From NCBI GenBank assembly GCA_017619275.1, contig JAFZSR010000059.1:1-37535 (forward strand): a stretch of DNA of 37,535 nt, written 5' to 3'. The stretch comes from Prevotella sp. GTDB taxonomy: Bacteria; Bacteroidota; Bacteroidia; Bacteroidales; Bacteroidaceae. A program made the translations under genes and the position numbers. Position 1 is the first letter of the stretch. Every line of letters starts with the position of its first letter. This document shows, in pieces, positions 1 through 37,535 of this stretch. The notes below the pieces were generated by a model, which was not told the origin of the DNA, searched no databases, and worked only from the letters and a program-made list of their open reading frames with translations.

Positions 1-7
1 GGAATCT

Positions 8-120
8 GAGAGGTGAGAGGTGAGAAGTGAGAGGTGAGAAGTGAGAGGTGAGAAGTGGGCTGTGCCATGTTACTGTGCGCAGCCCACTTCTCACTTCTCA
101 CTTTTTACTTCTCACTTAGC
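8..120. repeat. Heptamer array forming an inverted repeat
   Basis: Seven 7-bp units of the form gagaRgt run from 8 to 56. Reverse-oriented units (acttctc and variants) run from 86 to 120. The inner arms 43-62 and 80-99 pair at 19 of 20 positions around a 17-nt loop, so a transcript could form a long hairpin. The array overlaps the last codons and stop of the leftward lipoprotein gene ending at 112, and it may act as that gene's 3' end structure. Confidence 0.85.
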
Positions 121-696
121 AAACGCTCCTTTGGCGATGCTCTTCCCTGGCTGGGGCTCAACATCGGCGCTTTCAGCCTCGGCGGCGCGAGTGCGCGAGT
201 AATAATAGTCGTCGTAATAGTAGTTGCGGTAGGTGTCCCAATTCTCGAAGCGCACGTTCTTCAGCTTGAAGCGGATGTTGCGGTTGGTACCGTCGTCCAT
301 GTAGCCAGAGAAGTGGGTGCTCGAAAGCGAGTAGTCGTTCACGAAGACGGGATACCAGGTGCTGTCGTCGTAGATGAGCGTGATGACACCGTCGACCACC
401 GACCACGAGAACTCGCAATAGGCATAGTCGTTGAACGGCGACCGTGTGTCGTAATCCACTTCATAGCCGCGACCACTGGTAGCTCCGTATCCTCTTGAGC
501 AGAAGCGGATGACGGTCTCGTAGCTATTGCCAATGAGTCCCCAACGGTCGTGGTAGTATGCGCCCAAGTACCCCTGCCAGTCGCCTGCGGTCAGCACTTC
601 TGCCTCATACTGGTCTTCAGTCTCGCAGCTTGTGAAAGCCATAGTTGCCGTGGTTGCCATCAGCACCATCAGCAGGTAGGTGTAAATCTTCTTCAT
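112..696 (-). CDS. Putative surface lipoprotein, tandem paralog 1
   Basis: This encodes 194 aa with a lipoprotein signal peptide ending in a lipobox (FTSC, Cys24) followed by acidic residues (ETED). An acidic stretch after the cysteine is a known surface-export signal in Bacteroidetes, so outer-surface exposure is inferred. The mature part is rich in Tyr, Trp and Asp, with a GDWQGY motif, a SGRGYE motif and a YDDSTW segment suggestive of a beta-rich domain. It is clearly paralogous to the next leftward gene (814-1470). The last Ala-Lys-stop is encoded by the heptamer array. No catalytic motif is visible and the function is unknown. Confidence 0.8.
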   Translation of the reverse strand: MKKIYTYLLMVLMATTATMAFTSCETEDQYEAEVLTAGDWQGYLGAYYHDRWGLIGNSYETVIRFCSRGYGATSGRGYEVDYDTRSPFNDYAYCEFSWSVVDGVITLIYDDSTWYPVFVNDYSLSSTHFSGYMDDGTNRNIRFKLKNVRFENWDTYRNYYYDDYYYSRTRAAEAESADVEPQPGKSIAKGAFAK

Positions 697-726
697 AATC
701 GTAACGTTTTAAAGGTTTTGTTGTTG

Positions 727-734
727 CAAAGATA
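727..734 (-). promoter_or_regulatory. Bacteroidetes -7 box for lipoprotein gene 1
   Basis: TATCTTTG on the minus strand matches TAnnTTTG. It lies 30 nt before the ATG at 696. No clear TTTG -33 element is present. Confidence 0.6.
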
Positions 735-813
735 GTGCATCGTAGCCACATAAAAAAAAGTTTTCCCCTAAATGGCATTAGGGGAAAACCTATTTGTGAT
801 AGGGAAACACTCC

Positions 814-1470
814 TCACTTCATCATGGCCTTGGCAAACTCGCCGCTGGCTACGCTGATAGCCTCAGGCTCGCCGCTCTGCTCGCGGACGATGTCGGTGCG
901 GTCGAGGAAGGGCACTGCATCTTCACCATCTTTGTCGCGTGAGCGGAGCCAGTTTTGGTTGGTGAAGTCACCGTAGCCACCGTAGCGGCCATTGCCGGTG
1001 CGATAGTAATCCCAGTCGTCGTAGGCGATGTTCTCGAACTCAAATTGGATGCGACGGTTGGTGGGCGTGTAGATCTTACCACGGAACCAAGTACTGCCCA
1101 GCGAGTAGTCGATGATGTAGATGGGTGTCCACACATCGTCGTCATAAAGCAGGGTGATGTCACCATCGACAATGAACCACTTGAACGATGAGCAGGCATA
1201 GTCACGATGGGGGGAGTTGACGTTGTAGTTCAGCTCGTAGCCACGTCCGCTGGTGTAGTAGCTGCCCCTCGATTCGAAGCGCATCACCGTGGCATAGGTG
1301 CTGCCACTGATGCCCCAGCGGTCGCTATAGTAGGCACCAATGTAGCCCTGCCAGTCGCCTTCGCGCAGCTTTTGGGCAATGTAGTCGTCTTCTTCCTCGC
1401 AGCTGGTGAGGGTGGTCATGGCGGCCATCATCGTAGCCAGCATCATGATGCTTGATAGAATCTTTTTCAT
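814..1470 (-). CDS. Putative surface lipoprotein, tandem paralog 2
   Basis: This encodes 218 aa from the ATG at 1470. A GTG/ATG-like extension to 1500 is less likely because the signal peptide begins at 1470 (MKKILSS). The lipobox is LTSC (Cys24) followed by EEEDD. It shares GDWQGYIGAYY, DRWGISGS, SGRGYELNY, the VDGDITLLYDDD stretch and a DW-Y segment with the 112-696 product, so the two arose by duplication. It differs by a longer charged C-terminus. The preceding -7 box gives it its own promoter. Function is unknown; a Bacteroidetes cell-surface lipoprotein is the most that can be said. Confidence 0.8.
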   Translation of the reverse strand: MKKILSSIMMLATMMAAMTTLTSCEEEDDYIAQKLREGDWQGYIGAYYSDRWGISGSTYATVMRFESRGSYYTSGRGYELNYNVNSPHRDYACSSFKWFIVDGDITLLYDDDVWTPIYIIDYSLGSTWFRGKIYTPTNRRIQFEFENIAYDDWDYYRTGNGRYGGYGDFTNQNWLRSRDKDGEDAVPFLDRTDIVREQSGEPEAISVASGEFAKAMMK

Positions 1471-1512
1471 GTTTTCAAAGTTTTTATGGTTGTTGTTCAT
1501 TTATTTCCGCTG

Positions 1513-1520
1513 CAAAGTTA
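1513..1520 (-). promoter_or_regulatory. Bacteroidetes -7 box for lipoprotein gene 2
   Basis: TAACTTTG on the minus strand, 43 nt before the ATG at 1470, followed by GCA as is usual for this promoter class. Confidence 0.65.
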
Positions 1521-1553
1521 ATGATTTTTCTTCGTTCTGCCAAAGGGAAACTC

Positions 1554-2834
1554 CTATTTCTGCGTGGGATTTTTCCTACCGAATTGTGGGTCAATCTTGA
1601 TGAAAGTGCAGACCAGGAAGGTGACAGCGCAGCACGCCACGGCCAGCAGGAAGAAATTCGGGTAGCCCACCGTCTCCTGCAACCATCCTGCGGCCATGCC
1701 GGGAAGCATCATGCCAAGTGCCATAAAGCCAGTGGCAATGGCATAGTGGGCCGTCTTGTGGGGACCGTCGGCGAAGTAGATGAGGTAGAGCATGTAGGCG
1801 GTGAAGCCGAAGCCATAGCCAAACTGCTCGATGAAGATACAAACGTTGATGAGCAGCAAGCTAGCGGGCTGGACGTAACTCAGATAGACGTAAACCACGT
1901 CGGGCAAGGTGATGGCCAGTACCATGGGCCACAGCCATTTCTTCAGTCCGCCACGGGCTGCCGCAATGCCGCCGAGGATGCCGCCGATGGTGAGGCCAAT
2001 GATGCCCACGGTGCCGTAGGCAATGCCAACCTCCTTCGTGGTCAGTGCCAGTCCGCCTTGCTCGGTGGGGTCGAGCAGGAAGGGACTCACCATTTTCACT
2101 AATAGCGCCTCGGGCAGACGATAGAGCAACATGAAGAGGATGGCGACCAAGGCACCAGGCTTGATGAAGAACGTGCGGAAGGTTTCGAGGAACTCTCGCA
2201 GAATGTTTTGTGCTGTTACGCCCTCCTTCGGTTGGTCGCTATCGGGGTGGGGAAGGATGAACTGGTGATAGAGCGAGGCGGCAAGCATCAGGCCCGAGAG
2301 GATGGCCATGGTGATCGTCCATGACAGCGGAATGTTGTCGGTGTTGTCCTCCAGGAATCCCGCCAGGATGACCAGCAGACCCTGTCCGGCCACAGTGGCG
2401 ATGCGGTAGAAAGTGCTGCGAATGCCAACATAGAGCGACTGCTCGTGGCTGTCGAGGGCGTGCATATAGTAGCCGTCGGCGGCGATGTCGTGGGTGGCCG
2501 AGGTGAACGCCACCAGCCAGAAGGCTGCCAACGACAACTGGAAGGCTAACGACGTAGGCAACGTCAGGGCGATGGCTGCAAAGCCCACGGCCATCAGCAG
2601 CTGCATCGTCACCGTCCACCAACGCTTCGTCTTCACCAAGTCTACGAAGGGACTCCAGAAGGGCTTGATCACCCAAGGCAGATAGAGCCATCCCGTGTAG
2701 AGGGCGATGTCGGTGTTGGAGATGCCCAGTCGTTTGTACATGATGACCGAGATGGTCATTACGGCCACATAAGGTAGGCCTTCGGCAATGTAGAGCGTGG
2801 GAATCCAAGCCCACGGGCTTCTTTTCTTTTCCAT
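1554..2834 (-). CDS. MFS permease, AmpG-like
   Basis: A 426-aa protein with about 12 hydrophobic segments. The N-terminus reads IPTLYIAEGLPYVAV and then a YTGWLYLPWVIKPFWSP motif, which resembles the AmpG family that imports GlcNAc-anhydro-muropeptides for peptidoglycan recycling. It would sit in the inner membrane. The chosen start at 2834 overlaps the stop of the upstream gene as TAATG, implying translational coupling. A start at 2879 would lie inside that gene. Substrate is inferred from family resemblance only. Some AmpG-like MFS proteins carry other cargo, but nearby cell-wall genes fit the recycling role. Confidence 0.8.
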   Translation of the reverse strand: MEKKRSPWAWIPTLYIAEGLPYVAVMTISVIMYKRLGISNTDIALYTGWLYLPWVIKPFWSPFVDLVKTKRWWTVTMQLLMAVGFAAIALTLPTSLAFQLSLAAFWLVAFTSATHDIAADGYYMHALDSHEQSLYVGIRSTFYRIATVAGQGLLVILAGFLEDNTDNIPLSWTITMAILSGLMLAASLYHQFILPHPDSDQPKEGVTAQNILREFLETFRTFFIKPGALVAILFMLLYRLPEALLVKMVSPFLLDPTEQGGLALTTKEVGIAYGTVGIIGLTIGGILGGIAAARGGLKKWLWPMVLAITLPDVVYVYLSYVQPASLLLINVCIFIEQFGYGFGFTAYMLYLIYFADGPHKTAHYAIATGFMALGMMLPGMAAGWLQETVGYPNFFLLAVACCAVTFLVCTFIKIDPQFGRKNPTQK

Positions 2835-3478
2835 TACTCTCCCAGTTTTTTTAGTTTCGTTTTTGGCAGTTGGCTCCATGTCTCTTTCTTCTTGTAGTTA
2901 TCTTCGAAAGCGTTGTCTTTGATGGTCAGCCGTTTCCATGTCAGAAAGTTATCGCTCACAATCTCTATCTCGCCCGTGTTGCGCATCATGCACTCTGTCT
3001 GTTGGCCGATGAGGTAGAAATCGCCATTTTGAAAGCGGTAGACATAGGTGTCTTTATCGTTGCCCCAGCTGCCCATGCTGTGGAAAATTTCTGTCGTCAA
3101 GGACAGGGTGCCCCGCTTGGTCACTTCTATTGAAACGTCTACGCTCACTCCCTCGCCGTCGGCTTCTATCACGTCGGGATACTCCTTCCACTGCTTAAAG
3201 ATGCCGTCGGGGTTGCCGAAGTAGATGGCTAGGATGGGTTGGTTGAAGTTGTACACATAGCCGTCTTCACGGGTCTTGGTGTTTTCGCTGAAGTCGGGCT
3301 TCACCACCAGCACAAGGTCGTCGATACCGTCTTTGTTTAGGTCGCCTGTTGCTTGGTTCACCTCCCATCCTTTTGGGACGATGTTACTCACTGCGGAGCC
3401 TTGCCGCTTCAGGCTTTGGGCTTGTGTGCAGAGTGCCATAGCGAGGCACAGGGCTGTAAGGGCTGTTGTCTTCTTCAT
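2834..3478 (-). CDS. Secreted protein with FG-GAP/VCBS-like motif
   Basis: This encodes 214 aa from the ATG at 3478, where a signal peptide (MKKTTALTALCLAMALCTQAQ, then cleavage) begins; the reading frame is open further upstream to 3505. Around residues 40-60 is GDLNKDGIDDLVLV, a D-x-N-x-D-G calcium-loop motif as in VCBS/FG-GAP repeats. The rest is beta-rich and contains no recognised active site. It is the first gene of a two-gene unit with the AmpG-like permease (1-nt overlap). A periplasmic or surface location is inferred. Exact function is unknown. Confidence 0.75.
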   Translation of the reverse strand: MKKTTALTALCLAMALCTQAQSLKRQGSAVSNIVPKGWEVNQATGDLNKDGIDDLVLVVKPDFSENTKTREDGYVYNFNQPILAIYFGNPDGIFKQWKEYPDVIEADGEGVSVDVSIEVTKRGTLSLTTEIFHSMGSWGNDKDTYVYRFQNGDFYLIGQQTECMMRNTGEIEIVSDNFLTWKRLTIKDNAFEDNYKKKETWSQLPKTKLKKLGE

Positions 3479-3496
3479 CTTTTTTATTTTGGGGAG

Positions 3497-3516
3497 GTCA
3501 CGCAAAGATGCGTGAC
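3497..3516. repeat. Perfect 8-bp inverted repeat upstream of the secreted gene
   Basis: GTCACGCA at 3497-3504 and TGCGTGAC at 3509-3516 flank a 4-nt spacer. The repeat spans a weak -7 box (CATCTTTG, 3503-3510, minus strand) of the gene starting at 3478. It could be an operator or the end hairpin of the upstream fusion gene. It has no U-run on either strand. Confidence 0.5.
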
Positions 3517-3536
3517 ACCCCCGACTGGGGAATAAT

Positions 3537-6500
3537 TTAATATGCTTGTTTTATTTCTGCTCCTTTATAATAATGCAAGAGGATGTCGCGGTAGCTCTTG
3601 CCTTCGTGTCCCATCACGGCGGCACCGATTTGGCAGAGGCCCACGCCGTGGCCCCACCCGTGGCCATGGAGCACGAAAGTGCCGTCGGGGGTCTTCTCCA
3701 CCTCGAAGGCGGAGCTGAGCAGGTGGCTCTCGCTCAACGCACGGCGTATCTCCAACTCCTTTCCGATGGTGAACGTGCGCTTGGTGCCCACGATCTTGAG
3801 GCGCCAGATGCGACCGCTTTTGCCTCGGTCGAGAGGGACGAGGTCTACGATGTCGCCAATGTCCATCTTCAGCTTGCGGTTCACCAGGTCGGTCAGCTCC
3901 TGCTGAGTGTATTTCATCGTCCAGTCGTGGAAGTCGGTGGTTTCTTGGTCGTAGTCTTTCAGCACCTGGCTCAGCACGTCCTTGTCCTTGGTGTTGCACC
4001 ACGGGCATTCAACGCTCTGCAGGTAGGGCTTGGGCGTGTCTTCCCAGCAGTATTGATATTCTTCGGAGCGCCCACCGCAGCACTTCGAGAAGCGGGTGTC
4101 GCACAACTCGTCGCCGTACATCAATACCTCGCCGCGAGTGGCGCGCACGGCCTCGGCACACTTGTCGCTGACGACGATTCCCTGATAGCGCTGGCAGTGA
4201 TCGTCGGCACAAACGTCGAAGAGCGTGTGCTCGCCTCCGTCGTACCAGCGCAACAGTTCGTCGTCTTTCTTGATGAATGAGAAAAAGCCGCCGCCTTCTT
4301 TTCGCTTTCCACGCTCCTCTTTGCGCTTCTTCATTTGGCAGAGCAACCAGGAACGGCTGATGACGGCGTGGGCCTTGAGCAGCTCCAATGACGACGTGGG
4401 ACTCATCTCGCTGCTGATAACGCTCTCGAGATAGTCCTCCACGCCCAGCTCGTTGATGGCCAACACCTTGTCGGCTTCAACGAGTAGGCGCAGGGTTCCC
4501 TTGAAGGTTTGTTGCTGATGGCGCTCCCAATGAAAACCGTTGCCGATGATAACGTCGGCCAGGGTGAAGCTGCGGTCGCGCTTCGTGGGGATAGGTGTGA
4601 ATTTCAGTTCGCGATACTGCTGCCCATGCCAGAGCAGTCCTCCTTCGGCCATCTCTACCGTTTGCGCTCCTTCCACGTTTTCTCCTTTGGCCTGGTAAGT
4701 ACCGTTCAGGCAGAAATCGATGCGCTGGCCGCTGACTATGCCTACTGAAACGGGCTCACCCTTTGGAGAGGGATTGGGAGTGAGGCTGTTGGCGGTGAGG
4801 CTGTTGGGGGGAAGGCTTACTTCCTTGAGGATGGCCACCGCCCGCTCGGCATCAATTTTGTTGAAATCTTCTTGGCGGGGCGTGATGATGAGTCCTGCCA
4901 TGTCGAGGGCGCCGGGGCTGACGAATAGCTGCTCGTCGCCTTCCTTGTAGTAGCAGTCGGGGCGGTGCTTGGCACGGGGGAACACCACAATGATGAAGCT
5001 TTCAGCCTCGCGCCAGCCCACGATATTCATCATCGGTTCCTCCTCGCCGTCGACGATGGGCATGGTGCTGTAAAGCTTTTCAAACAATTGCTCAGCAGCA
5101 TCTGTGTTCTTGGTGCGGATGACGAGCGCCGTACAGGGATAGTCGTCAATGCTGGCCAGCAGCGCGTCATCGTCCGACTGCACAATGGCGGTAAGGTTTC
5201 GCTGCAGCTGAGGCCAGCACTTCTGCAGGGGCAGCAATCCCGAGGTGCCCGCTTGCAGGTGGGCGTGGTCGGGTGCCGAGGCTCCGCAACGTGGTCCGTT
5301 GTAGAAAACCGTGAGCTGAGGATAGCGATCCAGTACCGACAGCATGAGGCCAAAGAGGGGGCGTATGCGTTGAGGCTGATGGCTGATGGTGGGGAGCGTG
5401 AAGTGAATGGGCAGGATGGGGTAGGGGTTGACGAGAAGTGATAACTGGGAGGCGAAAAGTGATAAGTTCATCTGCTCCTTCGGTCTGTTCTCGTCGCAGA
5501 GGAAGCAGGGGCGCACTTCGAGTGCCTGACGGCTGATGTTGGCGCCAGTGGAGCGCATGCGAGCGGGGTTGTACTGCGCAGCCAACGTCAGCTGTCCCAC
5601 ATGCAATTCTTTCGTTTCCACATTAGTCAAATCGCGATAGCGCTGCAGGGCTTCGGGCCAAGTGCACAGCTGCCGCTCGAAGAAACGTTGCAGCGATGTG
5701 TTCTCCTCGCGTTGCTCGCCCCTCTCGTCTTTGTTCATGCGCTGGCGAGCCAGTATCTCCAAAGTGCGTAGACGGTCTTTGTATAGATTGTTGGCGTTGA
5801 CGCGCTCCACGCTCAGTGCGGCGTCGCTGTTGCCCTCCCAGCGGCGGCAAAGATAAAGCTCGTCGTAAATGCGCCCTATGCGGTAGCGGCGGCTGAAAGC
5901 CAGCCCCATGGCATAGTCTTCGCCATAGCTGGTGTTGGGTAGCTGCAACTGGCGCAACAGGGGGGTGAAGAAAGCGCGTGGCGCTCCCAGTCCGTTGATG
6001 CGTAGCGCATTGTTGGGGCCGTTTTCGTCGGTCCATTCGTTGTGGGCGATGAGCCCTGGCGGCAGCGTCTCCAATTGGAAATTGCAGATGCGATAGCTGC
6101 CTACTATCATGGCGGCATTCTGCTCGTGGAAGGCATCGACGATACGCTGCAGTGTTTGGGGGGAGGAATAGAGGTCGTCGCTGTCCAATTGCACGGCGAA
6201 GCGGCCGCAGCGGGCGTCGTTGATGGCCATGTTCCAGCAACCGCCGATGCCCAGGTCGGTGCGCTCAGGGCTGATGACAACGAGGGCGCTTTGGTCTGGC
6301 AACATACTGGAGAGAATGTCGCTGGTGCCGTCGGTACTGTGGTTGTCAACGACGATGACATTGAAGGGGAAGCTTGTCTCTTGCGAGAGGGCGCTTTCCA
6401 CGGCATCCTTGATGGTGCGTACACGGTTGTAGACGGGGATGATGACCGAGGCCTCCACGGGGAAGGGCTGTTCATCAAAGTCCACGTCGGCGTAGGCCGT

Positions 6501-7160
6501 GGTGTCGATGAGGGCGCCGATGGCCTTCAGATGCTGTGTGGCCACCTGCTCCATCTCGATCTGCACGGCGCGGTTGGCGGGGTTCACGTAGTCGAACTGC
6601 TTCTCGCCCGACTTCCGATTGTCTTGCTCTTCCACGGTGTAGAGCATCTCGTTCAGGTGCAGCAGTTCTCCGTGACGGCTCAGGTAGAGGCGCAGGTCGT
6701 AGAGTCCTGCATACTGATAGGAGGTGTCGGCGTGCTCCTTGGCCCAAGCCTTTAGCAGACTGGTGCGGATGAGCAACAGCGGCCCGAAGTCAAAATCGTC
6801 GCGGATAGCCCCCAGCTGGTAGTCAATGGCAGGATGCTTTTCCTCTTTCCATTTCCCGTCATCCTCTTTTCTTTCGAGCCTGTCGGCATAGACGAGTGCT
6901 GCTCCGCTGTCGTCGGCCACGCGTGCCATGCGCTCCAGGGCTCCCGCTCCCAGTAGCAGACGGGTGCTCTTCGTCACTACCACGGTGTATTCGCCTTTGG
7001 CTTGTGCGGCGATGGTGCGCAGGGTATCGCTCGAGGGCAGGGGTTCTATCCTCATGGCGCAGAAATGTCTCACCACGGGCAGCGGCAGTAGCTGCTCTCT
7101 CATATAGGTTACCGTCAGTTCATCGGCAGAAGGCAGGAAAAAATCTATCTTTTGGTTCAT
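3537..7160 (-). CDS. GT2 glycosyltransferase / DUF4922 / SpoIID fusion protein
   Basis: About 1207 aa from the ATG at 7160. The open frame extends to 7190, but a TACTTTTG -7 box lies in that extension. Residues 1-230 look like a degenerate GT-A half. Residues about 240-480 are a family 2 glycosyltransferase with SVIIPVYNR, a [11 protein letters not shown] segment and DSDDLY (DxD-type, near 327). Residues about 530-770 are DUF4922-like, with a CFLC pair and [16 protein letters not shown] near 633, matching the HxHxQ motif of Ap4A-phosphorylase/GalT-type nucleotidyltransferases. Residues about 870-1205 are SpoIID/LytB-like, with the SSEMSP glutamate near 918, a CCGGRSEE motif and [11 protein letters not shown] near 1170. 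SpoIID cleaves denuded peptidoglycan glycan strands. No signal peptide is seen. The combined function is unknown. Confidence 0.85.
4745..4815. repeat. Palindromic G/C-rich repeat inserted in frame in the fusion gene
   Basis: On the minus strand this encodes [17 protein letters not shown] between the DUF4922 and SpoIID parts. The TPNPSPKGE translation is a hallmark of a dispersed Bacteroidales intergenic repeat (compare THPQPLPKGRG near 19510-19550). A 15-bp unit (gtgaggctgttggNg) is repeated in tandem at its right side. Confidence 0.7.
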
Positions 7161-7177
7161 TTCTTCAGAATTTCTTG

Positions 7178-7185
7178 CAAAAGTA
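7178..7185 (-). promoter_or_regulatory. -7 box for the fusion gene
   Basis: TACTTTTG followed by CA on the minus strand, 18 nt before the ATG at 7160. Its position argues for the 7160 start rather than the upstream in-frame ATG at 7190. Confidence 0.6.
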
Positions 7186-7228
7186 ATCATTTTTGGCGAA
7201 AAATGCTCATCTTTTCGTCCGTTTTTTG

Positions 7229-7236
7229 TATTTTTG
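7229..7236 (+). promoter_or_regulatory. -7 box for the SpoU methyltransferase
   Basis: TATTTTTG followed by GCA-like sequence matches TAnnTTTG. It sits 17-26 nt before the candidate ATGs at 7253 and 7262. It is divergent from the fusion-gene promoter. Confidence 0.5.
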
Positions 7237-7261
7237 CAGGAAAAAGAGAAGAATGGAAATC

Positions 7262-8023
7262 ATGAGCTATCAGAATCCCCGTATCAAGCACCTGTTGCAG
7301 TTGCAACAGAAGTCACAGCTGCGGCGCAGCGAAGGCCTGTTTGTCGTGGAGGGGCGCCGCGAGTTGGAACATTGTCTTGCAGCGGGCTATGAGGTGGAGA
7401 GCCTCTTTGTGCGGAAGGATGAAATGCTCCCCAATCTATCCCTCGGCTTGTCACCCTTTATCCTTCCTCCATCGCTTTATGAGAAGGTTGCCTATCGGGG
7501 CAGTACCGAGGGCGTCATCGCCATTGTCAAGGAGCGGAGATACATGCTCAATGACTTGGCGCTCACCCCCTCTTCTCTATTCGTTGTTCTTGAAAGCGTG
7601 GAGAAACCTGGCAATCTTGGTGCGGTGCTGCGCTCGGCCGACGCGGCTGGTGCCACGGGCGTCATCGTATGCGACCCGCTCACCGATCTCTACAATCCCA
7701 ACCTCATCCGCGCCAGCATCGGCGCCATCTTCACTGTGCCCACCGTGGCCTGCACCAGCGGGGAATGCATCGCCTTCCTGAAGGAGCATGGCATTAGCAT
7801 CCTCACTGCCCAATTGCAAGACTCGCAACTGTATTACGAAACCGACATGCGCGGTCCCACTGCCATTGTGATGGGCACCGAAAGCACTGGCCTCACGCAG
7901 CAGTGGCGCGAGGCCGCCACGGCCCACATTCGCATACCCATGCAGGGCAGGCTTGACTCGCTTAATGTCTCGGTGTCGGCCGCCATCCTCCTCTTTGAGG
8001 CCGTGCGTCAGCGGCGAAGATAG
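7262..8023 (+). CDS. TrmH/SpoU-family RNA 2'-O-methyltransferase
   Basis: A 253-aa protein. The N-terminal part (NPRIKHLLQLQQKSQLRRSE, VVEGRRELE) is the substrate-binding domain of RlmB/TrmH-like enzymes. The C-terminal SPOUT domain shows EKPGNLGAVLRSADA (motif 1), VMGTESTGLTQQ (motif 2) and LNVSVSAAILLFE (motif 3, knot). It uses SAM to methylate a ribose 2'-OH in rRNA or tRNA; the target site cannot be told from sequence. The start may instead be the ATG at 7253. Its 3' end overlaps the convergent gene by 16 bp. There is a promoter just upstream, divergent from the fusion gene. Confidence 0.9.
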   Translation: MSYQNPRIKHLLQLQQKSQLRRSEGLFVVEGRRELEHCLAAGYEVESLFVRKDEMLPNLSLGLSPFILPPSLYEKVAYRGSTEGVIAIVKERRYMLNDLALTPSSLFVVLESVEKPGNLGAVLRSADAAGATGVIVCDPLTDLYNPNLIRASIGAIFTVPTVACTSGECIAFLKEHGISILTAQLQDSQLYYETDMRGPTAIVMGTESTGLTQQWREAATAHIRIPMQGRLDSLNVSVSAAILLFEAVRQRRR

Positions 8024-8823
8024 TTTTCAATCTGCTGCAAGTTGCCGTCCTTGATAATGACCGTCTTTTCGCTGTCGAGTAGATAAAGCGCTGGCAGGGC
8101 GGGCAGGTAATAGAATTTACGTGCGGCGGTATTCTCTTCCACATTAATATATATAGCGCACGTGCGCGAGGCGAAGTCGCGCTCCATCATCTGGCGTATT
8201 TGCGGCATCATCTCTTGGCAGTGCTCGCAGTTGGGGTCGTAGAACACCAATAGCGTCGTCGGGCTTTCCACATAGTAGAGTCTCGGCTCTGGCTCGTCCT
8301 CCGATGTGTACACCACGCAGCCGCTCGCCGCCTTGCCCAAGGGGAGGTCGGCAGCTGTGGTGCCTGGCTGGTTTTTCGTCACCTCGCGCAATAGGAACGT
8401 GCGTTGCGGCGTCGTTGGCAGCACGCGCAGCAGGTGTGCATAGGTCACATCGTTGCGCATGGGCGAGTCGGGATTGCCCAGATAGTGGTCTATCAGTTCG
8501 TCGAACTGCTTCTGCCGGTGAGCTTTACGGGCAATGCTGTCGGCGAAGATGCGCACGCTGCCGGCCTGCACCGCCGAGTCGGCGTATTGCAGCAGGTTGA
8601 TGTAGTCCACGAATCCCTGCTCGGCCGTGGCACGGTTCGTTGCCGTGGAGTCTTCGAAGTTGAAGACGCTCCAGTAGTGTTCCAGCAGAAATTCCAGACG
8701 AGCCTGCGGCTCGGTCATCACTTCGGGAATGGCGGGGAAGGGGAACCTGACCTCCTCCTGTTGGGCGCTTGCCATGGTGCTGGCCAGTAGGCCCACGGTA
8801 AGTATGATGTGTCGTAGTTTCAT
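8008..8823 (-). CDS. Secreted thioredoxin-like protein (DUF5106-type)
   Basis: 271 aa with a signal peptide (to about residue 20, ASAQ). The N-terminal half is helical with FPFPAIPEVMTEPQARLEFL, resembling DUF5106 proteins of Bacteroidales. The C-terminal half is a thioredoxin fold with LLVFYDPNCEHCQEM, i.e. a CxxC active site (CEHC), and a cis-Pro-like LPALPALYLLD segment. It probably acts in the periplasm as a disulfide or thiol redox protein. Its 3' end overlaps the methyltransferase gene on the other strand. A specific client cannot be assigned. Confidence 0.8.
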   Translation of the reverse strand: MKLRHIILTVGLLASTMASAQQEEVRFPFPAIPEVMTEPQARLEFLLEHYWSVFNFEDSTATNRATAEQGFVDYINLLQYADSAVQAGSVRIFADSIARKAHRQKQFDELIDHYLGNPDSPMRNDVTYAHLLRVLPTTPQRTFLLREVTKNQPGTTAADLPLGKAASGCVVYTSEDEPEPRLYYVESPTTLLVFYDPNCEHCQEMMPQIRQMMERDFASRTCAIYINVEENTAARKFYYLPALPALYLLDSEKTVIIKDGNLQQIENYLRR

Positions 8824-8835
8824 TGTTATCGTGTT

Positions 8836-10473
8836 TTATCTTACAGCGGTGAAAGGATCGTTAAGGGTAAAGGTCTTCTCATATCCTTTGGTCTTCACGG
8901 TGTAGGTGTTGCCCAGCTTGAAGTCGGGGCTACCAACGAGGCTGGCACTGCGGCGCATAGAGAAGGGGATGGTAACGGTGAGGATAAGCTTTCCATTCTC
9001 GTCGTAGATGTTAACGGGTTCGTCCTTTGCGATGTTGATGCCGATGAGCAGAGCCGTTGTCTGGCGGGCAGTCTCGTTGGTGGGCACGGAAGGCATCTCG
9101 CCCATGCCGCCGCCGACGGAGAAGATGGTGCCACCCTCGATGACGAAGGGGGCAAAGTCGCCATCAAGACCCTCTTCGGGCGAACCCACCTGACTCCATG
9201 CATAGACAGTGCCGCCGCGTATGACGATGGCGGGGTCCTGCTCCTGCTGGTTGTTGCCACCTAAGCCCATAAAGAAGCCGCCCTTGGGATTGGAGTCCAC
9301 GGCGTCGTTGCCCTTGCTGCGGGCAACAACATGGGCACCATTGAACTCGATGGTGTTGTTGGCGTTAATGGCATCGTCGGTGGCCAGCACATCAATGTTG
9401 CCGCCATTGAGGACGACGCCATCCTTGCCCTCAATGCCTTCGGCTCCAGGGGTGGAAGTCCTCACGGTCACGTTGCCGCTGTTGATGATGATCTTTCCCT
9501 TCGATGCGATGCCCTTGGTGGAGGCTACATATTTATGCTTGCCGCCGAAGCCACCAAAGCCGCCCTCCTCGGTGCTGTCGTTTTCAAAGCCACCAGGGAA
9601 TCCACCACCGAAGCCACCCATCGGGAAGCCGCCGCCAAAGTCGGGCCTCCCTCCACCAAAGCCGGGGAATCCGCCACGCCTGGTGCTGTCGTTGCCTTCG
9701 GGGCGCATCCCCTCAAAGTCGGGTCGTCCTCCGCCGAAGCCGGGGAAGGGCATCCCACCGCCGAAGCCGGGGAATCTGCCTCGCCTGGTGGTGTCGTTGC
9801 CTTCGGGGCGCATACCACCAAAGCCGGGCATGGGAAAACCGCCTCCAAAGTCGGGCCTTTCACCGCCGAAATCGGGCATGTCACCACCGAAACCGGGGAA
9901 ACCACCCATGCCGAATGGCTTCTCGCCCAGGTTGTCGCCTGTGGTCGTCACGTTGAGCGTAAGTTCCTCAATGGTGATGTCCTTCTTGGTCTTGATGCCT
10001 CGGCAACCGTCGCCGGTGGCGATGACGTTAAGTGTTCCTGTGCCTGAAAGCAGCAGCTTATCCTTCGCCCAGATAGTGGCAGCCTTGTGGTTGGCGGTGT
10101 CGTTGCAGGCGGTGATGGTGAGCGTGTTCTCCGTGCCCTTGGTGGCCACAATCTCCACCTTCTTCTTGTTCTTCAGGTTGATGGGCGCACCCTCTTGACT
10201 GGTCAGTGTCAGACCGTCGAGTTTTATCTTTGCCTTGCCGGCCGTCTTCAAGTTGAGTTGTCCGTCGTTGCTTTTGCCTGTCAGGCGGAGGGTGAGCTTA
10301 TGGTCTTTGTATTGACTTTCAATGTTGACTTGGGCGCCATCGACGCTCACGCTCACGCTGTCCTTTAATGTCTGCTCCACTTTCGCCGTCGCCCCTTTAT
10401 AATGGATGGTGATGTCTTCTGCGTAGCACATGCTGCCCATCATCAAGGACAGCAATAATAGCATCTTTTTCAT
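8836..10473 (-). CDS. Cthe_2159-like carbohydrate-binding protein with Gly-rich insert
   Basis: 545 aa from the ATG at 10473, chosen because the signal peptide (MKKMLLLLSLMMGSMCYA) starts there; the frame continues 81 codons upstream without a signal. Residues about 20-185 and 310-520 are repetitive beta strands (KAKIKLDGLTLTS, GIKTKKDITIEE, GIASKGKIIINSG, EGIEGKDGVVLNGG) typical of the Cthe_2159/DUF4353 right-handed beta-helix family, known for polygalacturonate binding. Residues about 185-310 are a low-complexity Gly/Phe/Pro/Asp stretch with repeated FPGFGG, RPDFGG and RPEGNDTTRRG units. That insert looks like an expansion in a beta-helix loop. It is likely secreted; its ligand is unknown. 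Confidence 0.8.
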   Translation of the reverse strand: MKKMLLLLSLMMGSMCYAEDITIHYKGATAKVEQTLKDSVSVSVDGAQVNIESQYKDHKLTLRLTGKSNDGQLNLKTAGKAKIKLDGLTLTSQEGAPINLKNKKKVEIVATKGTENTLTITACNDTANHKAATIWAKDKLLLSGTGTLNVIATGDGCRGIKTKKDITIEELTLNVTTTGDNLGEKPFGMGGFPGFGGDMPDFGGERPDFGGGFPMPGFGGMRPEGNDTTRRGRFPGFGGGMPFPGFGGGRPDFEGMRPEGNDSTRRGGFPGFGGGRPDFGGGFPMGGFGGGFPGGFENDSTEEGGFGGFGGKHKYVASTKGIASKGKIIINSGNVTVRTSTPGAEGIEGKDGVVLNGGNIDVLATDDAINANNTIEFNGAHVVARSKGNDAVDSNPKGGFFMGLGGNNQQEQDPAIVIRGGTVYAWSQVGSPEEGLDGDFAPFVIEGGTIFSVGGGMGEMPSVPTNETARQTTALLIGINIAKDEPVNIYDENGKLILTVTIPFSMRRSASLVGSPDFKLGNTYTVKTKGYEKTFTLNDPFTAVR

Positions 10474-10566
10474 GTTGTTGTTGAAGTTATTGCTTATTAG
10501 ACGGACAAAGTCGCAAAAGGTCAAATAGTGGGGTGACGTTTTTTTTCTGATAAAAAGTGGATTTCT

Positions 10567-10598
10567 TTTGGTGGAATGGAAATAAATACCTAAATTTG
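10567..10598 (+). promoter_or_regulatory. Complete Bacteroidetes promoter for the nuclease gene
   Basis: TTTG (10567-10570), 20-nt spacer, TAAATTTG (10591-10598), matching the TTTG/TAnnTTTG consensus. The ATG at 10607 begins only about 8 nt after the -7 box, so the mRNA leader would be almost absent. Confidence 0.75.
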
Positions 10599-10606
10599 CG
10601 TCTGCA

Positions 10607-11473
10607 ATGAAGTATACAAGAGTATTATGGGCATGGGTGGCCGCTTTCGTGCTGGTGGCCGCTGGTTGTCGCAAGGAGGCAAAGTCGCAAGACGATGCCC
10701 AGATGGACACGTTCACTCAGCAACGCACCACCACGAAGCCTGCAGCCGCTGGCACAGGTAGTCAGACCACCGTGAGCACCACCGCGATTGACTTGCTGAA
10801 ACAGCGGGTCGGCCGTGGCACCAGCGAGATCATATTGCAGCGCAAGGCCTACACCACCAGCTATAATAAGCGCCGTCGCACGCCCAACTGGGTGGCGTGG
10901 ACGTTGACGAAAGACCATACCTACGGACGACTGCAGCGGGAGAACGAGCGTTTCGAAGAGGACATGGACGTGGCAGAGCCGCGTGCCACCTTCCAGGACT
11001 ACTATAATTCGCGCTACGACCGTGGACACATGTGCCCGGCGGGTGATAACAAGTGGGATCAGGAGGCGCTGACGCAGTCGTTCCTGATGACGAATATCTG
11101 TCCGCAGAACCATGGGCTGAACAAGGACGACTGGAACGACCTGGAGATGCAGTGCCGCTCGTGGGCGCGTCGTTATGGCGAACTCACCATCGTGTGCGGA
11201 CCGCTCTATGAGCAGCCTGAGGACGAGGTGCGCACCATCGGGCGCAACAAAGTGGCTGTTCCTACTGGCTTCTTCAAGGTTGTCTATCGGCCCCAGCCAA
11301 AGCCGTTGGCCGTTGGCTTCATCTTCAAGAACAACGGCAGCAGTCAGCCTTGGCGAAGCCAGGCCGTCAGCGTCGACGAGGTGGAACAGCGCGCTGGCAT
11401 CGACTTCTTCCAGATGCTGCCCGACGATGTGGAGGAGCGCATCGAGGCCCTCGACAACTTGAAAGGGTGGTAG
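10607..11473 (+). CDS. NucA-type DNA/RNA non-specific endonuclease, lipoprotein
   Basis: 288 aa. An N-terminal lipoprotein signal ends VAAGC (Cys21). The nuclease domain (about residues 60-280) carries YDRGHMCPAGDN, the DRGH catalytic motif whose His is the general base, and downstream an asparagine-rich metal/structural motif (NHGLNKDDWNDLE). The pattern matches the betabetaalpha-metal NUC family that degrades DNA and RNA without sequence specificity. The lipid anchor places it in the periplasm or at the surface, where nucleotide scavenging is a reasonable inference. It has its own strong promoter and is divergent from the Cthe_2159-like gene. Confidence 0.92.
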   Translation: MKYTRVLWAWVAAFVLVAAGCRKEAKSQDDAQMDTFTQQRTTTKPAAAGTGSQTTVSTTAIDLLKQRVGRGTSEIILQRKAYTTSYNKRRRTPNWVAWTLTKDHTYGRLQRENERFEEDMDVAEPRATFQDYYNSRYDRGHMCPAGDNKWDQEALTQSFLMTNICPQNHGLNKDDWNDLEMQCRSWARRYGELTIVCGPLYEQPEDEVRTIGRNKVAVPTGFFKVVYRPQPKPLAVGFIFKNNGSSQPWRSQAVSVDEVEQRAGIDFFQMLPDDVEERIEALDNLKGW

Positions 11474-11555
11474 CTTGAAAACCTGTGTTTTTATTTCAAC
11501 CGTTAAATATTTCCAAAAAAATGGCACGATGGGGCCATGTTTGCGAGAAAAACCG

Positions 11556-11563
11556 TAATTTTG
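11556..11563 (+). promoter_or_regulatory. -7 box for the Nif3-like gene
   Basis: TAATTTTG followed by CA, 36 nt before the GTG start at 11599. No TTTG at the optimal upstream spacing. Confidence 0.55.
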
Positions 11564-11598
11564 CATGTTGAACGCATAAGACGCGTGCGACAAAGAGC

Positions 11599-12393
11599 GT
11601 GAAAATAAAGCAAGTGCTGGAAGCCCTTGAGAGATTCGCGCCCCTGCCGCTGCAGGAAAGCTGGGACAATGCTGGCCTGCAGATAGGATTGACAGAGGCG
11701 GAGGTTTCAGGGGCTTTATTGTGTCTGGACGTTACTGAGGCCATCATCGACGAGGCTGTCAGCTGTGGCTGCAACCTTGTGGTGAGCCATCATCCGCTGC
11801 TCTTCAGGGGACTAAAGCAGGTGGCCGACCTGAACGACGTGCAGCGCACGGTGCGCAAGGCCATCAAGCACGATGTGTGCGTGGTGTCGATGCACACCAA
11901 CCTCGACAATGCCGCTGGGGGTGTGAATTTCAAGATTGCCGAATGCCTGGGGCTTAACGATGTGCACTTCGGTGCGGGCGGTCAGGTGCTCAACGGCATC
12001 GCCGTTGAGAAAGGCCAGTGGGTGATGGGCACCCTGCCCGAGCCTATGGCTGCCCAGCCCTTTGTGGCTTTTGTAAAAGAACGCCTGGAGGCACAGTGCG
12101 CCCTATGCAACGAAATGCTGCAGCGGCCAATCCGCCAGGTGGCCATCTGCGGTGGCGCAGGCGATTTCCTGCTCGACGAAGTGGAAGCCCATGGTGCCGA
12201 CGCCTTCATCACCGGCGAGATGCACTATCATCAGTACTTCGGCCACGAACAGCAGCTGCAAATCGTAGTGGTGGGCCATTACGAAAGTGAGCACTTCACC
12301 GCCCAACTGCTCCGCGACATCATCAACGACAGCTGTCCCGGCATGCGCACCCAGATAGCAAAGACGAATACGAATCCTATATTATACATCTAA
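11599..12393 (+). CDS. Nif3-like dinuclear metal centre protein
   Basis: 264 aa with a GTG start. PLQESWDNAGLQIG at the N-terminus, VVSHHPLLFRG (two metal-binding His), MHTNLDNAAGGVN and GEMHYHQYF with GHYESE at the C-terminus match Nif3/YbgI proteins, which bind two metals and form toroidal hexamers. The length fits the short form without the central PII-like insert. Family function is poorly defined. It is followed at 12451 by the coiled-coil zinc-ribbon gene, a common Bacteroidetes pairing, with a G/C-rich palindrome between them. Confidence 0.92.
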   Translation: MKIKQVLEALERFAPLPLQESWDNAGLQIGLTEAEVSGALLCLDVTEAIIDEAVSCGCNLVVSHHPLLFRGLKQVADLNDVQRTVRKAIKHDVCVVSMHTNLDNAAGGVNFKIAECLGLNDVHFGAGGQVLNGIAVEKGQWVMGTLPEPMAAQPFVAFVKERLEAQCALCNEMLQRPIRQVAICGGAGDFLLDEVEAHGADAFITGEMHYHQYFGHEQQLQIVVVGHYESEHFTAQLLRDIINDSCPGMRTQIAKTNTNPILYI

Positions 12394-12394
12394 G

Positions 12395-12447
12395 GCCCAA
12401 GCCCCCGACGACGGCCTCCCCCCTTGGGGGGATAAGAGGGGGGCCAC
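12395..12447. repeat. G/C-rich palindromic intergenic repeat
   Basis: The segment between the Nif3-like stop and the zinc-ribbon start contains CCCCCC-TT-GGGGGG (around 12410-12424) inside a longer C-rich/G-rich mirror. It resembles the dispersed palindromic family also seen near 4750-4800 and 19330-19530. Confidence 0.55.
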
Positions 12448-12450
12448 ATT

Positions 12451-13317
12451 ATGGCAAAGAAAGATCCTACAGACCTGTCGGTAGAGGAGAAGCTGAAAAC
12501 CCTCTTCCAATTGCAGACGGCCCTCTCGGCCATCGACGAGAAGAAAGCACTGCGTGGCGAATTGCCACTCGAGGTGGAAGACCTGGAGGCAGAAATCGAG
12601 GGACTCACCACGCGTATTGACCGCATTAAAGAAGAGGTGAGCGAGTTTAACAGAGCCATCTCACAGAAACGTGGCGAAATCATCGAGGCTCAGCAGAGCG
12701 TGGAGCGCTACAAGCAACAGCTGAACGAAGTGAGGAACAATCGCGAGTTCGACACACTGTCGAAGGAAATCGAATACCAGTCACTTGAAATTGAGCTGTG
12801 CAACAAGAAAATCAGCGAGGCCAATCGCCGCATAGAAGAAAAGAATGTTGAACTGGACTCGGCCGATGCCGAACTGCAGGAGAAACAGGGCGACCTGAAT
12901 GTGAAGAAGGGCGAACTCGACGAAATCATGGAAGAGACTCGCACCGAGGAGGAGAAACTGCGCGAGAAAGCCCACGACCTGGAGGCAAAGATTGAGCCCC
13001 GTCTGCTCACCTCGTTCCGTCGCATCCGGAAGAGTGCACGCAATGGCCTGGGCATCGTCTACGTGCAGCGCGATGCCTGTGGCGGATGCTTCAACAAGAT
13101 TCCACCCCAGCGACAGCTCGACATCAAAATGCACAAGAAGATTATCGTTTGCGAATATTGCGGACGTATTCTCATCGACCCCGAACTGGCTGGTGTAAAG
13201 ACCGAGAAGGCTCCTGCAGCCGACGAGAAGAAGACCTCGCGTCGTCGTTCCAGTGGCGTGAGCGTTCGCAAGTCGGCTACCTCAAAGAAGTCGACCGACG
13301 CCAACGACATGGCATAA
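12451..13317 (+). CDS. Coiled-coil C4 zinc-ribbon protein (CdsZ/DUF164-like)
   Basis: 288 aa. Residues about 10-185 are an almost continuous Glu/Lys/Leu-rich coiled coil. Residues about 200-245 form a C4 zinc ribbon with CGGCFNKIPPQ and CEYCGRIL. The C-terminal tail is basic and Ser/Lys/Ala-rich, suggesting nucleic-acid contact. This is the conserved COG1579-type architecture, usually encoded next to Nif3 as here. Exact role is unresolved in the family. It is cytoplasmic as no signal is present. Its 3' end abuts a heptamer inverted array. Confidence 0.88.
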   Translation: MAKKDPTDLSVEEKLKTLFQLQTALSAIDEKKALRGELPLEVEDLEAEIEGLTTRIDRIKEEVSEFNRAISQKRGEIIEAQQSVERYKQQLNEVRNNREFDTLSKEIEYQSLEIELCNKKISEANRRIEEKNVELDSADAELQEKQGDLNVKKGELDEIMEETRTEEEKLREKAHDLEAKIEPRLLTSFRRIRKSARNGLGIVYVQRDACGGCFNKIPPQRQLDIKMHKKIIVCEYCGRILIDPELAGVKTEKAPAADEKKTSRRRSSGVSVRKSATSKKSTDANDMA

Positions 13318-13323
13318 CTTGGA

Positions 13324-13407
13324 CGTTGGACATTGAACGTTGAACATTGAACGTTGAGCGTTGAACGGATGAATATTGATCGTTCAATGTTCAACGTTCA
13401 ACGTTGT
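13324..13407. repeat. Heptamer array forming an inverted repeat between convergent genes
   Basis: Units cgttgaa/cattgaa repeat with a 7-bp period from 13324 to about 13365. They recur in reverse orientation (tcgttca, atgttca, acgttca, acgttgt) from 13380 to 13407. Arms of about 23 bp (13331-13353 and 13381-13403) pair with two mismatches. The right half supplies the last codons and stop of the leftward gene 13384-13842. Confidence 0.85.
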
Positions 13408-13842
13408 ATACGCTGGAATGTCGTTTAGGAATTCATAGCTATGGTTTGCATAGTCCATGCATAGGCAGTAGTGTTGCATGCCATTCGACACGATGAGGTA
13501 GTCGGCATGCAGCAGCATGTTGTAGACGGTGATTTGGTCGAAGACGCGCTGGGTGATAACCACGTCGGGGGCTTTGTATTCGATGATCATGCGCGGTTGC
13601 AGCGACGGACTGTAGAGTACGGTGTCGCAACGCATGCGCTTTTCGCCCACCCGCAGTTCCATTTCGTTGGCCAGCAGTCCCTTGGGGTATCCTTTATGCT
13701 CTACCAGAAAATGAGTGAAATGCTGCCGCACCCATTCTTCGGGCGTCAGTGCAACATAGCGCCGTCGCAGAAAATCGAAGATCTCGCGGCGGCCGTTTCG
13801 TTCGCGCAGCTTTATCTCACAGGATGGTAGATTGATTTGCAT
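13384..13842 (-). CDS. Orphan PD-(D/E)XK protein, HsdR N-terminal-like
   Basis: 152 aa from the ATG at 13842 (MQINLPSCEIK); an ATG at 13887 lies inside the terminator hairpin region and is less likely. RCDTVLYSP (Asp near residue 72), followed by RMIIEYKAP (E-x-K near 88-90), matches the PD-(D/E)XK nuclease core seen in the N-terminal domain of type I restriction HsdR. No helicase domain or HsdM/HsdS follows, so it is a stand-alone domain as found in many Bacteroidetes. The C-terminal TLNVEH-stop is encoded by the heptamer array, suggesting the original end was replaced. Confidence 0.78.
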   Translation of the reverse strand: MQINLPSCEIKLRERNGRREIFDFLRRRYVALTPEEWVRQHFTHFLVEHKGYPKGLLANEMELRVGEKRMRCDTVLYSPSLQPRMIIEYKAPDVVITQRVFDQITVYNMLLHADYLIVSNGMQHYCLCMDYANHSYEFLNDIPAYTTLNVEH

Positions 13843-13880
13843 TTGTTGGTTACTCTGGGCTGTCAATGAAAATGAAAAAA

Positions 13881-13913
13881 GCCCCAACCAACTGGATAAT
13901 AGTTGGTTGGGGC
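13881..13913 (-). terminator. Intrinsic terminator of tRNA-Arg
   Basis: A perfect 13-bp stem (GCCCCAACCAACT at 13881-13893 with its complement at 13901-13913) around a 7-nt loop. On the minus strand it is followed by a T-run (TTTTTTC). It lies just downstream of the tRNA. Confidence 0.92.
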
Positions 13914-13922
13914 TTTTGGGGG

Positions 13923-13996
13923 TGATTCCGTCGGGATTCGAACCCGAGACCCACAGCTTAGAAGGCTGTTGCTCTATCCAGCTGAGCTACGGAACC
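13923..13996 (-). tRNA. tRNA-Arg(TCT)
   Basis: The minus strand folds as a cloverleaf. The acceptor GGTTCCG pairs with CGGAATC (one G-U), the D-arm is GCTCAGCTGGATAGAGC, the anticodon stem-loop CAGCCTTCTAAGCTG carries anticodon TCT (reads AGA), and the T-arm holds GGTTCGAATCC. The discriminator is A73; the full CCA is not encoded. It is served by the TAACTTTG box at 14048-14055 and a strong terminator at 13881-13913, so it is a single-gene transcript. Confidence 0.95.
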
Positions 13997-14047
13997 TCCA
14001 CTTTGTGCACTCCACAAGGGGAAATGCAATGTCTTAAAAAGCGGCTG

Positions 14048-14055
14048 CAAAGTTA
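14048..14055 (-). promoter_or_regulatory. -7 box for tRNA-Arg
   Basis: TAACTTTG then GCA on the minus strand, about 52 nt before the mature tRNA 5' end. Confidence 0.65.
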
Positions 14056-14081
14056 GCTTTTTTTTTTGAAACAACCAAATT

Positions 14082-14894
14082 TTACACCGTAAATCTGACG
14101 TAGGCGCGGTCGTCGAATGAGTTGTTGCCAGCGGCAAAGGCTTTCGTAGCCTTGAATGCGCCGATGTTGAGCGGGTCGTTCAGGCGCTGGGCCTCAAGAC
14201 GCGACTCGCTTTCTGCGAGGGTGGGGCAGAGGAATGGATAGCCGTCGCTGGCCAGCACCACTTGCCAGGGCTGGAAGTCAAGGGTGATGATGCGCACATG
14301 CTTCTCGGCCACGGGAAAACCATCAATGACGCTGTAGGTTTTGTTCTGTTGCTGAATGGTTTCCTTCATCCGTGGGATGATGGCAGCACGTGCCGTATCG
14401 TTGTCGAGGAAATGGTCCCAAGGCTTGGGGCTGGCGGTGATGATTTCGGCCCGCCGCTCTGCCAGCTCCTGCTCGTAGGGCTTGGGGTTGTCGAAGTAGT
14501 TGTCGCCCACCAGGCACTGGCAGTCGCCAATCATCCAAATCTCGCGACGCAGCCGACTGAAGACGATGCAGCTGGCCGTCAAGCGGTCTTCAGGGTGCGA
14601 GGCCAGGTGATCGAGCATCGATTTCTTGTATTTGCTGCGTATGGCATTGGTGGCTTTCTGGCAGAACTGGTGGCAGCTGCTGTTGGCGGGCAGCTTCTTA
14701 ATGCAGGCCGACACGATGAGCATGGCCAGCTCGCCGTTGGAGCGTGAACGCAACGCAAAGTCGCGATGGCAGCGCACCAGCGACTTCGACGTGGAGCCGT
14801 CGACGACGGCCACAAAGTCGGCTGTTGCCACGATACCGTCCTCGCTGCGCTTCGAGGGATTCTTGGCCACGAGTGCCTGCTCGATGATGGTCAT
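14082..14894 (-). CDS. PP2C-like phosphatase domain protein
   Basis: 270 aa, cytoplasmic. VAVVDGST near residue 30, MIGDCQC near 126, VVLASDGYP near 216 and DDRAYVRF near 262 line up in order with the metal-binding Asp motifs of PP2C (PPM) Ser/Thr phosphatases. The core is divergent: the RxxxED start and classical GDSR/DN motifs are altered, so activity is uncertain. No partner kinase is visible in the window. FHA-domain genes at 27.6 kb are the only other phospho-signalling hint. It lies upstream of the tRNA promoter and downstream of the rpsA terminator. Confidence 0.7.
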   Translation of the reverse strand: MTIIEQALVAKNPSKRSEDGIVATADFVAVVDGSTSKSLVRCHRDFALRSRSNGELAMLIVSACIKKLPANSSCHQFCQKATNAIRSKYKKSMLDHLASHPEDRLTASCIVFSRLRREIWMIGDCQCLVGDNYFDNPKPYEQELAERRAEIITASPKPWDHFLDNDTARAAIIPRMKETIQQQNKTYSVIDGFPVAEKHVRIITLDFQPWQVVLASDGYPFLCPTLAESESRLEAQRLNDPLNIGAFKATKAFAAGNNSFDDRAYVRFTV

Positions 14895-14916
14895 AAATGA
14901 TGGCGGCCTACGGCCT

Positions 14917-14944
14917 AAATGTTAAATGATAAATGATAAATGAA
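14917..14944. repeat. Heptamer array (aaatgat)
   Basis: Units aaatgtt, aaatgat, aaatgat and aaatgaa are in perfect 7-bp register between the PP2C-like start and the rpsA terminator. A GGCC-tac-GGCC mini hairpin precedes it. Confidence 0.75.
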
Positions 14945-14949
14945 AATGA

Positions 14950-14993
14950 AAAAAGAGAAGTGAGAAAGCATTCCATACTTCTCACTTCTCACT
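14950..14993 (-). terminator. rpsA intrinsic terminator built from heptamers
   Basis: Arms 14955-14965 and 14980-14990 form a perfect 11-bp stem made of agtgaga-type heptamers. On the minus strand the stem is followed by a T-run (TTTTTT) at 14948-14954. It lies 20 nt past the rpsA stop. Confidence 0.8.
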
Positions 14994-15012
14994 TTTAATG
15001 GTTCATTTGAAA

Positions 15013-16809
15013 TTACTCGCCCTTTTCCATTTGAGCTTTCAACTGAGCCAACACGTCGATGTCGCCCAACGAAGTGGAAGCGGCCACGTTCTCAATCTTC
15101 GGAGCTTCGTCCTTCTTGGCGGCTGCACGCGGAGCCTGAGCGGCGGCCTTGCGAGCCTGACGCTTCTCCTCACGCTGTGCATCCTCGAAGGTGCGGCTGT
15201 GGCTGAGGATGATGCGCTTGCTGTCCTTGTTGAACTCGATGACCTTGAACGGCAGCACCTCGCCCATCTGGGCCTGCGAGCCGTCTTCCTTCACCAGGTG
15301 CTTCGGAGTGGCGAAGCCCTCAACATTCTCTTCGAGCTGCACCACGGCACCCTTCTCAAGCACCTCGGCCACCTTACCCTCGTGCACGCTGCCAACGGCA
15401 TACTTGCTCTCGAAGGCATCCCAAGGATTGTCTTCCAGCTGCTTGTGACCAAGGCTGAGACGACGGTTCTCCTTGTCGATGTCGAGCACCACCACGTCGA
15501 TGGGTTCGCCCACCTTGGTGAACTCCGAGGGGTGCTTCACCTTCTTTGTCCAGCTCAGGTCGCTGATGTGGATAAGTCCGTCCACACCTTCCTCCAACTC
15601 CACGAATACGCCGAAGTTGGTGAAGTTGCGCACCTTTGCGTTGTGCTTCGAGCCAACGGGGTACTTCACGTCGATAGCCTCCCATGGGTCTTCCTTCAGC
15701 TGCTTGATGCCCAGCGACATCTTGCGCTCGTCGCGGTCGAGTGTGAGGATCACGGCCTCCACCTCGTCGCCCACCTTCAGGAACTCCTGGGCTGAGCGCA
15801 GATGCTGGCTCCACGACATCTCGCTGACGTGGATGAGTCCCTCAACACCGGGCTGCACTTCTACGAATGCGCCGTAGTCGGCGATGACAACAACCTTGCC
15901 CTTGATGTGGTCGCCCACCTTCAGGTCGGCATCCAAAGCGTCCCAAGGATGCGGGGTGAGCTGCTTCAAACCGAGTGCAATGCGCTTCTTCTCTTCGTCG
16001 AAGTCGAGGATGACCACGTTGATCTTCTGGTCGAGTTCCACCACTTTCTTCGGGTCTTCTACGCGGCCCCAGCTCAGGTCGGTGATGTGGATGAGTCCGT
16101 CTACACCGCCCAGGTCTACGAACACGCCGTAGCTGGTGATGTTCTTCACGGTTCCCTCCAGGATCTGACCCTTCTCGAGCTTCGAGATAATCTCTTGCTT
16201 CTGAGCCTCCAGCTCGGCCTCGATGAGTGCCTTGTGGCTGACGACGACATTGCGGAACTCCTGGTTGATCTTCACCACCTTGAACTCCATCGTCTTGCCC
16301 ACGAACTGGTCGTAGTCGCGTATGGGATGAACGTCAATCTGTGAACCGGGAAGGAAGGCCTCGATGCCGAACACGTCGACGATCATACCACCCTTGGTAC
16401 GGCACTTGATGAAGCCCTGAACCACCTCCTCGTTGTCGAGAGCGGCGTTCACGCGGTCCCAAGCCTTCGACAGGCGAGCCTTCTTGTGGCTGAGCAGGAG
16501 CTGGCCTTTCTTGTCCTCGGCGCTCTCCACATACACCTCCACGATGTCGCCTTCCTTCAGGTCGGGATTGTAGCGGAACTCGGTGGCGGGGATGATACCG
16601 TCGCTCTTGTAGCCAATGTTCACCACCACTTCCTTCTTGTCGACGCTGATGACTTTACCGTCAACAACCTGGTGGTCGGCCACCTTGCTCAGGGTTTCGT
16701 CGTAGGCCTTGTCGAGTTCTTCTTTGCTCACGTTGGCTACGGTGCCATTCTCAAACTCTTCCCAATTGAAGTCGTCGAGCGGCTTAACGTTCTTTGTTAA
16801 TTCTGACAT
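15013..16809 (-). CDS. rpsA: 30S ribosomal protein S1
   Basis: 598 aa with six S1 (OB-fold) domains, seen as repeated blocks such as VKNITSYGVFVDLGGVDGLI, VVIADYGAFVEVQPGVEGLI and VRNFTNFGVFVELEEGVDGL, each followed by HISDLSW or HVSEMSW. The C-terminus is a basic Ala/Arg/Lys-rich linker and tail. S1 binds mRNA at the 30S subunit and aids initiation, which matters in Bacteroidetes where Shine-Dalgarno use is weak. The gene has its own promoter, a structured leader and a terminator, so it appears monocistronic. Confidence 0.97.
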   Translation of the reverse strand: MSELTKNVKPLDDFNWEEFENGTVANVSKEELDKAYDETLSKVADHQVVDGKVISVDKKEVVVNIGYKSDGIIPATEFRYNPDLKEGDIVEVYVESAEDKKGQLLLSHKKARLSKAWDRVNAALDNEEVVQGFIKCRTKGGMIVDVFGIEAFLPGSQIDVHPIRDYDQFVGKTMEFKVVKINQEFRNVVVSHKALIEAELEAQKQEIISKLEKGQILEGTVKNITSYGVFVDLGGVDGLIHITDLSWGRVEDPKKVVELDQKINVVILDFDEEKKRIALGLKQLTPHPWDALDADLKVGDHIKGKVVVIADYGAFVEVQPGVEGLIHVSEMSWSQHLRSAQEFLKVGDEVEAVILTLDRDERKMSLGIKQLKEDPWEAIDVKYPVGSKHNAKVRNFTNFGVFVELEEGVDGLIHISDLSWTKKVKHPSEFTKVGEPIDVVVLDIDKENRRLSLGHKQLEDNPWDAFESKYAVGSVHEGKVAEVLEKGAVVQLEENVEGFATPKHLVKEDGSQAQMGEVLPFKVIEFNKDSKRIILSHSRTFEDAQREEKRQARKAAAQAPRAAAKKDEAPKIENVAASTSLGDIDVLAQLKAQMEKGE

Positions 16810-16932
16810 GTTTCTTCCCCAACAGCATTGGGGGATTGGCCTGAACAGGTGTTTACCAGACCGGTTAAATGGTTAATAATCAAAGGAGCCGACACCTGTT
16901 TCAGCTCCCCGCGCCCAGTCCTTGGGCGCAAA
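16810..16932 (-). promoter_or_regulatory. Structured rpsA 5' leader
   Basis: Four stems can be read: GCGCCCA/TGGGCGC (16911-16917 with 16923-16929), GGAGC/GCTCC (16885-16889 with 16904-16908), AACAGGTGT/ACACCTGTT (16844-16852 with 16892-16900) and CCCCAA/TTGGGG (16817-16822 with 16828-16833). The last sits just before the start codon. The second and third interleave, so they form a pseudoknot or are alternatives. S1 autoregulates its mRNA in E. coli; a similar role here is an inference. Confidence 0.6.
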
Positions 16933-16939
16933 GCGGCTG

Positions 16940-16947
16940 CAAAGTTA
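16940..16947 (-). promoter_or_regulatory. -7 box for rpsA
   Basis: TAACTTTG then GCA on the minus strand. It predicts a leader of about 125 nt. Confidence 0.65.
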
Positions 16948-17034
16948 CTCATATTTTATTGATAAAGCCGTTTCTCCATTGCCTTTCGTCAAATTATTAT
17001 GTTTATTTAACTAAATGGGTCTTTTTATTTGTTT

Positions 17035-17118
17035 AAATCGCGACGTAGTCTATATAAATCGTGACGCAGTTTATATAGATTACGACGTAGTTTATAAAAA
17101 CCACGACGTAGTCTGAAG
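17035..17118. repeat. Four tandem 21-bp repeats
   Basis: Four head-to-tail 21-bp units start at 17035, 17056, 17077 and 17098. Each has a conserved cgacgtagt-like core and an A/T-rich half. They lie in the 517-bp intergenic region between divergent rpsA and the MFS gene. The remainder of that region (17119-17278) shows nothing recognisable. Confidence 0.85.
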
Positions 17119-17278
17119 AATGTGTGCGTGTCTGGAGCATAAGTCCTGGCGCAGACAGTTTTTATCCGGATACCAATAAACTAAATTAGCATGTCAGCTT
17201 TTGGTTTGGGATGGTTTCGATGAGATGGAAAATGGTTAATTGTGGTTAAAGCAATGGGGAAGAATGAAATAGATATGC

Positions 17279-17286
17279 TAATTTTG
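17279..17286 (+). promoter_or_regulatory. -7 box for the MFS gene
   Basis: TAATTTTG followed by CA, 41 nt before the ATG at 17327. Confidence 0.55.
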
Positions 17287-17326
17287 CACATTCAAAGCGG
17301 AGGGTGCTCCTCTACAACACAACAAA

Positions 17327-18511
17327 ATGGATAGACTCTGGAATCGAAACTATTGTAAGGTGATGGCGGCCAATTTTGCGCTGTTCTTCGCCTTCTATAT
17401 CCTTACACCGCTGTTGCCGCTCTACCTGAGCGAGCATTTCGGTGCCACGAAGGATGTGATAGGATTGGTGCTGTCGGGTTACACGGCCACGACTTTGTTG
17501 TTTCGTCCGTTCAGTGGCTATTTTGTCGACTCTTTTCCGCGCAAGACGGTGCTCATGGTTTGCTTCATGGCTTTCTCCATTTTCTTTGCGGGTTATCTGG
17601 CAGCCTCCACACTGTTGCTCTTCACCGTGGTGCGCACGCTGCACGGAGGTCCCTTTGGGGCACTGACGGTGGCCAACAGCACTGTGGCCATCGACGTGTT
17701 GCCATCGAGCCGTCGCACCGAAGGCATCGGATACTATGGGTTGTCGAACAATCTTGCCATGGCTCTTGCTCCCACCGTGGGCATCTTCATCTATCGCTGG
17801 ACCCACAGCTTCGAGTTGCTGTTTTGGATAGCCCTTATCGTTGCCACTGGGGGGATGGTGGTTGATGCCACAGTGAAGATTCCGACAAAGGAACTGGTGT
17901 GCAACAAGAGCAAACTGTCGCTCGACCGTTTCTTCCTTCTGCGAGGCTGGCTACTTGGTGCCAACATGGTGGCTTTTGGCTTCTGTTTTGGCGTGTTGAG
18001 CAATTATTTGGCCATCTATAGCCAAGAAGTGATGGGTATCACCAGTGGTACGGGCACCTATTTCATGCTGTGCAGCATCGGGTTGATACTGAGTAGGCTT
18101 CAGGGGGCAAAGTCGCTGCGAAGGGGCAGACTGACACACCATGCTGCACAGGGAATGGTGATTTCGCTGGTGGGTTACGTTTTGTTTATCCTGCTGCCCA
18201 ATGCTGTTGGCTATTATGCCTCGGCCCTGCTCATCGGACTGGGCAACGGCCACATGTGGCCTGCCTTCCAGAACATGACCATCTGCGTGGCGAAGAGCAA
18301 TCAGCGTGGCACGGCCAATAGCACTATCCTCATCTCATGGGATATCGGCATGGGACTTGGCATCCTGCTTGGAGGCGTTGTTGCCGAGCATGCCAGCTAT
18401 GCGGCAGCCTTTTGGATGGTGGCTGCCGTCAATGCACTGGGCGTGCTGACGTTCTTCCTGTCAACACGTCGTTTCTTCAAAGAGAGAAACTTAGATGCCA
18501 GCGTGTACTAA
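17327..18511 (+). CDS. MFS transporter
   Basis: 394 aa with about 12 membrane segments. The loop between TM2 and TM3 carries RPFSGYFVDSFPRKTV, the MFS motif A position (G-x-x-x-D-x-x-x-R-K). A second signature is PTVGIFIYR after TM5. It resembles small-molecule or sugar efflux MFS proteins (YfcJ/arabinose-efflux type), but substrate cannot be told. It ends convergently with the kinase gene with a 4-bp overlap. Confidence 0.88.
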   Translation: MDRLWNRNYCKVMAANFALFFAFYILTPLLPLYLSEHFGATKDVIGLVLSGYTATTLLFRPFSGYFVDSFPRKTVLMVCFMAFSIFFAGYLAASTLLLFTVVRTLHGGPFGALTVANSTVAIDVLPSSRRTEGIGYYGLSNNLAMALAPTVGIFIYRWTHSFELLFWIALIVATGGMVVDATVKIPTKELVCNKSKLSLDRFFLLRGWLLGANMVAFGFCFGVLSNYLAIYSQEVMGITSGTGTYFMLCSIGLILSRLQGAKSLRRGRLTHHAAQGMVISLVGYVLFILLPNAVGYYASALLIGLGNGHMWPAFQNMTICVAKSNQRGTANSTILISWDIGMGLGILLGGVVAEHASYAAAFWMVAAVNALGVLTFFLSTRRFFKERNLDASVY

Positions 18512-19407
18512 CGTTGCGCCAAAGCATCGATGGGACTGCGCAATATCTGTCCCACGGCATAACCCTCGATGCTGGCAGCCTGCCGAAGTTGTTCTTGGAA
18601 ATAGAAAGCAATGCTGCCAACGGCTGCAATGGGCAGGTCGGGGCGATGATAGGGCACCAGGTTGTAGCAGATGAAGTTGCGGAAGTTTTGTACCACCAAA
18701 CTGTTTACCTCCGGCTTGTCGAGGTGGGCATGTGCGAAGGGGGCAAGCGAGGCCAGCCAGCGGTTGGCCATAGGTTGGCGGTACACACGGTCGATGACAT
18801 CCGAAAGGGTTACGGAAAACTCCCGTTCAAATAGTTCCCTTGCTCCAGTAAACAGTCTTTCTTTGTAAAGGGCGTTGAGCAGCATTCGTCCCAGCACGGC
18901 GCCACTGCCTTCGTCGCCCAGGATAAACCCCATAGGCGGCGTGTTCTGCACGATGCGCTGCCCGTCGTAGAGGCAGGAGTTGGCTCCTGTGCCCAGGATG
19001 CATGCCAGGCCCTCGTTGTGGCCAAAGAGTGCACGGGCGGCGCCCAACATGTCGCCGCGGGCTTGGATGCTGTGGGCCTCGGGGAACACGGTGGCGAGCA
19101 GACGTTCCATCTTGCCTTCCAGTTCGGGACGCACGCCGCTGCCATAGAACTGTATTGACTGCACATCGGCGGGCGTATGCTGTTCCTTTGCCAATTGTGG
19201 CAGCAGTTCGTGCTGCAGGATGGCAAGGATGGTGCCCTCGTCTTGGTGGAAGGGGTTGATGCCTTGTGTCGAAGCCCTGAAAGAGCCAAATGCCCAGTCG
19301 GTCTTGGTGCTGCCGCTGTCGGCAATGAGGAACCCACCCCCTGCCCCTCCCGTGCAGGAGGGGAGTTTAGTTACTTTTGCTGCCGTCTGCTCCATTGATT
19401 GTTCCAT
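18508..19407 (-). CDS. BadF/BadG-family N-acetylglucosamine kinase-like protein
   Basis: 299 aa. LIADSGSTKTDWAF (phosphate-1 loop of the actin/hexokinase ATPase fold), CILGTGANSCLYDG (adenosine/phosphate-2) and MGFILGDEGSGAVLG match the BadF/BadG/BcrA/BcrD family that includes human-type GlcNAc kinase. It would phosphorylate an amino sugar, in keeping with peptidoglycan recycling genes nearby. The first 27 or so residues are atypical: they are encoded by a repeat (TKLPSCTGGAGGG), and the family normally starts close to the ADSGSTKT motif. The N-terminus thus appears to have been built from a repeat insertion. Confidence 0.85.
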   Translation of the reverse strand: MEQSMEQTAAKVTKLPSCTGGAGGGFLIADSGSTKTDWAFGSFRASTQGINPFHQDEGTILAILQHELLPQLAKEQHTPADVQSIQFYGSGVRPELEGKMERLLATVFPEAHSIQARGDMLGAARALFGHNEGLACILGTGANSCLYDGQRIVQNTPPMGFILGDEGSGAVLGRMLLNALYKERLFTGARELFEREFSVTLSDVIDRVYRQPMANRWLASLAPFAHAHLDKPEVNSLVVQNFRNFICYNLVPYHRPDLPIAAVGSIAFYFQEQLRQAASIEGYAVGQILRSPIDALAQR

Positions 19408-19535
19408 TTGTTTGTCTATATAGCTTTCCTCCCGTGCGGGAGGGAAGTTTAGTTACTTTTGCTGCCGTCTGCTCCATTGATTGTTCCACTTGTTTGTCTA
19501 TATAGCTCCCCTCCCTTTCGGGAGGGGTTGGGGGT
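19330..19535. repeat. 82-bp direct duplication flanked by palindromic repeats
   Basis: The segment starting at 19365 is repeated at 19447 (gtttagttacttttgctgcc and onward, about 60 bp nearly identical), period 82. Each boundary has a CCTCCC-x-GGGAGG palindrome, at about 19345-19364, 19430-19446 and 19507-19527. The right-hand copy duplicates the start codon region of the kinase gene. Confidence 0.85.
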
Positions 19536-19544
19536 GGGTTAAGG

Positions 19545-20609
19545 CTATTGGCTCACCTGACGTATATACTTTTGGTAGCGGGCCCGAATCTTGTCGACAT
19601 AGTCGGCGGTTTCGTTGCCGCGCATATAGCCATGGCGCACCAATGTGTCTTGATAGTAGTGTGGGTCTTTCAGCCGCAGTACATATTCTCGCACGTCGTT
19701 CCATCGCTGTGGGTTGCGGTGGTCGCGCTCGGCCAGTCGCATGGCATCTTGAAGGTGGAGGATGCCCCCGTTGTAGCTGGCCAGCACCATGTTTTGTCGC
19801 TCTGTGCGGTCGTGGATGTAGTTGAACTCATGCTCCAGCTCGTGCAGGTAGCGGGTGGCGGCGGCAATGTTTTGTTCGGGGTCGTTGATTTGGTCGCGGG
19901 GCAGCCCCAAGTGGTCGGCAGTCTTGGGCATAATCTGCATCAGGCCCTTGGCTCCTGCCCACGAAACGGCATCTGGGTCGAAGGTCGACTCCTGATAGCA
20001 CTGCGCTGCCAGCAGTCGCCAGTCCCATCCGATGCCACGGCTGTAGCGCTTGAACAGTTCGTCGTAGTGGCTGATGACTCCGCGTCGCAACATGGGCGCA
20101 TGTACACGGCGGGTGACACGTGGCCGTGAGAACATCTGCCGCTCGGTAGCCTGCGCCTCGGTCAGCAACTGGGGCGTGTACCATTCTGTCAATGCTTTTT
20201 GCAGCGATGCCTTGCCCTCTCCCAACAGCCAGCCAGCCGTGAGCGAGTCGTCGTCCATTCGCATGGCCACCATGTCGGCATCGCCGGCTGCCAGCCGTTG
20301 CAGCAGCTCGGTGGTGTCGCGGCAGGTCTCCATCCTGAGCCTCACACCGAGATGGGTGGCAAAGCGTTGCGCCAGCAAGTACTGCACACCCAGATGGGCG
20401 CCTTGGAAGTCGTAGTAGGTGGTGGGGCCGGGTATGGTGAGCGCGATGAGTTCGCCAGCATGCTGAATCTGCTCTAAGTCGAAAACGTTGCCATCGCTGT
20501 CGGCAGTCTCGCCCTGCCAAGGCGGCAACATGGGGGCAGATTGCTTCGTGCAAGCAGCCCACGACAGTAGCATCGCAAAGAGAAAGGCGGTTGGTGTCAG
20601 TCGTCGCAT
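19545..20609 (-). CDS. MltF-like membrane-bound lytic transglycosylase
   Basis: 354 aa with a lipoprotein-like signal (SWAAC, Cys20). Residues about 40-160 are a shortened solute-binding-protein-like domain (GVQYLLAQRFATHLGVRLRM, AGDADMVAMRMDDD). Residues about 190-320 are an SLT lysozyme-like domain with AAQCYQESTFDP (catalytic Glu near 206), GAKGLMQIMP and LASYNGG. This order is that of MltF, which cleaves peptidoglycan to anhydromuropeptides. It acts at the inner face of the outer membrane. Its start overlaps folK by 13 bp. Confidence 0.9.
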   Translation of the reverse strand: MRRLTPTAFLFAMLLSWAACTKQSAPMLPPWQGETADSDGNVFDLEQIQHAGELIALTIPGPTTYYDFQGAHLGVQYLLAQRFATHLGVRLRMETCRDTTELLQRLAAGDADMVAMRMDDDSLTAGWLLGEGKASLQKALTEWYTPQLLTEAQATERQMFSRPRVTRRVHAPMLRRGVISHYDELFKRYSRGIGWDWRLLAAQCYQESTFDPDAVSWAGAKGLMQIMPKTADHLGLPRDQINDPEQNIAAATRYLHELEHEFNYIHDRTERQNMVLASYNGGILHLQDAMRLAERDHRNPQRWNDVREYVLRLKDPHYYQDTLVRHGYMRGNETADYVDKIRARYQKYIRQVSQ

Positions 20610-21064
20610 TGTAGTCGTTCCAGAAGGTGCTCAAAGGCCGTTGCATCCATGATTTCGCGCAGGGGGTCCATCACAAAGGGGCGGCTGGCCATGCGTGGAT
20701 GAGGGATGATGAGGTTGGGGGTGTTGATGTTGATGTCGTCGTAGAGCAGAATGTCGATGTCGATGGGGCGGTCGTGGTAGATGGTGTCGGCCGTTCGTTC
20801 GGTGGCGTGTTGGCGCCGTTTGCCCAGGTTTCGCTCTATGCGCTGTGCGGCTTTGAGCAGCTGTCGGGGAGTCAGCGTAGTTTGCACACACACCACGGCA
20901 TTGAGGAAGAGATGTTCCGACTCAAACGACCAGGGCGCCGTTTCATAATAAGCTGATTGGCGCACGATGTCGCCAATCAGCTTACCAATCATCTGGCAGG
21001 CTTGGTCGAGTGTCTCCCTTCGGTCGCCCAGGTTCGCTCCCAGCCCCAGATATGCTGTGTGCAT
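20597..21064 (-). CDS. folK: 2-amino-4-hydroxy-6-hydroxymethyldihydropteridine pyrophosphokinase
   Basis: 155 aa from ATG 21064; a GTG at 21073 is an alternative. YLGLGANLGDRRETLDQA, YETAPW, FLNAVV and RPIDIDILLYDD with IPHPRM are HPPK signature motifs, including the Asp pair binding Mg-ATP. It transfers pyrophosphate from ATP to the pterin in folate synthesis. It sits downstream of queA (22 bp) and overlaps the transglycosylase gene. Confidence 0.95.
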   Translation of the reverse strand: MHTAYLGLGANLGDRRETLDQACQMIGKLIGDIVRQSAYYETAPWSFESEHLFLNAVVCVQTTLTPRQLLKAAQRIERNLGKRRQHATERTADTIYHDRPIDIDILLYDDININTPNLIIPHPRMASRPFVMDPLREIMDATAFEHLLERLQCDD

Positions 21065-21085
21065 TCCTTCCACTGCCTCTGCTGT

Positions 21086-22228
21086 CTAATCGTCGAGAAT
21101 CAACATGCAGTCGCCATAGCAGCCGAACATGAAGTCGTTCTCCAGTGCTTTGTTATAGGCCTCAATGATGAGGTCGTAGCCACCGAATGCTGCAGTGAGC
21201 ATCATCATTGTCGACTCGGGATGATAGAAGTTGGCCATGAGGGCATCGGCCAGCCCAAATTCGTAGGGAGGGAAGATGAATTTGTTGGTCCAACCGTCAT
21301 ACTCCTTCAGCATGCCATCGGTGCCCACTGCACTCTCGGCGGCGCGAGCCGTGCTCACGCCCACCACGCACACCTTGTTGCCGGCGCGCTTGGCTTGGTT
21401 CACCACGTTACAGCATTCCTTGTCGACAATCATCTGCTCGGAGTTCATCTTGTGCTTCGTCAGGTCCTCCACCTCGATGGTGTCGAAGGCTCCGAGCGAG
21501 CAGTGCAGGGTGAGGAAAGCGTTCTGGAATCCACGGATTTCCATAATCTTCATCATCTCGCGACTGAAATGCAAACCTGTGGAAGGGGCGGTGACGGCTC
21601 CTTCGTGGCGTGCAAAGACGGTTTGGAAGTTCACCGTGTCGTCGTCCTCGGGTTCGCGGCGGTCGATGATATAGCGTGGCACAGGTGCCGAACCCAGCGC
21701 GAAAAGCTCACGCTTGAACTCATCGTGCGGACAGTCGTAGAGGAATCGCAGCGTACGGCCACGGCTGGTGGTGTTGTCGATGACCTCGGCCACCATGGGG
21801 CCGTCGCCGTCGAAGAACAGCTTGTTGCCGATACGTATCTTGCGGGCGGGTTCTACGAGCACATCCCACAGACGCAATTCTTTGTTGAGCTCGCGCAGCA
21901 GGAACACCTCTATCTTCGCGTCGGTCTTCTCCTTCGTGCCGAAGAGGCGGGCGGGGAACACGGCAGTGTCGTTGAAGAGGAAGGTGTCGCCCTCTTGGAA
22001 ATAGTCCACCACATTGCGGAAGGTAAGACCCTCGTCGGTGTCGTTGCCGTTGGCATCTTTTTGGAACAGGTCGATCTTCTCGCTCTTACGGTGCACTACC
22101 ATCAGCTTGCAGCGGTCGCGCTGATACACGCGCTCCACGGTGCCGTCTTCGTTTTCGAAGATTTTATGGGGCGGATAGAGTGCTATCTGCTCCTCGGGCA
22201 GTTTGAACTTGAATTGTGAAAGCTTCAT
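21086..22228 (-). CDS. queA: S-adenosylmethionine:tRNA ribosyltransferase-isomerase
   Basis: 380 aa, somewhat longer than the usual 340-360. LPEEQIALYPPHKI, FLFNDTAVFPARLFG, EVFLLREL, APSTGLHFS and the HPESTMMMLTAAFGGYDLI C-terminus match QueA, which makes epoxyqueuosine in tRNA by moving the SAM ribosyl group. The start ATG abuts the truB stop directly (22228/22229), so the two are co-translated. The other queuosine genes are not in this window. Confidence 0.96.
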   Translation of the reverse strand: MKLSQFKFKLPEEQIALYPPHKIFENEDGTVERVYQRDRCKLMVVHRKSEKIDLFQKDANGNDTDEGLTFRNVVDYFQEGDTFLFNDTAVFPARLFGTKEKTDAKIEVFLLRELNKELRLWDVLVEPARKIRIGNKLFFDGDGPMVAEVIDNTTSRGRTLRFLYDCPHDEFKRELFALGSAPVPRYIIDRREPEDDDTVNFQTVFARHEGAVTAPSTGLHFSREMMKIMEIRGFQNAFLTLHCSLGAFDTIEVEDLTKHKMNSEQMIVDKECCNVVNQAKRAGNKVCVVGVSTARAAESAVGTDGMLKEYDGWTNKFIFPPYEFGLADALMANFYHPESTMMMLTAAFGGYDLIIEAYNKALENDFMFGCYGDCMLILDD

Positions 22229-22954
22229 CTATGATATATTTTTCTGTTTCTGAGGAATCACGATGTCTTGCTGGTCGAGCCAGGCAGGAAACTCGTCGAG
22301 GGTGAGGCACTGCTCTATGCGCACGTCGCCCAACCGGGTGCGGCAGAGTGCCGTGAGGAAAGCACCGCTACCCAGTGCCTGTCCGATGTCGCGGGCCAAG
22401 GCCCTGATGTAGGTCCCTTTTCCGCATACCACGCGTATCGACATCTGCATCGTCTGTGGGTCGAAGTGTGTCAGTTCAATCTCGTCGATGCGCAGCTTCT
22501 TGGGTTTCAGCTCCACCGTCTTGCCTTTGCGCGCCAATTTGTAGGCCCGGTCGCCGCCAATGTTACAGGCCGAATATTCGGGCGGCACCTGCTCAATCTC
22601 GCCCACGAATCCTTGCAGCACCTGCTCGATGAGCGTCCGCGTGATGTGGCGGGTGGGGTAGGTCATATTCACCGTGTGCTCGCGGTCGTAGCTGGCCGTG
22701 GTGGCGCCCAGCTGCAGCGTAGCGGTGTATTCTTTCGTGGCATACTGCATCTGCTCAATCTGCTTGGTGGCCCGCCCTGTACACAGGATGAGCACCCCCG
22801 TGGCCAGGGGGTCGAGTGTACCGGCATGCCCCGTCTTTACCCGTTTCACGTGCAGTTTGCGCGAGATGAGGAAGCGGATATGTGCCAATGCCCCAAACGA
22901 CGACATGCCGTAGGGCTTGTTGATGCAGATGATTTCTCCTTCTTGGAAGTTCAT
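22229..22954 (-). CDS. truB: tRNA pseudouridine-55 synthase
   Basis: 241 aa. INKPYGMSSFGAL at the N-terminus, VKTGHAGTLDPLATGVL with the catalytic Asp, and CGKGTYIRALARDIGQALG are TruB motifs. It converts U55 of tRNA to pseudouridine. It lacks a long PUA extension, as expected for the shorter Bacteroidetes form. It is immediately downstream of uppP and upstream of queA. Confidence 0.96.
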   Translation of the reverse strand: MNFQEGEIICINKPYGMSSFGALAHIRFLISRKLHVKRVKTGHAGTLDPLATGVLILCTGRATKQIEQMQYATKEYTATLQLGATTASYDREHTVNMTYPTRHITRTLIEQVLQGFVGEIEQVPPEYSACNIGGDRAYKLARKGKTVELKPKKLRIDEIELTHFDPQTMQMSIRVVCGKGTYIRALARDIGQALGSGAFLTALCRTRLGDVRIEQCLTLDEFPAWLDQQDIVIPQKQKNIS

Positions 22955-23812
22955 TTAGTCAACCATTGCCAGTGAATGTCCCGTCAGCAGCAGGGCGATG
23001 ATGATGGCGCCCACGATGATGCGGTAGACACCGAAGGCCTTGAAGCCATACTTGGTGAGGAAGGAAACAAACCACTTCATGGCCAGCAGTGCCACCACGA
23101 AAGCCACGGCGCAGCCCAGCAGCAGCATGGCGATGTTGTGCGGGGTGGCCCATGCGGTGTCCTCCTTCAGCAGGTCGAGCAGGTCGAGCAGCGTGGCGCC
23201 GGCCATGGTGGGCACGGCCAGGAAGAACGAGAACTCGGCAGCACGCTTGCGGGTGAGGCCCTGCGTCATGCCGCCCACGATGGTGGCCATTGAGCGCGAC
23301 ACGCCGGGGATGACCGATATGCACTGGAACAGACCAATCTTGAAGGCCCGCTTCTCGTTCACCTTGTTCTCGTCGCTGCCCTTGTTGAACAACTTGTCGC
23401 AGAACAGCATGAACACACCGCCCACTACCAACATGATAGCTACGACAAGCACGCTGTCGAGCAGCCAGTCGAGCAGACCCGACTTCTTGGCCAGCAGTCC
23501 GATGATCACTGCGGGCAACACGCCCACGAGGAGCAGCCAGTAGAAGTAGTACTTATGCTTCAGCCGCTTCAGCAGTCCGCTACCTTCGGGGGCAGGAGTG
23601 TTGTCGAAACGGAAGAAGCGCTTCCAGTAGAGGCACACCACCGACAGGATGGCGCCAAACTGAATGATGAACGTGAAGGCATGCACGAAGGCATCGCCTT
23701 GGGGGATGCCCAGCATGTTCTGAGTAATGATCATGTGGCCGGTGGACGACACGGGCAGGAACTCTGTCAGTCCCTCCACGATGGCGATGATGATGGTTTC
23801 AAACCATGTCAT
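22955..23812 (-). CDS. uppP: Undecaprenyl-diphosphatase
   Basis: 285 aa, polytopic membrane protein. VEGLTEFLPVSSTGHMI contains the glutamate-rich catalytic motif, and IPGVSRSMATIVGGM the PGxSRS motif with the catalytic Arg. It dephosphorylates undecaprenyl pyrophosphate so that the lipid carrier can be reused in wall synthesis; the family gives bacitracin resistance. Its start overlaps the DUF3098 stop (ATGA). Confidence 0.96.
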   Translation of the reverse strand: MTWFETIIIAIVEGLTEFLPVSSTGHMIITQNMLGIPQGDAFVHAFTFIIQFGAILSVVCLYWKRFFRFDNTPAPEGSGLLKRLKHKYYFYWLLLVGVLPAVIIGLLAKKSGLLDWLLDSVLVVAIMLVVGGVFMLFCDKLFNKGSDENKVNEKRAFKIGLFQCISVIPGVSRSMATIVGGMTQGLTRKRAAEFSFFLAVPTMAGATLLDLLDLLKEDTAWATPHNIAMLLLGCAVAFVVALLAMKWFVSFLTKYGFKAFGVYRIIVGAIIIALLLTGHSLAMVD

Positions 23813-24054
23813 TTGGCTGTCCTCCCTTCTGTGTCTTTGGGTTTATGCACGATGGCATAGATGATCGACAAGAAGCCCACCAGACATACGATAGGGGCCA
23901 GCTTGATGCGGCGCGCGCTAAAGATGTCGGGATTGTAGGCCTCGTTGGTCGACGAGCCGCCGGCCATCAACAGGAAGCCGATAACCACCACCAGCATTCC
24001 CACGCCCAGCAGGATGAAATTCATCCGTCCGAAAGCAAAATTCTTTTCTTCCAT
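23809..24054 (-). CDS. DUF3098 small membrane protein
   Basis: 81 aa. FAFGRMNFILLGVGMLVVV and a second hydrophobic stretch (IKLAPIVCLVGFLSII) give two TM helices with a short polar loop (TNEAYNPDIFSARRI). This matches the DUF3098 family that sits between ftsX and uppP in Bacteroidetes. Function is unknown; position implies a division or envelope role. It overlaps uppP by 4 bp. Confidence 0.9.
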   Translation of the reverse strand: MEEKNFAFGRMNFILLGVGMLVVVIGFLLMAGGSSTNEAYNPDIFSARRIKLAPIVCLVGFLSIIYAIVHKPKDTEGRTAK

Positions 24055-24087
24055 ATTATATTTTTTTTATTTGTCCAATTTTATCGT

Positions 24088-24115
24088 CTATAGTTTACAG
24101 TCAGAAATCTATAGT
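24088..24115. repeat. Heptamer-register repeat at the ftsX 3' end
   Basis: ctatagt recurs 21 bp apart (24088 and 24109), with ttacagt and cagaaat between, giving a 7-bp register. It runs into the ftsX stop codon. Confidence 0.55.
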
Positions 24116-24993
24116 CAGTTCTTGTACAGCTCGCCCGCCGTCATGCGCAGGAACCTGTTCACCGAGAGCAGCGTGCAAACCAGCATGATGACGAAGCCGA
24201 ACACAAACACGGCCACGCCTGTGATGATCATCTCGGTGGTGCCTATCAGCTCCTCGCTGCCCGGCTGATAGTGGTAGAGCGTGTAGATGCAAGCTGCCAG
24301 CACAACGCACGCCAACAGCGAGGCCACCAGTCCGATAACGATGCTGCGCAGCAGGAACGGGCGTCGGATGAGCGACCACCGCGCACCCACCAGCTTCTGC
24401 GTGTGGATGGTGAAACGGCGGGCGAAGACGCCCAGCAGCACAGAGTTGGAGATGAGCGTATAGCTGACAATGATGAGCAACACCGACAGCACCAGCAGGA
24501 TGGTGCTGATGCGCTGCACGTTGTGGTTCACCTGGTCTATCTGGTCGGCCTGGTAGGCCACCTCTATCACGCGGTTGTCTTTCAGCAGCCGGTCGCTGAT
24601 GCGCCGCAGCGAGTCGCTGTTGGCATAGTCGCTCTTGATGCGCAGCTCTATCTCGGCCTGAAACGGGTTCACTCCGGCAAAGTCAACAGGGTTGGCACCC
24701 ATCTCGGCGGTCATTACGCGCAGGGCCTCCTCCTCGCTGATATATTTGGCCTCCCGGGTGTAGGGCTGTTGTTGTTGCTCGTTCAATAGGGCCTGACCGT
24801 CGGCAACGGAAATGGTGTCGCCCAGCACAAGGCTGATGCTCGTGTGCTCCTTTACGCTTTTCGACAGGTTGCGCGCCGTGAGAACCGACAGCACCACCAG
24901 ACCCAGCAGGATGAGCACCATTGTGGTGCTGATACACAAAGTCACGGCCTGCATACCTTGGTGGCGGCCGGTCACTTTTCGTCTTCTTTTCAT
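24115..24993 (-). CDS. ftsX: Cell division ABC permease FtsX
   Basis: 292 aa from the ATG at 24993 (MKRRRKVTG). The alternative ATG at 25017 lies at the predicted transcription start. TM1 (AVTLCISTTMVLILLGLVVL), an extracytoplasmic loop of about 100 residues with GANPVDFAGVNPFQAEIE, and three C-terminal TMs match FtsX. With FtsE (not in this window) it activates peptidoglycan hydrolases at the septum. It heads the leftward operon with a -7 box at 25026-25033. Confidence 0.94.
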   Translation of the reverse strand: MKRRRKVTGRHQGMQAVTLCISTTMVLILLGLVVLSVLTARNLSKSVKEHTSISLVLGDTISVADGQALLNEQQQQPYTREAKYISEEEALRVMTAEMGANPVDFAGVNPFQAEIELRIKSDYANSDSLRRISDRLLKDNRVIEVAYQADQIDQVNHNVQRISTILLVLSVLLIIVSYTLISNSVLLGVFARRFTIHTQKLVGARWSLIRRPFLLRSIVIGLVASLLACVVLAACIYTLYHYQPGSEELIGTTEMIITGVAVFVFGFVIMLVCTLLSVNRFLRMTAGELYKN

Positions 24994-25025
24994 TTGCAAA
25001 TGGGCATAATAAGCCAATTACCGTG

Positions 25026-25033
25026 CAAAGGTA
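25026..25033 (-). promoter_or_regulatory. -7 box for the ftsX operon
   Basis: TACCTTTG then GCA on the minus strand, 33 nt before the ATG at 24993. Confidence 0.65.
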
Positions 25034-25040
25034 GTGAAAA

Positions 25041-25149
25041 GTTGGGAGTTTGGAGTCAGAAGTTGACAGTTAATTCCCCACATTTAACCTTTTTTATCCT
25101 TTCTGCCGCAAAAAACTCTTAGCTCCCAACCGCTAACTCCTAACTTTTT
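25041..25149. repeat. Paired heptamer arrays in the ftsX/radical SAM divergent region
   Basis: Left array, 25041-25075: gttggga, gtttgga, gtcagaa, gttgaca, gttaatt. Right array, 25115-25149: actctta, gctccca, accgcta, actccta, acttttt. The right array is the approximate reverse complement of the left. Both promoters lie immediately outside the pair. Confidence 0.8.
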
Positions 25150-25152
25150 TCG

Positions 25153-25160
25153 TACCTTTG
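25153..25160 (+). promoter_or_regulatory. -7 box for the radical SAM gene
   Basis: TACCTTTG followed by CA. The ATG at 25170 is 9 nt beyond, so the leader is very short. Confidence 0.6.
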
Positions 25161-25169
25161 CAAGCTGTT

Positions 25170-25946
25170 ATGAGTACAATTATCTATCCCTCACCCATCT
25201 TCGGCCCTGTTCACAGCCGGCGCTTGGGCGTGTCGTTGGGCATCAACCTGCTGCCACCCGATGGTAAGGTATGCTCTTTCGACTGCATCTACTGCGAGTG
25301 TGGCTTCAACGAGGCTCATCGGCCCGAACAGCCCCTTCCTACTCGCGAAGAGGTGGCAAAGGCCCTGGAACAGAAGCTGCAGCAGATGCAAGCCGATGGC
25401 CAGCTGCCCGATGTGCTCACCTTTGCCGGTAATGGCGAGCCCACCTGCCATCCCCACTTTCCTGAAATCATCGACGACACTATTCGTCTGCGCGACCAAT
25501 ACTGCCCCCAAGCCCGCGTGTCGGTGCTGAGCAATGCCACCCTCATCCACCGTCAGGCCGTTCATGATGCCCTGATGCGGGTCGACAACAACATCCTGAA
25601 GCTCGACACCGTGTCGGCCGACTATATCCGCCTTGTCGACCATCCCCAGGGCACCTACGACGTGGCGCAGGTGGTGGAGCGCATGAAGGCCTTCGACGGG
25701 CACATCATCATCCAGACGATGTTCATGCAGGGCGACTGTGGCGGCGAGTCGGTCGACAACACAACCGACGATTATGTGCTGCCGTGGCTCCAGGCCGTTA
25801 AGGCCATACGTCCCCAGCAGGTGATGGTCTACACCATCGACCGCGAGACGCCCACACCAGGGCTTCGCAAAGCCACCCACGAGCAGCTCGACCGCATCGC
25901 TTCCTTGGTCAAGGCCGAAGGCATTCCCTGCACCGCCAGCTATTAA
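25170..25946 (+). CDS. Radical SAM protein (COG0731-like)
   Basis: 258 aa from ATG 25170; an in-frame TTG at 25158 lies inside the -7 box. FGPVHSRRLGVSLGINLLPP is followed by VCSFDCIYCECGF, the CxxxCxxC cluster that binds the 4Fe-4S used to cleave SAM, and then TFAGNGEPT. This is the radical SAM subgroup related to tRNA wybutosine TYW1-type proteins, but the bacterial members have no settled substrate. It is followed 11 bp later by the acetyltransferase-like gene in the same direction. Confidence 0.88.
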   Translation: MSTIIYPSPIFGPVHSRRLGVSLGINLLPPDGKVCSFDCIYCECGFNEAHRPEQPLPTREEVAKALEQKLQQMQADGQLPDVLTFAGNGEPTCHPHFPEIIDDTIRLRDQYCPQARVSVLSNATLIHRQAVHDALMRVDNNILKLDTVSADYIRLVDHPQGTYDVAQVVERMKAFDGHIIIQTMFMQGDCGGESVDNTTDDYVLPWLQAVKAIRPQQVMVYTIDRETPTPGLRKATHEQLDRIASLVKAEGIPCTASY

Positions 25947-25957
25947 TCTCCCGCCTC

Positions 25958-26938
25958 ATGGAGCAGTTGCAAGCGAAAATCTACACCAGCGGCGACGAAC
26001 TGCCGACAGGACTGATGGAAGACGATTTCTTCCACAGCGCACGATTCTTCGCTATCTGCCAACAAACTCCTCGCCATCGCCCTTATTTAGTGACGTTGCA
26101 AGACGCTCAAGGCCACATCATGAGCCAGATGCTGGCCGTGGTGCGCTATCGCTCGTCGTGGCTCCCTCCTTATTTATATATGCACTGCCGCATCTTGGGC
26201 GAGGGCGTCTATGCCCCCGATACCGACCGCCACGGATGCTTCGGCACCATGCTGCAAGCCATCACCTCGCGGCTGGGGCCTCGCATGCTCTATATGGAGG
26301 TGAGCCATCTCAGCCAGAAGATGTTTGGCTACAGCTGTCTGCGCGACCAGCGCTACTTCCCCGTGCGCTGGATGAGCATCCACAACTCCCTGCACTCGCG
26401 CAGTCCAGAAGAGCGCATTGGCCCCAAGCTGCAGCGGCGTATCGACAATGCCTACGAGCGAGGTATCGTCACCAACGAGGTGCAGAACGAGGACGACTTC
26501 AAGGAGTTCTATAAGCTGCTGCGCCATCATAACTGGCTGAAGCCCAAGCGCTACATCCCTGCCGAGAAATTCTTCAGTCAAATCCAGGAGCATCCCGACG
26601 ACGGCCGCCTTTTCCTCACCCGCTATCGCGAACATGTGGTGGGCTGCTCGTGTGTGGTCTACAGTCATGGACAGTCCTATCTGTGGTTTGCAGCTTATCG
26701 TCGCAAATCGTTTGTGTGGCTCCATCCTCGCGAGCTCACCATCTGGCATGCCATCAAAGACTCCTACGAGCGCGGATGCGAACACATCTTCTTCATGGAC
26801 GTCGGGCTACCCTTCCGCAAAAATGCTTTCCGCGAGTTCATCCTCCGCTTTGGCGGCAAGCCCGTCAGCACCTATCGCTGGTTCCGCTGCTCCATCAAGT
26901 GGGTCAACTCCCTGCTCACATGGATTTATCGCGACTGA
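25958..26938 (+). CDS. FemAB/GNAT-like acyltransferase
   Basis: 326 aa, cytoplasmic. The N-terminal half (FFHSARFFAICQQTPRHRPYLVTL, then MLAVVRY) and the C-terminal half (RLFLTRYREHVVGCSCVVY followed by YLWFAAYR and LTIWHAIKDSYERGCEHIFFMD) resemble the two GNAT folds of FemAB-like peptidyltransferases, which use charged tRNA or acyl donors. No substrate is evident. It is likely co-transcribed with the radical SAM gene. Confidence 0.7.
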   Translation: MEQLQAKIYTSGDELPTGLMEDDFFHSARFFAICQQTPRHRPYLVTLQDAQGHIMSQMLAVVRYRSSWLPPYLYMHCRILGEGVYAPDTDRHGCFGTMLQAITSRLGPRMLYMEVSHLSQKMFGYSCLRDQRYFPVRWMSIHNSLHSRSPEERIGPKLQRRIDNAYERGIVTNEVQNEDDFKEFYKLLRHHNWLKPKRYIPAEKFFSQIQEHPDDGRLFLTRYREHVVGCSCVVYSHGQSYLWFAAYRRKSFVWLHPRELTIWHAIKDSYERGCEHIFFMDVGLPFRKNAFREFILRFGGKPVSTYRWFRCSIKWVNSLLTWIYRD

Positions 26939-27010
26939 CTGAAATAGTCAACGCCAAATTTTTTCTTCCCGCATGGGTGTTTTTTTACCTGCTTTCGCTC
27001 CTATTTTTTT

Positions 27011-27063
27011 CTACGGACTCGGAGGACTCGAAAGACTGTCCTTTGGGCCCTCTGAGTCCGTAG
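27011..27063. repeat. Imperfect hairpin element downstream of the acyltransferase
   Basis: CTACGGACTC at 27011-27020 and GAGTCCGTAG at 27054-27063 form a perfect 10-bp stem, extendable inward with G-U or mismatched pairs. There is no U-run after it on either strand, so it may be a palindromic repeat rather than a terminator. The rest of the 345-bp gap holds the LytTR promoter and leader. Confidence 0.65.
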
Positions 27064-27120
27064 AACTATGTATTCCAGAGATGGTATCCGTTTTATTAGT
27101 GTCAATTTCTTAGCTAATTA

Positions 27121-27152
27121 TTTGCTAATTCCGTAAATAATCCTTAACTTTG
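27121..27152 (+). promoter_or_regulatory. Complete Bacteroidetes promoter for the LytTR gene
   Basis: TTTG (27121-27124), 20-nt spacer, TAACTTTG (27145-27152) and GCA. The predicted leader is about 125 nt and contains an imperfect CCAAG/CTTGG hairpin (27224-27245). Confidence 0.85.
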
Positions 27153-27283
27153 CACCGCTGTCTTCTTTCTTCCGTTTCGGTTCCCCTGAGACGAAGTTAC
27201 GAGACAATGTTTAGAGTGGATGACCAAGGTGTTATGTGCACTTGGTTCAGGTTAAATCAGAAATATGAAAAAGACTGGTAGAT

Positions 27284-27646
27284 ATGTACGTTTTCTTCAA
27301 TTCGCGCGATGAGCTGCAACGCATAGATGTCTCAAAGATTGTCTACTTTGAGGCCGATGGCAATTATACCACCATTGTCATGGTCAACAAACTGCAGGCG
27401 TCTGTCTGCATGAACTTGGGCGAGATGGAAAGTGCTTTGGCCAAACAGTTGGGAGAAGAAAGCCGCCGCTTCATGCGTATTGGCAAACGCTTCATCATCA
27501 ACATGAACTATGTCTATTCCATTAATGTGCTGAAGCAGCAGCTGGTGCTTTCCGACTACGACCACTTTGCCTTCCGCGTCAGCATTTCCAAGGAGGCACT
27601 CAAGAAGATGAAGGAACTGATGGTTGCTACCTATATAGAACCGTGA
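27284..27646 (+). CDS. Stand-alone LytTR DNA-binding regulator
   Basis: 120 aa that are almost entirely one LytTR domain: IDVSKIVYFEADGNYTTIV, the L-E-ALAKQL helix, FMRIGKRFIINMNYVYSI and the C-terminal beta strands. LytTR proteins usually follow a response-regulator receiver or membrane sensor domain. Here none is present. It binds DNA and likely controls the downstream genes. Its stop overlaps a GTG that can start the next gene. A 15-codon frame (27265-27312) overlaps its start. Confidence 0.88.
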   Translation: MYVFFNSRDELQRIDVSKIVYFEADGNYTTIVMVNKLQASVCMNLGEMESALAKQLGEESRRFMRIGKRFIINMNYVYSINVLKQQLVLSDYDHFAFRVSISKEALKKMKELMVATYIEP

Positions 27647-27648
27647 GC

Positions 27649-28323
27649 ATGGAAATCGTGATAGGAAGAGACGCCTCCACTTCAAGGTTGAAACTGGTGG
27701 CCGATGGGAAGACGATGCTGGCCGAAGCCGAAGGTGCAGTGCCGCCGACGGTGGCCGATGCGCATTGCAGCCTTACGTTCACCTCCGAAGGCATCAGGCT
27801 GAGGAATCTTGACATCAACCATTATACCTATGTGAATGGGAAGGGCGTAGAAGCCAAGAAAGTGTCAAAGACCGACCACATAGAATTGGGACTCGATCAT
27901 TTTCCTGTTGACTGGAACATCATTGCAATGGTGGCACCCGCCGATGTTAGCCCTTTATGCCGTGTCTGGGATCAATACGAGCAACAAAAGTTGGAGTTGC
28001 AAATTGCTGAGCGTCGCTTCAACAGCTTGCGTTCTGCAACAGGATTGCTCACGATGGTGGCCATAGCGCTCAGTGTGATGACGGGGAGGCAAAGCCTGGG
28101 GTATATCGTGCTTTATGCTACTGCTATCCTTGTTTCTCTTGCTTTCACCATCAAGGCATGGAACAACGCGGCCTCCGTACCTCAAAAAACCGCCCAACTC
28201 ACGCAGCAGTTCCAGCATGACTATGTATGTCCTTGCTGCGGTCGTTTCTTGGGTGGTCAGTCACCCCAAATGTTGGCCCAAAGCGGACATTGTCCCTACT
28301 GTAAGAAACAGTTCATACTTTAA
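27649..28323 (+). CDS. FHA-like membrane protein with C-terminal zinc ribbon
   Basis: 224 aa from ATG 27649. A GTG at 27643, overlapping the upstream stop as GTGA, is an alternative. Residues 1-100 resemble an FHA domain: EIVIGRDASTSRLKL, then VADAHCSLTFTSEGIRLRNLD (the SH-like phospho-Thr loop) and a YTYVNGKGVE strand. Residues about 125-170 hold two hydrophobic helices. The C-terminus has CPCCGRFLGG and CPYCKKQF, a C4 zinc ribbon. FHA domains bind phosphothreonine. With the membrane segments it could be an envelope sensor or scaffold. Confidence 0.72.
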   Translation: MEIVIGRDASTSRLKLVADGKTMLAEAEGAVPPTVADAHCSLTFTSEGIRLRNLDINHYTYVNGKGVEAKKVSKTDHIELGLDHFPVDWNIIAMVAPADVSPLCRVWDQYEQQKLELQIAERRFNSLRSATGLLTMVAIALSVMTGRQSLGYIVLYATAILVSLAFTIKAWNNAASVPQKTAQLTQQFQHDYVCPCCGRFLGGQSPQMLAQSGHCPYCKKQFIL

Positions 28324-28355
28324 TCCCTCCATTTCGTGGATTATGTCACCGATTA

Positions 28356-28387
28356 TTTGGCAGTGAAGAAAAAAAAGTTGAAATTTG
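28356..28387 (+). promoter_or_regulatory. Promoter for the acidic protein gene
   Basis: TTTG (28356-28359), 20-nt spacer, GAAATTTG (28380-28387, 7 of 8 to consensus), GCA. The ATG at 28418 follows after 30 nt. Confidence 0.65.
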
Positions 28388-28417
28388 CATCCGTCAACCA
28401 ATTAAACTATAACAACA

Positions 28418-29212
28418 ATGAAAGCAAAAGAGATTTGGAAGCCAGTAACCATAGGTGGTGTAACTGGTATTGTGATGGGAGCCGGAACCATGTACGCCGT
28501 TAAGCCTGGTGCACAAGAGGAAGACGGAAGTGTGGAAACAGAAGCCGATGTGCATTCAGCTACTCAGGGAGAAGCTGCTATTGCAACAGTCAGCGACGAC
28601 ATGAGTTTCAGCGAAGCTTTTGCAGCCGCACGTGAGGAAACAGGGCCTGGCGGAGTGTTTGCCTGGAGGGGAAATGTATATGGAACGTATATGGCCGATG
28701 AATGGGAAACCATGTCTGACGACGAGAAAGATCTGTTTGCCATGCGCGCCAACACGGCTGCTGGTCAGATGGAAGTAGACAACCATCAAGAACCAGAACC
28801 TGCTGTGGAAGAGCCTGTCGCACCCGATGAGGTGTTGATTGCAGAAAAAGCAGAAGAAGAGGCAACCATTGTAGTGCAGGAACCGGTGGCGACGGTGGAT
28901 GATGAGCTTAGTGCCAATGCTACTACATGGGATGAAATCGCCAACGAAGAAAACGAAGTGCGCGTAGTGGGCTACGAGAACGTTGAGGTGGGTGATGGCC
29001 AATCAGTCATCATGCAGGAACTTGACGTGAATGGCCAGCGTGTGGCATTGATTGACGTTGACAACGATGGTGTGGCCGATTTGGTTATGAGCGACTTGAA
29101 CCACAACTACGAGATGGACGAAGGCGAGGTGATAGATCTGCAGACTGGCGAGGCCGTTTCGTTTACCAACGATGATATGCCTGTGGACGATTCTTTTGAT
29201 GCTACCATCTGA
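28418..29212 (+). CDS. Acidic anchored protein with EF-hand-like loops
   Basis: 264 aa. Residues about 10-30 are a Gly-rich hydrophobic segment (TIGGVTGIVMGAGTMYAV), a single anchor. Residues about 65-110 hold a conserved-looking segment: FSEAFAAAREETGPGGVF, then WRGNVYGTY and WETMSDDEK. A Glu/Val/Ala-rich linker follows. Residues about 205-245 carry DVDNDGVADLV and DLNHNYEMDEGE, each a D-x-D/N-x-D/N-G-type calcium loop. The protein is strongly acidic. It is unidentified. It is the first gene of the second half of the LytTR-FHA cluster and probably sits outside the inner membrane. Confidence 0.7.
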   Translation: MKAKEIWKPVTIGGVTGIVMGAGTMYAVKPGAQEEDGSVETEADVHSATQGEAAIATVSDDMSFSEAFAAAREETGPGGVFAWRGNVYGTYMADEWETMSDDEKDLFAMRANTAAGQMEVDNHQEPEPAVEEPVAPDEVLIAEKAEEEATIVVQEPVATVDDELSANATTWDEIANEENEVRVVGYENVEVGDGQSVIMQELDVNGQRVALIDVDNDGVADLVMSDLNHNYEMDEGEVIDLQTGEAVSFTNDDMPVDDSFDATI

Positions 29213-29229
29213 TCTTTCTTGCATAGAAC

Positions 29230-30186
29230 ATGATTGACCAGCTGCGCATCAAATGTCCCTCATGCGGTGTCGTGCTGGAGGTGAAGAACCCCCGGCACGA
29301 AGCCGTCAAACGCATCACCTGCCCTCAGTGCAAACGGCAAATGGATATTGACTTCCAGGAAAAGCAACCTGCAGGAAAGCCGTCTTCAGCTGCCCTCTGT
29401 GCACTTTACCTGGGGCGACAGCCACTGCAGCTGACAGAAGGTGAGAATTCAATCCTTCTGACTGGATTTGAGCATTTAAAGGTGGAAGTGGTGCGCATCA
29501 GCGACAGCAGCTTCAAGTATGTAACCAGCGTTATGTCGATGGAGTCCACTGTCATGCTGAACGATGAACGCATAGAAGTGGGCGATAAGATAGTGATGGC
29601 AGTCGGCGACAAACTGGGTGCTGCCGGCACAGTGCTGACATTTGGCCAACCAGCCGAAGACCCTATTCCTGCAGCTCCTTCTTCTGTTCCTCCACCCGTC
29701 AAGCCCGACCCTCCCAAACCGAAAAAGAAAATCCTTCCTTGGCTCGGTGGTGGTATGGCATTTGTGCTCGTGGCCTTGTTGGTATGGGCCTTTTGGCCCG
29801 CCAAGAACCATGGAGGGGTGAAAATGACATTGCCAAAGCCTCAACATACTACGGAAAGAGTGGATGTTCAAGGAGAGAAAAAAACTGTTGAGGAAAAAAA
29901 GGAGGTGAAAATAAAGCCGACAGAAGAGCAGAGAAAGGTTCAAACTGTGGAGAAGAAGAAAGAACCTGAGAAGAAAGAATCAGAAAAGACAGAACCTATA
30001 AAGAAAGAACAAACCGACTACGACCTGGAGGTGCTCTGTGCCCAAGGCAACACATCGGCCATGTACCAGCTGGGGCGGCGCTGGGTGAACACTGGCAAGC
30101 ACCGTCAGGGTGTGCAGTATCTGCAGCAAGCGGCGGCGGCAGGGCATGCCGGCGCCAAGCGGTTGCTCGAAGAAAACAATTGGTAG
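29230..30186 (+). CDS. Zinc-ribbon / FHA-like / TM / Sel1 protein
   Basis: 318 aa. CPSCGVVLEV and CPQCKRQMDI (residues about 9-36) form a zinc ribbon. Residues about 55-140 are beta-rich with FHA-like strands (VMLNDERIEVGDKIVM). A Pro-rich linker leads to one TM helix (LGGGMAFVLVALLVWAF, near 180). A Lys/Glu-rich stalk precedes the C-terminal Sel1-like repeat (SAMYQLGRRW, HRQGVQYLQQAAAAGHAGAK). Orientation with the zinc ribbon inside and Sel1 outside is an inference. It ends 1 bp before the next gene. Confidence 0.75.
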   Translation: MIDQLRIKCPSCGVVLEVKNPRHEAVKRITCPQCKRQMDIDFQEKQPAGKPSSAALCALYLGRQPLQLTEGENSILLTGFEHLKVEVVRISDSSFKYVTSVMSMESTVMLNDERIEVGDKIVMAVGDKLGAAGTVLTFGQPAEDPIPAAPSSVPPPVKPDPPKPKKKILPWLGGGMAFVLVALLVWAFWPAKNHGGVKMTLPKPQHTTERVDVQGEKKTVEEKKEVKIKPTEEQRKVQTVEKKKEPEKKESEKTEPIKKEQTDYDLEVLCAQGNTSAMYQLGRRWVNTGKHRQGVQYLQQAAAAGHAGAKRLLEENNW

Positions 30187-30187
30187 G

Positions 30188-31231
30188 ATGAAGAAACGTC
30201 TTGTCCATACACTCATCCTGTGCTGGGTTGTTGCTTTGGCATCCTCGGCCCGCACGGTCTATCGCACGGCAGAGCTGGAGCGACTGGCCACCGTGTTGCG
30301 GTTGGAGGGCACGTCAGTGGCCGAGGGCTACAGCCATCCCGTGGCCGGAGGCATCACCCTCACCGTGCATCGGCAGGGTGGGGTGGTCGACCATCTGGGG
30401 TGCCGGCTCTTCAGCGACGAGTTGCGCACGGCGGTCCATTCGCCCGTGCTCAACTTCCTCGAGCGCTATTTCCTACAGCTGCGCTTTCCCCCACAGACCA
30501 AGACGGCCAGCACGATGATGCGCGACGACGATGTCCATTTCCTGGTGGGGTCGACGGCCGTCATCAGCCAACTCACCCCTTCCGACCATTTCAGCTTCTG
30601 CTACGACCAGCGTCGGTGCGAGGCCACATGGAGTCGCGAGGGCAGGACGCTGCTGAAGGTGCTCTTCCCCGTGGAGCATCAGCTCATCAGTGGCGAGAAC
30701 AAGATTGAGGCCGAGAACAACCTGAAGGGCGATGTGCTCCGCACAGCCTTCATGGGCTTGGCCGACCGGCCGACTCTGCTCGACGATGCCACCTATCTCA
30801 GCAAGAGCTATTCCAACCGCGTCTATCTGGTGGCCGGAATGCCTATCATCAGCTTGCGCCACCCGGCTGAGTCGGCTGCCAACATGCTGCTCAGCATGCA
30901 GGCGGCGCAGGACATCGACATCACCATCACGCAAGCCAACTACGGGTTTAATAAGAGCGTGTTCACCGTGCCCCTCCAGCAATGGATTGCTTTCTGTCGC
31001 AACAACGCTTGTGAGCTGTTCTTCGGTGTGAGGGACATCAGCGCGCAGGGCGATGTGGAGGCGACGGTGCTGGCCGTGAACGAGCAGATGAACTACAACC
31101 ATGTGCTCTCCGTCACCATCCCGGCGCAGGTCATCCGCCAGCGGCAGGGGACCGTCGAGGCTCGCCTCTATCCCTACGTGCCCACGCACAACATCGCCGG
31201 CATTCTTGCCGCCTATCGAACCACCAAATAG
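30188..31231 (+). CDS. Secreted protein of unknown function (cluster gene)
   Basis: 347 aa from ATG 30188. The signal peptide (HTLILCWVVALASSARTVY) begins there, and the upstream extension lies in the preceding gene. The mature part contains conserved-looking segments such as VAGGITLTVH, FFGVRDISAQGDVEATV and ARLYPYVP. No motif known to me is recognised. It is translationally coupled to the zinc-ribbon gene and followed 9 bp later by the NTF2-like secreted gene. Confidence 0.65.
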   Translation: MKKRLVHTLILCWVVALASSARTVYRTAELERLATVLRLEGTSVAEGYSHPVAGGITLTVHRQGGVVDHLGCRLFSDELRTAVHSPVLNFLERYFLQLRFPPQTKTASTMMRDDDVHFLVGSTAVISQLTPSDHFSFCYDQRRCEATWSREGRTLLKVLFPVEHQLISGENKIEAENNLKGDVLRTAFMGLADRPTLLDDATYLSKSYSNRVYLVAGMPIISLRHPAESAANMLLSMQAAQDIDITITQANYGFNKSVFTVPLQQWIAFCRNNACELFFGVRDISAQGDVEATVLAVNEQMNYNHVLSVTIPAQVIRQRQGTVEARLYPYVPTHNIAGILAAYRTTK

Positions 31232-31240
31232 AACCTGAAT

Positions 31241-32236
31241 ATGAAGAAACTCCTCCTCTTTGCATTGTTTATCCTTGCATCCTTGCCAGTGGCTATGGCC
31301 TATCGGCAGGTGCATTTCACTGTCAGCGACGGTACCAGCGACGCCGAACTTAAAGAACGCATAGAATATGCCATGTCGCTGCTGCTGACCGAAGTCAACC
31401 GGGCCCACGAAGCCCACATGTCGGTGATCACAGTGCCCTCGTTCGTGGCTACTGCTGAGGCGCAGCAGGACATCGGCAAGCTATGGAAGAACGAGCATTT
31501 CCTGTGCGATGCAGAGCAGGTCAGCGAGCGGTTGCTCACCGTCCGCGACGGCTACCAGGTGCGTGGCATCCCCCTCGTCGTCACCGACAGCACAGGCCAG
31601 AATCAGCTGGGACGCCAGGAGGCCGTGGTCAGCTTCGACAAGCGGGGCACCATCACCAGCTTCTACTATACCATCAACCCCGAGCTCTATTCCTCGCTCT
31701 ACAAGCAGTGGATGCAGGAGAAACACCATGAGACCACCGACATCAACGACCGAATGATGGTGCTGAACTATGTGGAGCACTTCCGTACGGCCTACAACCA
31801 GAAAGACCTCTCGTTCCTGCAGCAGGTGTTCTCCGACGATGCCCTCATCATCACGGGGCGCGTCATTCGTGTGCGCCGCTCCGACATGAATCCGGCGGGC
31901 GTGGACATCAAATATATCCGCCATAGCAAACAAGAATACATCTCCAACCTCGGCCGTGTGTTCCGTGCCAACAGCTACGTCCGCGTCAAGTTCGACGATG
32001 TCACCATCGTTCCCCATCCCACGCTCCGCAACATCTATGGCGTCACCGTCCACCAGCAATGGAACTCCTCGTCCTATAGCGATGAGGGCTATGTCTTCAT
32101 GGTCTGGGATTTCCGCAATCAGGATGAGCCGCAAATCCATGTACGCACCTGGCAGCCGGAGTTCCTCGACAAGGCGCAAGGGCAGCGACTCAGCCGCGAT
32201 GCCGTGTTCACGCTTGGCGACTTCGACCTGCAGTAA
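31241..32236 (+). CDS. Secreted NTF2-like protein (cluster gene)
   Basis: 331 aa with a signal peptide (MKKLLLFALFILASLPVAMA). The N-terminal half has no known motif. Residues about 170-330 show a SnoaL/NTF2-like pattern: NYVEHFRTAYNQKDLSFLQQVFSDDALIITG, followed by VKFDDVTIVPHP, YGVTVHQQW and YVFMVWDF. NTF2 domains bind small ligands or act as scaffolds. It is the last gene of the putative module. Confidence 0.68.
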   Translation: MKKLLLFALFILASLPVAMAYRQVHFTVSDGTSDAELKERIEYAMSLLLTEVNRAHEAHMSVITVPSFVATAEAQQDIGKLWKNEHFLCDAEQVSERLLTVRDGYQVRGIPLVVTDSTGQNQLGRQEAVVSFDKRGTITSFYYTINPELYSSLYKQWMQEKHHETTDINDRMMVLNYVEHFRTAYNQKDLSFLQQVFSDDALIITGRVIRVRRSDMNPAGVDIKYIRHSKQEYISNLGRVFRANSYVRVKFDDVTIVPHPTLRNIYGVTVHQQWNSSSYSDEGYVFMVWDFRNQDEPQIHVRTWQPEFLDKAQGQRLSRDAVFTLGDFDLQ

Positions 32237-32297
32237 AGGAAAGAAAGCGCTAAAAAACATCTAAATAACAATTGTAACTTGATAATTATCATATAAG

Positions 32298-32588
32298 ATG
32301 GAAGAAAAGAAATATCCCATGATTGACGAGGAAAACGGCTTGGACAAGGCATCTGAGCCAGTAGCTGAGTCTGTCCGTACCAACCCCGCCAAGGGTATCA
32401 GCGTTTCAGGCGGAGATATTGACGAAGTTGACTGGGATCTGCTTCTCAGCTATGGCCCCTTCTCTGAGGAAGAGGCAATTGCAAGGATAGACAGGTTTGA
32501 AGAACAATTGGAAAAAGGGCAGGTTCGTTGGACTTCTTCAGAGGAGTTCGACAAACAGCTTTATGAAGAGTTCCCATGGCTAAGATAG
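32298..32588 (+). CDS. Putative antitoxin
   Basis: 96 aa, acidic, no signal. SVSGGDIDEVDWDLL and FSEEEAIARIDRFEEQLEKG are the recognisable stretches. It is upstream of a ParE-like gene with a 13-bp overlap, the usual order of antitoxin then toxin. The DNA-binding type is not clear. Confidence 0.65.
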   Translation: MEEKKYPMIDEENGLDKASEPVAESVRTNPAKGISVSGGDIDEVDWDLLLSYGPFSEEEAIARIDRFEEQLEKGQVRWTSSEEFDKQLYEEFPWLR

Positions 32589-32908
32589 AATGGAGCGAAG
32601 AGGCAAAGCAGGCCTTTAGGGCATACGTCGAAAACGCTCGTCTTGAATTCGGGGTTTCTACGGCTCGTCAATGGCAGACGGAGAGGAAATCCTTAGAATG
32701 GAACTTGAAGCGCTACCCAACATCTTTTACGCCAGAGGCGTTATTGCAGGAACGAAAACTCTTGTATAGACGATGCCATCTGATGAACCGACGCTTTAAG
32801 CTTATCTACTTCTATGATGAGCAGAATGACACCGTCCGTATCGTAGACATTTGGGATTCCAAAATGAATCCCAAGGCATTGGTGAGAAGGATTGAGAAAT
32901 CAGAATGA
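32576..32908 (+). CDS. ParE/RelE-like toxin
   Basis: 110 aa. IEWSEEAKQAFRAYVENA at the N-terminus, FTPEALLQERKLLYRR in the middle and FKLIYFYDEQNDTVRIVDIWDSKMNP at the C-terminus match the RelE/ParE fold, which targets gyrase (ParE) or ribosomal mRNA (RelE). The target cannot be chosen from sequence. Its end overlaps the start region of the BspA gene. Confidence 0.8.
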   Translation: MAKIEWSEEAKQAFRAYVENARLEFGVSTARQWQTERKSLEWNLKRYPTSFTPEALLQERKLLYRRCHLMNRRFKLIYFYDEQNDTVRIVDIWDSKMNPKALVRRIEKSE

Positions 32909-32936
32909 ATATTATTTTGTTATGCATACTTTTATG

Positions 32937-34985
32937 ATGAAACGTTTTTATATCAGTGCTCTACTTACCCTGTTCATGATTATGGTAGGCACTCAGGCTT
33001 CCGCACACGACATCGAGGTGGCGAACAGTGACGGGGTGACCATCTATTACAAATGGACGAACAACAACACAGAGTTGGCTGTGAGTTTCAGAGGTTATTA
33101 TTTTAATAGCTATTCAAACGAATATACTGGTAGCGTAGTCATCCCCTCATCCGTCACTTTCAACGGAACCACCTATCCCGTGACGAGCATTGGTGAATAT
33201 GCTTTCTTAAACTGCAGCTACCTGACCTCAGTGACCATCCCTTCAAGCGTGACGAGCATTGGTTACGGGGCTTTCCAGGGCTGCAGCGGTATGACCTCGG
33301 TGACCGTTAATGGAGGTAACTGCAGATATGACTCACGAAACAATTGCAATGCCATCATTGAAACAGCAACCAACACACTAATCATCGGTTGCATGAACAC
33401 TATTATCCCTAACACGGTGACGAGCATAGGTGACGAGGCTTTCGCTGGCTGCAGCGGTCTGACCTCGGTGACCATCCCTTCGAGCATTACGAGCATCGGT
33501 GAATATGCTTTCGATGACTGCGACGGTCTGACCTCGGTGACCATCCCTTCAAGTGTGACGAGCATCGGTAACGAGGCTTTCACTGAATGCGACGGCCTGA
33601 CCTCGGTGACCATCCCTTCGAACGTAACGAGCATTGGTGGAGGTGCGTTTTCTGATTGCTACGGTCTAAATGAAATCAATTTCAATGCCACTAATTGCAC
33701 TTCAATGGGAAATTCTAATAATTCCGTTTTTTATGGATGTCTTAATCTTGTATCCCTGAGTATTGGTGATAACGTACAGAACATACCTGCTTATGCTTTC
33801 TATGGCTGCCGCGGCCTGACCTCGGTGACCATCCCTTCGAGCGTAACGAGCATCGGCAACTCTGCTTTCTTTGGTTGCAGCGGCCTGACCTCGGTGACCA
33901 TCCCTTCGAGCGTGACGACTATTGGTGACAAATCTTTCTATGGTTGCAGCGGTCTGACATCGGTGACGGTAAGGATGGAAAATCCTGTGGACATAGAACA
34001 ACATACATTCACGAACAGGACGAATGCGACATTGTATGTTCCTTATGGTTGCAAAGCTGCCTATGAGGCCGCCGACTATTGGAAGGAATTCAAGGAGATA
34101 GTTGAGATGACATCTCAGAATTCAATCATCACCTTTGCCGATGCCAATGTGAAAGCTCTCTGCGTGGGCAATTGGGATACCAATGGCGATGGCGAGTTGG
34201 ATGAATCTGAAGCTGCAGCCGTGACGGACTTAGGGGCAGTGTTTCAAAGCAATTCTTCAATAAAAACTTTCAATGAGTTGCAATACTTCACGGGACTTAC
34301 GAGCATCGGCAACTCTGCTTTCCGAGGCTGCAGCGGTCTGACCTCGGTGACCATCCCTTCGAGCGTGACGAGTATCGGTAACTTTGCTTTCTCTAACTGC
34401 AGCGGCCTGACCTCAGTGAACATCCCTCCGAGCGTGAAGAGCATCGGTAGCTCTGCTTTCCAGGACTGCAGTGGCCTGACCTCGGTGAGCATCCCTTCGA
34501 GCGTGTCGAGAATTGGTTACGGTACTTTTTGGGGCTGCAGTGGCTTGACCTCGGTGACCATCCCATCGAGCGTGATAAGCATCGGTGAATCTGCTTTCGT
34601 AAGGTGCAGCGGTCTAACCTCGGTGAGCATCCCTTCGAGCGTGGAAAGCATTGGTGAAGGTGCCTTCTCAAGTTGTAGTGGTATGACCTCGGTGATTATT
34701 CCTTCGAGCGTGACGAGTATAGGTGAAAACGCTTTCTCTAACTGCTGGGGCTTAACCTCTATATCTGTTGCATCTCACAACGACAAATATGATTCACGAA
34801 ATAATTGCAATGCCATCATTGAAACGGAAACCAACGCAATGATAGCTGGTTGCAAAAACACCATCATTCCCAACACGGTAACGAGCATCGGTTCTGCATT
34901 CTATGGATGTTCCAGCCTGACCTCGGTGAATATCCCTTCGAGCGTGACGAGCATCGGTAATGCTGCGTTCTATAATTGTATTTAG
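32937..34985 (+). CDS. BspA-type leucine-rich repeat surface protein, 3'-truncated
   Basis: 682 aa from ATG 32937 (MKRFYISALL, signal peptide); the ATG at 32934 is equivalent. About 17 copies of a 23-residue LRR with LTSVTIPSSVTSIGxxAFxxC (BspA type, as in Bacteroidetes surface adhesins) are split by a DTNGDGELDESE calcium loop (near residue 420) and two copies of a CRYDSRNNCNAIIET block. The protein ends abruptly at FYNC-Ile-stop, inside a repeat, without any sorting domain. It looks broken at its 3' end. Confidence 0.88.
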   Translation: MKRFYISALLTLFMIMVGTQASAHDIEVANSDGVTIYYKWTNNNTELAVSFRGYYFNSYSNEYTGSVVIPSSVTFNGTTYPVTSIGEYAFLNCSYLTSVTIPSSVTSIGYGAFQGCSGMTSVTVNGGNCRYDSRNNCNAIIETATNTLIIGCMNTIIPNTVTSIGDEAFAGCSGLTSVTIPSSITSIGEYAFDDCDGLTSVTIPSSVTSIGNEAFTECDGLTSVTIPSNVTSIGGGAFSDCYGLNEINFNATNCTSMGNSNNSVFYGCLNLVSLSIGDNVQNIPAYAFYGCRGLTSVTIPSSVTSIGNSAFFGCSGLTSVTIPSSVTTIGDKSFYGCSGLTSVTVRMENPVDIEQHTFTNRTNATLYVPYGCKAAYEAADYWKEFKEIVEMTSQNSIITFADANVKALCVGNWDTNGDGELDESEAAAVTDLGAVFQSNSSIKTFNELQYFTGLTSIGNSAFRGCSGLTSVTIPSSVTSIGNFAFSNCSGLTSVNIPPSVKSIGSSAFQDCSGLTSVSIPSSVSRIGYGTFWGCSGLTSVTIPSSVISIGESAFVRCSGLTSVSIPSSVESIGEGAFSSCSGMTSVIIPSSVTSIGENAFSNCWGLTSISVASHNDKYDSRNNCNAIIETETNAMIAGCKNTIIPNTVTSIGSAFYGCSSLTSVNIPSSVTSIGNAAFYNCI

Positions 34986-34996
34986 AGACCTCTAAA
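34981..34996. repeat. 16-bp palindrome at the BspA stop codon
   Basis: TTTAGAG-AC-CTCTAAA covers the TAG stop of the truncated gene. It may mark the junction of the integrative element. Confidence 0.5.
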
Positions 34997-35077
34997 CAAC
35001 CATGAATAACACAAAACAACCAAACATAAACCATTGTATTACAGCTACTTTTAGATTTTAACACTTCGGAAGGCATT

Positions 35078-35109
35078 TTTGGTTGCTTCGGAAAATCCCC
35101 ATATATTTG
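35078..35109 (+). promoter_or_regulatory. Promoter for the HTH gene
   Basis: TTTG (35078-35081), 20-nt spacer, TATATTTG (35102-35109). The leader would run about 215 nt to the ATG at 35333. The rest of this 347-bp gap shows no gene. Confidence 0.7.
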
Positions 35110-35332
35110 CAACGTATTTCTACCGCAGGGAATTTACGGAGCTTATTTTTTGCCACATCGTGATCGTAGTTGACAATGGTTTCTGATGGGTAACGACAGA
35201 TAACAGATTCCTAAGCAGCTTTTGAGGAAAGCAACATCGTGGCGAAAGGCGACAATGGGAGTCCACGGCTGACATGAGTTTACTTGCGGAGAGGTACAAC
35301 AAGAACATGTTGAACCCATAAATATCGCAAGT

Positions 35333-36280
35333 ATGTCAAAGAGCAGAAAGTGTGCCCTTTGTGGCAAAATGTTTGTTCCGAACAGCGGAACGCAGAAGTA
35401 TTGTTCGGAGGAATGTGCCGAGCAAGCAAAGGAAAGCAAGAAGAAAAGGCAACGTGAATTCCTCCGTGCCATTGAGCCAGTGATGGAACTCCAGCAACAA
35501 GAGTACTTGACCTTCTCTAAAGCAGCCATTCTTTTAGGCTGTACCCGTCAGTATGTTTATAAACTTGTTGAGCAGGGAAAGCTGCCAGCCTCTCGGTTAA
35601 GTAGTCGAATGGCTCTTGTCCGCAGGAGTGACATTGAAAAGATGTTTGATAGCAATCCTTACAATCAGGTCATTCCCTGTTCAAAACCGAAAAAGGTAGT
35701 ATCCAAGAAACAAAGAACGTCTTCGAGAAAAGACACTAAGAATGTACTACCCACAGATGAAGTCCTTGAATACTACTCTGGCGAGGAAGTGATGCAGACC
35801 TATAAAGTCAAACAATCTTGGCTCTATGCTTCTGCTAAGCGTCATCAGATACCCATGTGCCGAATTGCTGGCCGAAACTACTATAGCAAGAAACACATTG
35901 AGGCCGTTTTTGGCACTTGCATTGACCTTGATGCCATTGTCGACTGGCTTAATCCCCAAGAAGTGGCAGACCGCTATGGCATCAACCTCACTGCTGTCCG
36001 TTCATATGCTCATCGCCACAAGATACCGAGTAAGCGCGAGTACGGCCACACCTACTATTCCCAAAGTCACTTTGATGAACTTCGCCGTACCGACCTATTA
36101 TCAGACGAGAACTACTACACCGTTGAACAAGTGCAGGAACTCTATGGGTTGACGAAGGCTAACATCTGCCATATAGTCAAGGTCAAGCACGTTGCAAAGA
36201 CCAAGGTGGGCAGAATCAACCTCCTTCTTCGTTCCGATGTGGAGCGGGTGATGGCAGAAAGAAAGGCTGCTGGATTCTGA
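35333..36280 (+). CDS. Four-module excisionase-like HTH protein with Cys finger
   Basis: 315 aa. Residues about 5-30 have CALCGKMF and YCSEECAEQ, a Cys4 finger. Four similar modules of about 50 residues follow, near 56-104, 145-192, 205-250 and 262-309. Each has an EV/AA-x4-Y/L-x-V/C helix-turn-helix and a following winged strand, e.g. VADRYGINLTAVRSYAHRH. Single modules of this type (HTH_17/MerR-like) occur in excisionases. It is directly upstream of a tyrosine recombinase and may be its directionality factor or regulator. Confidence 0.75.
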   Translation: MSKSRKCALCGKMFVPNSGTQKYCSEECAEQAKESKKKRQREFLRAIEPVMELQQQEYLTFSKAAILLGCTRQYVYKLVEQGKLPASRLSSRMALVRRSDIEKMFDSNPYNQVIPCSKPKKVVSKKQRTSSRKDTKNVLPTDEVLEYYSGEEVMQTYKVKQSWLYASAKRHQIPMCRIAGRNYYSKKHIEAVFGTCIDLDAIVDWLNPQEVADRYGINLTAVRSYAHRHKIPSKREYGHTYYSQSHFDELRRTDLLSDENYYTVEQVQELYGLTKANICHIVKVKHVAKTKVGRINLLLRSDVERVMAERKAAGF

Positions 36281-36291
36281 TTCCCACCATT

Positions 36292-36348
36292 CTGAATGAT
36301 TAATGACGGATTATCGTGAATAATCGGAGTCAGCACAGCATCATTCAG
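36292..36348. promoter_or_regulatory. Nested inverted repeats between the HTH and recombinase genes
   Basis: Outer arms CTGAATGAT (36292-36300) and ATCATTCAG (36340-36348) enclose inner arms GATTAT/ATAATC (36309-36314 and 36320-36325). This could be an operator or a recombination site arm. A further hairpin, GTGAGG/CCTCAC, lies just after (near 36362-36379). Confidence 0.55.
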
Positions 36349-36411
36349 TTCCTTTGCACCCGTGAGGAAACGCCTCACCATGAATTATCAACAATAAATA
36401 AGAATACAAGT

Positions 36412-37535
36412 ATGAGTAACATCTGCAAAACCGTGACACTCCGCACACGGAAAATCAAAGGCGGAGAACAACTGTCCTTCTATCTGGACTATTATCCTGG
36501 TTACAGGGACGAGAGTACGATGAAGGTCATGAGACATGAATCCCTCGGTATCTACATCTACGCCAAGCCGAAGAACCAGCGAGAACGGGACTACAATGAC
36601 CGTATGCGCGAGAAGGCAGAAGCCCTCCGCTGTCGTCGCTATGAATCCATAGTCAATGAGAGATATGATTTCTTTGACAGTGATAAGATGAAGGGAGATT
36701 TTCTCGCCTACTTCAAAGCCAAGGCGGACCATAAGAACTGCAAGTGGCAACATGTCTATAAGCACTTTGCTCGATTCTGCAACAACAAATGCCGCTTCGA
36801 TGAAATCAATGTTAATCTCTGCAACAAGTTCCGTGAGTACCTGCTGACCGCTCCGCAGACCATCCACACCGAACACAAACTTCACGTCAATTCCATAGCT
36901 GGATATTGGTCAACTTTTAGGGCTGTGCTTCATACCGCCTATAGGGAACACAAGATTATGGAGAACCCCAATGGCTTCTTGGAACGGGTTGATACCATCC
37001 CAACTGAAAAGGAACATTTGTCCAAGGATGAACTTGTCAGGTTGGCAAACACTCCGTGTGAATATCCTGTGCTGAAGACAGCTTTCCTCTTTGCCTGTTT
37101 GACAGGATTGAGAAAGAGCGACATTCGTCAGCTCACATGGGAGAACATACAACCATATGGTGATGGAGGAATGTACGTCACTCTTCGTATGCAGAAGACC
37201 AAGGAACTTGTGAATAATCCCATCAGTGACGAGGCACTGGAACTGATTGGCGGCAGCGGAACAGGTAAAGTGTTCGAAGGATTCTCAGACAAAATGACGC
37301 AGACACCCTTGAAGAATTGGCTGAAAGCCGCTGGTATCACCAAGAAAATCTCGTTCCATTGCAGCCGCCATACCTTCGGCTCATTACAGGTGGATGCAGG
37401 TACAAGTGTCTATACCGTCCAACATATGCTGGGGCACAAGAACGTATCGACCACACAGATATATGCAACCATGGCAGATGACTCAAAGAGAGAGTCTGTC
37501 AACCGCATTACACTCAAACCGACTAAGACGGTGCA
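36412..37535 (+). CDS. Tyrosine recombinase/integrase, runs off the window
   Basis: At least 374 aa, open at the window end. The N-terminal SAM-like core-binding domain contains WQHVYKHFARFC. The C-terminal catalytic domain has CLTGLRKSDIRQLTW (Arg, near 233), HCSRHTFGS (H-x-x-R, near 316-319), HMLGHKN (His, near 343) and TQIYATM (nucleophilic Tyr, near 353). All catalytic residues are present. It belongs to the Bacteroidetes mobilisable/conjugative-element integrases. The last residues lie beyond the window. Confidence 0.92.
   Translation, partial: MSNICKTVTLRTRKIKGGEQLSFYLDYYPGYRDESTMKVMRHESLGIYIYAKPKNQRERDYNDRMREKAEALRCRRYESIVNERYDFFDSDKMKGDFLAYFKAKADHKNCKWQHVYKHFARFCNNKCRFDEINVNLCNKFREYLLTAPQTIHTEHKLHVNSIAGYWSTFRAVLHTAYREHKIMENPNGFLERVDTIPTEKEHLSKDELVRLANTPCEYPVLKTAFLFACLTGLRKSDIRQLTWENIQPYGDGGMYVTLRMQKTKELVNNPISDEALELIGGSGTGKVFEGFSDKMTQTPLKNWLKAAGITKKISFHCSRHTFGSLQVDAGTSVYTVQHMLGHKNVSTTQIYATMADDSKRESVNRITLKPTKTV

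What the first reader, a model, noticed from the sequence alone, without database searches (positions are those of the whole stretch)
27121..32236. Uncharacterised LytTR-FHA-zinc ribbon-Sel1 module
A lone LytTR regulator is coupled to an FHA/TM/zinc-ribbon protein, followed by an acidic anchored protein with calcium-type loops, a zinc-ribbon/FHA-like/TM/Sel1 protein and two secreted proteins. Two good Bacteroidetes promoters drive the two halves. Tight spacing (0-20 bp) suggests a dedicated module. None of the usual partners (kinase, secretion ATPase, toxin) is seen, so it may be a novel envelope signalling or assembly system.
Basis: partly seen in the sequence, partly recalled or inferred. 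Interest (0 to 1): 0.75.

Follow-up and report, generated by a model that had tools for sequence, protein, structure and literature searches.

The report
Modular trans-envelope switch in Prevotella
These six linked genes look like one module that joins a DNA-binding regulator inside the cell to exported proteins in the envelope and to a neighbouring large surface protein; related bacteria carry versions with interchangeable inner and outer halves, and what the module does is not yet known.

Summary
The six genes are real and form a conserved unit: LytTR (A), FHA/TM/zinc-ribbon (B), acidic one-TM protein (C), zinc-ribbon/degenerate-FHA/TM/Sel1 (D), and two exported proteins (E, F). The order recurs in 12 of 21 loci fetched with F. 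It is a composite of two cassettes: (I) LytTR-B-C-D with PP2C phosphatase, Ser/Thr kinase and often a caspase; (II) tubulin-like protein, TM adaptor ending in MORN, E, LPP20-like c5, F. In the window type D joins the cassette-I head to a TM-Sel1 adaptor, the cassette-I kinase and phosphatase are absent, and both FHA domains have lost residues recalled as phosphothreonine-binding. One relative kept A-B-C and D's head but has another outer domain on D together with another E-F lineage: a natural exchange suggesting that D's outer domain docks to E-F. Both promoters exist; a conserved operator-like block lies before C, not before A. A BspA-type LRR gene follows in 14 of 16 loci. Best reading: a trans-envelope module tied to BspA-like surface proteins with LytTR as output; direction and signal are inferred. 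My paper searches found no match.

The parts
27121..27152 (+). Promoter of A-B: TTTG-N20-TAACTTTG (Bacteroidetes-type -33/-7, motif recalled)
   Evidence: pattern scan; similar boxes seen by eye upstream of A in several relatives
27284..27646 (+). A: stand-alone LytTR DNA-binding protein, 120 aa
   Evidence: Pfam LytTR 2.1e-12; 51-81% identical to 14 relatives
27649..28323 (+). B: FHA domain, hydrophobic stretch 127-168 (probable hairpin), C-terminal zinc ribbon, 224 aa
   Evidence: Pfam FHA over cut-off; alignment A2; hydropathy
28329..28345 (+). Operator-like block CCATTTCGTGGATTATG between B and C; candidate LytTR site (inferred)
   Evidence: the block or a close variant before C in 14 of 14 window-type loci, with a regex fitted on those loci; exact core in 9 of the 14; alignment A10; the only match with under 2 mismatches in the own genome. 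By itself in one window the core is not beyond chance (1 found, 1.75 expected at 1 mismatch)
28356..28387 (+). Promoter of C-F: TTTG-N20-GAAATTTG
   Evidence: TTTG of the -7 box in all 17 rows of A10
28418..29212 (+). C: acidic protein with N-terminal hydrophobic anchor and D-rich loops near the C-terminus, 264 aa
29230..30186 (+). D: zinc ribbon - degenerate FHA - TM (168-186) - Lys/Glu-rich linker - Sel1-like end, 318 aa; proposed inner-membrane connector
30188..31231 (+). E: exported protein, 347 aa, no Pfam family
   Evidence: AlphaFold model, mean pLDDT 83, pTM 0.65
31241..32236 (+). F: exported protein, 331 aa, NTF2-like C-terminal part; homologous to the C-terminal part of a longer LPP20-NTF2 protein
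   Evidence: Pfam Cds6_C 6e-5, below cut-off; hhalign E 2.5e-40 to A11
32922..34985 (+). BspA-type LRR_5 protein (687 aa), recurrent downstream partner; ends within a repeat near an integrative element
   Evidence: Pfam LRR_5 4e-139; 14 of 16 loci

Best explanation
The six genes encode one trans-envelope module. D is the inner-membrane connector: its zinc-ribbon/degenerate-FHA head lies in the cytoplasm near B, and its Sel1 end in the periplasm docks to exported E-F (with c5 and an outer-membrane barrel in relatives), which serve the adjacent BspA-type LRR surface protein. B holds or releases the LytTR regulator A at the membrane, and A drives the second promoter (C-D-E-F) through the block at 28329-28345. 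State at the surface is thus read inside and changes how much of the envelope part is made. Shown by sequence: gene linkage, domain order, promoter patterns, the conserved block, exchange of D's outer domain together with E-F, loss of FHA residues, BspA neighbourhood. Inferred: every contact, A binding the block, B as A's partner, topology, and the inward direction of the signal.
For: Order A-B-C-D-E-c5-F in 12 of 21 loci (D split in two of them). In 41 of 48 full-length E loci the gene directly before E is a TM adaptor of the MORN/Sel1 kind, with differing cytoplasmic heads: zinc ribbon, ZnR-FHA, kinase, pseudo-kinase, TIR. Natural exchange: L030's B lies inside the window-type clade (14 rows, 99/96), its E outside (one clade rejected, AU p 6e-5), its F outside, and its D ends in MORN, not Sel1. 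A directly upstream of B in 26 of 34 loci. Block or close variant before C in 14 of 14. BspA gene on the same strand within 3 kb downstream of F in 14 of 16, none upstream, against 83 LRR_5 matches in roughly 30 frames (counted by eye) in the 3.59-Mb own genome.
Against: No experiment; no binding shown. The window copy lacks c5, shows no c3-type barrel gene in the mapped stretch, and its BspA frame is cut short, so it may be decaying. No LytTR direct repeat was found; the half-repeat 21 bp after the block coincides with the -33 box. B occurs without a LytTR gene called next to it in 8 of 34 loci. FHA decay is one evolutionary change without replication. E-c5-F stand without A-D or adaptor in L053 and L139. 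The loci are related, so the counts are not independent.
Confidence: 0.45

Rival explanations
1. Assembly or export device: D-E-F (with c5 and the c3 outer-membrane protein in relatives) fold, carry or anchor BspA-type LRR proteins; A-B-C only set expression level and there is no inward signal.
For: BspA neighbourhood; LPP20, NTF2-like, barrel, PD40-LysM and BACON neighbours in relatives are envelope-type proteins.
Against: No ATPase, channel or usher was recognised among the six proteins; E-c5-F of the tubulin type have no BspA hit downstream (0 of 23, but only 5 of these have over 5 kb of sequence there); roughly 30 BspA-type frames occur in the own genome, which has only one E and one B.
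Confidence: 0.3
2. Conflict or defence island: families around the module in relatives (kinase, PP2C, caspase, TIR, tubulin-like, DUF2971, toxin-antitoxin) recall phage-defence or cell-death systems, and A-F is a derived trigger unit.
For: Caspase and TIR relatives, with PADLOC caspase and ThsB-like hits; DUF2971 and TA genes downstream.
Against: None of the six window proteins matches PADLOC at E 0.01; no effector recognised in the module; export of E/F and the BspA neighbourhood fit poorly. The PADLOC kinase hits are generic kinase matches.
Confidence: 0.1
3. A LytTR Regulatory System (LRS) proper: A is kept inactive by membrane protein B and activates its own operon; C-F are merely regulated neighbours.
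For: A lone LytTR gene followed at 2 bp by a membrane-protein gene; A-B adjacency in 26 of 34; LRS as described in passages of PMC6193735.
Against: The conserved block lies before C, not before A, and no direct repeat of 8 nt or more was found at the window's A promoter (a 7-nt GCTAATT pair 11 bp apart is visible by eye near 27115, below that length and not seen conserved). B carries FHA and a zinc ribbon.
Confidence: 0.1
4. A decaying remnant: this copy has lost c5 and part of BspA and has no function now.
For: c5 not found; BspA frame ends within a repeat beside an excisionase and integrase; D's Sel1 end is shorter than in relatives.
Against: All six frames are open, promoters and block are kept; c5 is also not called after E in L030, L033, L036 and the second composite type.
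Confidence: 0.1

Closest known systems
LytTR Regulatory Systems (HdrRM, BrsRM; PMC6193735, passages seen)
   Same: soluble LytTR regulator gene followed by a gene for a membrane protein that could hold it
   Different: no repeat or conserved block found at the A-B promoter; B carries FHA and zinc ribbon; four further genes reach into the envelope
Ser/Thr kinase - PP2C - FHA signalling loci
   Same: A-D families sit in such loci in relatives
   Different: kinase and phosphatase absent here; both FHA domains lack the full set of residues recalled as phosphothreonine-binding
LPP20-domain envelope proteins (PF02169)
   Same: c5 and F match the two ends of a longer exported protein whose N-terminus is LPP20
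   Different: split into separate genes behind a TM adaptor with exchangeable heads; c5 is missing in the window
Tubulin_2 (PF13809) loci of Bacteroidales
   Same: carry E-c5-F with a TM adaptor in front
   Different: no LytTR/FHA part; adaptor ends in MORN; no tubulin-like protein in the window type
BspA-type LRR surface proteins (PF13306)
   Same: a BspA-type gene follows the module
   Different: BspA-type genes are far more widespread than the module

Membership tests
LytTR Regulatory System | LytTR regulator gene adjacent to a membrane-protein gene | tested here: met
   2-bp gap in the window; A directly upstream of B in 26 of 34 loci
LytTR Regulatory System | direct repeats just upstream of the promoter of the regulator operon | tested here: not met
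   no direct repeat of 8 nt or more at the A promoters of the window and 5 of 6 relatives, one 22-nt pair in L066; the conserved block is absent before A. Ungapped repeats under about 65% alike, or shorter than 8 nt, would be missed
LytTR Regulatory System | membrane protein inhibits the regulator | not testable with these tools
   needs a deletion or reporter assay
Ser/Thr kinase-PP2C-FHA signalling locus | kinase and phosphatase encoded with the FHA proteins | tested here: not met
   no kinase or phosphatase among the window genes scanned or called by profile; three kinases elsewhere in the genome; 18 of 19 non-window-type loci have PP2C and/or kinase
Ser/Thr kinase-PP2C-FHA signalling locus | FHA keeps the GR and SxxH residues (roles recalled) | tested here: not met
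   B: SRxH in 15 of 19 kinase-type rows, 0 of 14 window-type rows (window: GR kept, ADAH). D: GR in 18 of 18 and SRxH in 16 of 18 kinase-type rows, 0 of 13 window-type rows for both
Known anti-phage defence system | match to a defence-protein model | tested here: not met
   no PADLOC hit for the six proteins at E 0.01
LPP20-NTF2 long envelope protein family | sequence homology | tested here: met
   F to A11, E 2.5e-40; A11 members match LPP20 in 6 of 6. For c5, absent in the window: N-terminus to A11, probability 90.9

The most novel reading that the evidence does not exclude
A so far unnamed class of modular trans-envelope complex in Bacteroidales: a one-TM connector with an exchangeable cytoplasmic head (zinc ribbon, FHA, kinase, pseudo-kinase or TIR) and a periplasmic MORN/Sel1 end paired with a matching exported set (E, LPP20-like c5, NTF2-like F). 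In rumen-type Prevotella it has been wired to a LytTR regulator and to BspA-type surface proteins as a kinase-free contact or surface-state sensor.
Probability: 0.35. Interest if true: 0.8.

Novelty: new variant of a known kind. Interest (0 to 1): 0.6.

Why it matters
Few ways by which Bacteroidales pass information between surface proteins and the genome are understood (general knowledge). Here one outer set of proteins goes with many inner heads (kinase, FHA, TIR, tubulin-linked zinc ribbon), and evolution has exchanged the halves. If the reading holds, it gives a testable general scheme for coupling across the envelope, an example of a phospho-signalling cassette turned kinase-free, and a candidate control system for part of the BspA-like surface proteins.

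Tried and rejected
Chance neighbours: rejected, since the gene order recurs. c5 elsewhere in the own genome: not found with an A6 profile, but the assembly is 85% complete. A regulon from the operator block: six hits at up to 2 mismatches including the site itself, against two for the backwards control; no regulon shown. LytTR direct repeats: the second half, 21 bp on (TTTGG/ATGG), is the -33 box, and a repeat search found none; not claimed. Solved-structure relatives by sequence: E two hits, E 0.97 and 1.3; F none; c5 hits to designed PPR proteins down to 6.5e-6, set aside as matches of a short helical stretch, untested further. Pfam on 24 E members: no family in more than one member. Viral contigs: no relative of F. 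Rfam on the window: only a tRNA. Phylogenetic independence of FHA decay: one change of arrangement, no power. Papers: searches gave listings with abstract starts; passages were read in PMC6193735 and PMC7159879 only. No module of this kind was seen there; the library holds open-licence PubMed Central papers only.

Rows dropped before counts: L029 and L031 (same contigs as L047 and L055); L138 (same as L052); L065 and L050 at contig edges (L050 kept for the BspA count); L126 (a divergent B) from the B tree and from the 14-against-19 comparison; L040_5655 (another protein hit by the D profile) from the D counts; L055 has no row in the D alignment. Short E (L035, L162-L164) are not among the 48. 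The map script dropped window D because the E frame it chose overlaps it (D was added by hand and) and the PP2C of L035 that one search shows.
Full report
OBSERVATION. The window holds six consecutive + strand genes between 27284 and 32236. A is a lone LytTR protein (Pfam 2.1e-12) and B an FHA protein (over cut-off); F ends in an NTF2-like region (Cds6_C, below cut-off); E matches no Pfam family. B has hydrophobic segments between residues 127 and 168, C one at 10-28, D one at 168-186; E and F start with signal-peptide-like segments. Gaps are 2, 94, 17, 1 and 9 bp. Both promoter patterns exist: TTTG-N20-TAACTTTG at 27121 and TTTG-N20-GAAATTTG at 28356.

CONSERVATION. A scan of genome contigs with F gave 21 loci: 14 titled Prevotella or Prevotellaceae, the others Bacteroidaceae, Bacteroides, Muribaculaceae (3), Porphyromonadaceae and 'uncultured bacterium'; several names give yak, deer or sheep stomach samples. 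In 12 of the 21 the order A-B-C-D-E-c5-F is seen (D split in L055 and L057). L053 has E-c5-F without A-D, five are of the tubulin type, three are cut by contig ends. In 150 genomes of the genus, B was found in 24 and E in 38.

TWO CASSETTES. Maps of 40 further stretches show two arrangements. Cassette I: LytTR, B, C, often a caspase (PF00656), D as a short zinc-ribbon/FHA protein, PP2C, Ser/Thr kinase. Of 19 B loci not of the window type, 18 have PP2C and/or a kinase within 9 kb; the miss, L173, is a 5.3-kb contig. Cassette II: a TM protein, a tubulin-like protein (PF13809), an adaptor (TM, MORN), E, c5, F, at times a barrel/PEGA protein. The window type joins A-D of I to E-F of II. Of its 14 loci, L064 has PP2C and kinase genes upstream of A, and L055 and L057 have a kinase-profile hit on their pseudo-kinase gene; the rest have neither in the sequence held, which is short upstream in L048 and L051. 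A second composite type (L035, L162-L164) places a short E and F inside a kinase cassette.

ADAPTOR RULE AND NATURAL EXCHANGE. Of 48 full-length E genes, 41 are directly preceded by an adaptor gene: 38 with a MORN- or Sel1-profile hit, plus the window's D (left out of that map), L057 (Pfam MORN just below cut-off) and L052 (TM and pseudo-kinase; MORN not tested). A TM was predicted in all but L159. The seven exceptions are L053, L126, L139, L150, L151, L152, L154; L150 has a PD40-LysM protein and L151 a Sel1 protein there. Heads differ: zinc ribbon, ZnR-FHA, kinase (L033), TIR (L036), pseudo-kinase. L030, a second copy in genome G018, is the key case: its B is nested among window-type B proteins (14 rows, 99/96), but its E is not (one clade rejected, AU p 6e-5), nor its F, and its D ends in MORN (profile E 8e-28), where the ten other unsplit relatives and the window have Sel1-type ends. 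Inner part kept, outer end and E-F different together: the simplest reason is that D's outer end and E-F must match. This is one clear case.

LOSS OF PHOSPHO-RECOGNITION. B keeps SRxH in 15 of 19 kinase-type rows and 0 of 14 window-type rows; four of the 14 keep the serine and 13 the GR arginine; the window reads ADAH. In D, GR is in 18 of 18 and SRxH in 16 of 18 kinase-type rows, both in 0 of 13 window-type rows: the loop is missing or shrunk in 12 and altered in L057. That these residues bind phosphothreonine is recalled. On the B tree the arrangement changed once, so this is a correlation without replication. Three kinases exist elsewhere in the own genome.

REGULATION. The block CCATTTCGTGGANTATG or a close variant lies before C in 14 of 14 window-type loci, its ATTT 78-98 bp before the start codon called (the search expression was fitted on these loci); the exact core CATTTCRTGGA is in 9 of them, and in the 72 loci held then it occurs elsewhere only in L032. 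Of 19 C-upstream regions of other types, 5 score above all but at most 2 of 300 shuffles (L163_3481, L166, L168, L173, L174); 14 do not. One window alone would not make the core significant. I infer that A binds it. No direct repeat of 8 nt or more was found at the A promoter of the window or 5 of 6 relatives, nor at the window's C promoter, so the repeats that mark LytTR Regulatory Systems (PMC6193735, passages) are not shown.

SURFACE LINK. A BspA-type LRR gene lies downstream of F on the same strand in 14 of 16 window-type F loci, the nearest within 3 kb (search radius 6 kb), none upstream; two of the 14 hits are short pieces (L055 at a contig end, L056). Misses: L048 (0.65 kb of sequence) and L064 (7.6 kb). 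Two of the 16 (L050, L053) show no A-D. The second composite type has 0 of 4 and the tubulin type 0 of 23, but only five of those have over 5 kb downstream; the profile was seeded from these loci. The own genome has 83 LRR_5 matches in roughly 30 frames (by eye) over 3.59 Mb, so chance placement beside F should be uncommon, with the caveat that the loci are related. In the window the BspA frame stops within a repeat at 34985, before an excisionase-like and an integrase gene.

PROTEINS. c5 and F match the two ends of a longer exported LPP20-NTF2 protein. The E model has mean pLDDT 83, pTM 0.65 and two alpha/beta parts (about 28-185 and 226-343); that they repeat each other is my untested impression. 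No fold comparison was obtained.

MECHANISM. I commit to a trans-envelope module: D connects cytoplasm and periplasm, E-F (plus c5 and barrel where present) form the outer part, B tethers or restrains A, and A sets output at the C promoter. Linkage, domain order, the exchange and the BspA neighbourhood are shown; contacts, topology, direction and trigger are inferred. The strongest rival is an assembly or export role for BspA without inward signalling.

VERDICT. My paper searches (open-licence papers only) showed no such system.

Noticed in passing
L049 about 5030-5125, and likewise in L051, L055, L064, L040, upstream of the LytTR gene: A conserved structured element of about 95 nt (GCGTGGG...CCCACGC stem, GGCAATGCGAGAGCC hairpin); 8 of 28 predicted pairs have both-side changes in 5 sequences. 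No Rfam match. The 15-nt hairpin core occurs exactly in 5 of 30 genomes, once in the own genome at C114.
   Followed up: partly
window 32922-36280 and 36412-37535: The BspA LRR frame ends within a repeat beside an excisionase-like gene and a tyrosine integrase; L056 shows a similar set after a 111-aa BspA piece.
   Followed up: partly
window 32298-32908: A ParE-like toxin gene with a small upstream partner; relatives of the pair lie near the module in L046, L047 and L064 and as pieces in L065 and L066.
   Followed up: no
G000:C77 about 7893-10211 (L071): A Ser/Thr kinase reading frame that also carries LRR_5 (BspA-type) repeats, with two further LRR_5 frames downstream.
   Followed up: no
L037, L041-L045: Exported proteins of about 600 aa with LPP20 at the N-terminus and an F-like C-terminus; c5 and F look like their split form.
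   Followed up: partly
L036 11978-12952 (G057): A TIR-TM-MORN protein directly before E and F, possibly a TIR-headed form of the adaptor.
   Followed up: partly
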